Source of the DNA: Sphingomonas sp. SUN019
GTDB lineage: Bacteria; Pseudomonadota; Alphaproteobacteria; Sphingomonadales; Sphingomonadaceae
NCBI RefSeq assembly: GCF_024758705.1
Contig: NZ_CP096971.1
Coordinates: 1,116,001-1,180,000 of the forward strand
Reading direction: 5' to 3'
Length of the DNA: 64,000 bases
Shown here: piece after piece, positions 1 to 64,000 of the stretch
Numbering within the stretch: position 1 is the first letter of the stretch
Layout: every line of letters begins with the position of its first letter
Made by a program: the position numbers and the translations under genes
The notes under the pieces: model-generated
Database searches by the model: none
Told to the model about the DNA's origin: nothing
What the model saw: the letters and a program-made list of their open reading frames with translations, nothing else

Positions 1-1647
1 GAACCCGCGGCGGGCTATTGGAGCATCGAGCTTGAAGGCGTCGTCAGCACCGAACAACGCTACGAACGCAACACCCCCGTCCTCGTCACGCGCCACACCG
101 ATGCCGCGAGCAACGCGATCGAGGTGGTGGATTTCTGCCCGCGCCACGAACGCATGGGCCGCAGCTATCGCCCGGTCGCTTTCGCGCGCATCGTCCGCCC
201 GGTCGCGGGCAGCCCGCGCATCCGCGTATCGCTGCGCCCGACGTCCGATTGGGGCAAGTCGAACGGCGAACGCACGACCGGATCGAACCACGTCCGCTTC
301 CGCCTCGGCGACGACCATTTGCGGCTGAGCACCACCGCCCCGATCGGAATGGTGACGGAGGAACGCGCATTCCGCGTCGAACGTCCGCTGCACTTCTTCC
401 TCGGCCCCGACGAAAGCTTCGTCGGCGATCTGTCGGCCAGCGTCGACGATATGCTGACGAAAACGGTCCACCACTGGCAAGAATGGGTCCGCGGCCTCGC
501 CATCCCGCTCGAATGGCAGGACGTCGTCATCCGCTCGGCGATCACGCTGAAGCTGTGCCAGCATGAGGAGACCGGTGCGATCGTGGCGGCGCTGACCACC
601 TCGATCCCCGAACATGCGGGGTCGCAGCGCAACTGGGACTATCGCTACTGCTGGGTGCGCGACGCTTATTATACCGTGCAGGCGCTGAACCGACTCGGCG
701 CGCTCGACGTGCTGGAGGGCTATCTCGAATACCTCCGCAACATCGTCGACGGCGCGGCGGGCGGGCATATCCAGCCGCTGTACGGCGTGCTCGGCGAGGC
801 GGTGCTGGAGGAACGCGTCGCCCCCGCCCTGCCCGGCTATCGCGGCATGGGACCGGTGCGCGTCGGCAATCAGGCCTATGAGCAAATCCAGCACGACGCC
901 TATGGCCAGATCGTGCTGTGCAGCGTTCACGCCTTCTTCGACCGCCGGATGTTCCGCGTCGCGGGCGTGGAGGATTTCGAGTCGCTCGAACGCGTCGGCG
1001 AACGCGCGTGGGAGCATCACGACGCCCCCGATGCGGGACTGTGGGAGCTACGCACAAGGCAAAGCGTCCACACCTATTCCTCCGCGATGTGCTGGGCGGC
1101 GTGCGACCGCCTCGCCAACGCTGCGACTGCGCTCGGCCTGACCGAGCGACACGATTTCTGGCAGGACCGCGCCGACCGCATCCGCGCGCGGATTGAGGAG
1201 GCGGCATGGCGTGCCGACACCAACCGCATGTCCGCGACCTTCGCGGGCGACGACCTCGACGCGAGCCTGATCCAGTTGCTCGACCTGCGGTTCTTCACCC
1301 CCGACGATCCGCGTTTCCAGGGTACGCTGACGGCGGTCGAAGAGGGGCTGCGCCGCGGATCGTTCATGCTGCGCTATGCGACCGAGGATGATTTCGGCTT
1401 GCCCGAAACCGCGTTCAACGTCTGCACCTTCTGGCTGATCGAGGCGCTGCACTTCACCGGCCGCAGCGCCGATGCGCGCGCCTTGTTCGAGGAGATGCTA
1501 GGGCGTTGCACCGCCGCCGGATTGCTGTCCGAGGATATCGACCCCGTGACCGGCGAATTGTGGGGCAATTACCCGCAGACGTACTCGTTGGTCGGCATGA
1601 TCAACTGCGCCGCGTTGCTGAGCAAACCGTGGAGTTCGATCCGCTGA
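1..1647 (+). CDS. Glycoside hydrolase family 15 protein (5' partial)
   Basis: The frame is open from base 1, so the N terminus lies outside the window. The visible 548 residues match the GH15 (glucoamylase/trehalase-like) layout: a beta-rich N-terminal part, then the alpha/alpha barrel with WDYRYCWVRDA, YGQIVLC and a late LWGNYPQTYS block near the C terminus, where these enzymes carry a catalytic acid region. GH15 enzymes cleave alpha-glucosidic bonds; in alphaproteobacteria those next to otsA are often trehalases or glucan hydrolases. Its 3' end overlaps the likely GTG start of otsA by 19 bases, so the two are probably co-translated and linked in trehalose metabolism. Family assignment is firm; the substrate is inferred. 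Confidence 0.88.
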   Translation, partial: EPAAGYWSIELEGVVSTEQRYERNTPVLVTRHTDAASNAIEVVDFCPRHERMGRSYRPVAFARIVRPVAGSPRIRVSLRPTSDWGKSNGERTTGSNHVRFRLGDDHLRLSTTAPIGMVTEERAFRVERPLHFFLGPDESFVGDLSASVDDMLTKTVHHWQEWVRGLAIPLEWQDVVIRSAITLKLCQHEETGAIVAALTTSIPEHAGSQRNWDYRYCWVRDAYYTVQALNRLGALDVLEGYLEYLRNIVDGAAGGHIQPLYGVLGEAVLEERVAPALPGYRGMGPVRVGNQAYEQIQHDAYGQIVLCSVHAFFDRRMFRVAGVEDFESLERVGERAWEHHDAPDAGLWELRTRQSVHTYSSAMCWAACDRLANAATALGLTERHDFWQDRADRIRARIEEAAWRADTNRMSATFAGDDLDASLIQLLDLRFFTPDDPRFQGTLTAVEEGLRRGSFMLRYATEDDFGLPETAFNVCTFWLIEALHFTGRSADARALFEEMLGRCTAAGLLSEDIDPVTGELWGNYPQTYSLVGMINCAALLSKPWSSIR

Positions 1648-3029
1648 GCCGCCTGATCATCATCTCCAACCGCGTCTCCGCTCCCAAGGGGACCGAAACC
1701 GGCGCGCAGGGTGGCCTCGCGGTCGCGCTGTCGTCCGCGCTGCGCGAGACCGGCGGCATCTGGTTCGGCTGGTCGGGTGAGCGCACCGACGAATTCACCG
1801 GCCATATCGATCTGCAACGCAATCAGGGCGTGACGACCGCGACGATCGACCTGGAGGATCAGGACATCGACGAATATTACAACGGCTACGCCAACCGCAC
1901 GCTCTGGCCGCTGTTCCATTACCGCGTCGATCTGGCCGAATATGAGCGCGATTTCGCGGGCGGGTACAAACGCGTCAACGAACGCTTCGCCGACACCGCG
2001 GTCCCGCTGATCGATCCGGCCGACGCAATCTGGATTCAGGATTATCACCTGTTTCCGCTCGGCGAGGAATTGCGCAAGCGCGGTTGCAAGAACCGCATCG
2101 GCTTCTTTCTCCACATCCCGTGGCCCCCGCGCCGGTTGCTGTCGATATTGCCCGAGGCGCGCGCCCTGGTGCGGTCGTTGTTCGCCTATGACGTGATCGG
2201 TTTCCATACCGACGAATGGCTGCAGGCGTTCGTCGATTTCGTCCGCGACGAACTCGGCGCGAACGTCGGAGACGGCGTCGTGACGCTCGACGATCGGACC
2301 CTTCGCGTCATCGCCTGCCCGATCGGGATCGACGCACAGGAATTCGCCGATCTCGCCGCCAGCGTGAAGGGCCGCCTCGCCTATCGCCGGATGCGCGACA
2401 GTTCGGTCGGGCGCGACATGATCGTCGGCGTCGACCGGCTGGATTATTCGAAGGGGCTGGAGGAACGCTTCCTCGGCTACGAACGCTTCCTCGTCGAACA
2501 TCCCGAGGAGCGCAAGGAAGTGTTCCTGCTGCAGATCGCGCCCCCATCGCGCGGCGAAGTCGGCAGCTACCAGAAAATCCGCAGCTCGCTGGAGCGGCTG
2601 GCGGGCCGCATCAACGGCGCGCACGCCGATACCGACTGGGTGCCGATCCGCTACGTGAACCAGGGCTACGGCCGCGACGAACTGGCCGGGGTCTATCGCG
2701 CCGCCAAGATCGGACTCGTCACACCGTTGCGCGACGGGATGAACCTCGTCGCCAAGGAATATGTCGCGGCGCAGAATCCCGAAGATCCCGGCGTCCTGAT
2801 CCTGTCGCGCTTCGCGGGCGCGGCAGAGCAATTGCGCGATGCGGTGCTGGTCAATCCATACAGCGCAGAGGAAATCTCCGACGCGATCCTGCTGGCGCTG
2901 CGAATGCCGAAGGAAGAACGCATCCGCCGCTGGTCCGCGATGATGGAATCGATCACGACGCAGGACGTGTCGTGGTGGCGCAAGACCTTCACCGACGCGT
3001 TGCTGGCGGAAGAATGCACGCCCGCCTGA
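1629..3029 (+). CDS. otsA: Alpha,alpha-trehalose-phosphate synthase (OtsA)
   Basis: This enzyme transfers glucose from UDP-glucose to glucose-6-phosphate to make trehalose-6-phosphate. The protein (466 aa from the GTG at 1629) carries GT20 hallmarks: RLIIISNRVSAP at the N terminus, the QGGLAVAL loop, DYHLF, HIPWPPRRLL, GVDRLDYSKGLEERF and RDGMNLVAKEY. The frame opens upstream at 1506, but the extra residues are GH15 shadow, and homology starts just after the GTG. Trehalose made here is a stress solute. A phosphatase (otsB) is not visible within the window. It ends directly against the oppositely oriented phosphotransferase gene with no spacer. Confidence 0.95.
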   Translation: MEFDPLSRLIIISNRVSAPKGTETGAQGGLAVALSSALRETGGIWFGWSGERTDEFTGHIDLQRNQGVTTATIDLEDQDIDEYYNGYANRTLWPLFHYRVDLAEYERDFAGGYKRVNERFADTAVPLIDPADAIWIQDYHLFPLGEELRKRGCKNRIGFFLHIPWPPRRLLSILPEARALVRSLFAYDVIGFHTDEWLQAFVDFVRDELGANVGDGVVTLDDRTLRVIACPIGIDAQEFADLAASVKGRLAYRRMRDSSVGRDMIVGVDRLDYSKGLEERFLGYERFLVEHPEERKEVFLLQIAPPSRGEVGSYQKIRSSLERLAGRINGAHADTDWVPIRYVNQGYGRDELAGVYRAAKIGLVTPLRDGMNLVAKEYVAAQNPEDPGVLILSRFAGAAEQLRDAVLVNPYSAEEISDAILLALRMPKEERIRRWSAMMESITTQDVSWWRKTFTDALLAEECTPA

Positions 3030-4121
3030 CTATCGCCCGATCCGGCGCAGCGCGCGGTGGAACAGCGAGATCGTGTGCGCGTGGAGCGCATCGCCGATCG
3101 GCTTCGGGGTCAGCCCGGCGCAGGCGCGCGCGTGGCTGCCCTCCAGGATCGCGCCCAGCTTGAACGGCGCGAGCACGCTGTACCAATGCGCATCCGCCGC
3201 GCTGCGCCCGGTCGCGCCAAGGTAGCGGTCGACGATTTCCTCCAGCGACGGAAACCCGTCCCACGGCGTCACCGACACCCGCGTTTCGGCCTCGTCGGGG
3301 TCGCGCCACGTCGCGGTCAGCCAGCCGAGATCGAGCAGCGGATCGCCGCGGCTCGCCAGTTCCCAGTCGACGATCGCCGCCAGTTCCGGCGCATCGTTGC
3401 GGTACATGACGTTGGCGAGGTGATAGTCGCCGTGGATCAGCCCCGGCTGCATCGTCGCGGGCCGGTTCGCCTCCAGCCAAGCACAGATCGCATCGACATC
3501 TGGCAGCGCCTCCAGCCCGGTCCACCCATCGAACTTCGCATAGCCGTCAAGCTGCGCCCGCCACCGCGGCACCTGCCGGTCGAGCCATCCGTCCAGCTTG
3601 CCGAGATCGCCCAGACCCCGCTCATGCGGATCGATCCGCGACAGCGCGATCGCGCCGTCGACGATCGCCTCCCCCATCCGCCGCCGCAGCGCCGCGTCGC
3701 CCGCATGAAGCGTCGGCAGCGCGACGGTCGCGTTGAAGCCCTCGACCGGCTCCATCAGGTAGAAGGCCGTCCCCAGCACCGCCGGGTCGCCGCACCCGGC
3801 GATGAATTCGGGATGCGGCACATCGGTCCCGCGCAGCGCGGCCAGCACCTTCATCTCGCGCCGCATCACCTCGTCGCTCTCGGGCCGCGGGCGGCGCGGC
3901 GGACGGCGCAGGACATATTCACGACCAGCACGAACGAAGCGCAGCAGGATGTTCTGCGTGCCGCCGCCCAGCGTCGCGGCATCCTCGATCGGCCCAGCGC
4001 CCAGCCCCTCGCGGTTCATCCACCGCGACAGCGCGTCGAGGTCGATCAACTCGCGCCACGCCTCGCGATCATGCGCCAGTCCCACGCATCTCTCCCGCTC
4101 TGTTTCAACGGGCGTAACCAC
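3030..4121 (-). CDS. APH-family phosphotransferase
   Basis: A 363-residue protein of the aminoglycoside/choline-kinase-like fold. Visible kinase features are the nucleotide-loop region GGGTQNILLRF, an ion-pair lysine/arginine region after it, the catalytic loop HGDYHLANVMY and the metal-binding IVDWELAS. Members of this subfamily in alphaproteobacteria usually accompany acyl-CoA dehydrogenases and are thought to act in lipid or acyl-CoA metabolism (as in ACAD10/11 of animals) rather than in drug resistance. The start is uncertain: GTG at 4121 gives the longest form, and an internal GTG about 12 codons later is possible. It is divergent from a TetR gene, which could control it. Confidence 0.82.
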   Translation of the reverse strand: MVTPVETERERCVGLAHDREAWRELIDLDALSRWMNREGLGAGPIEDAATLGGGTQNILLRFVRAGREYVLRRPPRRPRPESDEVMRREMKVLAALRGTDVPHPEFIAGCGDPAVLGTAFYLMEPVEGFNATVALPTLHAGDAALRRRMGEAIVDGAIALSRIDPHERGLGDLGKLDGWLDRQVPRWRAQLDGYAKFDGWTGLEALPDVDAICAWLEANRPATMQPGLIHGDYHLANVMYRNDAPELAAIVDWELASRGDPLLDLGWLTATWRDPDEAETRVSVTPWDGFPSLEEIVDRYLGATGRSAADAHWYSVLAPFKLGAILEGSHARACAGLTPKPIGDALHAHTISLFHRALRRIGR

Positions 4122-4168
4122 CCGCCCGATCTAAGTCGAGTGGCTTGCCGAGTGCGGACGGATCGACG

Positions 4169-4837
4169 ATGCTCCACCGCATGGACCTCGCCCGAACCCA
4201 AACGCTTACGCGCGGCGGCGCGACCCGCAACGAACTGAAGCGCGCTGCACGCCGCCTCTTCGCCGAACGCGGCATCGCGGCGGTCGGGATGCGCGAAATC
4301 GTCGAGGCGGCGGGCCAGCGCAACGCAGCGGCGGTGCATTATTATTTCGGCAGCAAGGACGATCTGTTGCGCGAATTGCTGATCGACGGCGCGCAACTGA
4401 TCGACGAAGGCCGCCGCGTGATGCTTGACGCGGCGGAGGCGGCGGGAGAACCCGGCCTGCACGCGATCGTCCGGGCGGCGGTGTTGCCCAACATAGACCT
4501 GGCCGGCGAGACGGGCGAGAACGAAACCTATTTCCGCTTCATCGTCGGCGTCCAGAATGAACGCCGTCAGTGGTTCAGGGAAACCGTGCGCGGCGACGCC
4601 TCGATCGGTTACGCGCGCTACATGGCGCACATCCACCGCCTGCTCGGGCATCTGCCGACACCCATCGTCAATCAACGCATCCTCTTCGCAGGCCTCTCGT
4701 TGCAGACGTTGCTGGCCGCCCGCGAAGCCGCGCTGGACGCCAGCGACACCGGCGATCACCATTTCTGGAGCCGCCCCGAAGCGCTGGAGGGGCTGATCGA
4801 TACGGTGGAGGCGATCCTGCGCGGACCGTTGCGCTAA
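4169..4837 (+). CDS. TetR/AcrR family transcriptional regulator
   Basis: The N-terminal helix-turn-helix is clear: AARRLFAERGIAAVGMREI followed by HYYFGSKDDLLREL, the standard TetR DNA-binding domain. The C-terminal ligand domain (about 150 residues) is unassigned. Three starts are possible (TTG 4145, ATG 4169, ATG 4181); 4169 has a weak purine-rich site ahead of it. Its neighbours, the divergent APH-like kinase (less than 50 bp away) and the convergent GNAT gene, suggest it regulates the kinase and perhaps acyl-CoA genes downstream. That is inference. Confidence 0.85.
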   Translation: MLHRMDLARTQTLTRGGATRNELKRAARRLFAERGIAAVGMREIVEAAGQRNAAAVHYYFGSKDDLLRELLIDGAQLIDEGRRVMLDAAEAAGEPGLHAIVRAAVLPNIDLAGETGENETYFRFIVGVQNERRQWFRETVRGDASIGYARYMAHIHRLLGHLPTPIVNQRILFAGLSLQTLLAAREAALDASDTGDHHFWSRPEALEGLIDTVEAILRGPLR

Positions 4838-5952
4838 CCCCGCCGCAGGATCGCCGCATGGGTCGGCGGCCGTCGCCGCCACAACGGCGACAGCAACCGC
4901 GCCGCCAGCGTCATGGCGCCCGGCCGCACGAACAACCAGTCGCGGATTTCACCTGCGGGCGTTGCGCCGATCGTGCGCTTGTAGCCGCTGTCCCCCGCGC
5001 CCCAATCGACCTCAGTCATCCCGCGCGCCTGCGCGTCGACCAGATTGCGATAGTATAGCAGTTTCCCTGGTGAATGTTTCGCGAACTGCGGATCGTAACT
5101 GTTTGCGATCGCGTATTTCAACGTGCCCGCATCGAGATCGAAACTGAACGCGGCTGGCTTGCCGTCCACCGTCAGCAACGCCGCGCGCATCATCCGCGCC
5201 AGCACGGGATCCGCCGCCGCCGCGCGCCAGAACGCGCCGTGCCCGGTATCGGTGAACTTCGCATCGCTGCCGTCGGTCAGGTCCGCGATCCAGCTGACCC
5301 GCTCGACCTCCGCCAACGCATCAAAACCGTCAGGCCAGTCCGCCCCGCCGACAAAGCGCCAGTTGAGTGCGCCATGCGCCGCCAGATGCTTTTCGTGGAA
5401 ACGGTTCTTGCGCAGCGTCGATCCGCGCGGCCAAGCGCCTTCCTGCCCCGCCATATCCAGCGCAAAGCGTTCGGCGACGAACCGGTCGATCACCTTCCAT
5501 CCCTTCGCCCGCGCCGCCGCGACCAGCGCCGCGACCGACGGATCGCCATCATAGACCGGCCCGACCCGCATCGCGCGAATATGCCGGGCCAGCGTCTCTA
5601 TCGCTACGTCGAGCGCCTCGTCCCCCGCATCAAGCGCCAGCCCGAATCCGCGGAACGGCCAATAGCAGCCTGGCACGCTGGCCAGCCTCAACGCCGGATG
5701 CCCGACCGCGACCAGCGGCAGCGTCAGCACCGGCGTGTCTTCGGCGGTCACCACCAACGTTCGCGCCGCGCCGCCGTAGGCCGCCAGCGCCGCGACATAC
5801 CATTGGTGGCGCAGGAACGCGTGCGTGGCCGGTCCCGCCTCCGCCACGCGATCGATCGCGGTCGACAGCCCGTCGACCAGATGCGCGCGCACGGTGCGCG
5901 GCAGGCGCGTGAATTCGGCGAGCGACAGGGCCTTGGTCATCGCGAACGCCAT
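4834..5952 (-). CDS. GNAT family N-acetyltransferase (BioF2/CelD-like)
   Basis: A 372-residue cytosolic protein of the GNAT superfamily group that resembles FemAB and cellulose-biosynthesis CelD proteins. The C-terminal half contains PAAFSFDLDAGTLKYAIANS followed by a long helix and VDWGAGDSGYK, the typical end of these domains. The substrate cannot be read from the sequence. Start ATG 5952 is used; a second methionine lies four codons in. It overlaps the 3' end of the convergent TetR gene by four bases. Confidence 0.75.
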   Translation of the reverse strand: MAFAMTKALSLAEFTRLPRTVRAHLVDGLSTAIDRVAEAGPATHAFLRHQWYVAALAAYGGAARTLVVTAEDTPVLTLPLVAVGHPALRLASVPGCYWPFRGFGLALDAGDEALDVAIETLARHIRAMRVGPVYDGDPSVAALVAAARAKGWKVIDRFVAERFALDMAGQEGAWPRGSTLRKNRFHEKHLAAHGALNWRFVGGADWPDGFDALAEVERVSWIADLTDGSDAKFTDTGHGAFWRAAAADPVLARMMRAALLTVDGKPAAFSFDLDAGTLKYAIANSYDPQFAKHSPGKLLYYRNLVDAQARGMTEVDWGAGDSGYKRTIGATPAGEIRDWLFVRPGAMTLAARLLSPLWRRRPPTHAAILRRG

Positions 5953-6018
5953 AGCGAACCAAGGTTACCGACCGGTTCGCACTTGCCCCCGCACCGCGCG
6001 ACCGCCAAAGATTTTTCC

Positions 6019-6471
6019 GTGCTGCAATATTCCCCCGAAGTCTCGACGATCGCGCAGACGATCCAGCTATCGCTCAGTCCCGTCTTCATGCTCGCGGGCA
6101 TCGGCGCGCTGCTGAACGTGCTGGCCGGCCGACTGTCGCGCGTCGTCGATCGCGCGCGCACGCTGGAAGGCCTGCACCCCCGCACGACCGGACCGGAACA
6201 CGACCGTCACGTGTGGGAGCTGCGGTTGCTCGACCGCCGCATCTCGATCATCAACTGGGCGCTTTTCCTGGCGGTCAGCAGCGCGGTGTTGACGTGCGCG
6301 GTCGTCGCCCTGTTGTTCATCGCCGAACTCGCCAGCCTGCACATCGGCCAATATGTCGCGGTCGCCTTCATCGGATCGATGACGCTGCTGATCGCCAGCC
6401 TGATCTGCTTCATGTTCGAGGTGCGCGTCTCGCTGGGCGCGATCCACGTCCGCGACGAACTGCTGAAATAA
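6019..6471 (+). CDS. DUF2721 family membrane protein
   Basis: A 150-residue membrane protein starting at GTG 6019. It has the arrangement of the DUF2721 family: an N-terminal hydrophobic segment (about residues 12-32), a conserved basic stretch LAGRLSRVVDRARTLEG, then two transmembrane helices (about 75-97 and 102-125) and a short C tail. The function of the family is unknown. The frame is open far upstream (to 5074), but that part is antisense to the acetyltransferase gene and not coding-like. It is followed 11 bases later by the MBL hydrolase gene and may be co-transcribed with it. Confidence 0.8.
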   Translation: MLQYSPEVSTIAQTIQLSLSPVFMLAGIGALLNVLAGRLSRVVDRARTLEGLHPRTTGPEHDRHVWELRLLDRRISIINWALFLAVSSAVLTCAVVALLFIAELASLHIGQYVAVAFIGSMTLLIASLICFMFEVRVSLGAIHVRDELLK

Positions 6472-6482
6472 AGGAAGCCGGT

Positions 6483-7718
6483 TTGCCGCTAGTCCTGAAG
6501 CTCGTCGGCGCGACATTGCTGTTCCTGATCGTCGCGGCGGCGCTCGCAATCACGATCGTCCCGCGCTTCCTCGACCGGATCTATTACGACGGGCGGGAAA
6601 GCGACCATTTCGACGGCGCGCGCTTCTTCAATCCCGATGGCGTGGACGATACGCTCGCCCCGCCGACCGGCGGCAGCCGCGCGGGGTTCTTCTGGCGGTA
6701 TTTCACCGGCAGCGACGGGCGTCCGCCGTGGCCCGCCTCGGTTCCCGTGACCCCGACAAAGCCCGCCGCACGGATAGAGGGCGAGCGGATGGTGGTGACG
6801 TGGGTCGGCCATGCCAGCGTGTTGATCCAGACGCAGGGCCTGAACATCCTGACCGATCCGGTATGGGCGAACAGCGCCGGACCGCTCGGCCTCGGCCCGA
6901 AACGCGTCGCCGCGCCCGGCGTGCGGCTGAACGACCTGCCCAAGATCGACCTGATTCTGGTCAGCCACAATCATTATGATCATCTCGACAAAGCGACGCT
7001 CAAGCAACTGTGGGAGCGCGATAAACCGCGCATCGTCACCAGCCTTGGCAACGATAGCATCATCGCGCAGGTCGGTGCCCGGGCAACCGCGCTCGACTGG
7101 GGAGAGGCGGAGGTATTGGGGGGCGACGGCTGGAGAACGGAGCGCGGAATTCCGCAGTGCGATCCGGACGGCGCCTGCCCCGGAGATCGCCTCTCGGTAT
7201 TCGTCATGCGCAACCACCATTGGAGCAGCCGCTGGTTCGCCGACCGCAACCGGGCGCTGTGGTCCAGCTTCGTCGTCACGCTTCCCTCGGGCGGTAACCT
7301 TTTCTTCGCGGGCGACACCGGACTCGGCGACGGGAAATGGCCCGCCGAGGCCGCGGCGCTTGGACCGATACGCCTCGCCCTGATCCCGATCGGCGCGTTC
7401 CGCTTCGTGCCGGGTCAGATGGGCTCGGGCAGCCATATCGGTCCGATCGACGCGGTGCGCGTGTTCGACCGGCTTGGAGCCGCGCGCGCGATACCGATCC
7501 ATTGGGGCACGTTCCGGCTCAGCTACGAGGAGCGTGAGACGCCACCGAGGATGCTCGACCTGCTGCTGCGTTGCACCGGCGGCGATCCCGCGCGCTTCGC
7601 GCCCGCGGCGTTCGGCGAGCCCGTCGAGATCGCACTCTACACCGCGCCGACGCAGCGCCCGGACGAAAGCCTGCTAGCGACGTGCGCGGACCGGCCGGAG
7701 ATCAAGGCGCTCCGCTGA
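6483..7718 (+). CDS. Membrane-anchored MBL-fold hydrolase (RomA/NAPE-PLD-like)
   Basis: A 411-residue metallo-beta-lactamase-fold protein with an N-terminal membrane anchor (about residues 1-25). Metal-binding motifs are WVGHASVLI, SHNHYDHLD (the HxHxDH site), MRNHHWSSRW, FFAGDTGL and PIHWGTFRLS. This order matches the UlaG-like subfamily that includes NAPE-phospholipase D and the RomA outer-membrane-associated proteins, so a phospholipid-type phosphodiester is a plausible substrate. The start is taken as TTG 6483 with AAAGGAAG a few bases upstream. Confidence 0.85.
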   Translation: MPLVLKLVGATLLFLIVAAALAITIVPRFLDRIYYDGRESDHFDGARFFNPDGVDDTLAPPTGGSRAGFFWRYFTGSDGRPPWPASVPVTPTKPAARIEGERMVVTWVGHASVLIQTQGLNILTDPVWANSAGPLGLGPKRVAAPGVRLNDLPKIDLILVSHNHYDHLDKATLKQLWERDKPRIVTSLGNDSIIAQVGARATALDWGEAEVLGGDGWRTERGIPQCDPDGACPGDRLSVFVMRNHHWSSRWFADRNRALWSSFVVTLPSGGNLFFAGDTGLGDGKWPAEAAALGPIRLALIPIGAFRFVPGQMGSGSHIGPIDAVRVFDRLGAARAIPIHWGTFRLSYEERETPPRMLDLLLRCTGGDPARFAPAAFGEPVEIALYTAPTQRPDESLLATCADRPEIKALR

Positions 7719-7773
7719 TCCGCTGTCCGCGCAGACCCGACTCTGCTATCGTCCGCATCTGGGGAAAGCTGCC

Positions 7774-8730
7774 ATGTTTCACGGCAACGTCAGTCTGGAG
7801 ATCGCCGAGGGGCTGAAGCTGCTGCGCCGTCGCATCGAAACCGCAAAGATACCGCCGTCGCAACTCGACGAAACGCTCAACATCGCCACTTGGAACATCC
7901 GCGAGTTCGGCCGCCGCCGCCGCAGCGAAGCCGCAATCCACTACATCGCGGAAATTATCGGCCAGTTCGACTTGGTCGGCGTCGTCGAACTGCGCGACCG
8001 GCTGCAGGATCTCGAACGGATACTGCCGATCCTCGGGCCATATTGGGACGCCGTCTATTCGGATGCGATTCTCGACGCGGGGGGCAACCGTGAGCGCATC
8101 TGCTATCTCTACGATCGCCGCGCCTGCTCCTTCAACGGGCTGGCGGCGGAGGCCAGTCCCCCGCGCAAGAAAAGCGGCACCGAATATGTCGCCGACAGCG
8201 GCTGGTGGCGCGCGCCGTATATCGCTTCATTCAAGGCCGGGAATTACGATTTCCTGGCGCTGACCGTCCACATCCGCTGGGGCGACGACGATGTCGCACG
8301 AGAGGCGGAAATCCGCGGCGTGGCGAACTGGATCGCGGCCAAGATGGACGCCAAGGCGGGGGAGGATCAGGACTGGATCGTGATGGGCGATTTCAACATC
8401 CCCGGCCGCGACAGTCCGATGTTCGCCGCGCTGACCTCGACCGGCCTGACGATCCCCCGCGCGCTGCTGAAGGACGAATTCGGATCGAACCTGGCGCGCG
8501 ACAAACGCTACGACCAGATCATGCACCTCACCCGTTTCGCCGATGATTTCACGCTGGCCGGCGGCGTGCTCGATTTCTACGCCAGCGATCACAAACCATT
8601 GTTCCCCGATCTCACGAAGGAACAATTCACCTATCAGCTATCCGATCACCTACCGCTCTGGGTCCAGATCAGGACCGACATCGACGGGCAATTGCTCGAT
8701 CAGATCATCCAGCGCAAACGCGGCGATTGA
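7774..8730 (+). CDS. Endonuclease/exonuclease/phosphatase family protein
   Basis: A 318-residue EEP-fold hydrolase with the family's signature blocks: TWNIREFGR, VVELRD (catalytic metal ligand Glu), VHIRWGDD, MGDFNIPGRDS, YDQIMH and a final SDHLPLWVQI (catalytic Asp-His). No signal peptide is seen, so it is probably cytosolic. EEP proteins cut phosphodiester or phosphate ester bonds in nucleic acids or lipids; which one is not visible. The gene stands alone, with a convergent VOC gene after it. Confidence 0.85.
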   Translation: MFHGNVSLEIAEGLKLLRRRIETAKIPPSQLDETLNIATWNIREFGRRRRSEAAIHYIAEIIGQFDLVGVVELRDRLQDLERILPILGPYWDAVYSDAILDAGGNRERICYLYDRRACSFNGLAAEASPPRKKSGTEYVADSGWWRAPYIASFKAGNYDFLALTVHIRWGDDDVAREAEIRGVANWIAAKMDAKAGEDQDWIVMGDFNIPGRDSPMFAALTSTGLTIPRALLKDEFGSNLARDKRYDQIMHLTRFADDFTLAGGVLDFYASDHKPLFPDLTKEQFTYQLSDHLPLWVQIRTDIDGQLLDQIIQRKRGD

Positions 8731-8738
8731 TCGCGGCG

Positions 8739-9128
8739 CTACCCGAGCTTGAAGACGCACAGCTTGTTGCCGTCCAGGTCGCGGAAATACGCGCCGTAGA
8801 AACCCATTTCCTCCGGCGCACGCAATCCCGGCGCGCCCTCGTCCGTTCCGCCTAGTTCGATCGCCTTGGCGTGCACCGCGTCGACCTGCCCACGATCGCC
8901 CGCCGCCAGCGCGACCATCGTGCCGTTGCCGGGCGTCGCGCTGCCGCCGTCATAAGGCTTGCCGACGCCCAGCATCGGCTTGTCCATATCCACGCCGTAA
9001 AAGGTCAGCTTCTGTTCGTCGGGCAACTGCATCAGCTGCTTTCCGCCGAGCGTCGGCAGAAGGGCGTCGTAGAACGCTAACGCACGATCGATGTCGTTGC
9101 TGCCCAGTGTCGCATAACCGATCATCAC
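8739..9128 (-). CDS. VOC family (glyoxalase-like) protein
   Basis: A 129-residue single-domain vicinal-oxygen-chelate protein. The N terminus MIGYATLGSNDIDRALAFYD and the C-terminal FRDLDGNKLCVFKLG are typical of the lactoylglutathione-lyase/glyoxalase fold, with two beta-alpha-beta3 modules. Members are metal enzymes or binding proteins; no specific substrate can be assigned. It is convergent with the EEP gene, only eight bases apart. Confidence 0.82.
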   Translation of the reverse strand: MMIGYATLGSNDIDRALAFYDALLPTLGGKQLMQLPDEQKLTFYGVDMDKPMLGVGKPYDGGSATPGNGTMVALAAGDRGQVDAVHAKAIELGGTDEGAPGLRAPEEMGFYGAYFRDLDGNKLCVFKLG

Positions 9129-9159
9129 ACTCTCCCATTATATGACGTATGCAATCTAA

Positions 9160-10497
9160 TCAGCGCGCCGTAGCCTGCGCACCCGGTTTCATCAGGTCCA
9201 GCACCACCGCGGTCATCGCGGTCGCGCCGGTCACGATCGCGGGTTCGGGCGCGATCTTGAACAACGGCGAATGGTGCGACGGCACCGCGGGGCCGCCATT
9301 CTTCTCGGCCGCGAACGCCGCTGCGGGCGTGCCGCCGACCGCGAAATAATAGCCTTTAACCCCGGTGTCGGGCTGGACGAGATAGGCGAAATCCTCCGCC
9401 CCCATGCCGGTCTGTTCGAACAGCTCGACATTCGCGGCGCCCAAATTCTCGACCATCACCGCGTTCAGCCGTTTGGCGAGCGCCGCATCGTTGATCGTCG
9501 TCGGTGTCCCCTCGATCACATTGACGACCGGCATCTTGTCTTCGGGCATGCCGTTCAGCACGCCCACGCCGCGCGCGACGCGCTTGATCCCCGCGATCAG
9601 CTTCGCGCGGGTCTCCTCGTCATTGGCGCGCACCGTCACCTGCAGCTTCGCCTGGTCGCTGATGATGTTGTGCTTCAGCCCCGAATGGAACGACCCCACC
9701 GTGATGACGCCGGGATCGAGCGGCTGGCGTTCGCGGCTGATCAGCCCCTGCAGCGCGATGACGAGCTGCGACGCCATATATACCGGATCCTTACCCGCCT
9801 GCGGCGACGCGCCATGCGCGCCGATGCCGGGAATTGTGATGTCGACCGAATCCGACGACGAATATTGAATGCCCTCCGACGCGGAGACCTTACCCGATTC
9901 GAGGTCCGCCGCGACGTGGAACGCCAGCGCATATTGCGGCTTGGGGAAACGCGTATACAGCCCGTCCTCGACCATCGCTTTCGCGCCCCCGACGCGTTCC
10001 TCGGCGGGCTGGACTATGAACACCAGCGTCCCTTTCCAGCGATCCTTCAGCGCCGCCAGCCGCCGCGCGGTGGCCACCATCGCGACGATATGCGTGTCGT
10101 GGCCGCAGGCGTGCATCACCGGCGTCTCGACCCCGTCGACGCCGATTTGCCGCACCTTCGACGCGTTGGGCAGGCCCGATTTTTCCTCCACCGGCAGGCC
10201 GTCCATGTCGGCGCGCACCAGCACCACCGGCCCCGCGCCGTTCTTCAGCACGCCCACGACGCCGGTCTGCCCGACCTTCTCGGTCACGACCATGCCGGGC
10301 ACCTTCTTCAGCTCCGCCGCCATCCGCGCCGCGGTCTTCGTCTCGCGGAACGACAGTTCGGGGTTGCGGTGGAAATAATCCCACAGCGCACCCAAATCCT
10401 TGTCGTAATCCGCCCTCACCGCGGCGGCGTAATCGGGTGCGGCCTGGGCCGGAGCCGCCATCGTCATGGCGGTGGCGAACAGCAGGATATGGCGCAT
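9160..10497 (-). CDS. M20-family amidohydrolase, exported
   Basis: A 445-residue zinc amidohydrolase/peptidase. Residues 1-19 form a Sec signal peptide ending at AQA, so it acts in the periplasm. Then come the M20D features: RNPELSFRETKTA, RADMDGLPVEE, the metal site HACGHDTHIVAM, VQPAEERVGGAKAM and, near the end, FEQTGMGAEDFAY. This subfamily hydrolyses N-acyl amino acids (hippurate, IAA-amino acid conjugates). The reading frame is open a further 78 codons upstream, but ATG 10497 is preceded by AAAAGGGGAA and starts the signal peptide. Confidence 0.88.
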   Translation of the reverse strand: MRHILLFATAMTMAAPAQAAPDYAAAVRADYDKDLGALWDYFHRNPELSFRETKTAARMAAELKKVPGMVVTEKVGQTGVVGVLKNGAGPVVLVRADMDGLPVEEKSGLPNASKVRQIGVDGVETPVMHACGHDTHIVAMVATARRLAALKDRWKGTLVFIVQPAEERVGGAKAMVEDGLYTRFPKPQYALAFHVAADLESGKVSASEGIQYSSSDSVDITIPGIGAHGASPQAGKDPVYMASQLVIALQGLISRERQPLDPGVITVGSFHSGLKHNIISDQAKLQVTVRANDEETRAKLIAGIKRVARGVGVLNGMPEDKMPVVNVIEGTPTTINDAALAKRLNAVMVENLGAANVELFEQTGMGAEDFAYLVQPDTGVKGYYFAVGGTPAAAFAAEKNGGPAVPSHHSPLFKIAPEPAIVTGATAMTAVVLDLMKPGAQATAR

Positions 10498-10606
10498 CTG
10501 ATTCCCCTTTTCGGACACAAGCCTATCCGCATTGATTTGGCGAGCCAACCGGGTATCATAACTTTGGTTATGGTCGCCGCACAAAGGGCGCTGTGGGAGA
10601 GCGGAT

Positions 10607-11944
10607 ATGGGCGAATCAAAACGCGCCTGCATCATTGGCGCGGGCTGTTCGGGCTTCACGACGGCGAAGCGGCTGAAGGACGAGGGCATCTCGTTCGACT
10701 GTTTCGAAATGTCCGACGAGATCGGCGGCAACTGGTATTATCGCAACCCCAACAACCGCTCCGCCTGCTACCAGAGCTTGCATATCGACACGTCGAAATG
10801 GCGCCTCGCGTTCGAGGATTATCCGGTCCCCGCAGGCTGGCCCGATTTCCCCAGCCACACGCAATTATTCCAGTATTTCAAGGATTACGTCGCCCACTTT
10901 GATCTGCGGCCTCACATCACCTTCAACACGGCGGTCGAAACGGCGGCGCGACGCGCGGGCGGCGGCTGGTCGGTCACGCTGTCGACCGGAGAGACGCGCG
11001 ACTACGAAACCCTGTTCGTCTGCAACGGCCACCATTGGGACGCGAAGATCCCCGATTATCCGGGCACGTTCGACAATCCGCATTTCCACGCGCACGATTA
11101 TCGCGACCCGTATGACCCGGTCGACCTGCGCGGCAAAAACGTGGTGGTCGTCGGCATGGGCAACTCGGCGATGGATATCGCCAGCGAGCTTTCGCAGCGC
11201 CATCTCGCCGCGAACCTGTGGGTCGCCGCGCGGCGCGGGGTGTGGGTGCTGCCCAAATATGCCGGCGGCAAGCCGATGGATAAATCCGCGCTTCCGCTGT
11301 GGATGCCGCGCAAACTCGGCAAGGCGCTCGCGCGGCGGATGGTGAAGAAGCTGGTCGGCCGGATGGAGGATTACGGCCTCCCCGCGCCCGATCACGAACC
11401 GCTCGACGCGCATCCGTCCGTGTCGGGCGATTTCCTCAACCGTGCCGGCTCGGGCGACATAAAATTCAAGCCGAACATCAAGGCGCTGGAGGGAACACGC
11501 GTACGCTTCGACGATGACAGCGTCGAACAGGTCGATGCGATCATCTACGCGACCGGGTACCGCATCAATTTCCCGTTCTTCGACGATCCCGCGCTCAAGC
11601 CCGACAAGGATAACCGCTTCCCGCTGTACAAACGGATGCTTATCCCTGGCATCGACGACCTGTTCTTCATGGGCCTCGCCCAGCCGCTGCCGACGCTCGT
11701 CAATTTCGCCGAACAGCAATCGAAACTGGCGGCGGGGTTCCTCTCGGGCCGCTACGCGCTCCCGTCACCGGACGAGATGCGCCGGATCACCGCGGAGGAC
11801 GAGAAGGTCGAACTCGGCGACTATTACCAGTCCACCCGCCACACGATCCAGGTCGATTTCGCACGCTACGTGGCGGACCTGCACAAGGAAGTCGCCAAGG
11901 GCGAACGCCGCGCAAAGGCCGGCGTGCGAAAGGAAGCCGCGTGA
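10607..11944 (+). CDS. Flavin-containing monooxygenase
   Basis: A 445-residue class B flavin monooxygenase. It has the FAD-binding IIGAGCSG (residues about 9-16), a GGNWYYRNPNN block, and the second, NADPH-binding Rossmann motif VVGMGNSAMDIA. The FMO fingerprint region reads FDNPHFHAHDY, in which the usual glycine after F-x is an asparagine, a mild departure. Such enzymes oxygenate soft nucleophiles or ketones. It leads a three-gene unit: its stop overlaps the GTG start of the first acyl-CoA dehydrogenase, suggesting a shared catabolic pathway. Confidence 0.88.
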   Translation: MGESKRACIIGAGCSGFTTAKRLKDEGISFDCFEMSDEIGGNWYYRNPNNRSACYQSLHIDTSKWRLAFEDYPVPAGWPDFPSHTQLFQYFKDYVAHFDLRPHITFNTAVETAARRAGGGWSVTLSTGETRDYETLFVCNGHHWDAKIPDYPGTFDNPHFHAHDYRDPYDPVDLRGKNVVVVGMGNSAMDIASELSQRHLAANLWVAARRGVWVLPKYAGGKPMDKSALPLWMPRKLGKALARRMVKKLVGRMEDYGLPAPDHEPLDAHPSVSGDFLNRAGSGDIKFKPNIKALEGTRVRFDDDSVEQVDAIIYATGYRINFPFFDDPALKPDKDNRFPLYKRMLIPGIDDLFFMGLAQPLPTLVNFAEQQSKLAAGFLSGRYALPSPDEMRRITAEDEKVELGDYYQSTRHTIQVDFARYVADLHKEVAKGERRAKAGVRKEAA

Positions 11945-13056
11945 CCGATACCCTGCTGCGTCATTCCCGCGAAAGCGGGAACCCACTGCCCGCCAGCGCT
12001 CCGCCATCCTCGCTATCTGCGGAAGACCGGACCGCCCTGATCGACCAGGTCCGCCGCCTGCTCGCCGACCGCTGCACCGAAGCCGACGTCCGCCGCATCA
12101 TGGACAGCGAAAGCGGCCATGACCCGGCTCTGTGGCGGTCGATCGCCGACCTCGGCCTCCCGGGCCTGACCATCCCCGACGCACACGGCGGCGCAGGCCT
12201 CGGCCCGGTCGAACTCGAATTGGTGATGGAGGAAGCCGGCGCGAGCCTCCTACCCGCCCCGCTCCTGTCGACCGCGCTCGCCACCGCGCTATTGCAATCC
12301 TGCGGACACACCGCGCCGCTCGCCGACATCGCCAGCGGCGCGCGGATCGCCACCGTCGCCTTCTCGGGCGCAAACGACTGGACGGGCGCAGGCGACGTTC
12401 GTGTCGCGGGCGACCGCCTCACCGGAACCGCCCGCTTCGTCACCGACGCCCAGATCGCCGACCTGATCCTGCTCGCCACCGACGACGGCGTATTTCTGGT
12501 CGAGGCGAGCGACGCGACGATCACCCCCCTCCCCACCTTCGACCACACCCGCCGCCTCGCCGACGTGCGCCTCGACGGCCCCGCCTCCCGGATCGGCGAC
12601 GCTGCGGCGGTCAAACCAGCGCTCGACCTCGCCATCGTCGCACTCGCAGGCGAACAGGCGGGCGCAGCGCGGCGGTTGCTCGACATGACCGTCGACTATG
12701 CCCGGACCCGCCACCAGTTCGGCCGCGCGATCGGCAGTTTCCAGGCGATCAAGCACATGGCCGCCGACCTGCTGATCGAGGTCGAAAGCGCCACCTCCGC
12801 CGCGCGCAACGCCGCGCAGAAGCTGGCCGACGACGCACCCGACAAGGATTCGGCCATCGCGCTCGCCGCCTTCGCCTGCGCCGACGCCTTCGTGAAGGTC
12901 GCCGCGGACGCGATCCAGATGCACGGCGGTATCGCCTTCACCTGGGATCACCCCGCGCACCTCTACCTCCGCCGCGCGCGCGCCGACGCGATATTGTTCG
13001 GCACCCCCGACCACTGGCGCGAACGCTTCATCCGCGCGTTGGAGGTGCAGGCATGA
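11941..13056 (+). CDS. Acyl-CoA dehydrogenase (small subunit-like)
   Basis: A 371-residue flavoprotein of the acyl-CoA dehydrogenase family with the C-terminal domain intact: YARTRHQFGRAIGSFQAIKH and IQMHGGIAFTWDHPAHLYLRR. It is shorter than classical enzymes and is immediately followed by a second acyl-CoA dehydrogenase, an arrangement seen in heterotetrameric alpha2beta2 dehydrogenases. The N terminus is odd: residues 7-15 (RHSRESGNP) are encoded by a chromosomal palindromic repeat (11959-11986), so a repeat has been captured between the start codon and the true domain. Translation may alternatively start further in. Confidence 0.85.
   Translation: MTDTLLRHSRESGNPLPASAPPSSLSAEDRTALIDQVRRLLADRCTEADVRRIMDSESGHDPALWRSIADLGLPGLTIPDAHGGAGLGPVELELVMEEAGASLLPAPLLSTALATALLQSCGHTAPLADIASGARIATVAFSGANDWTGAGDVRVAGDRLTGTARFVTDAQIADLILLATDDGVFLVEASDATITPLPTFDHTRRLADVRLDGPASRIGDAAAVKPALDLAIVALAGEQAGAARRLLDMTVDYARTRHQFGRAIGSFQAIKHMAADLLIEVESATSAARNAAQKLADDAPDKDSAIALAAFACADAFVKVAADAIQMHGGIAFTWDHPAHLYLRRARADAILFGTPDHWRERFIRALEVQA
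11959..11986. repeat. REP-like palindrome inside a coding N terminus
   Basis: Contains TTCCCGC-GAAA-GCGGGAA (11964-11981). It encodes residues 7-15 (RHSRESGNP) of the first acyl-CoA dehydrogenase and shows the repeat was captured in frame. Confidence 0.8.
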
Positions 13057-14243
13057 CCGACGCGCAGATCAAGGCCGATGTCGAGGCGTGGTTGGCTGAC
13101 AATTGGACCGGTGAATTACCGCCCGCGACCGAACAGTTCGGCCGCGATCCGCGTAGCGCGTGGCTTGCCAAGGTCCGCGACGCGGGTTACGCGACACCGC
13201 GCTGGCCCGCCGACTGGTATGGCCGCGATTACACCAACGATCAGGCGAAGATCGTCGAACGCGCCTTCGCAGCGGCCGGCGCACCGGGCGCGGGACAGGA
13301 CCGCACGAACCTGTGGGCCAACACGGCCTTCGCCCACGCAACGCCCGCATTCAAACACGAAATCGTTCCGAAACTGCTGGCGGGCGAGGTCGGCATGTGC
13401 CTGCTCTATTCCGAACCCGGCGCGGGATCGGACCTAGCCGCGATCCGCACCCGCGCCGAACGGGATGGCGACGATTACGTCATCAACGGGCAAAAGGTCT
13501 GGACCAGCGGGGCGGCGTCCGCCGACTACGGCATGCTGATCGCACGCACCGACTGGGACGTACCGAAGCATCGGGGGATCAGTTTCTTCTTCCTGCCGAT
13601 GAAGCAGGCGGGCGTCGAGGTCCGCCCGCTGCGCCAGGTCACCGACGAAGCGCATTTCAACGAGGTGTTCATCACCGATGCGCGCGTCCCCGCGGCGAAC
13701 GTGCTCGGCCCGCTCAATGGTGGCTGGAGCGTGCTACAGACCGCACTGGCCTACGAACGATCAGTTATGGGCGACGCCGCGCGCGGGCCGCGCAGCGGCG
13801 CGGGCGGGCCGAAGGGCGACCTTTCGTTGCTCGGCTTGGCGAAGGAAGCCGGCAAGCTGGGCGATCCGCTGATCCGGCAGGATGTGGCGCGCGTCATCGG
13901 CTACCGGATGCTCAACAAACTGAACACGCAGCGCGCGAAGGCGGAAATGGCGCAGGGCACGTCATCCCCGATCATGTCGCTCGGCAAACTCGCGATGAGC
14001 CGCATCCTGCACGAAGAGGCACGCGTCCGCACCGCGCTGCTGGGGCCGGAAAGTCTGCTCGAAGGCCCCGATCATCCGCGCGCGGAGGACGCCAATTTCC
14101 TGACCTTCAACGCTTATTTCACGTCGATCGGCGGCGGCACCGACCAGATCCAGCGCAACATCATCGGGGAACGCGTGCTGGGCCTGCCGAAGGAACCTGA
14201 AGTCGACCGCACGATCCCGTTCCGGGAGGTGCGGGCTGGGTAA
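13053..14243 (+). CDS. Acyl-CoA dehydrogenase (large subunit-like)
   Basis: A 396-residue acyl-CoA dehydrogenase. It shows the FAD/substrate-binding LLYSEPGAGSDLA, KVWTSGA, ALAYERSVMG and the C-terminal GGGTDQIQRNIIGERVLGLP. The ATG at 13053 overlaps the stop of the preceding dehydrogenase by four bases (ATGA), so translation is coupled. Two different adjacent dehydrogenases, each missing features of a stand-alone enzyme, often form one heteromeric enzyme for bulky acyl-CoA thioesters such as sterol or terpenoid side chains. The substrate is unknown here. Confidence 0.88.
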   Translation: MTDAQIKADVEAWLADNWTGELPPATEQFGRDPRSAWLAKVRDAGYATPRWPADWYGRDYTNDQAKIVERAFAAAGAPGAGQDRTNLWANTAFAHATPAFKHEIVPKLLAGEVGMCLLYSEPGAGSDLAAIRTRAERDGDDYVINGQKVWTSGAASADYGMLIARTDWDVPKHRGISFFFLPMKQAGVEVRPLRQVTDEAHFNEVFITDARVPAANVLGPLNGGWSVLQTALAYERSVMGDAARGPRSGAGGPKGDLSLLGLAKEAGKLGDPLIRQDVARVIGYRMLNKLNTQRAKAEMAQGTSSPIMSLGKLAMSRILHEEARVRTALLGPESLLEGPDHPRAEDANFLTFNAYFTSIGGGTDQIQRNIIGERVLGLPKEPEVDRTIPFREVRAG

Positions 14244-14246
14244 ATC

Positions 14247-14363
14247 TCCCTCTCCCGGCGGGGGAGAGGGGGGTCGGGGGTAGCGAGACCGGGAGAGGGG
14301 CAGTGCGGAAAGGTGGCGATCGTGCCCCTCTCCCCGACCCTCTCCCCAAAGGGGAGAGGGAGA
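14247..14363. repeat. CCCTCTCCCC-type intergenic inverted repeat
   Basis: Two GC-rich pyrimidine/purine-biased units face each other: CTCCCTCTCCCGGCGGGGGAG followed later by CCCCTCTCCCCGACCCTCT and its partner purine run. Together they can fold into long hairpins. This family is common between genes of sphingomonads and related bacteria. The right edge runs into the start of the SDR gene, where its purine run GGGGAGAGGGAGA lies just before the ATG and can act as the ribosome-binding site. Confidence 0.75.
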
Positions 14364-15134
14364 ATGCGCGGTATCTTCATCACCGGCGGCGCATCGGGCA
14401 TCGGCCTCGCTGCTGCGCGTCGTTTCAGGCGCGAAGGCTGGTTCGTCGGCATCGGCGACATCGACGCTGCGGGAATGGCGCGCGTCGGGGAAGAACTGAG
14501 CGCCTTCACCACCCCGCTCGACGTGCGTGACCGCGCACAGTGGCAAATTGCGCTCGACGGCTTCGTCGCCGCATCGGGCGGGCGGCTCGACGTGCTGCTC
14601 AACAATGCCGGCATCGCGCGGTTCGGAATGTTCGAGGAAGTGTCGCCAGACGAAGCCGACCTGCAGATCGACATCAACGTGAAGGGCGTCATCAACGGTG
14701 CGTACGCCGCGCTGCCGCACCTGAAGGCGACGCCGGGCAGCCGCCTGATCAACGTTGCATCGGTCGCGGGAATCGTCGGCTCCCCCGGCCTCGCGGTCTA
14801 TTCCGCCACGAAGTTCGCAGTACGCGGGTTGTCCGAGGCGCTGGACGCCGAGTTCACGCGCCACGGCGTCGATGTCGCGTGCGTCATGCCATATTTCGTA
14901 GAAACCCCGATCCTCGACTGTGGGTCAGCAGGCACCAACCGCACGATCCGTGATGCGACCGCGGGGCAGCCGGTCTATACCGTCAAAGAAGCCGCCGACG
15001 TGATCTGGCAAGCCGCGCACGGCGCGGAACGCGAGTATATCGTCGGCAAGGCGGGAAAACAGGCGCGGTTCGCGCAACGTTTCATGCCTGGAAGGCTGCG
15101 CAAGCGGCTGAAGGCGGGAATGGCGGGGGGCTGA
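14364..15134 (+). CDS. Short-chain dehydrogenase/reductase
   Basis: A 256-residue classical SDR. Visible features are the cofactor loop TGGASGIGLAAA (residues 7-18), NNAGIARFG, INVASVAGIVGSPG and the catalytic YSATK. A C-terminal extension after residue 225 (ending KRLKAGMAGG) is basic. It reduces or oxidises an alcohol/ketone with NAD(P); the substrate is unknown. The frame extends 17 codons upstream, but those residues (SPTLSPKGRGR) are repeat-encoded. The ATG at 14364 follows a strong purine-rich stretch that itself belongs to the repeat. Confidence 0.85.
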   Translation: MRGIFITGGASGIGLAAARRFRREGWFVGIGDIDAAGMARVGEELSAFTTPLDVRDRAQWQIALDGFVAASGGRLDVLLNNAGIARFGMFEEVSPDEADLQIDINVKGVINGAYAALPHLKATPGSRLINVASVAGIVGSPGLAVYSATKFAVRGLSEALDAEFTRHGVDVACVMPYFVETPILDCGSAGTNRTIRDATAGQPVYTVKEAADVIWQAAHGAEREYIVGKAGKQARFAQRFMPGRLRKRLKAGMAGG

Positions 15135-15158
15135 CCCGATCAGCGTTCAATAACCTAA

Positions 15159-15272
15159 TCCTCCCCTGCAAGGGGAGGTGGCAGCGCGCAGCGCTGACGG
15201 AGGGGTGTGTCGCCCCATCGAGAGGTCTTCACCCCTCCGACGCTGCGCGCCACCTCCCCTTGCAGGGGAGGA
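15159..15272. repeat. 114-bp palindromic repeat, copy 1
   Basis: An interspersed element bounded by the inverted termini TCCTCCCCTGCAAGGGGAGG and its complement, with internal complementary arms (GGAGGGGTG / CACCCCTCC). It separates the convergent SDR and dnaJ genes. A second copy with the same termini lies at 26407-26518. The element can fold end to end and probably works as a transcriptional barrier; mobility by a REP-type transposase is inferred from its dispersion. Confidence 0.8.
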
Positions 15273-15305
15273 TCAAGCGCGACAGGATCCGGCCGTTCCT
15301 GCCCC

Positions 15306-16421
15306 CTACCCCCAGGCCTGCTTGATCTTCGCAAAGAACCCCTGACTGTCCGGGCATTCGTCCCCCGTCTCGGTCTCGCGAAACTCCTCCAGCAATGCGC
15401 GTTGGCGGGTGGACAGCTTGGTCGGCGTCTCGACTTCGATCTGGATCACCAGATCGCCGTGCCCGCGGCCCTGCAGCACGGGCATCCCCGCGCCACGTTT
15501 GCGCAGTTGCTTGCCCGACTGAATGCCCGCCGGGATGCGGATTTCGTGGTGTTCGCCGTCGAGCCCCGGAATTTCCAGCGTGCCGCCCAGCGCCGCCGTG
15601 GTGAAGCTGATCGGCGCGCGCGCGAACAATGTCGTGCCCTCGCGCTCGAACAGATTGTGCCGCTTCACGTGCAGGAAAATATAAAGATCACCCGCAGGCG
15701 CGCCGCGCGGCCCCGCCTCGCCCTCGCCGGTCAGGCGCACCCGTGTGCCTTCATCGACGCCCGGCGGCACGTTCACCGACAAGGTCTTGGTCCGCTCGAC
15801 CCGGCCGTCGCCGCGGCAGGTCGGGCATGGATCGTCGATCACCTGCCCTGCGCCGTTGCACACCGGACAGGCGCGCTCGACCACGAAGAAACCCTGCTGC
15901 GCGCGCACCTTGCCGTGCCCGCCGCAGGTGTTGCACGCGTGCGGCCGGCTGCCGGCGCGAGCACCCGATCCGTGGCAGGTGTCGCACGACGCCGAAACGT
16001 CGATCGTGATCTCCGTATCCTTGCCGTGGTACGCTTCTTCCAGCGTGACTTCCATGTCGTAGCGTAGGTCCGCGCCGCGCCGCGCCTGCTGCCGCCCGCC
16101 GCCGCCGCGCCCGCCCATGAATTCGCCGAACACGCTTTCGAAGATGTCGGAGAAGCCCGAGAAATCCTGCGCGCCGCCCTGTCCGCCGCCGCCGTTCTGA
16201 AACGCGGCGTGCCCGAAGCGATCGTACGCCGCGCGCTTCTGCGGGTCTTTCAGGACGTCATACGCCTGCGACACCGCCTTGAACTTGGCTTCGCTGTCCT
16301 TGCAGCCCGCATTCTTGTCGGGATGGAATTTCATCGCGAGCTTGCGGTACGATGACTTGATCGTTCCGGCGTCGGCGGTCCGCTCGCATTCGAGCAGTTC
16401 GTAATAATCGATTTCGGTCAT
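15306..16421 (-). CDS. dnaJ: Molecular chaperone DnaJ
   Basis: A 371-residue type I J-protein that delivers unfolded clients to DnaK and stimulates its ATPase. It has the J domain with HPD (FHPDKN, around residue 33), a Gly/Phe-rich linker, and the four zinc-binding CxxCxGxG repeats (CDTCHGSG, CNTCGGHG, CPVCNGAG, CPTCRGDG), followed by the substrate-binding C-terminal domains. Start ATG 16421 is used; the frame reads eight codons further without support. It lies downstream of dnaK in the same direction, separated by a palindromic repeat pair. Confidence 0.97.
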   Translation of the reverse strand: MTEIDYYELLECERTADAGTIKSSYRKLAMKFHPDKNAGCKDSEAKFKAVSQAYDVLKDPQKRAAYDRFGHAAFQNGGGGQGGAQDFSGFSDIFESVFGEFMGGRGGGGRQQARRGADLRYDMEVTLEEAYHGKDTEITIDVSASCDTCHGSGARAGSRPHACNTCGGHGKVRAQQGFFVVERACPVCNGAGQVIDDPCPTCRGDGRVERTKTLSVNVPPGVDEGTRVRLTGEGEAGPRGAPAGDLYIFLHVKRHNLFEREGTTLFARAPISFTTAALGGTLEIPGLDGEHHEIRIPAGIQSGKQLRKRGAGMPVLQGRGHGDLVIQIEVETPTKLSTRQRALLEEFRETETGDECPDSQGFFAKIKQAWG

Positions 16422-16463
16422 TCCGGGCCCCCGCCCCGTACGCACGGCACATAAACAAACAAG

Positions 16464-16556
16464 CCGTCACCCCCGCGAAAGCGGGGGCCCATCTCGGTTG
16501 CGCGCCACAATGTGGAGAGTGTGGGAGATGGGTCCCCGCTTTCGCGGGGATGACGG
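16464..16556. repeat. Inverted pair of REP-like palindromes between dnaK and dnaJ
   Basis: Two oppositely oriented palindromic units (CCCCCGCGAAAGCGGGGG at the left; CCCCGCTTTCGCGGGG at the right) with matching flanks (GGCCCATCTC / GAGATGGG). The pair forms a long cruciform or RNA hairpin of BIME type in the dnaK-dnaJ intercistronic gap. Such structures can block exoribonucleases and reduce read-through, giving more dnaK than dnaJ message; that effect is inferred. Related units occur inside genes at 11959 and 62177. Confidence 0.85.
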
Positions 16557-16570
16557 TTGCTCAGCACGGT

Positions 16571-18478
16571 TCAGGCCTTCTGGTTGTCGTCCACTTCCGA
16601 GAATTCGGCGTCGACGACGTCCTCCTTCGGCGCTTCGTCACCCGCATCCGCAGACGGCGAAGCCTCCGACGCCTGCTGCTTGTCGTAGATCGCCTGACCC
16701 AGCTTCATCGCGACCGTGGCGAGCGCCTGGCTCTTTTCATTCATCGCCTCGGGATCCCCGCCCTCGACCGCCGCTTTCGCCGCGTCGATCGCCGCCTGGA
16801 TTTCGGTCTTCAGCGCCTCGTCCACCTTGTCGCCGTTGTCGGCCAGCTGGCGCTCGGTGGTGTGGATCAGCGACTCCGCATTGTTCTTCGCCTCGGCCGC
16901 CGCACGACGCTTCTTGTCCTCTTCCGCGAAGCTCTCGGCGTCGCGGACCATCTGGTCGATGTCGCTGTCCGACAGGCCACCGCTGGCCTGGATGCGGATC
17001 TGCTGTTCCTTGCCGGTGCCCTTGTCCTTCGCGGACACGTTGACCAGCCCGTTGGCGTCGATGTCGAACGTCACCTCGATCTGCGGCACGCCGCGCGGCG
17101 CTGGCGGGATGCCGACCAGGTCGAACTGGCCGAGCATCTTGTTGTCCGCGGCCATCTCGCGCTCGCCCTGGAACACGCGGATCGTCACCGCGCCCTGGTT
17201 ATCGTCGGCGGTGGAGTAGGTCTGCGCCTTCTTCGTCGGGATCGTCGTATTGCGATCGATCATCCGCGTGAACACGCCGCCCAAAGTCTCGATGCCCAGC
17301 GACAGCGGAGTCACGTCGAGCAGCAGCACGTCCTTCACGTCACCCTGCAGCACGCCCGCCTGGATCGCCGCACCCATCGCGACGACCTCGTCGGGGTTCA
17401 CGCCGGTGTGCGGCTCCTTGCCAAAGAACGACTTCACGACCTCACGCACGCGCGGCATCCGCGTCATGCCGCCGACCAGCACCACTTCGCTGATGTCCTC
17501 GGGCTTGATCCCCGCATCGGCCAGCGCCTTCTTGCACGGGTCCAGCGTCCGCTTCACCAGATCCTCGACCAGCTTTTCCAGGTCGGCGCGGGTGATCGTC
17601 TTGACCAGATGCTTCGGGCCGTTCTGGTCGGCGGTGATGAAGGGTAGATTGACCTCGGTCGACGCCGCCGACGACAGCTCGATCTTGGCCTTTTCGGCGG
17701 CTTCCTTCAGCCGCTGCAGCGCGAGTTTATCCTTGGCGAGGTCGATGCCCTCCGCCTTCTTGAACTCGTCGGCCAGGAACTGCACGACCTTGTTGTCGAA
17801 ATCCTCGCCGCCCAGGAACGTGTCGCCGTTGGTCGCCTTCACTTCGAACACGCCGTCGCCGATTTCCAGCACGGAGATGTCGAACGTGCCGCCGCCAAGG
17901 TCATAGACCGCGATCAGCTTGCCGTCCTGCTTCTCCAGCCCGTACGCCAGCGCCGCCGCGGTCGGCTCATTGATAATGCGCAACACTTCCAGGCCCGCGA
18001 TCTGCCCGGCGTCCTTGGTCGCCTGGCGCTGCGCGTCGTTGAAATACGCCGGCACGGTGATGACCGCCTGCGTCACCGTCTCGCCTAGATAGCTCTCGGC
18101 GGTTTCCTTCATCTTCTGCAGCGTGAAGGCGCTGATCTGCGACGGCGAATAATCCTTGCCCCCAGCACCGACCCATGCGTCGCCGTTCGGACCCTTCACG
18201 ATTGTGTAGGGGACCAGTTCGGTATCCTTCTTGGTGATCGGATCGTCGAACCGGCGGCCGATCAAACGCTTCACCGCAAAGATCGTGTTGTCGCCGTTCG
18301 TCACCGCCTGGCGCTTGGCCGGCTGGCCGACCAGCCGCTCGCCATCCTTGGCGAAGGCGACGATCGACGGCGTGGTGCGCGCGCCTTCCGCATTCTCGAT
18401 CACCTTGGGCTTTCCGCCCTCCATCACTGCGACGCAGCTGTTGGTGGTTCCGAGGTCGATACCGATAACTTTAGCCAT
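16571..18478 (-). CDS. dnaK: Molecular chaperone DnaK (Hsp70)
   Basis: A 635-residue Hsp70, the normal length. The N terminus [18 protein letters not shown], the ATPase blocks [17 protein letters not shown] and [17 protein letters not shown], the interdomain linker region [19 protein letters not shown] and the acidic tail ending [16 protein letters not shown] are all present. It folds and protects proteins with DnaJ and GrpE. grpE is not in the window. The first gene of the dnaK-dnaJ pair, it is divergent from a copper chaperone gene, with about 160 bases between; I could not confidently pick an RpoH promoter there. Confidence 0.98.
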
Positions 18479-18638
18479 GTGTGTGCCTTAGCCCCTGCAA
18501 TATAAACTCGTGGCGGTCACGGGGCCGTTACAGCGCCGCAACCATCCTGCTGCTGGCGATATAGGGGTGGTTCGCCTTGCCGCAAGATTATCGGCGTCGT
18601 AGGTTCGCATCGCTGTTCCGGATTGGGAGTTTCCTGCC

Positions 18639-19082
18639 TTGCGTCATCTGGTCACCCTGGCCCTCGCTGCCGCCGCGCTGGCGGGATGCGCGCAGGAAAA
18701 GCAGCTCTACGTCTCCGACGCCTGGGTCCGTCTTGCCGCGGTTCCGGGACGCCCGGCGGCGGGTTATTTCACGATCCACGGTGGTCCCACCGACGCCACG
18801 CTGATCAGCGTTTCCACCGACGTTGCGATCAGGACCGAAATGCACGAATCGAAGATGGCGGCGGGCGGCGGCATGACGATGGATGCGGTCCGATCGCTGC
18901 CGATCCCCGCGCTGCAGACGGTGCGGTTCGCACCGGGCGGCAAACACGTCATGCTGTTCGACGTGAACCCGAGCGTGAAGCCCGGCGCGGCGATCACCTT
19001 CACCTACACCTTCGCCGACGCCCTGCGCATCCAGCAGGACGCCCGCGTCATCGCCGCGGGCGATCCGCCGCCGAAGAAATGA
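18639..19082 (+). CDS. PCu(A)C-type copper chaperone lipoprotein
   Basis: A 147-residue protein with a lipobox (LAALAGC-like, Cys near residue 18), so it is anchored on the periplasmic side. The mature part is a PCu(A)C cupredoxin-like domain: DAWVRLAAVPGRPAAGYFTI, then the metal ligands in TEMHESKM, MTMDAV and PGGKHVMLFD. These proteins carry Cu(I) in the periplasm to cytochrome c oxidase. The start is TTG at 18639. Two small genes follow on the same strand within 20 bases each. Confidence 0.85.
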   Translation: MRHLVTLALAAAALAGCAQEKQLYVSDAWVRLAAVPGRPAAGYFTIHGGPTDATLISVSTDVAIRTEMHESKMAAGGGMTMDAVRSLPIPALQTVRFAPGGKHVMLFDVNPSVKPGAAITFTYTFADALRIQQDARVIAAGDPPPKK

Positions 19083-19092
19083 ACGACGCAAA

Positions 19093-19386
19093 GTGAACGA
19101 CCCGACCAAGCCCGGGTTCAACCCCGGCGGCTGCCTGATCCTGCTGATCTTCTTCGTGATCGAAACCGCGGCAGGCTTCGGCGTCGGCGCGTTCTGCTAT
19201 CCGTTCGTCTTCGGCCTGATCGAACCGCTCGTTCCCGTCGCGGAGCGCGATTTTGCGGGCGTCGTGTCGGTCATCATCTGCTTCATCCCCGCCGGGTTCG
19301 TCGCGTGGTGGATCGACCGCTTGTGCGTGAAAATTAGCGGGCAGAGCGTGTTCGACGCCATGTCCACGCTGCCCAGCTTTCCGTGA
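19093..19386 (+). CDS. Small membrane protein, unknown function
   Basis: A 97-residue protein starting at GTG 19093, eleven bases after the copper chaperone. Two hydrophobic stretches (about residues 12-45 and 55-75) are predicted to cross the membrane. I do not recognise a family. Tight spacing to the genes on both sides suggests a small operon of copper chaperone, this protein and the HExxH protein. Confidence 0.6.
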   Translation: MNDPTKPGFNPGGCLILLIFFVIETAAGFGVGAFCYPFVFGLIEPLVPVAERDFAGVVSVIICFIPAGFVAWWIDRLCVKISGQSVFDAMSTLPSFP

Positions 19387-19399
19387 GCCCCAACTTTCC

Positions 19400-19864
19400 G
19401 TGAACAACGACCGCCGCCCCCTCACCCCTGGCGAGATCGACCTCGCACGATCCATGTACGGCGACGCGATCGACTATGCCCCCGTGCGCATAATCCAGCG
19501 CAAATGGGCGTTCTTCCAGCCGCGGCACGTCGTCATGGCCCCGACCGGACACCTTCATTTCCACCCGAAGGGCGACCTGTGCCGCGACGATTTCTCCTGC
19601 GCGCATCTGTCCGACCAGGGCCTGTTCATCCACGAAATGTGCCACGTCTGGCAACACCAGCGCGGCCTCTACCTCCCCCTCGCCCGCCACCCCTTCTGCC
19701 GCTACCACTACAGCTTCGTCCCCGGCTGGCCGCTGAAACGATACGGAATCGAGCAGCAAGCGGAGATCGTGCGGCATGCGTTCTTGCTCAGGGCGGGGGC
19801 GACGGTGGCGGGGGCACCGGGACTGGCGACGTATGAGGGGGTGCTGCCGTTCGGGCACCAGTAG
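19400..19864 (+). CDS. HExxH-motif protein of the sphingomonad 'vgr-related' type
   Basis: A 154-residue protein starting at GTG 19400. It carries an exact HExxH zinc-site motif in FIHEMCHVWQHQ (around residue 78), the signature of zinc peptidases. The neighbouring blocks PRHVVMAPTGHLHFHP and YHYSFVPGWPLKRYGIEQQAE match proteins commonly annotated as 'vgr related' in sphingomonads. A link to VgrG spike proteins is not apparent in the sequence. It may be a small metallopeptidase; no signal peptide is visible. Confidence 0.65.
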   Translation: MNNDRRPLTPGEIDLARSMYGDAIDYAPVRIIQRKWAFFQPRHVVMAPTGHLHFHPKGDLCRDDFSCAHLSDQGLFIHEMCHVWQHQRGLYLPLARHPFCRYHYSFVPGWPLKRYGIEQQAEIVRHAFLLRAGATVAGAPGLATYEGVLPFGHQ

Positions 19865-19915
19865 CGACAGGTATAGGTGGGAAAGCGGCCAGTCCGCTTT
19901 AGCTGGCCAAGTTCC

Positions 19916-20245
19916 TCATGATGAGATGGGTGTGCGCCAACACCAAATCAATAAAACGAACCCGGCTACGAAGAACGCAATTCCCATCCAGCCGAAAGCA
20001 AATGGAAGCTCCCCAACGCATCGATCCAAACAAATTGCACCGGGCTCCACAACTGGCTTTAACCCGTGGAGCCTGATAAACTCCGTCCAATTACCGGAAA
20101 TAATAACTTCAACGTAACTGCTTACTATAGCTGCTTGGACTATCGTCCCGATAGCGGAAGCGCCGAATAATATGATTGCCGCGAGCAGTCGCTTATCTCG
20201 AACCATGTTCTTCACCCGCTTGTTTCCTGCTCGCATCAGGCACAC
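19916..20245 (-). CDS. Orphan membrane protein in a low-GC patch
   Basis: A 109-residue open frame; a shorter start at the methionine of MVRDKRLLAAIILFG is plausible. Two transmembrane helices flank a central polar loop with two cysteines (residues about 73-77). Base composition is clearly less GC-rich than in the neighbours, and no family is recognised. It may be a recently acquired gene. Confidence that it is expressed is modest. Confidence 0.4.
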   Translation of the reverse strand: MCLMRAGNKRVKNMVRDKRLLAAIILFGASAIGTIVQAAIVSSYVEVIISGNWTEFIRLHGLKPVVEPGAICLDRCVGELPFAFGWMGIAFFVAGFVLLIWCWRTPISS

Positions 20246-20399
20246 GAAATAGATAATCGCAAGTCCGCTATTGGGCGTTTGCGATCAGGCCGCTTTGCCG
20301 CCCGATAGCAGCCGGGCGGCTTTCGGGGAGGTCGTGCCGATCGCCAGTGCCGGAATGGCAATAGGTGGGTGGTTAGCTGCCGTTCGTTCTCGGTGCTGT

Positions 20400-20690
20400 T
20401 CAGACGCCGCCGCCCCAGAACATTACGAAGGGGAAGAGCAGAAAACCGACAAAACCTATCGCGAATGGATATAGGTCATAGAACCACCGCGCCTTACGGG
20501 AGAGAATGACCGCGCCGATAAGTAGGAGCAGGAACAGAGCGGGTAAGCCAGCATATTGAATCACTTGGCCAGAAGCTGGATAGCCGGGAACATGCTGCGC
20601 TTTGATACTCAACAAGCCGCCGATGCCCGCAATCAACAGATAGCCCCACGCTGATACAACAACGGCTGTCGGAAGGTCGGCCCATCGCAT
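20400..20690 (-). CDS. Orphan multi-pass membrane protein in a low-GC patch
   Basis: A 96-residue frame with three hydrophobic helices (about residues 8-28, 43-65, 74-93) separated by short loops, ending FVMFWGGGV. It is not a family I recognise. Like the other gene in this patch, it is richer in A and T than the surrounding core genes. The two may be parts of one small acquired module. Nothing in the sequence shows function. Confidence 0.4.
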   Translation of the reverse strand: MRWADLPTAVVVSAWGYLLIAGIGGLLSIKAQHVPGYPASGQVIQYAGLPALFLLLLIGAVILSRKARWFYDLYPFAIGFVGFLLFPFVMFWGGGV

Positions 20691-20998
20691 GGGCCAATGT
20701 CGGGTAATGAGCGATCGACCGCAAGTGGGCGGAAGCGGTCATCCGCGTTTTCCTACATGATGCCGATCTGCTAGGGGCTTCTGGCTATTTCTCATCGCTG
20801 GACGACGACAACCCACCGCCGCGTGCGGATACGTGCGCAGGTGCGAGTTTATCGCGACTTTTGGCGCACGCCGAAATGCCGCCTTGGCCTAACTTTAGCC
20901 TAACCTTCCGCGGAGACGTTCATCTCCGACGCGCTATTCCGCGACCGTTTTCGGGCGCAAGTGGGAACAGTCGACCATCTGCCGCGCGCACCCGCCCA
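20691..20998. other. Non-coding gap of about 300 bases
   Basis: No convincing gene on either strand. The composition is intermediate, and the segment contains GACCGCAAGTGGGCGGAAGC-like sequence resembling degraded intergenic repeats of sphingomonads. No promoter or RNA gene could be recognised. Confidence 0.4.
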
Positions 20999-22348
20999 TC
21001 ACCGCATAAGCACCAACTCCTCTGCCATCGTCGGATGCAGCGCCACCGTCTCGTCGAACTGCGCCTTGGTCAGCCCCGCCTTCACGCACACCGCCGCGGC
21101 CTGGATGATCTCGGCGCAGTCAGGGCCGATCATGTGGATGCCGACGACGCGGTCGGTCTCCCCGTCGCACACCATCTTGTACAGGGCGCGTTCGTCGCGG
21201 CCCGCGAGCACGTTCTTCATCGGGCGGAAATCGGATGAATAGACGCGCACCGACCCCAGTTTCTGCTTGGCTTCGCTCTCGGTCATGCCGACCCCGGCGA
21301 GCGGCGGGTGGCTGAATACCGCGGCGGGGATACAGCCGTAATCGACGCGGGTCGGCTTGTCCCCGAAGAACGTGTCGGCGAACGCCTGCCCCTCGCGGAT
21401 CGCGACCGGCGTCAGCTGCACGCGGTTGGTGACGTCGCCGACCGCAAAGATGCTGTCGCAGCTCGACCGGTTATCCTCGTCGACCTTCACCGCGCCCTTC
21501 TCGTCCAGCTCGACCCCGGCCGTCTCCAGCCCCAGCCCTTCCGTATTCGGCACCCGCCCGGTCGCGAACATCACCAGATCGACCGTCACCGGCTCATGCC
21601 CGCTCATGCTGACCGTCAGGCAGCCGTCCTCGCCCTTCTCGATCCCCTCGAACGTGGCGTCGAAACGGAATTCCAGCCCCTTCATCAGGCTGATCTGCAG
21701 CAACCGGTCGCGGATCGCCTGGTCGTAACCGCGCAGGATTTCCTTCGTCCGGTTGATCAGGATGACGTGCGCGCCAAGCTGATGGAAGATGCCTGCAAAC
21801 TCATTGGCGATATAGCCCGCGCCCGCGATCAGCACGCGCTTCGGCACCGCCTCCAGATGAAACGCCTCGTTCGAGGTGATGCCGTGCTCATGCCCCGGAC
21901 AGGTCGGCACCGACGGATGCGCCCCTACCGCGATCAGGATTTTCCCCGCGGTTTTTTTGGTCCCGTCGGCCAGCGTGACTTCGTTCGGCCCGGAGACGGT
22001 CGCGCGCTGGTGGATAATCTCCACCCCCTGGCTTTCCAGCGTATCGGTATAGGCCCCGTTGATTCGGTCGACCTCCTCCATCACGTTGTCGCGCAATGTT
22101 TTCCAGTCGAATTCGCACTCGTCCGGCACCTGCCAGCCGAACCGCTTCGCGTCCTTCAGATCCTCCGCAAAGTGTGCGCCATAGACGAGCAGTTTCTTCG
22201 GCACGCACCCGCGAATGACGCACGTCCCCCCGACGCGATACTCCTCCGCCACCGCAACCTTGGCCCCATGCGCCGCCGCCACCCGAGAGGCGCGGGTGCC
22301 GCCAGACCCTGCACCGATGACGAACAGGTCGTAGTCGTAGTCGCTCAT
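20999..22348 (-). CDS. gor: Glutathione-disulfide reductase
   Basis: A 449-residue class I pyridine nucleotide-disulfide oxidoreductase. FAD-binding VIGAGSGGTRASRVAA at the N terminus is followed by the redox-active pair in GGTCVIRGCVPKK (Cys43, Cys48), the NADPH-binding domain (LIAGAGYIANEFAGIF) and the C-terminal dimerisation domain with VALHPTMAEELV, which supplies the catalytic His-Glu pair. It keeps glutathione reduced using NADPH. Its start codon shares one base with the stop of pgi upstream, so the two are translationally coupled. Confidence 0.94.
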   Translation of the reverse strand: MSDYDYDLFVIGAGSGGTRASRVAAAHGAKVAVAEEYRVGGTCVIRGCVPKKLLVYGAHFAEDLKDAKRFGWQVPDECEFDWKTLRDNVMEEVDRINGAYTDTLESQGVEIIHQRATVSGPNEVTLADGTKKTAGKILIAVGAHPSVPTCPGHEHGITSNEAFHLEAVPKRVLIAGAGYIANEFAGIFHQLGAHVILINRTKEILRGYDQAIRDRLLQISLMKGLEFRFDATFEGIEKGEDGCLTVSMSGHEPVTVDLVMFATGRVPNTEGLGLETAGVELDEKGAVKVDEDNRSSCDSIFAVGDVTNRVQLTPVAIREGQAFADTFFGDKPTRVDYGCIPAAVFSHPPLAGVGMTESEAKQKLGSVRVYSSDFRPMKNVLAGRDERALYKMVCDGETDRVVGIHMIGPDCAEIIQAAAVCVKAGLTKAQFDETVALHPTMAEELVLMR

Positions 22349-23844
22349 TATGCTTCCAGCCCCGCACGCTTGATGAGGTCGGTCGTCGACGGGTCGAAAT
22401 CGCCCCCGCCCTTGGCCGCTTCTTTCGCCATTTCCTTGCCCAGTTCGACGCCGAACTGGTCGAACGAATTGATCCCCAGCAGAACGCCGTTCACGAACAC
22501 GCGGTGCTCGTAGAACGCGATCAGCGCGCCCAGCGTCCGCGCGTCGAGTTGCTCCAGCAGGATCGTCGAGGACGGCCGGTCGCCCGGATAGGCGCGCGCC
22601 GGATTGTCGGGGTTCGCCTTCCCCTTCATCAGCGCCGCGCCCTGCGCAAAGGCGTTCAGCAGCAATTGCCGGTGATGTTCCTCGTCCAGCGTATCGCCCG
22701 CCTCGATCACCGCGAGGAATTCGACCGGGATCAGGTGTGTGCCCTGATGGAGCAGCTGGAACACCGCGTGCTGCGCGTCGGTGCCGACGCCGCCCCAGGT
22801 AATCGGCGCGGTCGGGCGGCCGATCGGCCGACCGTCCACGCCCACGCTCTTGCCGTTCGATTCCATCTCCAGTTGCTGGAGATAGCTCGGCAGCAACCGC
22901 AGCCGTTCGTCATAGGCGAATGGCGCGCGCGTTTCGGCCCCGCGCACCTGCGTGTAGTAAAGGTCCGCGAACGCCGCCATCGCGGGCGCATTCTCGTGCA
23001 GCGCGGACAGCCGGAAGTGCCGGTCCATCTCGGCCGCACCCTCCAGCAATTCCTCGAACTGGTCCCACCCCAGCTTGATCGCGGCCGGAAAGCCGATCGA
23101 GGACCATAAGGAATACCGCCCGCCGACGCCCTCGCCGAACGGCAGCACCCGCGTCTCGTCGACGCCCCATTCCACTGCCTTCTCCGGCGAAGCGGTCAGT
23201 GCGATCACGCGGCCATAGGGGTCTTCCACCCCATCCTCGGTCATCCACGCCAGCACGCTTTCGGCGTTCATCATCGTTTCGGTCGTGGTGAAGGTCTTGG
23301 ACGCCACTACCAGCAAGGTCGCCGCCGGATCGAAGCGTTCGAACACATCCTCCAGCGCCATACCGTCGACGTTCGACACGATCGCCACGTCGTAACGGTC
23401 CGACTCGCGCCCCAGCGCGTCGACCAGCAGATGCGGCCCCAGCGCCGATCCGCCGATCCCGACGTGCAGGATGTGCCGCACCGGCCCCAGCGCGTCGGCC
23501 TCGATCGCGTCGATCAGCGTCCGCATCCGCGCATGGTATCCAGCCGCGCGCTTCACGCTCTCGGGCGCGCCCTCGCCGCGTTCGGCGGTATGCTCGACCG
23601 GGCGGTCCTCGGTCACGTTGACGTGTTGCCCGCCGAACATCGCCTCGCGCTTGCCCGCCAGATCCTGCGCTTTCGCCAGCGCCTCGAACGCCGCCACCGC
23701 GTCCGCGGTCAGATGCGTTTTCGACCAGTCGAAATGGATTCCCGCAACGTCCAGCGACAGCCGGTCGAGCCGCCCGGCATCGTCCGCAAACAATTGCTCC
23801 AGCCTCACCTGAGGCAGTGCCTCGATCGCCGACCAGTCCGCCAT
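22348..23844 (-). CDS. pgi: Glucose-6-phosphate isomerase
   Basis: A 498-residue phosphoglucose isomerase that interconverts glucose-6-phosphate and fructose-6-phosphate. Signature blocks are HVGIGGSALGPHLL, VASKTFTTTETMMNAES, GRYSLWSSIGFPAAI, the active-site LHQGTHLIPVEF and the C-terminal SFDQFGVELGKEMA. ATG 23844 (MADWSAIEAL) is preceded by GAGGTGAG and is preferred; the longer open frame upstream is antisense to lepB. It forms an operon with gor, tying sugar phosphate supply to NADPH-dependent redox balance. Confidence 0.95.
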   Translation of the reverse strand: MADWSAIEALPQVRLEQLFADDAGRLDRLSLDVAGIHFDWSKTHLTADAVAAFEALAKAQDLAGKREAMFGGQHVNVTEDRPVEHTAERGEGAPESVKRAAGYHARMRTLIDAIEADALGPVRHILHVGIGGSALGPHLLVDALGRESDRYDVAIVSNVDGMALEDVFERFDPAATLLVVASKTFTTTETMMNAESVLAWMTEDGVEDPYGRVIALTASPEKAVEWGVDETRVLPFGEGVGGRYSLWSSIGFPAAIKLGWDQFEELLEGAAEMDRHFRLSALHENAPAMAAFADLYYTQVRGAETRAPFAYDERLRLLPSYLQQLEMESNGKSVGVDGRPIGRPTAPITWGGVGTDAQHAVFQLLHQGTHLIPVEFLAVIEAGDTLDEEHHRQLLLNAFAQGAALMKGKANPDNPARAYPGDRPSSTILLEQLDARTLGALIAFYEHRVFVNGVLLGINSFDQFGVELGKEMAKEAAKGGGDFDPSTTDLIKRAGLEA

Positions 23845-23953
23845 GTCGCTCACCTCGTAGCTCGTGTAATCCGGGCGAACCGCCGGTAGTGCCGAAGCGT
23901 TCCGCGCGCCACCCCGCTTGACGAGGCCCGCGCCCTGCGTGAAGGCCGCGATC

Positions 23954-24775
23954 ATGGCCAAGACCACATCCGCGAAGCCCCGTTCCGGGAAAGCCCAATC
24001 GGAAACGACCGAGACGATCCGCTTCCTGCTGAAGCTGGCGCTCATCGTGCTGATCTTCCGCAGCTTCATCTTTTCGCCCTTCTCGATTCCCAGCGAATCG
24101 ATGCTGCCCCGGCTACTGATCGGCGATTACCTGTTCGTGTCGAAATGGAATTACGGCTTTTCGCGCTGGTCGCTTCCGTGGGGGGCGTTCCCGATGGACG
24201 GCCGCCTGTTCGGCAGCGCGCCCACGCGCGGCGACGTCGTCGTCTTCCGCTCGATGGAACCCGACGACCATGACGTGATCAAACGCGTCATCGGCCTGCC
24301 CGGCGACACCGTGCAGATGCGCCGCGGCCAGCTGATCCTGAACGCCCGCGCGATCCCGAAGCAGCGCATCGCCGATTTCGTTTTCCCGCTCAGCCCCAAT
24401 TTCGGCCCCGACAAATGCGGCCCGCAGTTTCAGGACGTGGCGAACGACCAGCCCGTCTGCCGCTACCCGCGCTTCCGCGAGACTTTGCCGGAGGGCAAAT
24501 CCTACGAAGTGCTCGACCAGGAAGACATCCCCGTCGCCGACGATACCGAAGTCTATACCGTCCCCGCCGGGCACATCTTCCTGATGGGCGACAACCGCGA
24601 TGATTCGGCCGACAGCCGCTTCGCCCCGCCGCAGGGCATGGGCTTCATCCCGCTCGACCGGGTGGAGGGCAAGGCCGCGGTGATGTTCTTCTCGACCGAC
24701 GGATCGGCCGAATGGCTGCTGCCGTGGACGTGGTTCTCGGCGGCACGGTGGAAGCGGATCGGGGGCGGTTTTTGA
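23954..24775 (+). CDS. lepB: Signal peptidase I
   Basis: A 273-residue inner-membrane serine protease that removes Sec signal peptides. One transmembrane helix (about residues 22-41) is followed by the catalytic serine in IPSESMLPRL (Ser49), the general-base lysine in HDVIKRVIGLPGD (Lys110), and the conserved box MGDNRDDSADSR. ATG 23954 is preferred over the in-frame start 12 codons upstream because the cytosolic tail is then of usual size. It begins the lepB-rnc-era operon typical of proteobacteria. Confidence 0.95.
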   Translation: MAKTTSAKPRSGKAQSETTETIRFLLKLALIVLIFRSFIFSPFSIPSESMLPRLLIGDYLFVSKWNYGFSRWSLPWGAFPMDGRLFGSAPTRGDVVVFRSMEPDDHDVIKRVIGLPGDTVQMRRGQLILNARAIPKQRIADFVFPLSPNFGPDKCGPQFQDVANDQPVCRYPRFRETLPEGKSYEVLDQEDIPVADDTEVYTVPAGHIFLMGDNRDDSADSRFAPPQGMGFIPLDRVEGKAAVMFFSTDGSAEWLLPWTWFSAARWKRIGGGF

Positions 24776-25473
24776 CCGCCATCGCGCCCTGGATCGCTGA
24801 GGCGTTCGGCCACACCCCGGTCGACCTGACCGCGTTCGAGCGCGCACTGACCCACGGCAGCAAATCCGACGTAAACTACGAACGCCTCGAATTCCTCGGC
24901 GATCGTGTGCTCGGCCTCGTCATCGCCGAATGGGTGTTCGAGGTTTTCCCGAATGAACGCGAGGGCCAGCTCGCCAGCCGAGTCGCGTCGCTGGTATCGC
25001 GCGTCACCTGCGCCGATGTCGCGCGGTCGGCGGGCGTCGCACAGCACCTTCGCCTCGGCAAACAGGCGCGCGATGCTGGCGCGTTCGACAGCGACAATGT
25101 GCTGGGCGACGTGATGGAGGCATTGATCGGCGCGCTGTTCCGCGAAGCCGGTCTCGACGCCGCCCGCACCGCGATTCGCACGCTCTGGACCGACCACCTC
25201 GACCAACGCTCGTCCGCGCCCAAACACCCCAAGGCCGAGCTGCAGGAATGGGCCGCGGCGAACAACCGCAAGCCACCCGAATATGTGGTGGACGACCGCT
25301 CCGGCCCCGACCACGCCCCGCACTTCACCGTCCGCGTGATGCTCGGCACGTCTGCCAGCGCCGTGGCGGAGGGCGGGAGTAAACACGAGGCCGAAACCGC
25401 TGCGGCGAAGGCGTTGCTGGCCGAACTCGCCGCAGCCCCCCGCGCCTCGAAATCAAAGAAGATCAGATCATGA
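24772..25473 (+). CDS. rnc: Ribonuclease III
   Basis: A 233-residue double-strand-specific RNase that processes rRNA precursors and mRNAs. The signature YERLEFLGDRVLG (residues 36-48) and the second acidic block DVMEALIGALF form the metal site. The C-terminal 70 residues are a dsRNA-binding domain (HPKAELQEWAA ... SKHEAETAAAKALL). Start TTG 24772 overlaps the lepB stop (TTGA), explaining the unusual start codon. Confidence 0.94.
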   Translation: MTAIAPWIAEAFGHTPVDLTAFERALTHGSKSDVNYERLEFLGDRVLGLVIAEWVFEVFPNEREGQLASRVASLVSRVTCADVARSAGVAQHLRLGKQARDAGAFDSDNVLGDVMEALIGALFREAGLDAARTAIRTLWTDHLDQRSSAPKHPKAELQEWAAANNRKPPEYVVDDRSGPDHAPHFTVRVMLGTSASAVAEGGSKHEAETAAAKALLAELAAAPRASKSKKIRS

Positions 25474-26360
25474 CCCACTGCGGTCTCGTCGCCGTCGTCG
25501 GCGCGCCCAACGCGGGCAAATCCACGCTCGTCAACGCGCTCGTCGGGCAAAAGGTCGCGATCGTCAGCCCCAAGGCGCAGACCACCCGCGCCAAACTGCT
25601 CGGCGTCGCGATTGAGGGCGAGACGCAGTTGCTGCTGGTCGACACTCCCGGCATCTTCGAACCCAAACGCCGCCTCGACCGCGCGATGGTCGCCGCGGCA
25701 TGGGGCGGGACCGAAGGGGCCGACGTGCTCGCGCTGGTCGTCGATGCAAAGGGCGGGCTCGGGCCGAAGGTCACCGAAATCGCCGAAGGCCTCGCCCCCC
25801 GCCCCGAACCCAAATATTTGATCCTCAACAAGGTCGATCTGGCCGACAAGCCGAAGCTGCTGCTCCACGCCGAACGCCTCAATGCGCTCGTCCCGTTCGC
25901 CGAAACCTTCTTCATCAGCGCGACGACCGGCGATGGCCTGCCCGAACTGAAACGCACGCTCGCCGCCGCGATGCCGCAGGGGCCGTGGCACTACCCCGCC
26001 GATCAGGTCAGCGACGCCAGCGAACGCGCGCTCGCCGCAGAGGTGACGCGCGAACAACTATACCTCCAGCTCCACGCCGAACTTCCCTATGCGGCCACGG
26101 TAGAAACCGAGAAATTCGAGGACCGCGCCGACGGTTCGACCGAAATCCACCAGCAGATCCTAGTCGAACGCCCGACCCAGCGCGCGATCGTGCTCGGCAA
26201 GGGCGGCGCCCGCATCAAGGAAATCGGCGCCCGCGCCCGCGCCGAACTCGGCACGTTACTCGACCGCCAAGTCCACCTCTACCTCCACGTCAAGGTGAAG
26301 CCCGGCTGGGACGAAGACCGCGATACCTACAAGGACATCGGACTCGACTGGGTGGAGTGA
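25470..26360 (+). CDS. era: GTPase Era
   Basis: A 296-residue GTPase needed for 30S ribosome maturation. G1 GAPNAGKST (residues 11-19), the G2 threonine in AQTTRAK, G3 DTPGIF, G4 NKVD and G5 ISATTG are all present. The C-terminal KH RNA-binding domain carries VLGKGGARIKEIGARARAEL. It overlaps rnc by four bases (ATGA) and closes the operon, followed by a palindromic repeat. Confidence 0.96.
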   Translation: MTHCGLVAVVGAPNAGKSTLVNALVGQKVAIVSPKAQTTRAKLLGVAIEGETQLLLVDTPGIFEPKRRLDRAMVAAAWGGTEGADVLALVVDAKGGLGPKVTEIAEGLAPRPEPKYLILNKVDLADKPKLLLHAERLNALVPFAETFFISATTGDGLPELKRTLAAAMPQGPWHYPADQVSDASERALAAEVTREQLYLQLHAELPYAATVETEKFEDRADGSTEIHQQILVERPTQRAIVLGKGGARIKEIGARARAELGTLLDRQVHLYLHVKVKPGWDEDRDTYKDIGLDWVE

Positions 26361-26406
26361 ATGCGGGCATAGAATCGAAAAAGATCAGGTTCTGCCAGCA
26401 AGAAAA

Positions 26407-26518
26407 TCCTCCCCTGCAAGGGGAGGTGGCGCGGAGCGCCGGAGGGGTGTCGACCTCTCGAGAGGGTGACACCCCTCCGTCAGCGCTTCGCGCTGCCACC
26501 TCCCCTTGCAGGGGAGGA
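26407..26518. repeat. 112-bp palindromic repeat, copy 2
   Basis: The same element as at 15159-15272: identical ends (TCCTCCCCTGCAAGGGGAGG and complement) and similar internal stems, with a slightly different centre (ACCTCTCGAGAGGGT). It sits between the convergent era and sirtuin genes. Both copies lie between convergent genes, consistent with a role in ending transcription from both sides. Confidence 0.8.
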
Positions 26519-26536
26519 ATAGAATTTGCGTAGGTC

Positions 26537-27238
26537 TTATCTCGCGAGAACCTCATCCACCCAAGCCGGAACCAATTCCCCCGCCGGCCCCAGCCGTGTC
26601 GTATCGAACCACGCACTCCCCGCAGACTGCTCCAGGTTCAACTCAAGCGTCGTCGCGCCATGATAGCGCGCCATCTGAACGAACCCCGCCGCCGGATAGA
26701 CCGCCCCCGACGTGCCCACCGACACGAATAGATCGCACCCCGCCACCGCCGCCTCGATCCGCTCCATCTGATACGGCATCTCACCAAAGAACACGATGTC
26801 GGGCCGCAGCGCCGCCGCCCCGCATAAGGTGCATCCGCTGCCGGGCGGCAACTCGTCCTCCCAAGCCTCCCGCCCCCCACAAGAAGCACACGAGGCCGAC
26901 CGCAACTCCCCATGCATATGCAACAGCCGCGTCGCGCCCGCGCGCTCATGCAGATCGTCGACATTCTGCGTAACGATCAGCAACTCGCCCGCCCACGCCG
27001 CATCCAGCCGCGCCAACGCCAGATGCGCCGCATTCGGCACCACCCCCGCCAACGCCGCCCGCCGCAGATCGTAGAACCGATGCACCAGCTCCGGATCGCG
27101 CGCCAACGCCTCGGGCGTGCACACATCCTCCACCCGATGCCCCTCCCACAGGCCCCCCGGCCCCCGAAACGTCGCGATTCCGCTCTCGGCGGAGACACCA
27201 GCGCCGGTCAACACCACGATGTTGCGAATATCTGCCAT
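26537..27238 (-). CDS. cobB: NAD-dependent protein deacylase (sirtuin, CobB type)
   Basis: A 233-residue class III sirtuin. NAD-binding VVLTGAGVSAESGIATFRG, the QNVDDLHERAG loop with catalytic His in LLHMHGEL, a four-cysteine zinc site (CASCGG and CTLCGA), RPDIVFFGE and FVSVGTSGAVYPAA are all visible. It removes acetyl or longer acyl groups from lysines, for example on acyl-CoA synthetases. ATG 27238 begins the canonical domain; the upstream extension lacks support. Confidence 0.92.
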   Translation of the reverse strand: MADIRNIVVLTGAGVSAESGIATFRGPGGLWEGHRVEDVCTPEALARDPELVHRFYDLRRAALAGVVPNAAHLALARLDAAWAGELLIVTQNVDDLHERAGATRLLHMHGELRSASCASCGGREAWEDELPPGSGCTLCGAAALRPDIVFFGEMPYQMERIEAAVAGCDLFVSVGTSGAVYPAAGFVQMARYHGATTLELNLEQSAGSAWFDTTRLGPAGELVPAWVDEVLAR

Positions 27239-27304
27239 GGTCTTACGGTACAGCCGCGTCGCGATCGCGGAAAGCGCCACCCGCCCACAAGGGTCACCGA
27301 AGCT

Positions 27305-27652
27305 ATGGCTGTCACCAGGATCGTCGCCAACCTCGTTGCGCCAGACCCAGTCGCGCTTGCCAGATTTTATGAAGCGGTCTTCGCGCTCGATCTCGCCCTC
27401 GATATGGGTTGGATCGCTTTTCTCGTCGGAACAAAGCCCCAAAAGATAGAACTACACACTGCGTACGAGGGTGGTTCCGGGACAGAATTGCCCGTGATTT
27501 CGATCGGCGTAGACGATCTCGACGCCACCGAAGCTGCTGTGCGTGCCACGGGCGCGGCCGTCGTCTACGGCCCGGTGACGGAAGCATGGGGTCTCCGCCG
27601 GTTCTTTTTTCGCGACCCCGCCGGAAATCTTGTAAATGTCGTCGACAACTGA
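27305..27652 (+). CDS. VOC family protein
   Basis: A 115-residue glyoxalase/bleomycin-resistance-fold protein. VANLVAPDPVALARFYEAVF at the start and FFFRDPAGNLVNVVDN at the end are diagnostic. It is a small, probably dimeric protein whose ligand is unknown. It is divergent from the sirtuin, with about 66 bases between. Confidence 0.8.
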   Translation: MAVTRIVANLVAPDPVALARFYEAVFALDLALDMGWIAFLVGTKPQKIELHTAYEGGSGTELPVISIGVDDLDATEAAVRATGAAVVYGPVTEAWGLRRFFFRDPAGNLVNVVDN

Positions 27653-27687
27653 CTTACGACGCGTCCTGTCGTCATGAATGGGTACGG

Positions 27688-27710
27688 TAGGGGTAGGGGT
27701 AGGGGTAGGG
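27688..27710 (+). repeat. TAGGGG tandem repeat, G-quadruplex motif
   Basis: Four uninterrupted TAGGGG-type units give four G-runs (4, 4, 4 and 3 Gs) separated only by TA. This fits the strict G-quadruplex pattern with 2-base loops. It lies about 155 bases before the dapB start, on the coding strand. Confidence 0.85.
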
Positions 27711-27865
27711 ATTGGCCCTGTCCTACAGCCCCCGATCTATGTCATGAGCGCCCTCGTGATGACGACGCCCCCCAAATCCCACCCCACTCAAGTTCCGACG
27801 CCCGCGAAAAGCGCGCCAGCGTCTCAACATTCACAACATTCACCTCAACATTCGGCCTCCGCCGC

Positions 27866-28594
27866 ATGACCGCGATCGGCATCTACGGCAGCGCAGGGCG
27901 TATGGGCCGGGTGATCACCGCGATCGCCGAGGACGAAGGTGCGACCATCGCTGGAGGGGTGGATGCGGGCGACGATCCCGCGCCGCTCGCCGCCGCCGCC
28001 GACGTGCTGGTCGATTTCTCCACCCCCGCCGCGATCGAATCGCATCTGGCCGCCGCGGTCGAGGCGGGCACGCCGATCGTCATCGGAACGACCGGACTGA
28101 CCGCGGCGCACCACGCCGCGATCGACGCCGCCGCCGCCCGCGTAGCGGTGCTGCAGACCGGCAACACCTCCTTGGGCGTCACGTTGCTCGGCATCCTGGT
28201 GCGCGACGCCGCCGCGCGGCTTGGCCCCGAATGGGATATCGAGATCGCCGAGATGCACCACCGCCACAAGGTCGACGCCCCCTCGGGCACCGCGATCCTG
28301 CTCGGTGAGGCAGCCGCCGCGGGGCGCGAAACCACGCTCGCCGACACCCGCGTCGACGGCCGCGCGGGGCTGACCGGCGCGCGCAGCGAAGGGACGATCG
28401 GCTTCTCGTCGCTCCGCGGCGGCACCGTTGTCGGCGATCACCTCGTCGTGTTCGCGGGCGAAGGCGAACGGATCGAACTCGGCCACCGCGGAGAGGACCG
28501 CACGATCTTCGCGCGCGGCGCGATCAAGGCCGCGCTGTGGCTCGCCGACAAACCTGCCGGCCGTTACCAGATGGCCGAGGTGCTGGGGCTTTGA
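27866..28594 (+). CDS. dapB: 4-hydroxy-tetrahydrodipicolinate reductase
   Basis: A 242-residue NAD(P)H-dependent reductase in the lysine/meso-diaminopimelate pathway, which feeds both lysine and peptidoglycan synthesis. GIYGSAGRMGRVI is the nucleotide loop, VDFSTPAA and GTTGL follow, and the active site EMHHRHKVDAPSGTA holds the catalytic His and Lys. The ATG at 27866 is chosen by homology; the frame is open further upstream through repetitive sequence. Its stop overlaps the TTG start of nth. Confidence 0.95.
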   Translation: MTAIGIYGSAGRMGRVITAIAEDEGATIAGGVDAGDDPAPLAAAADVLVDFSTPAAIESHLAAAVEAGTPIVIGTTGLTAAHHAAIDAAAARVAVLQTGNTSLGVTLLGILVRDAAARLGPEWDIEIAEMHHRHKVDAPSGTAILLGEAAAAGRETTLADTRVDGRAGLTGARSEGTIGFSSLRGGTVVGDHLVVFAGEGERIELGHRGEDRTIFARGAIKAALWLADKPAGRYQMAEVLGL

Positions 28595-29253
28595 AAAAGG
28601 CCGACACGTTCGAATTCTACCGCCGTCTCGCCGAAGCCAACCCCCACCCCGAGACCGAACTGGAATCGGGCAACACTTTCCAGCTGCTCGTCGCGGTGGT
28701 GCTCTCGGCGCAGGCGACCGACGCGGGCGTGAACAAGGCGACGCGCGCGCTGTTCGAACGCGTGAAGACCCCCGAACAGATGGTCGCGCTCGGCGAAGCG
28801 GCGCTGAAGAACCACATCAAGACGATCGGCCTGTTCAACACCAAGGCGAAGAACGTCATCGCGCTTAGCGAGGCGCTGATCGCCGACCACGGCGGCGACG
28901 TACCCGCGAACCGCGACGAACTCGAAAAACTCCCCGGCGTCGGGCGAAAGACCGCGAACGTGGTAATGAACGTCGCGTTCGGCGCGGAGACCTTCGCGGT
29001 CGATACGCACATCTTCCGCATCGGCAACCGCACCGGCCTCGCCCGCGGCAAGACCCCGCTCGCGGTCGAACTGAAGCTGGACAAGGCGACGCCGCAGCCG
29101 TTCCGCCTCCACGCTCATCACTGGTTAATCCTGCACGGCCGATATGTGTGCAAGGCGCGCAGGCCCGAATGCTGGCGGTGTATCGTCAGCGATCTGTGCG
29201 CGTTCAAACCGAAGACCCCGGCCCCGAAAGCCGCCGCCGGGAAGGGAGAGTGA
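28591..29253 (+). CDS. nth: Endonuclease III
   Basis: A 220-residue DNA glycosylase/AP lyase that removes oxidised pyrimidines. The helix-hairpin-helix with the catalytic lysine (LPGVGRKTANVV), the catalytic aspartate in FAVDTHIFRI and the [4Fe-4S] loop C-x6-C-x2-C-x5-C (CKARRPECWRCIVSDLC) are complete. The start is TTG 28591, overlapping the dapB stop (TTGA), so translation is coupled. Confidence 0.95.
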   Translation: MKKADTFEFYRRLAEANPHPETELESGNTFQLLVAVVLSAQATDAGVNKATRALFERVKTPEQMVALGEAALKNHIKTIGLFNTKAKNVIALSEALIADHGGDVPANRDELEKLPGVGRKTANVVMNVAFGAETFAVDTHIFRIGNRTGLARGKTPLAVELKLDKATPQPFRLHAHHWLILHGRYVCKARRPECWRCIVSDLCAFKPKTPAPKAAAGKGE

Positions 29254-29255
29254 CT

Positions 29256-29627
29256 ATGCGAATCCCCGTCCTCGCCGCTTTAGCCGTCGCTGCCATCGCA
29301 TCGCCCGGCGCTGCACGCGACCGCAACGAAATCCCCGCCGCCACGCCGATCGGGAAAGCCGAAAGCTGCATCCCGCTCCGCTCGATCCGCGAAAGCCTGG
29401 TGCGCAGCGACCGGATCATCGATTTCCGGATGCTGGGCAACAAGACGTATCGCGTGACGCTGCCGCAGGGCTGCCCCGGCCTCAACTTCGAACGCCGCTT
29501 CTCCTACGCGACCTCGCTCAGCCAATTGTGTCAGCAGGACATCATCACCGTCCTGCAACAGGCCCCGATGATGCGCGGCGCCAGTTGCGGCCTGGCAGAA
29601 TTTCAGCCGGTGACGCTGGCGAAGTAG
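29256..29627 (+). CDS. Exported small protein, DUF6491-like
   Basis: A 123-residue protein with a signal peptide (residues 1-20, ending near PGAARD). The mature part contains four cysteines in blocks [33 protein letters not shown] and GASCGLAEF, probably two disulfides. This pattern matches small periplasmic proteins of the DUF6491 type found in sphingomonads; the match is from memory and the function is unknown. It starts two bases after the nth stop. Confidence 0.65.
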
Positions 29628-29680
29628 GGGCGAAGTAGGACTGGCGCGCGGCCCGCCGCTTTGCTAGGCGACCCCTCCAG

Positions 29681-29757
29681 GCACCCATAGCTCAGCTGGA
29701 TAGAGCGCTGCCCTCCGAAGGCAGAGGTCGCAGGTTCGAATCCTGCTGGGTGCGCCA
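29681..29757 (+). tRNA. tRNA-Arg (anticodon CCG)
   Basis: A complete 77-base tRNA. The acceptor arms GCACCCA / TGGGTGC pair fully and the terminal CCA is encoded. The anticodon arm is CTGCC-CTCCGAA-GGCAG, giving anticodon CCG at 29715-29717, and the T arm is GCAGG-TTCGAAT-CCTGC. It reads CGG, a codon used often in this GC-rich genome. It marks the left edge of the accessory region, and tRNA genes are common integration points, but I found no copied 3' end in the window. Confidence 0.97.
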
Positions 29758-29917
29758 TGTTTCCGGCGACCGCCGCGCAGGGTCGCGCTCGTAAACGGGA
29801 GGCATGAGTTTTCCCGGTTGCGCCAAGCACGACCTTACGTCTCGCGCTAGACTGATGAACGAATGCCCCGCCCCCGCCACCCGCACCTACCCGACCAGTT
29901 TGTCCAGCCCGCCGCGA

Positions 29918-30667
29918 TCAGCGTTTCGGCGGCCATGCTCCGGCGAGCGACATGGCGCGGATTGCCTGAGGGGTTGGAGAAGGATCGGGCCAGCCCGCCT
30001 CAATCGCCCGCGCCGCCAGCCTGATTTGCGAATCGCGTTCCGCCGGATCGTTCGTGACCATCGGCGTCGTCACTGCAGTGCCCAGATTGGCTCCACCAGC
30101 ATCGACCGCCCATAGGTCCGCCCCACGCGACATCAGCAGCTCCGCGATGCCGAATTGCTCCATGTCGAGCGCGATGTGCAGCGGTCGGCGATCGAGCCCA
30201 CCGCGTGTGTCGGGGTCGCCCCCAAAATCGAGCAGCAGCCGTACGCCGCCTGCCGATCCCAGCGCGATCGCCGCGCGAAACGCCGCCAGCGGATTATCAG
30301 GGGGGGTCGGGCTGGCTCCGGCGGTCAATAGCGCGTGGGCAATGCCGGGCGCGTTGGCATGGAGGGCCAACACCAGCGGTCCGCCGTCTCTCGCGCCATC
30401 GAGCGCCGCGCCCTTCGCGATCAACACGTCGACCAGCGCAATGTCCCCGGTCGCGACCGCCACCTCCAGCATTGAACGGTCGGCGGCGACGACCTCCAGC
30501 AATTTAGGGTCGCGATCGATCAGATGAACCACGCGGCCAGAGTCGCGGGCTAGAAGGGCGGCGACCAGTTCCCGCCCAGACCCCCCGAGCGTTTCGGACC
30601 CAAGCAATTCCGCCGTCGTCGGCAGGTCGGCTCCATCCACGAACGCCGCGCGCGATACTTCATCCAT
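29918..30667 (-). CDS. Ankyrin-repeat protein
   Basis: A 249-residue protein without a signal peptide. The middle and C-terminal parts are built of ankyrin repeats: SMLEVAVATGDIALVDVLIAKGAALDG, a second with PLVLALHANAPGIAHALLTAGA, and RRPLHIALDMEQFGIAELLMSRGADLW. It lies 63 bases after the lipase-like gene, on the same strand, and is likely co-transcribed. Ankyrin proteins next to lipase toxins are often immunity proteins; it could also be a secreted effector or chaperone. Confidence 0.75.
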   Translation of the reverse strand: MDEVSRAAFVDGADLPTTAELLGSETLGGSGRELVAALLARDSGRVVHLIDRDPKLLEVVAADRSMLEVAVATGDIALVDVLIAKGAALDGARDGGPLVLALHANAPGIAHALLTAGASPTPPDNPLAAFRAAIALGSAGGVRLLLDFGGDPDTRGGLDRRPLHIALDMEQFGIAELLMSRGADLWAVDAGGANLGTAVTTPMVTNDPAERDSQIRLAARAIEAGWPDPSPTPQAIRAMSLAGAWPPKR

Positions 30668-30730
30668 CGCTTATCCTCGCGCGGTCCGACCCGGCGTTCA
30701 AGAGCCGCGCGCGAACGCGACTGTCAAGCG

Positions 30731-32398
30731 TCAGGGAAGGCGCGAGGCGGTGCTGGCTAGCACCCAGTTCATCATGTGGCGGTTGATCGGGCCGAGCGGA
30801 CCATATTGCGAGAAAGCGCCCAACCCCTCCGGCCGGACGAGGGGCAAGGCGTGCGTCTCACCGAACGCGCGCGATACGAACGGGATGACGTTCTGCGCGG
30901 TGGTCAGGAACTCGCCCGGCACCGCGAAATTGTCGGCGGTGCCCGTCCGCAAGCCGTTCTCGGCCGCGACCGCCGCGCCCTCGGCGCGCGACGCGCCGTG
31001 CAGCCCCGCGGCGTTGAAGGTGATCGCCTCACGCCCCGACGCGTTCGCGGCGTGCGAGGCGAGTCCGCCGCCGAGCGAATGGCCGACAAAGCTGACGTCC
31101 AGCGCCGGATCGGCGCGCGCGATCGAGCGGCCGATTTCCAGCGCCTGCGCATAGTGATTCGACGGCAGGCCGACGCCCTGCTGCGCGTTTGTCACCCAGT
31201 CGCCGACGCGACCGCCCGATCCGCGGAAGGCGACCGTATAGGCCTCCGATCCAGTCGCCCCGGTCGCATAGACCTCAGCATGGAACGCCCCGCGGTCGAG
31301 CATGGTCGAATCGAGGTTCAGCCGGGCGAGTTCGCTCGCGTCGGTGACCTGGCGCGTCCCCGCAGGCAAAGCGCCACGGCCATAGACGAACCCGGCCATC
31401 TCGGCCTTCGCGTGCAGCACCTCGGCCGGAATGTCGCGCCCGGCGGGGGCGAGATCGCTCGCCCGACCGAGCAGCGGGCCGGTATCGTTCGCCGCCGTCC
31501 GCGCCACGCCCGCGACATCGTTCGCGGCAATGCGGGTCAGCCCGGGTGCGGCCTCGCGCACGACCGTCGAGGTCACGCCCCGCGCCGCGCCTTCCGCCGT
31601 CGTGCGCGCTGCACCGCCCAGCAGCGCGCACGCCGGACCGCCGCCGACCGGCACGACATAGGTCGCGACCATACCGACATCCAGGCCGATCTCCTCGGTG
31701 CGCCCCTCGGCGATCGCCTGACCGTAACGATTGGCGGTGTCGCCGACGAAGCCGCTGGTCGCATCCCATGCGCCCTTCAGGTCACCACCCAACCGGCTCG
31801 GGTCGTTCGCGACGCTGGACAGATAATTCCCCGTCACGCCCGCGCCGCTGCGCACCGCGCCGACGACGGTATCGGTCAGTTCCTGCCGCGCCTCGGCCGA
31901 TACCTGCGCCTCAGCCAGCGTCATGCCGAGTTGCCCGACCGTCCCGACCAGGCTGACGCCTTCGCGCAATACGCCGCCCGCGACGCCGACCTGAAAGCGC
32001 GTGATGCTCTCCGCGCCCGTGATCGCGCCGCGCAGCCCTTGCGAGAGGAAATCGTCGCCGGTGATCTGGCTGCGCGCGAAATCCGCGCCCTGGCCGATCG
32101 TCTCGCCGGTCCAGTTGACCGCGCTGGTGATGCCGTTGCGGCCTGCTTCGGTCGCGTCGCCGATGCCGTCGCGTACCGTGCTGGCCACCGCGCGGATGTC
32201 GCCGTTCGAGATCGCGCTGCCGAGGCTGCTGAGGAACCCTTTCGGCTCCGGCGCGGGCGCCGGAGCCGGGGCGGCGGGGGGCACCGCCGGGGGATTCCAG
32301 CCCGAAACGTAGGGCGCGACCGCGCTCGCCGGGCGCGTCGGCACCTGCGGCGGAACGGGGGGTGGCGGCGGCGCGGCCTGACGGACGGGATCGAGCAT
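30731..32398 (-). CDS. Lipase-like protein, candidate T3SS effector or toxin
   Basis: A 555-residue protein with no Sec signal. Residues 1-52 are very proline/alanine-rich. Residues 53-270 are Gly/Ala/Thr-rich helices. The C-terminal third is a class 3 lipase fold: YTVAFRGSGGRVGDWVTNAQ, then the nucleophile elbow VSFVGHSLGGG (Ser441), TADNFAVPGE (likely acid region) and a late histidine (THALPLV or NRHMMNW). It would hydrolyse lipid esters. A 17-bp inverted repeat shared with T3SS-flanking genes lies about 60 bases upstream of the ATG. The ankyrin gene follows. Confidence 0.75.
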   Translation of the reverse strand: MLDPVRQAAPPPPPVPPQVPTRPASAVAPYVSGWNPPAVPPAAPAPAPAPEPKGFLSSLGSAISNGDIRAVASTVRDGIGDATEAGRNGITSAVNWTGETIGQGADFARSQITGDDFLSQGLRGAITGAESITRFQVGVAGGVLREGVSLVGTVGQLGMTLAEAQVSAEARQELTDTVVGAVRSGAGVTGNYLSSVANDPSRLGGDLKGAWDATSGFVGDTANRYGQAIAEGRTEEIGLDVGMVATYVVPVGGGPACALLGGAARTTAEGAARGVTSTVVREAAPGLTRIAANDVAGVARTAANDTGPLLGRASDLAPAGRDIPAEVLHAKAEMAGFVYGRGALPAGTRQVTDASELARLNLDSTMLDRGAFHAEVYATGATGSEAYTVAFRGSGGRVGDWVTNAQQGVGLPSNHYAQALEIGRSIARADPALDVSFVGHSLGGGLASHAANASGREAITFNAAGLHGASRAEGAAVAAENGLRTGTADNFAVPGEFLTTAQNVIPFVSRAFGETHALPLVRPEGLGAFSQYGPLGPINRHMMNWVLASTASRLP

Positions 32399-32459
32399 GA
32401 TGCTCCTCTCTTATTCCTATAATCCGTGGCGGTTGTGCGCCTTGTCTGGCCTGCCGGCC

Positions 32460-32476
32460 ATAATCGGAATGACTAG
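32460..32476 (-). promoter_or_regulatory. T3SS-linked inverted repeat, site D
   Basis: ATAATCG-GAA-TGACTAG, an imperfect form of CTAATCG-N3-CGATTAG. It lies 61 bases before the lipase-like gene (leftward) and 44 bases before the KASIII-like gene (rightward), so it could act on either. Confidence 0.55.
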
Positions 32477-32520
32477 GCCGCGCTTGCAGAACGCCGCCAC
32501 CCCGGCGCATGATTGCGCGC

Positions 32521-33438
32521 ATGACAGGGTTCGCGCTCGCCGGGAGCGGCAACTATCGGCCGAAGACGGTGCGGAACGGGCGACCCATCGCGGGAGCGAA
32601 CGAAACCACGTCGGCAATGGCGACCGCCGCCGCCGAACAGGCGCTAACCGGTGCGGGCTGGCGCGCCGCGGACCTCGACGTGCTGATCGGCGCGTGCAGC
32701 GTGATGGAACAACCGATCCCCGGCACCGCCATCCTCGTCCAGCGGCGGTTGGGGATCGGTGCATCGGGCGTCGCTGCGTTCGACGTGAATGCGACCTGTC
32801 TTTCAGGGCTGCTCGCGCTCGATCTGGCCGTGACGGGAATCGCCGCGGGCAAGTGGCGTCGGGCGCTTATCGTCACCGCCGATATGCCAAGCGCGGCGGT
32901 CGATCCGGCCGATTTGGCGCTTGGCCCGATCTTCGGCGACGGTGCGGCGGCGCTGGCGGTCGAGGCGGGCGACCATCGCGTGCTTGCCAGCCGGTTCGAG
33001 AGTTACGGCGACCATGCCGATCTGTGCCGGCTGGACGCGGGCGGCACGCGCGTCGACCCGCGCGGCGACCACGACGAATTTCTCGCGGCGACGCGGTTCC
33101 GGATGGATGGCCCCGCGCTCTACCGGAAGACCGCACGGCTGTTCCCGGCATTTCTCGATCGGCTGCTTGGTGCGGCAGGCGTGCGCGCGGACGAGATCGA
33201 CCTGATCGTCCCGCATCAGGCGAGCGCGCCCGCGATCGATCACCTGTCGCACGTCCTGGGCGGCGACCGGGACCGGATCGTCGACATCTTCGGGGAGCAC
33301 GGCAATCAGGTCGCGACCAGCCTGCCGCACGCGCTCCACGTCGCCGCGACCACCGGACGGCTGACGCCGGGGTCGACCGTGCTGCTGGTCGGCAGTGCGG
33401 CGGGGATCACGCTCGGCGGCATATTGGTGCGCTGGTGA
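32521..33438 (+). CDS. 3-oxoacyl-ACP synthase III-like protein
   Basis: A 305-residue thiolase-fold condensing enzyme. The catalytic triad is intact: Cys93 in FDVNATCLSGL, His232 in VPHQAS and Asn262 in EHGNQVATS. Such enzymes join an acyl-CoA or acyl-ACP to a second acyl unit, or transfer acyl groups. The location at the head of a six-gene operon without other fatty acid genes argues for a specialised pathway rather than housekeeping FabH. The ATG at 32521 is chosen; an ATG four codons upstream is possible. The stop overlaps the next gene's GTG. Confidence 0.82.
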   Translation: MTGFALAGSGNYRPKTVRNGRPIAGANETTSAMATAAAEQALTGAGWRAADLDVLIGACSVMEQPIPGTAILVQRRLGIGASGVAAFDVNATCLSGLLALDLAVTGIAAGKWRRALIVTADMPSAAVDPADLALGPIFGDGAAALAVEAGDHRVLASRFESYGDHADLCRLDAGGTRVDPRGDHDEFLAATRFRMDGPALYRKTARLFPAFLDRLLGAAGVRADEIDLIVPHQASAPAIDHLSHVLGGDRDRIVDIFGEHGNQVATSLPHALHVAATTGRLTPGSTVLLVGSAAGITLGGILVRW

Positions 33439-34385
33439 CGCGGCTGGCGCTGGTGACGGGCGCGACCGGCGGGCTGGGTCGAACGCTCGTTCCGACGCTC
33501 GTCGCGGCGGGATGGCAGGTGCGTGCGACCGGACGGCGTACGGGCGACGGCATCATCCCGCTCGATCTGACGCAGCCGATCCCGGCGACACTGGCGGATG
33601 GAGTAGATGTTGTGTTCCACCTCGCGGCCCTCTCATCGCCGTGGGGCCGCCCGCGCGATTTCGCGGCGATCAACATGGATGCCACCGCCCGGCTGCTTGA
33701 AGCGGCGGCGCGGGCGGGATGCCGCCGTCTCGTCCACGTCTCGACGCCGTCGATCTATGCCGAGGCACGCGAACGGCTCGATCTGACCGAACGATCGCCG
33801 CCCGCGGCGCGCTTTGCCAGCGCTTATGCCAGCACGAAATGGCAGGGCGAGCGGCTTGTGCTTGCTGCCGACAGCCCGGCGATGCGGACGATCGTATTGC
33901 GGCCGCGCGCGATCGTCGGGCCGCATGACGCGGTGCTGCTCCCACGGCTGATGCGCGCGATCCGACAGGGGCGCGTGCCGTTGCCCGGCGGCGGGGCGGC
34001 GCTGGTCGAGCTGACCGACGCGCGCGATATAGCGACGGCGCTGATCGCTGCCGCCGATGCAGAGGTCGGGGGGGCGGCGTTCAACATCTCGGGCGGACAA
34101 CCGCGCAGCGTGCGCTGGATCGTGACGCGCATCACCGCGCGCCTTGGCCTGACGCCACGGATCGCCAACCTGCCGCGCCCGCTGGCGATGGCCGGTGCGG
34201 GCGCGCTGGAGGCGATCGGGCGCATCACGAGCCGCGAGCCATTGATTACGCGTTATGGCGTGATGACGCTCGGCTGGTCGCAGACCTTCGATCTCTCCGC
34301 CGCGCGCGACCGACTTGGCTGGACGCCACGCATTTCGCCCGAGGATGCGATCGACCACGCGCTGGAGGCGATATGCGCCGCGTAA
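33435..34385 (+). CDS. NAD-dependent epimerase/dehydratase family protein
   Basis: A 316-residue extended SDR. It has the nucleotide loop VTGATGGLGRTL (residues 7-18), FHLAALSSP, VHVSTPSIYA and the catalytic YASTK. This fold covers sugar epimerases, 3-beta-hydroxysteroid and 2-alkyl-3-ketoacid reductases (OleD). Placed directly after a condensing enzyme, a role in reducing its beta-keto product is plausible. GTG 33435 overlaps the preceding stop by four bases. Confidence 0.8.
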   Translation: MTRLALVTGATGGLGRTLVPTLVAAGWQVRATGRRTGDGIIPLDLTQPIPATLADGVDVVFHLAALSSPWGRPRDFAAINMDATARLLEAAARAGCRRLVHVSTPSIYAEARERLDLTERSPPAARFASAYASTKWQGERLVLAADSPAMRTIVLRPRAIVGPHDAVLLPRLMRAIRQGRVPLPGGGAALVELTDARDIATALIAAADAEVGGAAFNISGGQPRSVRWIVTRITARLGLTPRIANLPRPLAMAGAGALEAIGRITSREPLITRYGVMTLGWSQTFDLSAARDRLGWTPRISPEDAIDHALEAICAA

Positions 34386-35203
34386 CGTTGCGCGGCTTTC
34401 GCGTCGGCTTCTGCCGCCACCCCCAGCGCATGGCGATCCGCGACGGGCGCTGGCGGCCGGTCGAATTTCCGGCGCTCGCGTTCCTGCTGGTTCACCCAGA
34501 GGAAGGGCCAATCGTCTTCGACACCGGTTACGATCCCGCCTTCTTCACCGCGACCGAGCCGTTTCCGGAGCGCCTGTACCGCTGGACGACCCCGCCGACG
34601 CTTGGGCCACGGGAGGCCTTGGCCGATCAATTGGCGGCGGCCGGAGTTGCGCCGGGCGACGTGCGCCACCTGATCCTGTCCCATTTTCACGCCGATCACA
34701 TGGCGGGCACGCACCGCTTTTCGAACGCCGCGATCCACTGTGCGCGCGCCGGATATGATGCGATGTGCGCGGGGAGCCGACTGGGGTCGGTGCGCAAGGG
34801 GATGCTGCGCGCGTTGGCCCCGCTCGATTTCCTGACGCGTGCGCGGTGGTTCGAGGATGCGCCGCGGGTGCCGCTGCCCGCCGATCTTGCGCCGTTCGTT
34901 GAAGGGGCCGATCTGCTGGGCGACGGATCGTTCCTCGCGCTGCCCCTGCCCGGCCATTGCCCCGGTCATTGGGGGCTGGCGCTGCGCGAGGATGCGGGGC
35001 TGCACATGCTGGTCGCCGACGCGGCGTGGTCGAGCGATGCAATCCGCCGCGACATGCCGCCGCCGCGGCTGACGATGGCGCTGCTGGGTGACCCCGCCGC
35101 AACCCGCGCGACGCTGCACGACCTGCATCGACTGCGTGTGCGCAATCCCGACATCCGGCTGACACCGTCGCATTGTCCGGAATGCGCGAGCGAGTGGGCG
35201 TGA
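34373..35203 (+). CDS. MBL-fold metallo-hydrolase
   Basis: A 276-residue metallo-beta-lactamase-fold protein. The binuclear site is plain: FDTGYDP, SHFHADHMAG (HxHxDH), LPGHCPGHWGL, VADAAW and a late histidine in TPSHCPE. It most resembles lactonase/thioesterase-like MBL proteins. In the operon it could hydrolyse a thioester or lactone intermediate. It overlaps the upstream gene by 13 bases and its stop overlaps the next GTG. Confidence 0.8.
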   Translation: MRRVTLRGFRVGFCRHPQRMAIRDGRWRPVEFPALAFLLVHPEEGPIVFDTGYDPAFFTATEPFPERLYRWTTPPTLGPREALADQLAAAGVAPGDVRHLILSHFHADHMAGTHRFSNAAIHCARAGYDAMCAGSRLGSVRKGMLRALAPLDFLTRARWFEDAPRVPLPADLAPFVEGADLLGDGSFLALPLPGHCPGHWGLALREDAGLHMLVADAAWSSDAIRRDMPPPRLTMALLGDPAATRATLHDLHRLRVRNPDIRLTPSHCPECASEWA

Positions 35204-36321
35204 CCATCTTGGTGACCGGCGCGCGTGCGCCAGTGGCGCTCGATATCGCGCGGTCGTTTCGCGCGGCAGGGCATGACGTGCACCTGGCGGATTCGGTCGC
35301 GGCTTATGCGGCGTGCTGGTCGCGGTCGGGGTTTCCGGTGCATCGCCTGCCGCCGCCGCGGCACCAGTTTGGGGCGTTTCGGGAGGAATTGTCGGCGCTG
35401 GTCGACAGGCTGGGCGCGACGCTGGTCGTGCCGACGTGCGAGGAGGTGTTCTACGTCGTCGCCGCGGCGGACGGGGCGTATCCGGTGTTCGCGCCGCCGC
35501 TCGCGACGTTGCGCGCGCTTCATTCCAAAAGCGCGTTCGTCGGGCTGGCGCGCGCGGCCGGGGTGCGCGTGCCGGACACGCAGTTGCTGACCGATCCTGC
35601 GCAACTTGCCGGGCTGGACCTTGGGCGGCTGGTGCTGAAACCAGAATTTTCGCGCTTTGCCGCCGCGACGCTGATCCGTCCGCGTGACGTGCGGCGTGTA
35701 AAACCGTCGCCCGACCATCGCTGGGTCGCGCAGGAGTACGTCGCAGGCGAGGAGGTGTGCCTGTGGTCGGCGGTCGTCTCGGGTGTCGTGACGACGGCGG
35801 TCGTCTATCGCCCGACGCTGCGCCATGGCCGGTCGGCGGCCTATGCGTTCGAGGCGATCGATTGCCCTGCGGCGGTCGAGGTCGCGCGCAGGATCGCCGC
35901 GGCGACCGGCATGACCGGGCATCTGTCGTTCGACTTGATCCTGACCGCGAACGGCGAGGCGGTCCCGATCGAGTGCAACCCGCGCGCGGTGAGCGGGGTG
36001 CATCTCTACGATGGCGAAACGCTGGCGCGCGCGATCATCGGCGAACCTCAGCCCGCGCCACCACTCGGCACGCGCCGCCACCTGTCGCCCGCCATGGCGC
36101 TGCTCGGCGCGCCGACGTCGCTTGTCACCGGGCGGATCGCGCAGTTCGCGCGCACGTGGCGCGAAGGGACCGACGCGATCGGCCGACCCGGCGATCGCTG
36201 GCCCGCAATTGGAGCGATCGTCGACGCCGCGCGCTTCGCGGCGCTCGGCCTAACCCGTCACCGCAGCCCGACGCGCCAGACGACCGACGACATCGAATGG
36301 AACGGCGAGCCGATTGGATGA
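35200..36321 (+). CDS. ATP-grasp family ligase
   Basis: A 373-residue ATP-grasp protein. The N-terminal pre-ATP-grasp domain begins ILVTGARAPVALDIAR. The ATP-binding part has RLVLKPEFSRFAAATLIRP, WVAQEYVAGEEVCLWS and the metal-binding GHLSFDLILTANGEAVPIECNPRA spread over the C-terminal half. Such enzymes activate a carboxylate as acyl phosphate and join it to an amine or thiol. Start GTG 35200 is within the previous gene's stop. The substrate is not known. Confidence 0.78.
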   Translation: MTILVTGARAPVALDIARSFRAAGHDVHLADSVAAYAACWSRSGFPVHRLPPPRHQFGAFREELSALVDRLGATLVVPTCEEVFYVVAAADGAYPVFAPPLATLRALHSKSAFVGLARAAGVRVPDTQLLTDPAQLAGLDLGRLVLKPEFSRFAAATLIRPRDVRRVKPSPDHRWVAQEYVAGEEVCLWSAVVSGVVTTAVVYRPTLRHGRSAAYAFEAIDCPAAVEVARRIAAATGMTGHLSFDLILTANGEAVPIECNPRAVSGVHLYDGETLARAIIGEPQPAPPLGTRRHLSPAMALLGAPTSLVTGRIAQFARTWREGTDAIGRPGDRWPAIGAIVDAARFAALGLTRHRSPTRQTTDDIEWNGEPIG

Positions 36322-37430
36322 TCTTCGACCCCGCCGACCCGAACGCCATCTGGCCCCCGATTCCGCCCGCCGAACGATCATATATCGCGGCGGTTGCGCA
36401 CGGCGGTGCGCGGGCGATGGCGTCGAACGTGCGGACGCGGTGGCTCGCGCTCGCCAGCGACGGCCGCGTGTTGCCGGTCACGGTCAACGACGGTGCGGTC
36501 GGCGACAGCTACGTCTGCCTGCCGCACAGCGCGTATATCCTCTACGGCCTGCGCGAGATGGAGCTGGTCGGGGTACGGGGCGGCGCATTGCTGTCGCCGC
36601 TGATCCGCGCCGCGGGCAGGCTGCTGCTGGCGGCAGGGATCAACCGCATCGTCCATATCGACAATTGGCTGCTATCGACCAACCTGCACGGCGACTGGGA
36701 CGGCGCGGACCTGCCCAGGGTCCGCGCCGCGCTGACCGAACGCTTTCCGCATCATATCCTCGCGATCCGATCGGTCGACGATTGGTCGAGCCCCGCGCTC
36801 GCCGCATCAGCACGCGACGACGATTGGGTGATGATCCCGTCGCGTCAGATCTGGGTGACGGACAACCTCGCGCGCGACTGGAAATCGCGCAACGATTACG
36901 GCAACGACCGCCGCCTGATCGCACGCTCGGGGCTCAGTCTCGAACCCGCGGCAGCCGCCGACGCAGGCCGCATCGCCGAACTCTACCACCAGCTCTACGT
37001 CGGCAAATACAGCGCGCTGAACCCGGTCTTTACGCCGCGCTTTGTTGCCGAAACGCTGGTGAGCGGCTTGATCGATTACCGCGTCGCCCGCGCGCCGGAC
37101 GGGCAAATCATGGCGGTCGCGGGGTTGCTCGCACGCGGCGACGTCGTGACGCCGCCCGTCGTCGGGTACGACATCAGCGCACCGCGATCGGCGGGACTGT
37201 ACCGTATCGCCTCGTGGCTGTTCGGGCAGGCCGCGATGGAGCGCGGCTTGCGATTGCACGGATCGGCCGGGGCAGCGGAGTTCAAACGCCTGCGCGGCGC
37301 GCACGGCGTGATCGAGTATTGGGCGATGTACGTCGCGCACCTTTCCCCGCACCGTCGCGCGGCGATCCGCGCGCTTGCCGCGTTGCTCGAACGCTATGCC
37401 GTACCGATGATGCGGCGGCGCGGGCTATGA
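36318..37430 (+). CDS. GNAT-like protein, unknown substrate
   Basis: A 370-residue cytosolic protein. The C-terminal half (ARSGLSLEPAAAADAGRIAE, a helix with YHQLYVGKYS, then a core strand region with AVAGLLARGDVV and PPVVGYDISAPRSAGLYRI) resembles a GNAT acyltransferase fold, but the acetyl-CoA loop is not obvious. The N-terminal half is not recognised. Being tightly coupled on both sides (ATGA at 36318), it probably works in the same pathway as the ATP-grasp and Rieske proteins. Confidence 0.55.
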   Translation: MIFDPADPNAIWPPIPPAERSYIAAVAHGGARAMASNVRTRWLALASDGRVLPVTVNDGAVGDSYVCLPHSAYILYGLREMELVGVRGGALLSPLIRAAGRLLLAAGINRIVHIDNWLLSTNLHGDWDGADLPRVRAALTERFPHHILAIRSVDDWSSPALAASARDDDWVMIPSRQIWVTDNLARDWKSRNDYGNDRRLIARSGLSLEPAAAADAGRIAELYHQLYVGKYSALNPVFTPRFVAETLVSGLIDYRVARAPDGQIMAVAGLLARGDVVTPPVVGYDISAPRSAGLYRIASWLFGQAAMERGLRLHGSAGAAEFKRLRGAHGVIEYWAMYVAHLSPHRRAAIRALAALLERYAVPMMRRRGL

Positions 37431-38404
37431 GCGGCTGGCCGGTCGCCATCGCCAACGGCTGGTATCCGCTCGCGCGCCTCAGCGATCTCGGGCGAAAGCC
37501 GGTCGCGCGCCGCTTGCTCGGCCAGCCGCTGGTGGTGTTCGCGGGTAAGCGCGATCCGGTCGTTCTGCACGACCGCTGCCCGCACCGCGGCATGCCTTTG
37601 AGTGAAGGACGCGTCGCGAATGGCCGTATCATCTGTCCGTATCACGGCTGGGCGTTCGGCGATGGCGGCGTGTGCCGCGCGGTGCCTGGATCGCGCGACG
37701 TTACGGCGGTCTCGGCCGCTGCCCTGCCGGTGCGCATCGCCGCCGGAATGGTCTGGACGACGCTGGGTGACGGCGCTTTCCCCGTGCTACCGGCGGCGAT
37801 GGAGGACGAAGCGCTCGATCGCTTTTGGTGGCCGGTCGCGGCGTCGCGAGCGCGTGTGCTGGATGCGCTGGAGAATCACCTCGACCCCGCGCATCCGCAT
37901 CACGTCCACCCGTGGATCGTGCGCGCGCCCGACAAGCGCCAGCTGGTCGCGGTGACGGTGGAGGTCACGAACGACGGCGCGAGCACCACGTATGTCGAGG
38001 AAACACGCGCCACCGGCCTGATCCCGCGATTGTTCGAGGGGCATCGCACCACCAGCATCGGGCGACTTTACCCACCCACGATCGGCGAGGTCGCGTTTAC
38101 CGGCCCCGCCGGGCTGCGCCTTTCGATCGCGGTGGTCTTCGTGCCAGAGGATGCGGCGACGACGCGACCGTGGGCGCATTTCGCCACGCCGCGCGGGCGG
38201 CTGCCCGCATCGCTAAAGCGCATACTCCTGAAGGCGTTCCACCGCCCGATCCTGGCGCAGGATCGCCGCATCCTGTCGCGGCAAGCGGATCGCAAGGGGG
38301 CGTATGCGATCGGCCCACTCGATTTCCTCGGTCCGGCGATCTGGGGGTTCGCGAATGGCAATCCGCCACCGCCGTCGCGCTACGAGACGAGCGTATTGCT
38401 CTGA
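37427..38404 (+). CDS. Rieske non-haem iron oxygenase
   Basis: A 325-residue oxygenase. The N-terminal Rieske [2Fe-2S] site is CPHRG (Cys51, His53) plus CPYHGW (Cys70, His73). The mononuclear iron site follows as D153-x2-H156-x4-H161 in HLDPAHPHHVH. It is shorter than ring-hydroxylating dioxygenase alpha subunits and resembles monooxygenase/demethylase types. No partner reductase or ferredoxin is encoded nearby. The last gene of the operon, it overlaps the convergent adenylate-forming gene by 25 bases. Confidence 0.85.
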   Translation: MSGWPVAIANGWYPLARLSDLGRKPVARRLLGQPLVVFAGKRDPVVLHDRCPHRGMPLSEGRVANGRIICPYHGWAFGDGGVCRAVPGSRDVTAVSAAALPVRIAAGMVWTTLGDGAFPVLPAAMEDEALDRFWWPVAASRARVLDALENHLDPAHPHHVHPWIVRAPDKRQLVAVTVEVTNDGASTTYVEETRATGLIPRLFEGHRTTSIGRLYPPTIGEVAFTGPAGLRLSIAVVFVPEDAATTRPWAHFATPRGRLPASLKRILLKAFHRPILAQDRRILSRQADRKGAYAIGPLDFLGPAIWGFANGNPPPPSRYETSVLL

Positions 38405-39666
38405 TCGGGCGACCATTCCCGACGTACGCGACGCAATTTCGCATCGAATGGCACGTCGATCCCGCGGTCGATCGTTACCGTGAGCGGCGTAAGCGCCATC
38501 CGCGCCGCCAGTCGCGCGAACGCCGTCTGCACCGCGAGATCGTCGCCTTGCCCGACTAGCAATCGCACCGTCATCGCCGACGCGCCGGTCTGGACGATGC
38601 GGAAATCGGCGATCGCACGGTCGGCGTCGATCAGCGTGTTGCGCAATACGTCGGGCGTCACCGGATGCGGCGCGCCGTCCGTCCCCGCCAGCCAGAATAG
38701 GTCGTCGCGCCGCCCCTCGATCCGTTCGACCGCACGAAACGCCGATCCGCACGCGCAACGACGATCGCTCAGCGCCAGCAGGTCGTTCATCCGATACCGC
38801 GCCATCGCCTGCGCACGCCGCGTGAAGTCGGTGACGACCGGCTGGACCAGATCGCTGCCCGGCGCGCTCGGCTCCCAGCCGAAATGAACCACATCCTCCG
38901 CCAGATGCAGCATGCCATGTGCGCACGACACGCCGAACAGCCCCTCGGTCGCCATGTAGATCTGCCGTACACGCACCCCGGTCGCGGCGAGGATCGCGGC
39001 TTCGTCGAGCGGGTCGAGCACCTCCGCTGCGCTAAAGATCGTCGTCGCAGTCAACGCGCCCTGCTCGGCGAGCAGCCGCAACACCTTCGGCGGCGCGACG
39101 ATCGTGTCGGGCGCGAACGCCGCAAGCCTGTCAGCCCACGCATCCACCCCCTCCGCCAGATCGAACAGCCTCAGCGTCACCCGGCTCCCGCCCTCCGCCG
39201 ATCCGTACAGCCGCGAAAATCCCGGCAGCGCGAGCGCCACGCAGTGCCGCCGCCACAGGGCATCGGGCAGCGCCTTCGCCAGCAACGTGCCCAGCCACAC
39301 GAACCGCTCCGCCTCGCTGACAACGAAATAGCCGCGGTTGCCGCTCGTCCCCGTGCTGTGGCCGATCGCATGGCCGTCGACCACCGTCTCGCCTCGACCC
39401 AACGCGTCGCGCACGCGGTCGAGCGAAATGCCCGCCGCGTTCATCGCGGCGAAGTTCGCCAGCAGGATGTTCTTGTCGACGACCGGCCACGTAGCGAAAG
39501 CGTCCGGATCGATATCGCGGTAGAATGGGATCGCTTCCCGCAAATGCTGCCCCAGCACCACCAGACGCCGCGCCTGATAGCGTTCGACCGCTGCGCGCGA
39601 CGTAAGCGTCCGCGTCCGCCACCGCGCCAACGCATAGGCTCGCGCCGCCACCATCATCCCGGTCAT
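38380..39666 (-). CDS. F390-synthetase/phenylacetate-CoA-ligase-like enzyme
   Basis: A 428-residue adenylate-forming enzyme. Recognisable are HSTGTSGNRGYFVVSE (the ATP-binding P-loop-like motif), a middle block with IYMATEGLFGVSC, and RYRMNDLLAL followed by a DRRCACGSAF metal-like motif. These match the PaaK/CapK group that activates carboxylic acids as adenylates and often transfers them to a thiol or amine. It faces the KASIII-Rieske operon and could activate its starter acid. Start ATG 39666 has GAGGCGG before it; a TTG three codons upstream is also possible. Confidence 0.75.
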   Translation of the reverse strand: MTGMMVAARAYALARWRTRTLTSRAAVERYQARRLVVLGQHLREAIPFYRDIDPDAFATWPVVDKNILLANFAAMNAAGISLDRVRDALGRGETVVDGHAIGHSTGTSGNRGYFVVSEAERFVWLGTLLAKALPDALWRRHCVALALPGFSRLYGSAEGGSRVTLRLFDLAEGVDAWADRLAAFAPDTIVAPPKVLRLLAEQGALTATTIFSAAEVLDPLDEAAILAATGVRVRQIYMATEGLFGVSCAHGMLHLAEDVVHFGWEPSAPGSDLVQPVVTDFTRRAQAMARYRMNDLLALSDRRCACGSAFRAVERIEGRRDDLFWLAGTDGAPHPVTPDVLRNTLIDADRAIADFRIVQTGASAMTVRLLVGQGDDLAVQTAFARLAARMALTPLTVTIDRGIDVPFDAKLRRVRREWSPDQSNTLVS

Positions 39667-39725
39667 CCGCCTCAAACCGGGAACTCCCCGCCGCGCCAGT
39701 CGGTTGACCGTAACGACAGAACGCT

Positions 39726-40130
39726 ATGGTGGCGGAGATGATGACGGGATGGACGGCGATGGCGATAGCAGCGGCGGCGACGGCGCCGGTCGACAAGGAA
39801 ACACGCAGCGCGATCCTCGATCGTGCGCGCGAACCCGTCGCCGCGGCGTTGGGAAAGCCCGTGCTGTTCCGGGTCAGGAAGCTGGGCTTGTCGGGCGACT
39901 GGGCGTTCCTTCATGCCGACATGGAGGAGCGTGACGGCGTTCCGATCGATTATACCGGCACGCCGCGCGCGGACGATGCGGCGCACGGTGTCGTTTCGCG
40001 GACATACGCCGCACTGCTTCATCGTAGCGGGACCGAATGGCGCGTCGTCGCGCATGCGATCGGGCCGACCGATGTGGCGTGGGCGGACTGGTCGACGCGC
40101 TATGGCGCGCCACCTGCGATTTTCGGCTGA
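39726..40130 (+). CDS. Exported small protein, unknown
   Basis: A 134-residue frame. The N terminus (MTGWTAMAIAAAATAPVDKE) looks like a signal peptide with an AxA-type cleavage site, so the mature protein of about 115 residues is likely periplasmic. VVSRTYAALLHRSGTEWRVVAHAIGPTDVAWADW in the C-terminal half is conserved-looking but I do not recognise a family. It begins about 60 bases from the adenylate-forming gene, divergently. Confidence 0.55.
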   Translation: MVAEMMTGWTAMAIAAAATAPVDKETRSAILDRAREPVAAALGKPVLFRVRKLGLSGDWAFLHADMEERDGVPIDYTGTPRADDAAHGVVSRTYAALLHRSGTEWRVVAHAIGPTDVAWADWSTRYGAPPAIFG

Positions 40131-40188
40131 CGCCGCGGGTCGTTGATTCTCGGCTGACGCCTCACGGCATCCATTTTCAGCTAGCCGA

Positions 40189-40539
40189 TCAGTAGGTCCC
40201 ATGCGCGTTCGACGGATACCACCAGGAAAAACTGGTCGACAGATCATAGGTGCTGAAGACGACATTGCCGCGATTGCGCTCATATCCCATCGCGGGCTTG
40301 CCGTTCAGTTTTCCCGCCCACCAGCCGGTCTGCTTCTTGCCGACGAAGGTCAACTGCCGACCGCCGATCGCGAATACCATTCGGTGATAGCCACCGCGGC
40401 CGACCGTATCGGTCAGGCGGCAGGTGCGATCGGGGGCGTAGTTCAGCGAACAGCGCACGGTATCGGTGGCGGGGGTGCGGTTTTGCGCCACCGCGGGAGC
40501 GGCGATCGCAAGCTGGACGATCAGGAACACGCGTTTCAT
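40189..40539 (-). CDS. Exported small protein, unknown
   Basis: A 116-residue protein beginning at MKRVFLIVQLAIAAPAVAQ, a clear Sec signal peptide with AVAQ cleavage. The mature part has two cysteines and an aromatic-rich tail (SFSWWYPSNAHGTY). The signal closely resembles that of the 41969-42820 product (IATAVIAAPAVAQ), and both flank the LysM hydrolase gene, so they may act together in the envelope. No family recognised. Confidence 0.55.
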   Translation of the reverse strand: MKRVFLIVQLAIAAPAVAQNRTPATDTVRCSLNYAPDRTCRLTDTVGRGGYHRMVFAIGGRQLTFVGKKQTGWWAGKLNGKPAMGYERNRGNVVFSTYDLSTSFSWWYPSNAHGTY

Positions 40540-40574
40540 GATGGTGGAAACGCCGTTCCCGATGAAGCCGTTCC

Positions 40575-41897
40575 TCACCGCGCCATATCGGCGGCGCGCT
40601 GACCGCGACGTGCGGCCTCGCCCGCAGTGTCGGCGGGGCGTTCGTACAGCCGCGTGACGATCTCAGCCGCCTCGCGCGCGGTCGATGCGCCGCGCAACGC
40701 ATTTCCCGCCCCACGCTCGCTGTGCGTCAGCTCGTGCTGGATGAAGCGCAACTGCTCGTTGAACGTCGATTGGTGGATGTCCTTGCCCGCCCAAGCCGCG
40801 AAGTCGCGCTGGCGCGGGTTTTCCCACTGCGCCAGGCCGAAGCCCGGCCCGCCGCCGTGTTGACGGATGCCCGCATCCATCCCGCTTTCGGCGTCGAGAT
40901 TGGCGACGATGCCGATCGCCTGCGCGTGGCTCCACCCCTGCCCTTCGAAGAAGCGCGTCGCCTGGTCGATCCTGTCCTGCCGCGATCCGGTTCCCGTGGC
41001 CGCGGGGCCGTCTGCGCCGGTCGCGCCGTCGGTTTGCGTCCGTTCGCTGGCTGGCGCACGCAGGATCACGCCCCCCTTGCTCAGCGCCCAGGACAGGTCG
41101 CCGGGGCTGATCCGCTGCGTACCGTCCGCATTGACGTTGTTCGATCCGATCATCTGGCCGGGGCCGGAAACGATCTCGGTATGCGACACACCGCCTCCCT
41201 GGATGATGACGACGTCGCCCGGCTTTGCTTCGCTCGCCGGGACCGGCGTCCAGCCGCGTGACCGCAGCGTCGAGTTCAGCGTCGCGACCGAGTCAGTATG
41301 CAGGTTGCCGGGCAATTGCCCCGCCTCGGTCAGCACCGCCGACACGAAATTCGCGCAGCAGACGTTGGAGGGGACGTTCGCGTTCATCGGCAGATTGTCG
41401 CGCGTATTGCCCTTCAGCGACGACGCGTTCTGTCCGAGATATTTAGCGGCGATCTCCGCAACATTGCCCGTGCCGCCACCGGGCGTCGCGGCGCCGGTCC
41501 CGCCGACCTCGCCGCTGCTCCCGGTTCCGCCGCTGCGCCCGGGAATCGAAAGCGTCTGGCCGGGGAGGATCAGGTTCGGGTTTGACAGGTTGTTGGCCTG
41601 CGCGATCGACTGCCAGCTGACCCCGTGCTGCGCGCCGATCGCGCTCAGCGTATCGCCGGATTTGACGGTGTAGCTCCCACCGCCAGCCGCGCCGCCCGAG
41701 GGGATCGACACATGCTGGCCCGGTCGGATCAGGTCTGGGTGCAGGATCTGCGGGTTGGCGTTGATCAGCGACTGCAGGGTGACGCCGCTACGCTGCGCGA
41801 TTGCCGACAGCGTATCGCCCGCCTTCACGATATAGCCGCTCGAAGAACCGCCGCCCGAAGGCTCTGCGCTGCGCTGGACTGCGTTGACGGTCATCAT
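40575..41897 (-). CDS. LysM/NlpC-like/lysozyme peptidoglycan hydrolase, no signal peptide
   Basis: A 440-residue multi-domain cell-wall hydrolase. Two LysM modules (about residues 22-65 and 75-118, each with a GDTLSAI motif) are followed by a cysteine-peptidase-like domain with NVCCANFVSAVL and GDVVIIQGGGVSHTEIV (about 145-270), then a phage-tail-lysozyme-like domain (about 310-420; VANLDAESGMDAG, GGGPGFGLAQWE). It lacks a Sec signal despite targeting peptidoglycan. An inverted-repeat operator lies 58 bases upstream. It is a candidate T3SS substrate that opens a path or attacks another cell; both are inference. Confidence 0.75.
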   Translation of the reverse strand: MMTVNAVQRSAEPSGGGSSSGYIVKAGDTLSAIAQRSGVTLQSLINANPQILHPDLIRPGQHVSIPSGGAAGGGSYTVKSGDTLSAIGAQHGVSWQSIAQANNLSNPNLILPGQTLSIPGRSGGTGSSGEVGGTGAATPGGGTGNVAEIAAKYLGQNASSLKGNTRDNLPMNANVPSNVCCANFVSAVLTEAGQLPGNLHTDSVATLNSTLRSRGWTPVPASEAKPGDVVIIQGGGVSHTEIVSGPGQMIGSNNVNADGTQRISPGDLSWALSKGGVILRAPASERTQTDGATGADGPAATGTGSRQDRIDQATRFFEGQGWSHAQAIGIVANLDAESGMDAGIRQHGGGPGFGLAQWENPRQRDFAAWAGKDIHQSTFNEQLRFIQHELTHSERGAGNALRGASTAREAAEIVTRLYERPADTAGEAARRGQRAADMAR

Positions 41898-41955
41898 GCC
41901 GCTCCCGATTTCTGTCGTGTCGGAAGCAATTTACCGCGAGCCGAAAGCGCCGTCG

Positions 41956-41972
41956 CTAATCGAAACGTTTAG
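41956..41972 (-). promoter_or_regulatory. T3SS-linked inverted repeat, site A
   Basis: CTAATCG-AAA-CGTTTAG, one mismatch between the arms. It lies 58 bases upstream of the LysM hydrolase ATG and overlaps the stop codon of the gene behind it. Confidence 0.6.
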
Positions 41973-42820
41973 AGGGGCTCGCGCCGGTCGACGCGGTAGG
42001 TCATCTCGGCGCCGAACGCGCGTACCGCGGCACGCAGGTTCACGTCGGACAGCGGATCGCGCGCGATCGTGTCGATCAGCGCGAAGGCGGCGGGACCGTG
42101 ACGCTTGCTAGCGAACAGCGGGGTCGCCGCGGCCGGAACCACTTCTTCCGCGCCGGGCCAGCGCGCGAGGCAGGCGAGGCCGGTGACCGTCGCGCGCAGT
42201 TCGTCGGTATCGATCTCGGTGCGTTTCAGCGTCGAAATCTTGCGATATTCGATCGGGTAATTCTGTTCGAACTCCGCCACCACCGCGGATTGCGTCGCCG
42301 GATCGGCCGAGGTCGGCGTCCGGCACGTCGAAGCCGAGCGCGCGCCGTAGCCCGCCGCCCCGTCGCTGCTCGCCACCCCGGCGGCTGGCGCGGCATTTTC
42401 CAGCCGCATCGCGCCACCGTCATAGCGGAACCGCACCAACGGACCGCCCGCGGCGGTGGCCGGCATCGCAACGGCGAAACCGGTGCGGCCAGCCTCCGCG
42501 CGCGCGCCCTTGCTGCACGTCCCGAACGGCTCGGTCGCGGCGGGAGCGCCATCCGCCTCGCGCGTCACGACGACATAGCGCGCCGGGCAATCCCCACCCG
42601 CATCCCCGCGCACCAGATGGAAGGTGCGCGGACCGCTGCGGTACGTGCCGACGACGCTGACCCGGTCGACCAATTGCGCACCAAACGGCCGCGACACGAC
42701 CGTTCCACCGACCTGCAACGCCTGTTCGCTGCCCGATGTGATGACCGCGATCCCGCCGCTCTGCGCGACCGCGGGTGCTGCGATCACGGCAGTGGCGATG
42801 GACAGTGCGCGAAGCAACAT
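41969..42820 (-). CDS. Exported protein of unknown function, T3SS-flanking
   Basis: A 283-residue protein beginning MLLRALSIATAVIAAPAVAQ, a Sec signal peptide. The mature part has several cysteines (GGDCPARY, PFGTCSKG, ASTCRTP, LACLARW) and a C-terminal helical segment. I recognise no domain. It lies 76 bases after the 42897-43406 gene on the same strand and may share its transcript. The long open frame upstream to 43054 is a shadow. Confidence 0.6.
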   Translation of the reverse strand: MLLRALSIATAVIAAPAVAQSGGIAVITSGSEQALQVGGTVVSRPFGAQLVDRVSVVGTYRSGPRTFHLVRGDAGGDCPARYVVVTREADGAPAATEPFGTCSKGARAEAGRTGFAVAMPATAAGGPLVRFRYDGGAMRLENAAPAAGVASSDGAAGYGARSASTCRTPTSADPATQSAVVAEFEQNYPIEYRKISTLKRTEIDTDELRATVTGLACLARWPGAEEVVPAAATPLFASKRHGPAAFALIDTIARDPLSDVNLRAAVRAFGAEMTYRVDRREPL

Positions 42821-42896
42821 GGCGACCCTTCCCGTTGATAAGGCGCCCTTTACGCCCTGGACGTCACCACGCACGAACCGCACCGCGGTTCCCGCG

Positions 42897-43406
42897 TCAA
42901 CCGCCATTAGCGCGAGAAAGCGTGGCGGTCGCAGTTTCGAGCCGCGCGACGACCTCATCGACGCCGCCACCCGCTTCACCGGCCGCGGCCGCGTCAAGCG
43001 CATCGCCGAGCCCGGCCACCTGTCGCGCCCCATCGGGCCCCGACAGCCCGGCAACCTGAATCACCGCGGCGCGCGTGAAATCCTCCATTGCGCGGCGTAA
43101 TTCGCCTTCCTGCGTCGGGGTCGCGCCAAACTGGCCTGCGATCCCGCGCGCCATGTCGTTCAGGCCGTACACGTCGCCGCGCTGCGCCAGCACCGATGCG
43201 TCGGGCGAAAACCCGCCAGTCGCACCAGCCCGCTCGGCCCACGCCGCCGATCCGGCGCTATCGCCGCCAATCGCGCCGACCCAGGCGAGTGCGCGGTGCC
43301 CGATCTCGCCGATCGCCTGCGTGGCGGCGGTGCGGGCAACCCCGCCGCTCCCCGCGTCGAGCGCGGAGAGCGGCGGGGCGGACGAAAGGCGATCGATTCC
43401 GTTCAT
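42897..43406 (-). CDS. Unknown protein with operator, candidate T3SS substrate
   Basis: A 169-residue, Ala/Gly-rich, cysteine-free protein without a Sec signal. The N-terminal 60 residues are low-complexity (SAPPLSALDAGSGGVARTAA); the rest is predicted helical with acidic patches (RRAMEDFTRAAV, DALDAAAAGEAGGG). No family recognised. The operator-like repeat 43475-43491 lies about 68 bases upstream, as for the lipase and LysM proteins. Absence of Cys and a flexible N terminus fit a T3SS-exported protein, but could equally mean a chaperone or regulator. Confidence 0.5.
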   Translation of the reverse strand: MNGIDRLSSAPPLSALDAGSGGVARTAATQAIGEIGHRALAWVGAIGGDSAGSAAWAERAGATGGFSPDASVLAQRGDVYGLNDMARGIAGQFGATPTQEGELRRAMEDFTRAAVIQVAGLSGPDGARQVAGLGDALDAAAAGEAGGGVDEVVARLETATATLSRANGG

Positions 43407-43474
43407 GGTCTTTCCTGTCGGTCGCGATGCTGCGACTCTCGAAAGTCTTTTCGCGCAACCTTTGCGGGCACGCC

Positions 43475-43491
43475 ATAATCGAAGCGATTAG
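43475..43491 (-). promoter_or_regulatory. T3SS-linked inverted repeat, site B
   Basis: ATAATCG-AAG-CGATTAG, with six of seven arm positions matching. It lies about 68 bases before the start of the leftward gene 42897-43406. Confidence 0.6.
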
Positions 43492-43494
43492 CCG

Positions 43495-43719
43495 TCATTC
43501 TCTCGCCGCCAGCCGATCGAGCGGACCGGGCTGCATCAGCAATGTTTCCAGCGCACCTGGGCGATCCAATCGGCGAGCATCGTCCGAGCAAGTGTTGTGC
43601 AGCGTATCGGACAACGTCCGGCTCGCGTCATCCACAACCTGTTGCGTGCGTTCGCCGCGCGCCATCAACGATGTCCCGATCGCGATATCGCCTGCACGCA
43701 CGCCGATATTGATGCTCAT
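43495..43719 (-). CDS. Small T3SS-flanking protein, unknown
   Basis: A 74-residue protein from ATG 43719, which has GGAG eight bases ahead; the frame opens four codons further without a ribosome site. The sequence MSINIGVRAGDIAIGTSLMA is followed by a polar helical region and a Leu/Pro tail. It has no signal peptide. Size and position suggest a T3SS accessory such as a chaperone or small exported component, but no family is recognised. Operator sites C and C' lie 45-90 bases upstream. Confidence 0.5.
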   Translation of the reverse strand: MSINIGVRAGDIAIGTSLMARGERTQQVVDDASRTLSDTLHNTCSDDARRLDRPGALETLLMQPGPLDRLAARE

Positions 43720-43768
43720 AACCAACTCCATTCAAAGGAACTCGTACGCGCGCGGAACGCGGACGGCA

Positions 43769-43785
43769 CTAGTCGAAGCGATTAG
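43769..43785 (-). promoter_or_regulatory. T3SS-linked inverted repeat, site C
   Basis: CTAGTCG-AAG-CGATTAG, between divergent genes 43495-43719 and 43921-44556. It lies 49 bases from the former. Confidence 0.6.
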
Positions 43786-43790
43786 GCGGT

Positions 43791-43807
43791 CTAGTCGGAA
43801 CGCTGAG
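43791..43807. promoter_or_regulatory. T3SS-linked inverted repeat, weaker site C'
   Basis: CTAGTCG-GAA-CGCTGAG, with centre 22 bases (two helical turns) from the centre of site C. It may serve the rightward harpin-like gene 113 bases away. Confidence 0.4.
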
Positions 43808-43920
43808 CGCGCAGGTCCGAGGAACACGCCATAAGGACCATCGACGGCGCGACGTGCCGCCGCCCACCAAGCCTCCAGCGATGAGAGCGATGAGGCTGCA
43901 GATTTCGAATGGAGACACCC

Positions 43921-44556
43921 ATGTTCGGTATCAACGGTTTCAATCCCGCTTCGCTGTTGGCCACCGCGGCGCTCGGCCCCGCAGGCGGCATGATGACCCA
44001 GCTGGCTGCCCAAGTGTTTTCGCGCATCGGTCAACAGATGCTCCAGCAAATGGGACAGCAGCTTGGTCTGCCGCAGTCGGTGATCGATATGGCGCAAACG
44101 TCGTTTGCCGGCTCGACGGGCGATATCGGCGGCTTCGCCAACAACCTGGGCCAGTCGGTCAATGCGTCGATTGAGGAGGCGGGCCTCGCCTCCGGAGCGT
44201 CGCCGCGCGACATCGCCGATCAACAGCGAGCGACGCAGGATTTCATCCGCGACACGGTCGAACGGATGGGCCAGAGCGACGAGTTCAAGGAAGCCAAGCA
44301 AGGCAAGGGCAAGGGCGCGGGCGGCGCAGGCGGCGCGCAGGGCTGGCTGATGGCCATGGCCAAGGTGCTCGGCCAGCAACTGGATCAGCTGGGCGACGAA
44401 ATGACCGATATGGCCAGCCGCATCACCAAGGATACTCCGGGCCTGTCGGCGGAGTTCGGCGTGGTTTCGCAGCAGTTCGGCATGCTGATGAACGCGACCA
44501 GCAACGCGATCAAGACGGTCGGCGAGTCGATGGGACGGATGGCGTCGAAGCAGTAA
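43921..44556 (+). CDS. Harpin/translocator-like secreted protein candidate
   Basis: A 211-residue cysteine-free, Gln/Met/Gly-rich protein. Residues 8-50 form amphipathic helices rich in Q and M (GGMMTQLAAQVFSRIGQQML), followed by a Gly/Lys linker (KQGKGKGAGGAGGAQG) and a long C-terminal helix bundle with LGQQLDQLGDEMTDMASRIT and AIKTVGESMGRMASKQ. Harpins and T3SS translocators share such composition. A good ribosome site (ATGGAGAC) precedes ATG 43921 and a strong terminator follows, so it is a single-gene unit, as expected of an abundant exported protein. The identity is inference. Confidence 0.55.
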   Translation: MFGINGFNPASLLATAALGPAGGMMTQLAAQVFSRIGQQMLQQMGQQLGLPQSVIDMAQTSFAGSTGDIGGFANNLGQSVNASIEEAGLASGASPRDIADQQRATQDFIRDTVERMGQSDEFKEAKQGKGKGAGGAGGAQGWLMAMAKVLGQQLDQLGDEMTDMASRITKDTPGLSAEFGVVSQQFGMLMNATSNAIKTVGESMGRMASKQ

Positions 44557-44589
44557 GCCTCGGTTCATCGCGTATCCGCCACTTACGAA

Positions 44590-44621
44590 GGCCGGGTTGG
44601 AAACAACCCGGCCGCTTTTTT
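44590..44621 (+). terminator. Rho-independent terminator
   Basis: A perfect 10-bp stem (GGCCGGGTTG / CAACCCGGCC, loop GAAA) followed by GC and seven Ts. It ends the harpin-like gene's transcript. Confidence 0.95.
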
Positions 44622-44654
44622 GTTGTAACAGCAAGACTTTCACGGGAGCTTATC

Positions 44655-44963
44655 ATGATGAGAACCGGAATGCTGCTTTCGCTGGGCCTGTTTGCAGTGA
44701 CCCCGGCGCTTGCACAGGACATGCCGGGTGCAGTGGACCTTGGCGCGTTGTCGCGCACTCAAGTTCAATCATCGATGGCGGACGGATATGCGGAACGCGG
44801 TGGCGCACGATCGACGGTGCGCGCGCCCAACGGCCTCCAGATTAGCGCAAAATCGCGCGCTTACTGCGAATCGGTGCCGGGTTTGAGTGCGCGTTACGGC
44901 CCCAACAGTCCTCGCGTGACCCGGCTCGCAGCGGCTTGCCGGCAAGCGGGCTATCGCTACTGA
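44655..44963 (+). CDS. Small exported protein, unknown
   Basis: A 102-residue protein with a Sec signal peptide (residues 1-21, cleaved after ALA). The mature 81 residues hold two cysteines (RAYCESVPG, LAAACRQAG) that could form a disulfide. A good GGGAG ribosome site lies ahead of the two adjacent ATG codons. It stands between the terminator of the harpin-like gene and the convergent luxR-type gene. Family unknown. Confidence 0.6.
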   Translation: MMRTGMLLSLGLFAVTPALAQDMPGAVDLGALSRTQVQSSMADGYAERGGARSTVRAPNGLQISAKSRAYCESVPGLSARYGPNSPRVTRLAAACRQAGYRY

Positions 44964-44967
44964 CGCG

Positions 44968-45315
44968 TCAGTCCGCCGGATAGAACAATAGTCCGGCCAG
45001 CGCGGCCAGTTCGCGCATTCCGTCCAATTCCAGCTTGCGCGTGACGTTCGACAGGTGGACGCGCACGGTGTTCTCGGAAATCAGCAGCAACGTCGCGATG
45101 TCGGGGTTGGAGCGGCCCCATCCCAGAAAGCGGATGCAGGTCAGTTCCATTGGCGTCAGCTTGAGCAACGTCTCGCGGTGGCGTTTCGGGACGCGCGCCG
45201 CCTCCACCATATGCTCGCCGATCGCCACCGGTGCGGCGGATCCGGGCATCGCATCAGCCTTGCGCAGCAACTCGGCGATCGCGGCGAGGCGTTCGTCCTC
45301 GATCGCCTCGCTCAT
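44968..45315 (-). CDS. LuxR-type (GerE HTH) regulator in the T3SS operon
   Basis: A 115-residue protein. The C-terminal half is a LuxR/GerE DNA-binding domain: LLKLTPMELTCIRFLGWGRSNPDIATLL, then SENTVRVHLSNVTRKLELDGM. No receiver or autoinducer domain is present; the N-terminal 45 residues are acidic and helical. Its ATG overlaps the stop of sctT (ATGA), making it the last gene of the leftward T3SS operon. GerE-type proteins bind inverted repeats as dimers, so it is the natural candidate for the CTAATCG-N3-CGATTAG sites found next to T3SS-flanking genes. Confidence 0.82.
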   Translation of the reverse strand: MSEAIEDERLAAIAELLRKADAMPGSAAPVAIGEHMVEAARVPKRHRETLLKLTPMELTCIRFLGWGRSNPDIATLLLISENTVRVHLSNVTRKLELDGMRELAALAGLLFYPAD

Positions 45316-46088
45316 CCGCCCAGGCCCTTGAGGATCGCGTTGATCACCGCTGGGCGGCTGGCGATGTCGCGGATGATCGCGGTGATGTAGCTGCCTAGCA
45401 ACAGGAGGAGCAGGAACGTCGCTGCGAACGCCTTGATCGACAACGACAGGGTGAAGACGTTCAATTGCTGGGCGAATCTGTTCATCAGTCCCAGTCCGGC
45501 GTCGATCAGGAACAGCACCGTCAGCACGGGTGCGGCGAAAAGTGTCGCCAGCACCATCATTCGCCCGAATTCGCCCTCCACGATGCCAAGCCCGCGCGGA
45601 TCGAGCGCGGGCATCGGCGCGGCGACCGGCCACAAGGCGTAGCTTTCCATGATGACGCGCAGCAGCAGCGACAGCCCGCCCATCGACACGAACACCACCC
45701 CCGCCAGCCGTCCGAGGAACGCGCCGTTCAGCGAGGTCTGATGACCGGACAGCGGATCGACGACCTGCGCCAGCGTCGCGCCGACCTTCGTATCGATGAT
45801 CTGCCCCGCCGCCTCCAGCGCCCACAGCACCGATCCAAAGAAGAAACCGATCAGCAGCCCGACGAACACTTCCTTGATCAGGATCGTCGCCCACTGCCCC
45901 GGCCCCAGCATCGAAATATCGAGCGGCGGCTGCATCGCCAGGCTGACGACGCCAAGCGATACGAAGATCGAATTGCGCACCAATGCGGGGACAGTTTCGC
46001 TGGAGAACATCGGCAGCAGGAAAAACGTCGCCGCGACCCGCGCGGTCGCGACGCCGAGCAGCAGGACTTGATCGGCCCAGCCGTTCAC
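45312..46088 (-). CDS. sctT: T3SS export apparatus protein SctT
   Basis: A 258-residue multi-pass inner-membrane protein of the FliR/SctT family that closes the export gate with SctR and SctS. About six hydrophobic segments are visible, with the family-typical GVVSLAMQPPLDI, FVGLLIGFFFGSVLWA and DTKVGATLAQVVDPLSGHQTSL blocks. It is 7 bases downstream of sctS and ends in the ATGA overlap with the luxR gene. Confidence 0.9.
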   Translation of the reverse strand: MNGWADQVLLLGVATARVAATFFLLPMFSSETVPALVRNSIFVSLGVVSLAMQPPLDISMLGPGQWATILIKEVFVGLLIGFFFGSVLWALEAAGQIIDTKVGATLAQVVDPLSGHQTSLNGAFLGRLAGVVFVSMGGLSLLLRVIMESYALWPVAAPMPALDPRGLGIVEGEFGRMMVLATLFAAPVLTVLFLIDAGLGLMNRFAQQLNVFTLSLSIKAFAATFLLLLLLGSYITAIIRDIASRPAVINAILKGLGG

Positions 46089-46095
46089 GACCTTG

Positions 46096-46365
46096 TCACT
46101 TGCGGATCATCGCCGGGAACTCGGTAAAGATGCGGTCGCTGAACCGGTACAGCGACCCGCCGAGCAACGCCGCCGTCAGGAACAGGGTCAGCACAATCGC
46201 GAAGAACTTCACGGTATATTGCAGCGTCTGTTCCTGGATCTGCGTCGCCGCCTGGATAACCGCGACGATCAGCCCGGCGATCGCCGCGACGACGATCGGG
46301 GGCGCGGACAATACCAGCACCAGCCACAAGGCGTCATTGGTCAGGCTGACGAAATCACCGTTCAC
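46096..46365 (-). CDS. sctS: T3SS export apparatus protein SctS
   Basis: An 89-residue FliQ/SctS family protein with two transmembrane helices. The segment VLVLSAPPIVVAAIAGLIVAV and IQAATQIQEQTLQYTVKF are typical of the family; the latter lies in the cytosolic tip of the export gate. It sits 7 bases upstream of sctT and 15 bases downstream of sctR, the order found in nearly all T3SS and flagellar loci. Confidence 0.92.
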   Translation of the reverse strand: MNGDFVSLTNDALWLVLVLSAPPIVVAAIAGLIVAVIQAATQIQEQTLQYTVKFFAIVLTLFLTAALLGGSLYRFSDRIFTEFPAMIRK

Positions 46366-46380
46366 GCCGCCGCCCCCGCG

Positions 46381-47067
46381 CTACACATAACTCAGCACCA
46401 GTCCGTGACTCAGCTTCACCCATCCATCGACCAGCACGAACAGCAGCAACTTGAACGGCAGCGATATCGTCGTGGGGGACAGCATCATCATCCCCATCGC
46501 GAGCAATATGTTCGAAATCACCAGGTCGATGACCAGGAACGGCAGGAAGATCAGGAATCCGATCTGGAACGCGAGACTCAGTTCACGCACCACGAACGCC
46601 GGGATCACGACGATGAAGTCGCGGTCGGTCATCTCCGCGGCGCGGTTCGGGTCGCCGACGCGTTGCGCCGTCTTCAGGAAGAAACCACGCTCGGTCGGGC
46701 TGCTGTGCTTCAGCAGGAATCCGCGCAACGGTTCCTTCCCCGCCTCGATCGAATTCAGCATCGTGTTGGTGGACGACAACGCGCCGCCGCCCTCCTGCAT
46801 CTGCATCTGCTGTTGCGCGGGGTTCTGCGCGATGGCGTCCTGCATCTGCTGCCCTACCGGATACATGACGTAGAGCGTCAGGATCAGCGAAAGGCCGTTC
46901 AGCACGATGTTCGGCGGCACCTGCTGCAGGCCCAGCGCGTTGCGCAACAGGCTGAGCACCACGACGATTTTCGTGAAGCTGGTCACCATCACCGCAAAGA
47001 ACGGCGCGATGGCGAGCGCGATGACGACGACGAGCGCGGAGCCCGGCGTGAAGGTCGACAGGTCCAT
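46381..47067 (-). CDS. sctR: T3SS export apparatus protein SctR
   Basis: A 228-residue FliP/SctR family protein. Hydrophobic helices at both ends flank a large loop (residues about 78-140) rich in Gln/Met (NPAQQQMQMQE). The family block SFTKIVVVLSLLRNALGLQQVPPN and the C-terminal FQIGFLIFLPFLVIDLVISN are clear. It forms the pentameric core of the export gate with SctS and SctT. The ORF lies 5 bases after sctQ. Confidence 0.94.
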   Translation of the reverse strand: MDLSTFTPGSALVVVIALAIAPFFAVMVTSFTKIVVVLSLLRNALGLQQVPPNIVLNGLSLILTLYVMYPVGQQMQDAIAQNPAQQQMQMQEGGGALSSTNTMLNSIEAGKEPLRGFLLKHSSPTERGFFLKTAQRVGDPNRAAEMTDRDFIVVIPAFVVRELSLAFQIGFLIFLPFLVIDLVISNILLAMGMMMLSPTTISLPFKLLLFVLVDGWVKLSHGLVLSYV

Positions 47068-47072
47068 CGGCC

Positions 47073-48077
47073 TTAGCTCTTGGTTTCGTTGTCGGCGACG
47101 ACAGTGGTGAAGAGGACGCCGAAACCCTCCCCCACCGCCACCAGTTCGCCGCTGCCGATCAGCGTGCCGCCAGCGATCACGCGGACCGCGAGCGTGCCGT
47201 TGCCCGCCGGCAGCGGCAACACGCTGCCACCGCCAAGCGCGGCGACTTCACTGGCCGACACCATCGCGCCATCGATCTCTATGACGGTCGGCACGCGCAG
47301 TTCATCCCAATCGATGGGCTGTGTGTCGGATGCGGGCGCGATCGGTTCGCGCCCCGCGGCGGGGTCTTCGACGATATCATTCTGCAACGTCATATTTCCC
47401 CTGATAAGATCGATCCGCCCGGCAACCGCAGGCCCGCGCCCCGGCAGCTTCACCCGCGCCACCAACGGGCGCAGGCCGAGCAGCATCATGTCGCCCGCCC
47501 TGATCGTGGCGACGCGAATCGCACGCAGCGGCGGGCCGTTAAACGTCGCCGTCCAGCGCCAGCGCAGCGCGCCAAGCGAAGACGGGATGACCGGTGGTAA
47601 CACCGGCGCCGCGACCGGCCCCTCGGGCGGAAACGCGACGAGCAGGCGGTGGCGGACGGCCCCGCCCGCGCCATGAGCATCGATACGCAACAGGATGGAA
47701 TCCGAGGGATCGGACGTATCGAGCCCGTCGGGAAAGAGTTCTGCGCCCAACGCCGCTTCGATCGCCACGACCAGAGGTTCGATCCTGGCGAGCAGCGCCG
47801 CGGCGACCGCAGGATCGGGGCCTTCATGGCCGCGCGCCAGCCGCGCCAGCGCGCCATCGACAAGCAGCGGCGCGAGATAGACCGGCGCGCCGTCAGCGCG
47901 GAAACGTATCCACGCCGCGGCCGCGCGGCGGTCGCGCTCGAACGCGACCCGCGCCGTAAGCGTATCGTCGTCGACCGCACGCGCGGTCAGCGCGGCGATC
48001 AACTGCGTCTGGCGTTCGGCGCGGCCTGCGTCGATCGAGCGAAGCCGGTCGCGAAGCGGTGCGTGATGGCGGCTCAT
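47073..48077 (-). CDS. sctQ: T3SS cytoplasmic ring protein SctQ
   Basis: A 334-residue protein of the YscQ/HrcQ type. The C-terminal about 75 residues form a SpoA (surface presentation of antigens) domain: PTVIEIDGAMVSASEVAALG, then LPLPAGNGTLAVRVIAGGTLIGSGELV and GFGVLFTTVV. The N-terminal part is divergent and Ala/Arg-rich, as usual. It forms the sorting platform with SctK, SctL and SctN. It overlaps the FliO-like gene by four bases. Confidence 0.85.
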   Translation of the reverse strand: MSRHHAPLRDRLRSIDAGRAERQTQLIAALTARAVDDDTLTARVAFERDRRAAAAWIRFRADGAPVYLAPLLVDGALARLARGHEGPDPAVAAALLARIEPLVVAIEAALGAELFPDGLDTSDPSDSILLRIDAHGAGGAVRHRLLVAFPPEGPVAAPVLPPVIPSSLGALRWRWTATFNGPPLRAIRVATIRAGDMMLLGLRPLVARVKLPGRGPAVAGRIDLIRGNMTLQNDIVEDPAAGREPIAPASDTQPIDWDELRVPTVIEIDGAMVSASEVAALGGGSVLPLPAGNGTLAVRVIAGGTLIGSGELVAVGEGFGVLFTTVVADNETKS

Positions 48078-48397
48078 GCGTCACGCTCCGTTACGCTATC
48101 CGGCGGCGGCGCAGACCCCGCACCCCAGTTCTTCAATAAATTCACCGATCCCGCGGACACGCCGATCAGCATCAATTCGCCCTCCGCCTCGACCAGCATG
48201 AGCCGTTCGCGCTGCCCGACCGCGAGCGCGCGAACGAAGCGCAACTGCCGGGTGGGGTTGCCCTCGCGCCGACCCATCCCGCGCTCCTGCCACTGGCGCA
48301 GGAATTTCAGGCACACCCAGGCCAGGCCCAGCACGACCGCCAGCGCGATCACCATGCCGAGCAGCCCGGACAACGCGGTGCCGATCGTCGAATCCAT
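48074..48397 (-). CDS. FliO-like protein in a T3SS locus
   Basis: A 107-residue protein with one N-terminal transmembrane helix (about residues 8-30: LLGMVIALAVVLGLAWVCL) followed by a cytosolic domain LRFVRALAVGQRERLMLVEAEGELMLIGVSAGSVNLLKNW, broken here by family hallmarks of FliO (GQRERLMLVEAEG, LIGVSAGSVNLL). FliO helps assemble the FliP gate in flagella and is not a usual injectisome part. It sits between sctQ and sctU, overlapping the former and abutting the latter, so it clearly belongs to this operon. Confidence 0.8.
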   Translation of the reverse strand: MDSTIGTALSGLLGMVIALAVVLGLAWVCLKFLRQWQERGMGRREGNPTRQLRFVRALAVGQRERLMLVEAEGELMLIGVSAGSVNLLKNWGAGSAPPPDSVTERDA

Positions 48398-49549
48398 TTA
48401 GTTGCTCTCCTGAAGCGTTCGTTCGCCGAGATCTGTGTTGTTGGGCGCGTCGCCGGTGCGGACCTTCTTCGCCCACAGGATGATCTGCGCGATCGCCTCG
48501 AACATGTCGCGCGGGATCACGTCGTCGACCGCGGCGTCTTCATACAATTTGCGCGCGACGGGGACGTGGCGGATGATCGGCACGCCAGCCTCTTCCGCCG
48601 CCTCGCGCATCGCCTGCGCCAGCGGGCCTTCGCCCTTGGCGGTCACCACCGGCACCGGGCAGCTTTCGATGTCATAGTCGATCGCGATCGCAATGTGGGT
48701 CGGGTTGACGACCAGCACGTTCGCACCGCGCGCCGCGCCGACCGAATTCTGGTTCGCCCATTCCTCGTGCAGCTGGCGGCGATTGCCCTTGATCAGCGGA
48801 TCGCCCTCGTTTTCCTTCGATTCCTGCCGGATGTCGCGCATCGACATACGCATCTTCTTCAGGAAGCTGTGCTTCTGCCAGCCGAGATCGAGCACCGCGA
48901 CCATCAGGAATACCGCGAAGGTCCACAGCAACGCCGATCGCACCAGTTCGCCGGTGAACGACAGCACCGACGCAGCGGCCGCGCGCCCGTCGCTCTCGGC
49001 GGCGGGCTGGAGCAAGGGGCCGGTCTTTTCCAGGATATCGGCCAGCGATCCGCGCAGCACCAGCCAGATGACAAAGACGATCAGCACCGCCTTTGCGATC
49101 GTCTTCAGCAGCTCGATCAGATTGTCCATGCTGAACATCTTCTTCAACCCCTCCACGGGGTTCAGCTTGCTCAGTTCGGGCTTCATCTTCTCGGTGGTGA
49201 AGACGCCGCCCGCTTGCAGAAATTCGGCCAGCACGCCGGTGATCGCAGCCGGGATCAAGGCGACGGCGGAAATGGCGAGCAGCGCGAACAGCGCACTCCA
49301 GCCGAGCGACTTGGCGGACAGCACAAAGGGCTGATCGGAGGCGATGATGACGAAGCCCTGGTCGAACAAGGCTGCGATCCGCGTCCCCGCGAAGCCCGCG
49401 CCGAACACCAGCACGATCAGCCACACGAACAAGGTCGCGGTCGCCGTCACATCCTTGGACTTGGCGACGTCGCCTTTCTTGCGCGCATCGGCCAGCCGCT
49501 TCGGTGTCGGCTTCTCCGTCTTGTCGCCGCCGTCGTTCTTTCCGGCCAC
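48398..49549 (-). CDS. sctU: T3SS switch protein SctU
   Basis: A 383-residue FlhB/SctU family protein. The N terminus DKTEKPTPKRLADARKKGDV is typical. Four transmembrane helices lie between residues about 30 and 210. The cytosolic domain carries the autocleavage site NPTH (VVNPTHIAIAIDYD), then PVVTAKGEGPLAQAMREAAE and IRHVPVARKLYEDAAV. It switches export specificity. It is the first gene of the leftward operon and slightly longer than average at the C terminus. Confidence 0.94.
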   Translation of the reverse strand: MAGKNDGGDKTEKPTPKRLADARKKGDVAKSKDVTATATLFVWLIVLVFGAGFAGTRIAALFDQGFVIIASDQPFVLSAKSLGWSALFALLAISAVALIPAAITGVLAEFLQAGGVFTTEKMKPELSKLNPVEGLKKMFSMDNLIELLKTIAKAVLIVFVIWLVLRGSLADILEKTGPLLQPAAESDGRAAAASVLSFTGELVRSALLWTFAVFLMVAVLDLGWQKHSFLKKMRMSMRDIRQESKENEGDPLIKGNRRQLHEEWANQNSVGAARGANVLVVNPTHIAIAIDYDIESCPVPVVTAKGEGPLAQAMREAAEEAGVPIIRHVPVARKLYEDAAVDDVIPRDMFEAIAQIILWAKKVRTGDAPNNTDLGERTLQESN

Positions 49550-50038
49550 TGGGCGCTCCGATTGATGAGCCGGATGGGCGCACGGTGGCGCGCATCCGGC
49601 ACGTTTCGCGCCAGGACGATCGTCTTCGTCAGCCAGGGCGGTGAACCGCCCGTATGAAGTCGTACCGCAGGACCCGTTTGCGTGTTCGACGTCATGATAA
49701 TCGGGGCGAAAACAACCTATGTCAATTCGTCGGACCCGTAACGATCCGTCAGAAAACTGTCATTGTACAACGCGATATGGGGGGCGACTCAGACGGAACG
49801 CCAGCTTTTCCGCGGGTCGCCGAAATGTTGCTGCGTGGCATTAACCAGACACATTCCGGCCGCATTTCAGGACAAGCCGCCCAAATAGCACGACCAGTCG
49901 AAGAGACGCGGGTTCCATCTAACGCGTTGATGTTGCATCAGGTTGGGGCCGGGCGATCGTCGCCCGTATCGCAGGACCCCGCGGTAACCAGAACGACTCA
50001 TGCCGGATTCAGGCGTGGGTGCGAAGGAGCGGTGGTCC
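49550..50038. promoter_or_regulatory. Divergent promoter region between the two T3SS operons
   Basis: About 490 bases without a convincing gene. It contains a short dyad GGGCGGT-GA-ACCGCCC (49635-49650), a palindrome TTGTACAA (49763-49770), and two degenerate copies of the inverted-repeat core: ATAATCG-GGG-CGAAAAC (49697-49713) and CCAGTCG-AAG-AGACGCG (49894-49910). Both T3SS operons start from its edges, so it must hold their promoters; which of these elements matter is not known. Confidence 0.5.
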
Positions 50039-50758
50039 ATGTCGAAGCGTCGGATCAAGATTGACGGGTTTTTGCCACTGACTGGCGTGGTGCTGACTGC
50101 GTCCGTGGCGTTCTATGCCGTCCCGGCCAGCGCGGGCACCTGCGAAGGCGGCGCATTCGGCGGACGATTTAGTGAAGCCGCCAAGCTTTGCGGCGCCCCC
50201 GCCGCGGCCAATCCCACCTCGTTCACGCCAGCATCCGCGGTCGTCGTGCCGGAAAGCTCGGGACCGGTGTCGATCTCCATGCCTGGCTATCGCAAGCGCC
50301 TCGCCGCAGCGGTCCGCCAGGTGCAAAGGTCAGGCGGAGCCAGCAACGACGCGCTCGTCGCCGCAATCGGCCATCGCTACCGGATCGATCCTCACCTGCT
50401 TGCCTCGATGGTCACCGCTGAATCGGCGGGCAATCCACGCGCCGTATCGAACAAGGGCGCGCTCGGTCTGATGCAGGTGATGCCGGGCACCGCGCGCAGC
50501 CTCGGCGTGCGCGATCCGCGCGCTTTGCTCAACGATCGCGGCCTCGCGCTCAGCACGGGTGCGGCATATCTCAAGCAGCTCCAGCGCCAGTTCGGCAACA
50601 ACGTGCCGCTGGTGGTCGCGGCGTATAACGCCGGCCCCGGCGCGGTCGTGAAGTACAAGGGCATCCCGCGCTACCGCGAAACGCAGGGGTACGTCGGCAA
50701 GGTGATGTCGCGCTATGCCGCCTCGCGTAGCGGCACCGTCTCCGGCGCGGCGCGCTAG
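50039..50758 (+). CDS. Lytic transglycosylase of the T3SS operon
   Basis: A 239-residue exported protein: signal peptide (residues about 1-34, ending VPASAG), a variable middle, then a goose-lysozyme-type SLT domain. The catalytic Glu is in VTAESAGNPRAVSNKGALGL, followed by MQVMPGTARSLG and VAAYNAGPGAVVKYKG. It would open peptidoglycan for assembly of the needle complex, as IagB/VirB1-type proteins do. ATG 50039 has AAGGAG ahead. It leads the rightward operon; its stop overlaps the sctV ribosome site. Confidence 0.85.
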   Translation: MSKRRIKIDGFLPLTGVVLTASVAFYAVPASAGTCEGGAFGGRFSEAAKLCGAPAAANPTSFTPASAVVVPESSGPVSISMPGYRKRLAAAVRQVQRSGGASNDALVAAIGHRYRIDPHLLASMVTAESAGNPRAVSNKGALGLMQVMPGTARSLGVRDPRALLNDRGLALSTGAAYLKQLQRQFGNNVPLVVAAYNAGPGAVVKYKGIPRYRETQGYVGKVMSRYAASRSGTVSGAAR

Positions 50759-50768
50759 GAGCCCGGGC

Positions 50769-52757
50769 ATGAGCGTCCAACGCTATCTTGCCAGCAGCGG
50801 CGCTGCGCTGCCGACCAGGCTGTCGGCGCGGATCGCCGACCTCGTCCTGGTCGTGGGCGTGGTCGCGATCGTCGCATTGATGATCCTGCCGCTGCCGACG
50901 CTGCTGATCGATACGTTGGTCGCGGTGAACATCACGTTCGGCATGATGCTGCTGCTGACCACGCTCTACATCCGCAATTCGCTCGATTTCTCGTCATTCC
51001 CGTCGATCCTGCTGGTGTCGACATTGTTCCGGCTCGCGCTCTCGATCGCGACGACGCGCATGATCCTGACCGAGGGGCACGCGGGGCACATCATCCAGAC
51101 CTTCGGCAAGATGGTCGCGGGCGGCAACATCGTCGTCGGGCTGGTGGTATTCCTGATCATCACCGTCGTGCAGTTCATCGTCATCGCCAAGGGCGCGGAG
51201 CGTGTCGCCGAAGTCGCCGCGCGCTTCAGCCTCGATTCGATGCCGGGCAAGCAATTGTCGATCGACAGCGACCTGCGGTCCGGGCTGATCGACAAGGACG
51301 AGGCGCGCCGCCGCCGCCGCGTGCTGGAACTGGAATCGAAGCTCCACGGCAGCTTGGATGGCGCGATGAAGTTCGTGAAGGGCGACGCGATCGCCTCGAT
51401 CGTGATCGTCGTCGTCAATCTGATCGGCGGCCTGGCCATCGGCGTCATGCAACAGGGCATGGAGATGGGCGCCGCAACCCAGAAATATTCGATCCTGACG
51501 ATCGGCGAAGGACTGGTCGCGCAGATCCCCGCGCTGCTCGGCGCGATGGCCGCGGGCCTGATGGTCACGCGTTCGACCGACGAGGAGAATGACGCGAACC
51601 TGGGACAGGCGATCCACCGCCAGCTTTCGGCCAATCCGCGCGTGCTGATCTTCGTCGGCGCGATCTGTTTTCTGATGGCGCTCGTGCCGGGTTTCCCAGC
51701 GGCGGTGTTCCTGGGGCTTGGAGCCGCATCTTTGTTGTCGGGCGCATTCATGCACCCGCGCCTCGCTCCGCACATGATCCGCCACGCCGGCCCGCTGCGC
51801 AAGGTCATCGCGCGCGGCAAGGAAGCGCCGCAACCGACCACCCTGCTCGCCGAACCCGCCGCGCCGAAGCCGGTCGTGCCGTTGCTGCTTCAACTGTCTG
51901 GTCCGCAGCCGCCCGCGGTCGAAAGCCAGGCGATGGCCGCTGCACTGGCAGAGATGCTGGAGCGGCTGCAATATCGCTCCGGCGTGCCGCTGCCGCGGCT
52001 CGCGATCCATTTCCTCGCGCCGGGCGAGCGCCCGGCATGGCAGTTGCTGGCCTACGAATTGCCCGTCGGTCACGGCGAACGCTCTGACGCCGCGGCCTTG
52101 GTCGCCGCGATCGAAGCGGTGATCCGTCGCAACCTGCCGCGTTTCCTGGGCGTGCAGGAGGCGGTAACGCTGCTCAATCGCATCGGCGAGGATTATCCTG
52201 AAGTCGTCAAGGAGGCCGTTCGCGCGATCCCCGCCGCCAAGATTGCCGAAGTGCTCCGCCGCCTCGCCGAGGAAGAAGTGCCTTTGCGCAACATGCGCGA
52301 CGTGCTGGAAGGGCTGACCGAGGCCGCGCAGTCCGAACGCGAGACGCCGCGCCTGACCGACATGACGCGCATCGCGCTGAAACGCTATCTGCTCGATTCG
52401 GCCGCGCCCGAGGGGCAGGTCCGCGCGCTCGTCGTCACGCCCGAACTCGAGGCGATGGTGCGCGATGCGACGCGCGTCGTCGATGGTGTCGAGCGGCTCG
52501 CGATCCAGCCCGACGTCGCGCAGGCGCTGGTCGAGACGATCGCCGCCCTCGCGCAGGAAACCGGCGCCAACGCCGTCGTCACCTCGTTCGAGGTGCGGCG
52601 CGCGATGCGCAAGCTTATCGAGCCCGATCTGTTCGATCTTCCGGTGCTCGCCTTCAACGAACTGTCGTCGATGACCCGCCTGGATGTGGTGGGTCAGATC
52701 GGGCTGCCGCCATCGGCGCTCGGGCATGACGACCAGCCGGCCGCAATGGCCGAATAA
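50769..52757 (+). CDS. sctV: T3SS export gate protein SctV
   Basis: A 662-residue FlhA/SctV family protein. About seven or eight transmembrane helices span residues 20-345. The FHIPEP-family blocks FPSILLVSTLFRLALSIATT, VQFIVIAKGAERVAEVAARF and GLIDKDEARRRR are clear, followed by a linker and a cytosolic domain from about residue 375 that forms the nonameric ring. ATG 50769 follows the upstream stop by 10 bases with TAGGAG. It is 12 bases ahead of the secretin gene. Confidence 0.95.
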   Translation: MSVQRYLASSGAALPTRLSARIADLVLVVGVVAIVALMILPLPTLLIDTLVAVNITFGMMLLLTTLYIRNSLDFSSFPSILLVSTLFRLALSIATTRMILTEGHAGHIIQTFGKMVAGGNIVVGLVVFLIITVVQFIVIAKGAERVAEVAARFSLDSMPGKQLSIDSDLRSGLIDKDEARRRRRVLELESKLHGSLDGAMKFVKGDAIASIVIVVVNLIGGLAIGVMQQGMEMGAATQKYSILTIGEGLVAQIPALLGAMAAGLMVTRSTDEENDANLGQAIHRQLSANPRVLIFVGAICFLMALVPGFPAAVFLGLGAASLLSGAFMHPRLAPHMIRHAGPLRKVIARGKEAPQPTTLLAEPAAPKPVVPLLLQLSGPQPPAVESQAMAAALAEMLERLQYRSGVPLPRLAIHFLAPGERPAWQLLAYELPVGHGERSDAAALVAAIEAVIRRNLPRFLGVQEAVTLLNRIGEDYPEVVKEAVRAIPAAKIAEVLRRLAEEEVPLRNMRDVLEGLTEAAQSERETPRLTDMTRIALKRYLLDSAAPEGQVRALVVTPELEAMVRDATRVVDGVERLAIQPDVAQALVETIAALAQETGANAVVTSFEVRRAMRKLIEPDLFDLPVLAFNELSSMTRLDVVGQIGLPPSALGHDDQPAAMAE

Positions 52758-52769
52758 CGGGGATAACAG

Positions 52770-54782
52770 ATGAATTTTGGTCGCTTGCCTATTCTGACGA
52801 CAAGCAGCGCATTGACGCTATCGGTCGCCGCGACCGCGTGGTTGTCCGCGCCCGCGGTCGGCGCTTCGCCCGTGCTGGCGTCGCAATTCATTCCGGCTGC
52901 GACGCAGGCGGTTCCCGCCGCGATCCAGGCCGGATCGAACGTGTCGGTCCCGACCAGCGCACCCGCCCCCAGCCCGGCGCAGGTCGCCGGCGACCTGACC
53001 GTCACCGCGCGCGATCAGCCGGTGTCGGCGTTCCTGCGCGACCTGTTCGGTCGGGTCGGTCGCCCCGTCGTAACAAGTCCGAACCTGACCGGCACCGTCA
53101 ATGGCGTGTTCCGCGGCGGCGTGAACAAGATCTTCTCCGACATCGCGCGCGCGTTCAACCTGATCAGCTATGATGACGGCGCGGCGCTCTACGTCTATGC
53201 CGCGAACGAAGTGCAGGTGCAGACGCTGAACGTCGGGCAAGCGACCGCGCAGCGGGTCGCGCGGCAGGTCACGTCGCAGCGTCTGAACGACCGGCGCAAC
53301 TACGTGCGGATCGCGGCCGACGGCAATCTCGTCGCCAGCGGCACGCCGCGCTTCATCCAGCAGGTCAGCGGCATGGCGCAGGGATCGGGCGCGAGCGCGG
53401 CGACCGGCCCCGGCGCACCGCTCGGCGGCGGCTATGGTTTCGCACCGCCCCCGCCCGCCGTCCAGCCGCTCGAATTCCGCGTCTTCTATCTGAAATACGC
53501 GCGCGCCGAGGACACCGTGACCACCGCCGGCGGGCGCGAACTGCGGCTTCCCGGCCTTGCCACGATCGTGCAGAACCTGGTGCTGGACCAGCGCCCCGGC
53601 GGCAGCGCACTGTCGGGCACGTCGTCGAACCAGCTAGGCGCGCGACTCGTGCGACAAAGCCAGCCACGGCTGAAGGGCTACGGTCTCGATTCGGTTGCGC
53701 CCAACCTGGCGCAGACGCCTTTGCTCGGCCTGCCGACGCCGGGGCAATATCCGGGGCAGAGCGATGTGCTTGGCTACAGCGGCGGCGATGTCGCCGCGCC
53801 GCTGACGTCGGACATCGTGCGGATCGAGCCCAACCCCTATCTCAACGCGATCATCGTGCGCGACGTGCCCGAGCGCATGGCGGCATATGATTCGCTGATC
53901 CGCGCGCTCGACGTGGAACCGCAGGTGATTGAGGTCGAGGCGACGATCATCGACATCAACACCGACAAGGCGCGCAAGCTGGGCATCAACTGGCGCTTCG
54001 GGTCGGGCGGGTTCGGGTTCCTGTTCGGCAACGGCACCGCCGACGATCTCGGGCTGTTGCGGAACGGTCAATCTCGCCGTGACAATACGACGAACATCAC
54101 GCCCTCCGCTGAAGGAGGCACGATCTCCACGATCATCGGCAGCCAGCGCGAGTTCCTCGGCCGTGTCACCGCGCTGGAGAACAAGGGCGTCGCGCGTGTC
54201 GTATCGCGTCCGCAGATCATGACGCTGTCGAACGTGGAGGCGGTATTCGACCGCACACGCACCTTCTACGTCCGTGTCGCGGGCCGTGAGGAAGTCGACC
54301 TGTTCAACGTGACCGCGGGCACCGTGCTGCGCGTCAACCCGCACGTGTTCCGCGATCACGACCAGACGCGCATCCGCATGATGGTCAATATCGAGGACGG
54401 CAGCATCAGTCCCAATTCGATGGTCGAGAACATCCCGATCGTCGACCGCGCGAGCGTTTCGACGCAGGCGATGGTGCTGGACGGCGAAAGCCTGTTGCTG
54501 GGCGGCATGACGATCGACGCCGACAGCGACAACGTCACCAAGATTCCGTTGCTGGGCGACATTCCTTTGCTCGGCAATCTGTTCAAGACTCAGCAGCGCA
54601 ACCGTTCGCGCACCGAACGCCTGTTCCTCATCACGCCGCGGCTGGTGTCGCTCGGCGCGCGGGTCGGTCCGACCACCGTCACCTCGTCGACGCAGGTATC
54701 GCCGACCCCCGTGACGCCGATGCAGACCGCGCCGCTGCCGCCCGCGACGACGGCCCAGCCCGCCGGGAGCATGATGCGGTGA
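52770..54782 (+). CDS. sctC: T3SS secretin SctC
   Basis: A 670-residue outer-membrane secretin. A signal peptide (about residues 1-37) is followed by an N0-like domain (VTARDQPVSAFLRDLFGRVG, GGVNKIFSDIARAFN), ring-building domains and the C-terminal beta-barrel with the secretin signature region IPIVDRASVSTQAMVLDGES and LLLGGMTIDADS. There are Gly/Pro-rich inserts around residues 205-230. Its presence shows the cluster is an injectisome, not a flagellar locus. The stop overlaps the sctD start. Confidence 0.93.
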   Translation: MNFGRLPILTTSSALTLSVAATAWLSAPAVGASPVLASQFIPAATQAVPAAIQAGSNVSVPTSAPAPSPAQVAGDLTVTARDQPVSAFLRDLFGRVGRPVVTSPNLTGTVNGVFRGGVNKIFSDIARAFNLISYDDGAALYVYAANEVQVQTLNVGQATAQRVARQVTSQRLNDRRNYVRIAADGNLVASGTPRFIQQVSGMAQGSGASAATGPGAPLGGGYGFAPPPPAVQPLEFRVFYLKYARAEDTVTTAGGRELRLPGLATIVQNLVLDQRPGGSALSGTSSNQLGARLVRQSQPRLKGYGLDSVAPNLAQTPLLGLPTPGQYPGQSDVLGYSGGDVAAPLTSDIVRIEPNPYLNAIIVRDVPERMAAYDSLIRALDVEPQVIEVEATIIDINTDKARKLGINWRFGSGGFGFLFGNGTADDLGLLRNGQSRRDNTTNITPSAEGGTISTIIGSQREFLGRVTALENKGVARVVSRPQIMTLSNVEAVFDRTRTFYVRVAGREEVDLFNVTAGTVLRVNPHVFRDHDQTRIRMMVNIEDGSISPNSMVENIPIVDRASVSTQAMVLDGESLLLGGMTIDADSDNVTKIPLLGDIPLLGNLFKTQQRNRSRTERLFLITPRLVSLGARVGPTTVTSSTQVSPTPVTPMQTAPLPPATTAQPAGSMMR

Positions 54783-55894
54783 GCGTCGATACGCCCATCC
54801 TGCGCGTGCTGAACGGTCGGCTGGCCGGGACCGAACGCGCGCTCCCGGCTGCGGGCACAGTCTCGATCGGACATCAGTTCTGGCAGGACGTGGTGATCCG
54901 CGATTCCGCCACGAAGGGCATTGCGGTCGACCTGACGCTAGACACCGAAGCCCGCGCGCAGATCAACGTGCTGGAAGGCAGCGCGACGTTGCTCGGCTCC
55001 ACGGTCGAGGCGGGCGGGACGGCGTTGCTCCCCCCGTACGTCCCGTTCACGATCGGCGGCGTCGCGCTCGCCTGGGGCGACCGCGACAGCGACCGCTGGA
55101 GCGACGCCACCGGCCTGGTCGCGATGGTCCCTACCCCGCCCGAAATGCCGCCCAGCGCGCGCGATCATGCGCTCGCCGCGGTCGGCCGCGCGGGGGCCGG
55201 GCTGGAGGGCGTCTTCACGCGCAGCCGCATCACGATGATCGTCGCGGTGGTCGGGTTCCTGATCCTGGCCAGCGTCGCGATGCCGGTGGTCGATGCGCTG
55301 AACCTGCGCGGCGATCCCGCGACGCGGGTGGAGCGCGCGATGCGGACCGCCGGCCTCACCGGCCTGAAGGCGCATCAGGACGGCGATCGCCTGACCGTCA
55401 CCGGCGTCGTCAGCAATGAGGCGCAACGCGCGAAGGCGACCGAGACGCTGCGCGGCACCGGGATCGACGGAACGCTCGCGGTGCAGACAAGCGCCGAACT
55501 GGCGCGCGCCGCCGCGGATGTGGCGCGCATTCAGGGCTTGCAGGCGGTGGCGCGGCCGATCGCGCGCACGGCGGTCGAGCTGCGCGTGACGCCGCTGGAG
55601 CCAGAGCAGGAACAGAAATTGATGCAGGCGGTACGCGGCGACGTGCGCGGCCTCACTCGCCTGGCGCTGCGCGACGATTTGCCGCCGGTCGAGGAAATCC
55701 CGCTGAAGACCGTGCAGGACGCGACCAAGAAGGTTTCGACCGTGGTCGCGGGCGATCCTTCATTCATCCAGACGGTCGACGGCGCACGCTATTTCGCGGG
55801 CGCGATGATGCCCAGCGGCCACCGGCTGGTGACGATCCAGGGGAACACCGTGTTCCTGGAAAAGAACGGGCGTGAGACCCGACTGACGTTTTGA
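54779..55894 (+). CDS. sctD: T3SS inner-membrane ring protein SctD
   Basis: A 371-residue bitopic protein. The N-terminal about 145 residues form an FHA-like cytosolic domain (LRVLNGRLAGTERALPAAG). One transmembrane helix lies near residues 158-178 (MIVAVVGFLILASVAM). The periplasmic part contains BON/ring-building repeats (LTVTGVVSNEAQRAKATETL). The protein forms the outer ring of the inner-membrane platform and connects to SctJ and SctC. GTG 54779 overlaps the secretin stop. Confidence 0.85.
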   Translation: MSVDTPILRVLNGRLAGTERALPAAGTVSIGHQFWQDVVIRDSATKGIAVDLTLDTEARAQINVLEGSATLLGSTVEAGGTALLPPYVPFTIGGVALAWGDRDSDRWSDATGLVAMVPTPPEMPPSARDHALAAVGRAGAGLEGVFTRSRITMIVAVVGFLILASVAMPVVDALNLRGDPATRVERAMRTAGLTGLKAHQDGDRLTVTGVVSNEAQRAKATETLRGTGIDGTLAVQTSAELARAAADVARIQGLQAVARPIARTAVELRVTPLEPEQEQKLMQAVRGDVRGLTRLALRDDLPPVEEIPLKTVQDATKKVSTVVAGDPSFIQTVDGARYFAGAMMPSGHRLVTIQGNTVFLEKNGRETRLTF

Positions 55895-55932
55895 GCGTTA
55901 CACACTGACCTGAAGCAAGAAGGAGCAAGTAG

Positions 55933-56244
55933 ATGTCCAACAATACCATCACGAGCGGCCTCAGCACGATGGCCACCGCCCCCCTGACCGGCAACCGCAT
56001 GAACAAGGGCGAGAATCCCGGCACCTGGTTCGAGGCGCTGGCCGACGCATGGGGCCAGACGCTCGACGGCCAGGCGAACCGTATCGAACAGATGTCGAAT
56101 TCGGTCAGCCAGGGCGGCGACAACCCGTCGCAGATCACGCAGCTGACCGCCGAATCGCTCAAGATGAGCTTCCTGTCGAACAGCTCGTCCAGCTCGATCG
56201 ACAGCGTCGGCAAAGCGCTGGAAACAATGGCGCGCAAGGGCTGA
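55933..56244 (+). CDS. sctF: Probable needle filament protein SctF
   Basis: A 103-residue, cysteine-free, helical protein with a strong ribosome site (AAGGAGCAAG). The sequence has two helices joined by a turn (GGDNPSQI), then LTAESLKMSFLSNSSSSSID and VGKALETMARKG at the C terminus. Size, position between sctD and sctI and helix-turn-helix pattern fit a needle subunit, which polymerises through its C-terminal helix. The homology is weak, so the name is an inference. Confidence 0.6.
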   Translation: MSNNTITSGLSTMATAPLTGNRMNKGENPGTWFEALADAWGQTLDGQANRIEQMSNSVSQGGDNPSQITQLTAESLKMSFLSNSSSSSIDSVGKALETMARKG

Positions 56245-56271
56245 TCTTCGAGAGGTTAAGGGAGAACGATC

Positions 56272-56670
56272 ATGTCGATCGAAGCCATTGCGGCGTCCGC
56301 CGCAGGGATGGGTGCAGGGGCGATGCCCCCGCCCGAGACGATCCAGGCCGGCCCTGGCGCGTCGATTGCCGACATCACCAGCTTCCAGTCGTCGATGACG
56401 GCGGGCGGCGCAAACGGTATCGGCGGTTCGGACGCATTGCCGCCGGCGATCAAGGCGATGTTCACGCAGTTGGAAAAGGTGAACGGCGAGGCCAAGGGCG
56501 TCGCCGAATACGCCAATGCCGCCTCTGCAAAGGGTGCGGACATGACGCCCGGCGAGGTCGTCAATCTGACGATGAAGTGCCACGAATTCATGTTCCACTG
56601 CCAGCTGACGTCCAACATTGCGAACCGCACGTCGGACGGCATCCAGCAATTGTTCCGGCAGCAATCGTGA
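56272..56670 (+). CDS. sctI: T3SS inner rod protein SctI
   Basis: A 132-residue protein. The N-terminal 80 residues are Gly/Ala-rich and flexible. The C-terminal region (VVNLTMKCHEFMFHCQLTSN, then IANRTSDGIQQLFRQQS) matches the SctI/YscI C-terminal helix that forms the rod connecting base and needle. Position directly before sctJ supports this. A good ribosome site (AAGGGAGAACG) precedes the ATG. Confidence 0.8.
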   Translation: MSIEAIAASAAGMGAGAMPPPETIQAGPGASIADITSFQSSMTAGGANGIGGSDALPPAIKAMFTQLEKVNGEAKGVAEYANAASAKGADMTPGEVVNLTMKCHEFMFHCQLTSNIANRTSDGIQQLFRQQS

Positions 56671-56690
56671 CGATCGGGCGGCGAGAGGAC

Positions 56691-57461
56691 ATGATGAACG
56701 ACTGGCGGAAACGGCTGCGTCTGGCGCTCGCCGGCTTCGGCCTCGTCCTGCTCGCCGCCTGCGGCCGCGCCGAACTTTACGGCAAATTGTCGGAAGCGCA
56801 GGCCAACGAAATGATCGCGGTGCTGCAACGCGCCGGGATCGACGCATCGAAGGACGACGGCGGCGAGACGGGGTGGAATATCTCCACCGCAAAGAGTGAT
56901 TTCGGCCGCGCAGTGGAGGTGCTGCAATCGCAGGGCTATCCGCGGCAGGACTTCGCGACGTTGGGCAGCTTGTTCAAAAAGGAGGGGTTCGTATCCTCGC
57001 CGACCGAGGAACGAGCACGCCTCAACTGGGGCCTGTCCCAGGAACTGTCGCGGACGCTGACCGAAATCGACGGCGTCGTACAGGCGCGCGTGCATCTGGC
57101 GTTGCCCGAAGACGCACCGCTCGCCGAAACCAAGGCCCTGGCCTCGGCGTCGGTATTCATCAAATATCGCCCCGGCACCGACATCAACGCGCAGGTCGGC
57201 AAGGTGAAGGCGCTGATCGTCAATTCGATCGAGGGGCTGAAATACGAAAATGTAAGCGTGGAAACTTTCCCCGCGCAGCCGATGCCAGTCGCGGCGGCGG
57301 CACCGTCAAATGGAGATTCCGGACTGCAACTGGGCGGGCTGGCGATCCTCGGCGGCATCCTGGCGCTCGGCGCGCTCGGCTATCCCGGCTTCCGGCGCTG
57401 GCAGCAGCGGCGCGCCTCGGCGGCGCGGCGCGACGTGGTGCAGCATGAGGTCGGGCCGTGA
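56691..57461 (+). CDS. sctJ: T3SS inner ring lipoprotein SctJ
   Basis: A 256-residue lipoprotein with a signal peptide and lipobox LLAAC (Cys about residue 24). Ring-building motifs follow: LYGKLSEAQANEMIAVLQRAGI, LGSLFKKEGFVSSPTEERAR, LSRTLTEIDGVVQARVHLAL and KVKALIVNSIEGLKYENVSV. A C-terminal transmembrane helix (about residues 213-230) anchors it in the inner membrane. It is the FliF/PrgK counterpart. The long open frame upstream is not coding. Confidence 0.94.
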   Translation: MMNDWRKRLRLALAGFGLVLLAACGRAELYGKLSEAQANEMIAVLQRAGIDASKDDGGETGWNISTAKSDFGRAVEVLQSQGYPRQDFATLGSLFKKEGFVSSPTEERARLNWGLSQELSRTLTEIDGVVQARVHLALPEDAPLAETKALASASVFIKYRPGTDINAQVGKVKALIVNSIEGLKYENVSVETFPAQPMPVAAAAPSNGDSGLQLGGLAILGGILALGALGYPGFRRWQQRRASAARRDVVQHEVGP

Positions 57462-57967
57462 GCGCCGCCGCCGCAGAACGTGCGGCGCTGGCCGCGATCG
57501 GGCAGGATCTGGTCGAACTATCGCGCGACGCCGGAGAACGGCGCGCGGCGGCGTTGCTGGGGCCGGTGGCCGAGCATCCGAAGGGCTGTTTCGCCGACCT
57601 GGTCGCCGCGCCTGACTGGCTTCGTCTGCCCCGCGAGGAGCAGACCGGCATCGCTCGTCGCGCCGCGTTGCTGGCGATGGCTCCCGCGATCGATGCGTCG
57701 ATCGACGGCGACTGGCTGGGTGATTTGGCGCGACTGGCCGATGAGACGACGCTCGACTGGGCGATCGGACTGGCGCGCGACGTGCCCGGCGCTGGCATCC
57801 CCGCCATCGTCGCGGCGGATGTCGAGGCGACAGGGTTCGCGTTGATGCGCGCCGCGCTTCCCACGACGCTCGCCGCCTATCTCGACTGGGCGCCCGACAA
57901 CGATACGTCCGTGCCGTCGGCGCTCGCCGAGTTCTGCGTAGCGCGGGCGGCGGAGGAAGCGGCATGA
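57458..57967 (+). CDS. sctK: T3SS sorting-platform protein SctK (probable)
   Basis: A 169-residue, Ala/Leu-rich helical protein starting at GTG 57458, overlapping sctJ. SctK proteins are poorly conserved; the identity is based on size and fixed position between sctJ and sctL, plus a weakly recognisable central WLRLPREEQTGIARRAALL. It would link SctQ pods to the inner-membrane ring. It overlaps sctL by four bases. Confidence 0.65.
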   Translation: MSAAAAERAALAAIGQDLVELSRDAGERRAAALLGPVAEHPKGCFADLVAAPDWLRLPREEQTGIARRAALLAMAPAIDASIDGDWLGDLARLADETTLDWAIGLARDVPGAGIPAIVAADVEATGFALMRAALPTTLAAYLDWAPDNDTSVPSALAEFCVARAAEEAA

Positions 57968-58569
57968 GCAACTTTCTCCTCCTCCACGCCGATCGCGCCG
58001 CCACTCTGCTGGCCGACGATCCGATCGTCCCCGCCGATGACGTGACGCGGTTCGGCGACGTGACGGCGTTGCTGGACGCCGCGACGACGCTGCGCGACGA
58101 CGCGCAGGAGGCGCACAATGCGGCGTTGGCGGCGGCGCGCGAGGAAGGATTCGCCGCGGGCCATGCCGAAGGCCGCGCCGCGGGCGAGGCGAGCATCCGC
58201 GACGAACTGCTCCGCCTGGCGCAGGAAGACGCGGTGCGGGCCGAAGCGCAGCGCGCCGACCTCGCCAAACTCGCGCTGGAGGTCGTCCGACGGATCGCAG
58301 GAACGATCGGCGCACCCGATATGATCGCGGGCATCGCGGCGCAGGCCGCCGCGCAAGTCGCGCCTGAAACTGCCGCGACCGTCCGGGTTCATCCCACGGT
58401 CGTCGTACGGGTTACCGAACGGCTCGCAGGGCTGCGCTACATCGCGGTCGAGGCCGACGACACCCTCGCCCCCGACGATTGCGTCGTCGCGACCCCGCTC
58501 GGCCGCACGCACGCGGGCCTCGACACGCAGATCGCGCAGCTCGAACGCGCGTGGGGCTTGACCAAATGA
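57964..58569 (+). CDS. sctL: T3SS stator protein SctL
   Basis: A 201-residue FliH/YscL family protein. A helical coiled-coil region with REEGFAAGHAEGRAAGEAS (residues about 58-76) is followed by the C-terminal domain LALEVVRRIAGTIG, TVRVHPTVVVRV and a regular ending DTQIAQLERAWGL. It holds the ATPase SctN to the sorting platform. Both ends overlap neighbours by four bases. Confidence 0.82.
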   Translation: MSNFLLLHADRAATLLADDPIVPADDVTRFGDVTALLDAATTLRDDAQEAHNAALAAAREEGFAAGHAEGRAAGEASIRDELLRLAQEDAVRAEAQRADLAKLALEVVRRIAGTIGAPDMIAGIAAQAAAQVAPETAATVRVHPTVVVRVTERLAGLRYIAVEADDTLAPDDCVVATPLGRTHAGLDTQIAQLERAWGLTK

Positions 58570-59912
58570 CGCTCGACACGGTTCAGCCATCGCCCCCCGT
58601 TTCTGGCGCGATCGACGACCTGATCGCCTCGCTCGGCCGCACCGTCACGGTCGAGCGGCGCGGGCGGCTGGTCGAGGTGCTGGGCACGACGTTGAAGGTG
58701 ACCGGCATCGCCGCGCGGATCGGCGAGACGTGCGAGATCATCGAACCGACGTCGGGCGACAGCGTGATGGCGGAGGTTGTCGGGATCGCGGGAAACGCCA
58801 CGATCCTGACTCCGCTGGGCGACGTGCGCGGTCTTTCCCCCGACGCAGAGGTGCTGGTGCGCGGCGGCGAGGACCGTGTTCCTTTTGGCGACGCCTTGCT
58901 CGGCCGCGTGCTCGACGGCCGTGGCCGGCCGATCGACGGCAAGGGGCCGCTGCCCGCGGGCCTCAAGCACCGCCCACTCCACGCCGCCGCGCCGCAGCCG
59001 ATGGAACGCGCGCTGATCGACCGGCCGATGGAAACCGGCGTGCGGGCGATCGACACGTTGCTGACGCTCGGCGAGGGCCAGCGTATCGGCGTCTTCGCGG
59101 CGGCGGGCGGTGGCAAATCGACCCTGCTCGGGATGCTGGCGCGCTTCGCCAAGGCCGAAGTGATCGTCATCGCGCTGATCGGCGAACGCGGGCGCGAGGT
59201 GCGCGAATTCATCGAGGATGCGCTGGGCGCGGACGGGCTGTCGCGCTCGATCATCGTCTGCGCCACGTCCGACCGCGCCGCGATGGAGCGCGTCCGCGCG
59301 GCGCACCACGCGACCGCGATCGCGGAAGGGTTTCGCGCCGAGGGCCGCCGCGTGCTGCTGCTGATGGATTCGGTCACGCGGTTTGCGCGTGCGCTGCGCG
59401 AGATCGGGCTGGCGGCGGGCGAACCCGCGATACGGCGCGGCTTTCCCCCATCGGTCTTCGCCGAACTGCCGCGACTGTTCGAGCGCGCGGGCAATGACGC
59501 GACGGGGTCGATCACCGGCGTCTATACCGTGTTGCTCGAGGATGAGGACGGCGGCGATCCGGTCGGCGAGGAAGTCCGCTCGATCCTCGACGGGCATATC
59601 CTGCTGTCGCGCAAGCTGGGATCGGCCGGCCATTATCCGGCGATCGACGTATTGGGCAGCCTGAGCCGCCTGTTCCCGCGCCTTGCGACACCGGCGCACA
59701 AGACCGCCGCGACACAGGTCCGTGCATTGATGGCGAAGCATTCAGAGATCGAATTTCTCGTCCAGGTCGGCGAATATCGCGCCGGGGCCGACGCCGTCGC
59801 CGACCGCGCGATCGCCGCCAAGCCGGAAATCGAGGCATTGTTGCGACAGGACGCGACGAAAGTCGCGCCGATGGCCTCCTCGCTGTTGTTGCTCAGGAGC
59901 GTCGGCGGATGA
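58566..59912 (+). CDS. sctN: T3SS ATPase SctN
   Basis: A 448-residue F1/FliI-type ATPase. The Walker A reads FAAAGGGKSTLLGML, Walker B VLLLMDSVTRFARALREIGL, and the arginine-finger/C-terminal region GSAGHYPAIDVLGSLSRLFP. It strips chaperones and unfolds substrates at the export gate. The ATG at 58566 overlaps sctL. The N-terminal beta domain (residues 20-95) and LIGERGREVREFIEDAL are complete. Confidence 0.95.
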   Translation: MTLDTVQPSPPVSGAIDDLIASLGRTVTVERRGRLVEVLGTTLKVTGIAARIGETCEIIEPTSGDSVMAEVVGIAGNATILTPLGDVRGLSPDAEVLVRGGEDRVPFGDALLGRVLDGRGRPIDGKGPLPAGLKHRPLHAAAPQPMERALIDRPMETGVRAIDTLLTLGEGQRIGVFAAAGGGKSTLLGMLARFAKAEVIVIALIGERGREVREFIEDALGADGLSRSIIVCATSDRAAMERVRAAHHATAIAEGFRAEGRRVLLLMDSVTRFARALREIGLAAGEPAIRRGFPPSVFAELPRLFERAGNDATGSITGVYTVLLEDEDGGDPVGEEVRSILDGHILLSRKLGSAGHYPAIDVLGSLSRLFPRLATPAHKTAATQVRALMAKHSEIEFLVQVGEYRAGADAVADRAIAAKPEIEALLRQDATKVAPMASSLLLLRSVGG

Positions 59913-60370
59913 GCGCGCTGATGGATCGTCAGCGCCAGGCGCACGATCTGGTCCGGCTGCGCGAGGTCCGGATGCGCGCCGCCGCCAATGCGCTGGCCGA
60001 AGCGCGCGCCGCAACGCTCGCCGCCGAACGCATGCGCGCCGAGGCCGACAGCGCCGCCGATATCGCGGCGTCCAGTCACAATGTCGCGCGTGCCGGGCTG
60101 GCCGCCGATCCGGCCGAGGCCGAACGGTTGCTCGCGGTGCTCGATCAGCGGCGCTTCCAGCGCTCGATCGCGATTCAAGCGCTCGCCGATGCGCGCGATG
60201 AGGAGCACAAGAAGCTGGAAGTCGAACGCGGGCGGCGCACCGCGGTGATCGTGGCGCGCGCGCGCCACGACGTGCTGGCCGATCAACTCGGCGATCTAGC
60301 GCGGCGGATCGACCGGCAGGACGAGGAACGCACCGCGCTCGACGCGGAAGACATCAGGAGGTTTCGATGA
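59909..60370 (+). CDS. sctO: T3SS stalk protein SctO
   Basis: A 153-residue protein, almost entirely alpha-helical and rich in Arg, Ala and Glu (RLREVRMRAAANALAEARAA, RFQRSIAIQALADARDEEHK), consistent with a two-helix coiled coil of the FliJ/YscO type. It would insert in the centre of the SctN hexamer. Assignment rests on position right after sctN and on coiled-coil character. Confidence 0.75.
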   Translation: MSALMDRQRQAHDLVRLREVRMRAAANALAEARAATLAAERMRAEADSAADIAASSHNVARAGLAADPAEAERLLAVLDQRRFQRSIAIQALADARDEEHKKLEVERGRRTAVIVARARHDVLADQLGDLARRIDRQDEERTALDAEDIRRFR

Positions 60371-61014
60371 CTCAGGTGAGCGGCAGCCACGACACTGCCC
60401 CCGCACAACGCCCGGCCGCGCGCCCGCAGGCGTCGCGTCCGACCCAACCCGACGACGTCCGCGCGATGAGCGACGCCTTCGCCGCGGCGCGCGCGAAGAT
60501 GAAGCCGGACGGGATGAAGTTCGAAGGGCCGCCGGGGAAACAGGGCAAGGCGACGCTCGCCAAGGGCCTGCCTCTGGAGGCGGATCGCAAACCCGCCGAC
60601 GCTTCGATGAGCGCCGCCTTCGATCGCAAGGTCGCCGAACGCCAGCAATCGGAGCGTCAGGCCGACGGACAAGGTTTGGCCTTGCCGGGCCAGGCAGCGC
60701 CCCCGCCGCCCGTGATGCTTGCGATGATGCCGTCGCCGCAGGTCGATCCCGGCGCCTTCGCGCAGATGCTAGCCGATCTGTGGACGCGCGAGAACGGCAA
60801 GGGCGCAAAGGAAGTGCGCGTGAAGTTCGGGGCCGACGCCTGGCCCGCCACCGACGCGCTGCTGATCCGCAATGCCGCGGGCTCACTCGACATCTCGGTC
60901 GGCATGGCGAGCGGCAGCGGCGCGTTTTCGCCCGACGGGCTGGACGAACATCTGTCGAATGCCGGGCTGAACGTCGGATCGTTTGCGGTCCTGCCGTCCG
61001 GCGTCATGTCCTGA
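60367..61014 (+). CDS. sctP: T3SS needle-length/HpaP-like protein SctP
   Basis: A 215-residue protein. The N-terminal about 110 residues are low-complexity, Pro/Ala/Gln-rich (QRPAARPQASRPTQPDD). The C-terminal 90 residues form a compact domain (FAQMLADLWTRENGKGAKEV, DALLIRNAAGSLDISVGMAS). This layout matches ruler proteins of the SctP/HpaP kind, which set needle length and interact with SctU. It is the last gene of the rightward operon. Confidence 0.72.
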   Translation: MTQVSGSHDTAPAQRPAARPQASRPTQPDDVRAMSDAFAAARAKMKPDGMKFEGPPGKQGKATLAKGLPLEADRKPADASMSAAFDRKVAERQQSERQADGQGLALPGQAAPPPPVMLAMMPSPQVDPGAFAQMLADLWTRENGKGAKEVRVKFGADAWPATDALLIRNAAGSLDISVGMASGSGAFSPDGLDEHLSNAGLNVGSFAVLPSGVMS

Positions 61015-61029
61015 TCCGCAACGGATCAG
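61011..61029. terminator. Hairpin spanning two convergent stop codons
   Basis: A perfect 8-bp stem CTGATCCG / CGGATCAG with a CAA loop. The stop codons of sctP (61012-61014) and mscL (61026-61028) lie within its arms. No T-run follows, so it is a weak or bidirectional terminator at best. Confidence 0.45.
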
Positions 61030-61454
61030 ACTCGCCGCGCCTTCAATTCGTCGCGAATTTCGCGCAGCAACAAGACATCGGCGGGATCAGCGGCCGGTGC
61101 CGCTTCGGGTTTCGGCACGATGCGGTTCACCGCGCGGACCAGCAAAAAGATGATGAACGCGACGATCACGAAATTGACCGCTTGCGTGATGAATTCGCCG
61201 TAACCGAGCAAGGGCACGCCGGCCTTCTTCAGCGCGGCATAGTCGGTCGATCCGGCAAGATTGGCGGGAACCGGACCCATCGTGACAAAATAGCTGGAGA
61301 AATCCAGCCCGCCGAACAGCTTGCCGATCACCGGCATAATGACGTCTTCGGTCAGCGACGTCACGATCTTGCCGAACGCCGCGCCGATGATCACCGCCAC
61401 CGCCAGATCGAGCACGTTGCCGCGCGCGATGAACGTCTTGAACTCCTGCAACAT
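61026..61454 (-). CDS. mscL: Large-conductance mechanosensitive channel
   Basis: A 142-residue MscL. The first helix [21 protein letters not shown] and the pore segment [20 protein letters not shown] are typical, as are the second transmembrane helix [20 protein letters not shown] and the C-terminal cytoplasmic helix [13 protein letters not shown]. It opens under turgor stress. ATG 61454 has AAGGGA ahead; the frame's extra nine codons upstream are unsupported. Confidence 0.95.
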
Positions 61455-61566
61455 CTGCAAGTCCCTTCGCCATTGCCTCAATTGACAGGCTAATCGTCGA
61501 TTGCCCCTTCGCCAAGCGCCGATGGTGTCCTATATGCGTGATACAGACCGTTGGAGGATCATTCTG

Positions 61567-62148
61567 ATGTCGCTTCGTTTCGCCGCTCTCGCGCCCGTGA
61601 TCGCGGTTTCGCTCGCCGGGTGTGGCCTGAACTCCGTGCCGACAGCCGAGGAGAACGCCAAGGCGCGCTGGGCCGACGTGCAGAACCAGTATCAGCGCCG
61701 CAGCGATCTGATCCCCAACCTCGTCAACACGGTGAAGGCCGCGGGCGCGCAGGAAAAGGACATATTGGTCGAGGTGACGCAGGCGCGCGCCGGGGCCAAT
61801 CAGGTGAAACTGAGCGGCGACGACCTGACCGATCCCGCCAAGGTCGCAAACTACGAACGCGCGCAGAGCGCGGTTACCTTGTCGCTGCAGCGGCTGCAGG
61901 AGGCCTATCCCGAGCTGAAATCGCAAGGGAATTACACCACGCTGATGAGCCAGCTGGAGGGCACCGAAAACCGCATCACGATCGCGCGCACCGATTACAA
62001 TACCGCGGTGCAGTCCTACAACACGCGCATCCGCACCTTCCCCGACGCGATCGGCGCAAAGGTATTCTACGGCGCGAAGCCGATGACGCCGTTCCAGGCG
62101 ACGACGCCCGGTTCGGAGACAGCGCCGACGGTGAATTTCGGCAGCTGA
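61567..62148 (+). CDS. LemA family lipoprotein
   Basis: A 193-residue LemA protein with a lipobox (SLAGC, Cys about residue 19). The domain has the typical QYQRRSDLIPNLVNTVKAA, LSLQRLQEAYPELKSQGNYT and YNTAVQSYNTRIRTFPDAI. LemA proteins are periplasm- or membrane-facing helical bundles of unclear function, very often next to TPM-domain genes as here. The start ATG at 61567 begins the signal peptide. Confidence 0.9.
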   Translation: MSLRFAALAPVIAVSLAGCGLNSVPTAEENAKARWADVQNQYQRRSDLIPNLVNTVKAAGAQEKDILVEVTQARAGANQVKLSGDDLTDPAKVANYERAQSAVTLSLQRLQEAYPELKSQGNYTTLMSQLEGTENRITIARTDYNTAVQSYNTRIRTFPDAIGAKVFYGAKPMTPFQATTPGSETAPTVNFGS

Positions 62149-62155
62149 TCCAGAC

Positions 62156-63088
62156 GTGACATCCGAACAGAGCACCACCCCGGCGAAAGCCGGGGTCCAG
62201 TTGCGACCGGCTAGTTACTGGTCGAGGTCGTTAGCTGGGTTGGTATCTGCCCTGGCAGCGGCATTCCTGACGTTCGCATCACCGGCGCACGCCCAGACCT
62301 TCCCCAAGTTCACCGGCTTCGTCGTCGACGCGGCGAACGTCCTGCCGCCCGAAGCCGAAGCTGCGCTGACGCAGAAGCTCGACGCGCTGCAGAATGAGAC
62401 CAAGCGGCAATTGGTGGTCGCGACGATCCCCGACACCGGCGGCTATCCGCTGACCGATTATGGCTATCGGCTGGGGCGCAGTTGGGGCGTCGGCTTGCGC
62501 GACGTGAACAACGGCGCGATTCTGTTCATCGTGCCGGGCAATCCGAAGGGCCAGCGCGGGCCGAGGATCGAGGTCGGCACCGGCCTCGAACCGATCCTGA
62601 CCGACGCGCTGTCCAGCGTCATCATCAACACCGAGATGATGCCGCGGCTGCGCGCGAACAACGACATCGCGGGCGCGCTGACCGCCGGGACCGATGCGAT
62701 CATCACGCAGCTTCGCGCCGCGCCCGAGGAACAGAAGGCGCGCGCCGATGCCGCGATCGCCGAATTCGACAAGACCCATGCGCGCGCGTCGCGCGGCGAC
62801 GGCGGCATACCCATCGGTCTGATCTTCTGGGGCATGGTGCTGCTGTTCGTCGGCCTGTCGTTCATGCGCGGCGGCAAGCGGGGGCAGCGCTATCGCGGCG
62901 GCGACGGAAGTGGCGCGCTGCCGATCGTGTTGTGGACGATCGCCAACGAGATCGGGCGTAGCGGCGGCGGTGGCGGCGGCTGGGGCGGTGGTTCGAGCGG
63001 CGGCGGCGGTGGCGATTGGGGTGGCGGCGGCTTCTCCGGCGGCGGCGGCGGATCGTTCGGCGGCGGCGGTGCGTCGGGGGATTGGTGA
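62156..63088 (+). CDS. TPM-domain (YgcG-like) membrane protein
   Basis: A 310-residue protein beginning GTG 62156. After a signal-like region (residues about 25-46, ending AHAQ) comes a TPM domain (FTGFVVDAANVLPPEAEAAL, NNGAILFIVPG, RIEVGTGLEPILTDA), one transmembrane helix (about 222-240) and a very Gly-rich C-terminal tail. It pairs with LemA. Residues 7-14 (TTPAKAGV) are encoded by a palindromic repeat (62177-62196), so the extreme N terminus is a repeat capture. Confidence 0.85.
   Translation: MTSEQSTTPAKAGVQLRPASYWSRSLAGLVSALAAAFLTFASPAHAQTFPKFTGFVVDAANVLPPEAEAALTQKLDALQNETKRQLVVATIPDTGGYPLTDYGYRLGRSWGVGLRDVNNGAILFIVPGNPKGQRGPRIEVGTGLEPILTDALSSVIINTEMMPRLRANNDIAGALTAGTDAIITQLRAAPEEQKARADAAIAEFDKTHARASRGDGGIPIGLIFWGMVLLFVGLSFMRGGKRGQRYRGGDGSGALPIVLWTIANEIGRSGGGGGGWGGGSSGGGGGDWGGGGFSGGGGGSFGGGGASGDW
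62177..62196. repeat. REP-like palindrome inside a coding N terminus
   Basis: ACCCCGGC-GAAA-GCCGGGGT, the same stem-loop design as the repeats at 11964 and 16464. It lies just after the start codon of the TPM-domain gene. Confidence 0.8.
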
Positions 63089-63756
63089 TGCATCTGACCC
63101 CCGAAGATCACACCCGCGTCACCACCGCGGTCACCGCGGCCGAGGCGCAGACCGATGGCGAGATCGTCACGATCGTCGCGCGTCAGTCCGACGCCTATCA
63201 CGATGTCGCGCTGCACTGGGCGTTGCTGGCGATGCTGCTGGCGGTGGCGTTGCTCGCGACCTTCCCGGCGTCGGTCGAACGCATTCATGCGATCGTCGAC
63301 CCGTGGAATCCGGTGGTCGGGATCAGCGCCGCACTGACGATCGCGCTGATCGTCTCCGCCGCGGTGTTCCTGCTGATCCGCCTGATCCTCGCCGCGCCCG
63401 CGCTGCGGCTGGCGCTGACTCCGAAGGGCACGAAGGCAAGGCGCGTCCGGGCACGGGCACTGACGCTGTTCCGCACCGGGGCGGAGAAGCGCACGATCGC
63501 CGCGACCGGCGTGCTGCTGTACCTCAGCCTTGGCGAACACCGCGCCGAGTTGATCGCCGATGCATCGATCCACGACCGCGTGTCGCAGGACGAATGGGGC
63601 GCGGCGATGGCGGCGCTGATCGTCGCGGTGAAGGACGGTCGCCCCGCGGACGGCATGGCGGATGCGGTGGCCGCGATCGGCAAGGTGCTGGCCGAGCATT
63701 TCCCGCGCAGCGAAGGCGATACCAACGAACTGCCCGACCGGCTGATCGAGCTATGA
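63088..63756 (+). CDS. TPM-domain-like membrane protein
   Basis: A 222-residue protein. The N-terminal PEDHTRVTTAVTAAEAQTDGEIVTIVA resembles the start of a TPM fold; two transmembrane helices follow (about residues 45-64 and 77-100); the C-terminal part has KRTIAATGVLLYLSLGEHRA and VAAIGKVLAEHFP. Such YgcG/DUF-type TPM proteins usually sit beside a longer TPM gene. It shares one base (TGATG) with that gene and its stop overlaps the NUDIX start. Confidence 0.75.
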   Translation: MHLTPEDHTRVTTAVTAAEAQTDGEIVTIVARQSDAYHDVALHWALLAMLLAVALLATFPASVERIHAIVDPWNPVVGISAALTIALIVSAAVFLLIRLILAAPALRLALTPKGTKARRVRARALTLFRTGAEKRTIAATGVLLYLSLGEHRAELIADASIHDRVSQDEWGAAMAALIVAVKDGRPADGMADAVAAIGKVLAEHFPRSEGDTNELPDRLIEL

Positions 63757-64000
63757 CCTTTCGACAGGCTCAGGGTGGACGGCCCGAGATAATGTGGGAA
63801 GGCCGCTTCATCCGCGCGATGAAGGACGGCAAATGGGAATATGCCGCACGCAATCGCGGGATCGAGGCGGCGGTGATCGTCGCGATCACCCCCGCCGACG
63901 AGGTGATCCTGGTCGAGCAATTTCGCGTGCCGCTGGGCCGCGCGTGCCTCGAACTGCCCGCCGGGCTGATCGGCGACGAGGAAGAGGGCGAGTCGCTCGA
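63753..64000 (+). CDS. NUDIX hydrolase (3' partial)
   Basis: The open frame runs off the window end; 82 residues are visible. WEGRFIRAMKDGKWEYAARN, VIVAITPADEVILVEQFR and LELPAGLIGDEEEG match the N-terminal half of ADP-ribose/nucleoside-diphosphate NUDIX hydrolases; the NUDIX box would begin at the visible PAGLIGDEE and lies mostly outside. ATG 63753 overlaps the preceding stop (ATGA). Residues 3-11 derive from a dispersed repeat (63757-63788), so ATG 63792 is an alternative start. Confidence 0.8.
   Translation, partial: MTFRQAQGGRPEIMWEGRFIRAMKDGKWEYAARNRGIEAAVIVAITPADEVILVEQFRVPLGRACLELPAGLIGDEEEGESL
63757..63788. repeat. Dispersed 'TTCGACAGGCTCAGG' repeat at a gene start
   Basis: The sequence CTTTCGACAGGCTCAGGGTG is a well-known interspersed repeat motif of many proteobacteria (read on the other strand as the peptide LSLSKG). 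Here it falls within the first codons of the NUDIX gene. Confidence 0.7.

Follow-up and report, generated by a model that had tools for sequence, protein, structure and literature searches.

A palindromic signal as the probable mark of genes expressed in concert with the molecular syringe of sphingomonads

The window, namely the whole stretch of 64,000 nucleotides of Sphingomonas sp. SUN019 DNA analysed here (contig NZ_CP096971.1, positions 1,116,001 to 1,180,000), carries a type III secretion system (T3SS) locus with the following genes.

45312..49549, minus strand: sctU-fliO-sctQ-sctR-sctS-sctT of the export apparatus, the regulator gene closing the series (visual assignment for sctU, sctR and sctS)
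50715..59912, plus strand: injectisome genes sctV, sctC, sctD, sctJ and sctN, with small unassigned genes in between
43921..44556, plus strand: needle-like protein, 211 aa, with a C-terminal SctF-like domain (Pfam E 2.2e-5 and NCBIfam E 3.9e-4, both below the cut-off)
44968..45315, minus strand: candidate regulator, 115 aa, with a GerE/LuxR-type helix-turn-helix (HTH) (Pfam PF00196, E 4.7e-12, above the cut-off)

The ATG of the regulator gene overlaps the end of sctT, and its product was the sole HTH protein among the T3SS-locus proteins scanned. This start codon at 45315 leaves approximately 50 residues ahead of the HTH, and Pfam revealed no receiver or ligand domain in the protein, including the autoinducer-binding domain of LuxR quorum-sensing regulators; besides GerE, a single sub-threshold match to Sigma70_r4_2 was obtained. 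The GerE HTH and the alignment with the VpsT, NarL, VraR and EsrB chains place the protein in the LuxR/GerE (NarL/FixJ) HTH family, and most of the solved homologs found belong to the response regulators or the LuxR-type regulators (VpsT, CviR, VraR, EsrB and NarL). Because the N-terminal receiver domain is missing, we regard it as working like the NarL/FixJ response regulators rather than as one of them.

The original prediction had proposed that copies of a symmetric repeat, CTAATCG-N3-CGATTAG, with few changes link genes flanking the T3SS with a distant lipase gene. The predicted operators and the genes to their left are as follows.

32460..32476, minus strand: operator of the lipase-like gene, which reads CTAGTCATTCCGATTAT in the direction of the gene; distance to the ATG 61 bp
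41956..41972, minus strand: operator of the LysM gene, CTAAACGTTTCGATTAG; distance to the ATG 58 bp
43475..43491, minus strand: operator of p42897, CTAATCGCTTCGATTAT; distance to the ATG 68 bp
43769..43785, no strand: distal unit (profile) of a tandem operator with p43495 on its left and the needle gene on its right; the proximal unit lies 22 bp away, and the p43495 ATG is at a distance of 49 bp
43791..43807, no strand: proximal unit (profile) of the same p43495/needle operator, with the needle-side half CGCTGAG
30731..32398, minus strand: lipase-like protein, 555 aa (Lipase_3 below the cut-off, E 0.0046; no signal peptide seen)
40575..41897, minus strand: 440-aa protein with LysM and phage-lysozyme-like parts (no signal peptide seen)
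42897..43406, minus strand: p42897, 169 aa (without a match in Pfam or NCBIfam)
43495..43719, minus strand: p43495, 74 aa (no Pfam match)

Positions and sequences of all five sites proved correct upon checking, with 3, 1, 1, 1 and 3 mismatches to the symmetric repeat in the order of their coordinates. Likewise, sequence comparison located the half TARTCGRA, said to be invariant on the plus strand, in all five, and the good sites indeed lie 49-68 bases before leftward genes. The site at 43791, in contrast, had been described as merely weaker, and was revealed to be the second unit of a tandem operator rather than noise; halves of the CGCTGAG kind recur in relatives at the needle-side half of the proximal unit. 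Each unit is a 17-bp inverted repeat of 7-3-7 arrangement, in which both half-sites are conserved (48-site list, see below), and the fuller motif in gene orientation is CTAANCGYTYCGATTAG, with the central three bases mostly YTY. The 41956 site matches this motif exactly.

As for selectivity, the window contained seven matches to the symmetric consensus at up to three mismatches versus 1.88 expected, a number reached in none of 100 shuffles; the two additional matches, at 31718 and 46256, fall inside coding sequence. Across the whole genome, this consensus was barely above its reversed control at up to two mismatches (9 versus 7 sites) and gave 99 versus 72 sites at up to three, and as a yardstick so near to background in the own genome it was dropped. 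Since the symmetric consensus behaves genome-wide much like its reversed control, selectivity comes from the fuller profile (CTAANCGYTYCGATTAG). When the window was searched with a profile compiled from 48 sites in other genomes, a set from which CGAATCACTTAGATTAG (L093, L094) and L152:631 had been removed beforehand, the top matches were exactly the five sites, a test that is not wholly independent because the 48 had been picked with the window-site matrix; the 32460 site ranked fourth in the window (11.0 bits). In the 3.8-Mb genome, where 150 of 1086 first-look candidates were scored, the matches listed at E <= 10 were 43475, 43769, 43791 and the distant 735042. The 43475 site was the top match both in the window and among the matches listed for the whole genome, and 41956 and 32460 were absent from the latter. 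Six own-genome matches among those listed for the symmetric consensus outside the window (477366, 612838, 169407, 275130, 1244502 and 1272740) were judged to be probable chance occurrences after the ORFs behind them were viewed: 477366 precedes an MFS-type transporter gene, 275130 a gene for a protein that is sensor-kinase-like by eye, and inspection of the ORFs revealed no gene behind 1244502.

The near-background counts of the symmetric consensus at up to two or three mismatches would be compatible with a chance resemblance in a GC-rich genome. This explanation was refuted by the related loci, and its probability is next to nil: the five-site matrix gave 93 matches in 31 of 38 related T3SS loci, far exceeding column-shuffled matrices (mean 0.64, maximum 17 in 200), and 51 matches in 14 of 18 further named loci versus one match in 31 control loci, which are mostly Enterobacteriaceae, include Chloroflexi and are unmatched to the relatives in base composition. 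This further set derived from 80 loci, of which 31 others, apparently analysed already, were left out. Two of the 18, L208 and L209, had neither matrix matches nor tandem pairs; the further loci include Novosphingobium, Sphingobium and Glacieibacterium. Among the strains that bear the system are S. adhaesiva DSM 7418 and S. phyllosphaerae FA2. The motif is conserved across five genera and recurs before the same gene families.

The original prediction had staked itself against hundreds of random matches genome-wide; the strict motif (<=1 mismatch) occurred only 0-6 times per genome. It was present in 25 of 39 regulator-bearing genomes versus 6 of 211 genomes without the regulator (P 4.6e-19; with the own genome excluded, 24/38, P 2.4e-18), and exact matches were found in 14/39 versus 0/211, whereas the reversed-motif control gave 14/39 versus 67/211 (P 0.71). 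Among the 14 regulator-bearing genomes without a strict match, six carry the T- or S-type regulators described below and the other eight have matrix matches in the locus. The six strict matches in regulator-free genomes comprise three inside an ORF and none before a recurring family; one lies 43 bp upstream of a protein with a signal-like start. This co-occurrence could reflect the presence of the T3SS locus, not of the regulator itself.

The genes behind the sites were then considered. In line with the earlier claim that the four leftward genes lack a Sec signal, their products showed no strong N-terminal hydrophobic stretch by a crude hydropathy measure: their best 12-mers scored 0.53 to 1.19, and those of three Sec-type window proteins 1.64 to 2.16. 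The same measure puts the needle-like protein at 1.41, near SctC at 1.64. The families recurring behind the sites are the needle (28 loci), LysM (17 loci, own included) and lipase (10 loci) families and DUF1521 (7 genomes), the last being the autocleavage domain of T3SS-secreted NopE proteins as described in PMC6506597. Relatives of p42897 adjoin the T3SS in many loci, and a site in the relative L049 lies 64 bp upstream of the lipase-like ortholog. The distant own-genome sites 735042 and 596838 precede genes for proteins without an evident signal peptide, one with a JAMM motif (read by eye; no Pfam or NCBIfam match) and one with HExxH (ATLF below the cut-off, E 1.4e-4). Outside the T3SS locus of regulator-bearing genomes, 19 of the 22 strict matches are followed within 53-104 bp by a gene whose family is recurring or effector-like. 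The absence of signal peptides was here judged by eye, with hydropathy applied to the own-genome proteins; seven own-genome proteins have no evident signal peptide by this crude measure. In the relatives L052 and L157, a site precedes genes of small Sec-type proteins. Within the window, no strong site was found before sctU or sctV. The box is accordingly a feature of needle and effector-like genes within and beyond the locus, and together with the rarity of the strict motif this supported the earlier reading as a T3SS regulon; the products of the site-fronted genes, we infer, would be secreted through the T3SS.

The promoters contain the following -10-like elements.

43741..43746, minus strand: TACGAG, p43495 promoter (sequence), +23 to +28 from the site
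43830..43835, plus strand: CATAAG, needle promoter, at +23 to +28 counted from the nearer operator unit (proximal)
41928..41933, minus strand: TAAATT, LysM promoter

Of 32 non-redundant forward promoters, 24 had a -10-like A at +24 relative to the site, this position being the best of 43 columns inspected. For the needle promoters, counted in 36 of the 39 loci (L108 and L118 have no needle match, and L100 no site there), the A at +24 was seen in 23/36 (non-redundant 13/21), and a second unit was flagged 21-23 bp upstream in 29/36; in the remaining seven, a second unit that departs from the pattern in one letter can be discerned by eye. Tandem pairs on either strand numbered 34, in 31 of the 38 loci, versus none in 536 kb and none in 71 kb of control loci.

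ECF sigma promoters have an orientation-bound -35 element at approximately 16-17 bp from the -10. The original prediction had offered such a -35 element as an alternative identity of the invariant half, with which the short, narrow site-gene distance and the -10-like A at a fixed distance would agree. Both halves are conserved, however, and the sites stand in both orientations at similar distances (lipase genes, forward 53-64 and reverse 54-58 bp; DUF1521 genes, reverse in 7/7). Furthermore, the units are arranged in tandem at 21-23 bp, and the near half is too far away for a -35 because 22 bp separate the site end and the -10-like element. On the grounds of orientation, spacing and tandem units we rejected this alternative, to which we assign a very slight probability. 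A repressor dimer that covers the promoter and keeps the T3SS substrate genes off could also fit a site so close to the -10; yet a site that keeps a constant distance from the -10 and lies where a -35 would be suits an activator better, and tandem dimers reaching the -35 match the geometry described for BvgA (PMC7250471), so that repression appears quite improbable. By sequence, the inverted heptads, the ~22-bp phasing and the unit by the -35 make the sites predicted operators of the BvgA-like kind. Taken together, the operator status of the sites is strongly supported.

To which protein the operators belong was approached through the regulator itself, whose gene adjoins sctT in 38 of 38 loci, all of them chosen for carrying it. 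At a position resembling residue 189 of NarL, which we take to be a DNA contact, the regulators have V, T or S. With V-type regulators, base 5 of the half-site was A in 1 of 136 half-sites, and with T- or S-type regulators in 44 of 62; this joint change in recognition helix and half-site traces to a single event on the tree. The conserved halves, variable orientation and ~22-bp tandem units, with this co-change, supported the earlier notion of a dimeric LuxR-type regulator. Linkage, co-occurrence and the single co-change suggest that the 115-aa protein is most likely the binder of the sites. It is conceivable, though unlikely, that the T3SS-regulon operators are bound by another protein encoded elsewhere, such as a NarL/FixJ response regulator, with the GerE protein having another role or entering mixed dimers: the 115-aa protein has no sensory domain, its solved homologs are mostly response regulators or LuxR-type regulators, and co-occurrence cannot distinguish the regulator from its locus as a whole. 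This reading is opposed by its status as the only HTH protein among those scanned in the locus, its constant position beside sctT and the change of its recognition helix along with the half-site. We consider it likely that the sites serve a regulon of T3SS substrates as operators and that its activator is the receiver-less LuxR/GerE-type protein.

Effector regulons are likewise marked by the MxiE box of Shigella and the PIP box of Xanthomonas, but their regulators are AraC-type and the box anatomy differs from 7-3-7 units. In rhizobia, TtsI is another kind of regulator than the GerE type, and the tts box differs in sequence from CTAANCGYTYCGATTAG. Nevertheless, the tts box, located 43 bp before nopC, is also a short box near the start of T3SS secreted-protein genes in Alphaproteobacteria (PMC4646503), and NopE-type DUF1521 proteins are present here too. 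SsrB of Salmonella SPI-2, a NarL/FixJ-type response regulator, recognizes an 18-bp 7-4-7 palindrome and shares with the present system the LuxR/GerE-type HTH, degenerate inverted heptamers before T3SS promoters and half-sites swappable front-to-back (PMC2837388), whereas the spacer here is three rather than four, the regulator has no receiver domain, and sctU and sctV lack strong sites in the window. BvgA of Bordetella binds as head-to-head dimers with 22 bp between centres, the nearest abutting the -35, and thus resembles the present system in its inverted heptads, ~22-bp phasing and promoter-proximal unit beside the -35 region (PMC7250471); BvgA is, however, a full response regulator, and here two units usually precede the needle gene and one most other genes.

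In the proposed mechanism, each 17-bp unit would be bound by one dimer, placed just upstream of the -10 where the -35 region would be, so that the centre of the operator falls near -43 relative to the inferred start, and the bound dimer would activate transcription; at the needle gene, there would usually be two dimers with a spacing of 21-23 bp, which corresponds to about two turns of the helix. Most likely, the activator would be the 115-aa GerE-type protein, whose gene closes the export-apparatus operon. Owing to this gene position, assembly of the apparatus would bring more activator and, in turn, higher expression of the needle and effector-like genes. Genes bearing the palindromic signal would thus probably be expressed in concert with the molecular syringe.

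Sphingomonas and its relatives are common on plants. A search of literature titles and abstract openings found no T3SS regulator or effector set named for them. With somewhat better than even confidence, we propose that sphingomonads possess an undescribed regulon in which a receiver-less GerE activator on tandem 7-3-7 operators couples the apparatus to needle and effectors, the box finds effectors genome-wide, and the one-branch helix/operator co-change represents a second dialect. LysM-lysozyme, lipase-like, NopE-type, JAMM-motif and HExxH proteins are the candidates in such a use of the box. If validated, the box would allow candidates for injected proteins to be read straight off the sequence, even at a distance from the T3SS locus; the receiver-less LuxR-type protein would offer a simple single-domain model for coupling the apparatus to its substrates.

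A check of the window sequence bore out the positions originally predicted for five 17-bp inverted repeats, which read as follows.

Sites of the inverted repeat, each in gene orientation
32460, CTAGTCATTCCGATTAT
41956, CTAAACGTTTCGATTAG
43475, CTAATCGCTTCGATTAT
43769, CTAATCGCTTCGACTAG
43791, CTCAGCGTTCCGACTAG

With up to three mismatches, the symmetric consensus CTAATCG-N3-CGATTAG occurred at 7 places in the window versus 1.88 expected. Across the whole genome it was nearly useless as a discriminator: with ≤2 mismatches it matched 9 places and its reversed pattern 7, and with ≤3 the counts were 99 and 72. The central three bases were also constrained, being mostly YTY in gene orientation. A profile, R1, was built from 48 distinct sites of other genomes; because these had been chosen with the five-site window matrix, it tests new sequences, but its choice of motif is not independent of the window. 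Its top window matches were the five sites (E 0.0027, 0.003, 0.034, 0.055, and 0.073), followed by the opposite strand of two of them and then by unrelated places at E of at least 2.6. In the 3.8-Mb genome, where 150 of 1086 candidates were scored and misses are therefore likely, the four matches listed were window 43475 and 43769, the distant site 735042, and window 43791; 41956, 32460, and the distant 596838 were absent among the matches listed.

With a threshold of E ≤ 1e-15, the putative regulator, the product of 44968-45315, has a relative in 39 of the 250 same-genus genomes (counting the own genome) and in other genera in 3 genomes among 249 drawn from the family. The matrix of just the five window sites, run over 38 related loci (602 kb), gave 93 matches spread over 31 of them; 200 column-shuffled matrices gave a mean of 0.64 and a maximum of 17 there. 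Of 18 additional named loci (302 kb), 14 had matches, 51 in total, including Novosphingobium, Sphingobium, Glacieibacterium, and Croceibacterium; L212 and L217 carried the tandem pair only, and L208 and L209 neither. A set of 31 control loci (536 kb) yielded a single match. At ≤1 mismatch, CTAANCGYTYCGATTAG was present in 25 of 39 regulator-bearing genomes versus 6 of 211 without the regulator (Fisher 4.6e-19), and as an exact match in 14/39 versus 0/211. Removal of the own genome, the source of this pattern, left 24 of 38 positive (P 2.4e-18), and the reversed control pattern showed no link to the regulator (14/39 versus 67/211, P 0.71). Co-occurrence links the box to the T3SS; because regulator and target promoters sit in the same locus, it does not separate the two.

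ORFs 20-145 bp behind matches were grouped into families, with antisense and chance ORFs also present: needle (28 loci), LysM (17), lipase-like (10), the proteins at 42897 (8) and 43495 (5), a 145-aa family (5), and others. In seven genomes, a gene for a DUF1521-type protein (Pfam 1.4e-55, one member scanned) lay 81-82 bp behind a distant site; DUF1521/MIIA is described, in the part consulted of PMC6506597, as a domain of T3SS-secreted NopE proteins. Own-genome site 735042 lies 54 bp upstream of a GTG-started 315-aa protein without a match in Pfam or NCBIfam, whose HTHP-x10-SxxD may be read as a JAMM motif, and site 596838 lies 55 bp upstream of a HESAHAVD protein of 225 aa, which ATLF matched below threshold (E 1.4e-4). 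The box alone led to these two genes (L055:6911-7588 and L056:5041-5988), both effector-like and remote from the T3SS. The expectation that a T3SS regulon would place such genes behind the box largely held: in genomes with the regulator, 22 strict matches fell outside the T3SS locus, and 19 of them had a recurring or effector-like gene 53-104 bp away (that of G261 judged by eye). The three exceptions were G027:739128, with a small Sec-type protein downstream, and two matches behind which no gene was found (G124:C3 and own 1244502). The ankyrin-repeat protein gene 29918-30667 (-) lies downstream of the lipase-like gene, and both proteins were matched in relatives L053, L101, L103-L105, and L118.

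The predicted LuxR-type HTH protein of the T3SS operon was confirmed as a 115-aa protein with a GerE domain (Pfam 4.7e-12), its gene overlapping sctT; a Pfam scan found no receiver domain. The residue aligned with NarL V189, which we take to be a DNA-contact residue, was V in 28 loci (the window and 27 related), T in 10, and S in 1. With a half-site pattern that leaves base 5 free (L100 and L108 had no match), base 5 was A in only one of the V group's 136 half-sites versus 44 of 62 in the T/S group. This co-change supports recognition of the sites by the 115-aa protein and falls short of proof, since it was a single change on the SctT, SctS, and SctR tree. In the T-type branch, a second operator dialect with CTAAACG / CTCCACG halves occurred near the needle gene or regulator (L054, L109-L117, L212, L215, L217).

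Of 43 forward promoters, 32 were non-redundant, and 24 of these have an A 24 bp beyond the site (binomial P 4e-9 versus 0.25, for the best of 43 columns examined). With this A as part of a weak TA-type -10, the operator is centred near -43. In needle promoters, A was found at +24 in 23 of 36 (13 of 21 non-redundant), a second unit was flagged 21-23 bp upstream in 29 of 36, and the needle-side half was often CG[CGT][GTC]GAG. This geometry matches that of BvgA, whose dimers lie 22 bp apart with the nearest abutting the -35 (PMC7250471, in part), and inverted heptamers upstream of T3SS promoters have a precedent in the 7-4-7 sites of SsrB (PMC2837388, in part).

The needle-like protein itself (43921-44556 (+)) has 211 aa, with the SctF-like part confined to its C-terminus, and relatives similar in length occur in most related loci. 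Adjoining it, 44655-44963 (+) encodes a small protein with a signal-peptide-like start; similar-looking small proteins of relatives (L052:11536-11811 and L157:1824-2081) each have their own site. Within the injectisome export-apparatus operon, 48074-48397 (-) encodes a protein of the FliO family (TIGR03500, above cut-off at E 2.2e-15) with a relative in 38/38 related loci; flagellins are encoded elsewhere in the own genome (2.55 Mb). FliO homologs have been reported in some virulence-associated T3SS (PMC12403147, in part).

A literature search over titles and abstract openings found no description of a T3SS regulator in sphingomonads; S. sediminicola is reported to carry a plasmid-borne Rhc-I-like T3SS, with no regulator box in the examined parts of its paper (PMC9861922). 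We consider it highly probable that the sites are the operator of a T3SS-substrate regulon. On sequence grounds the 44968-45315 product is likely to be their binder, and, with slightly less confidence, this binder would probably act as an activator, its candidate role.
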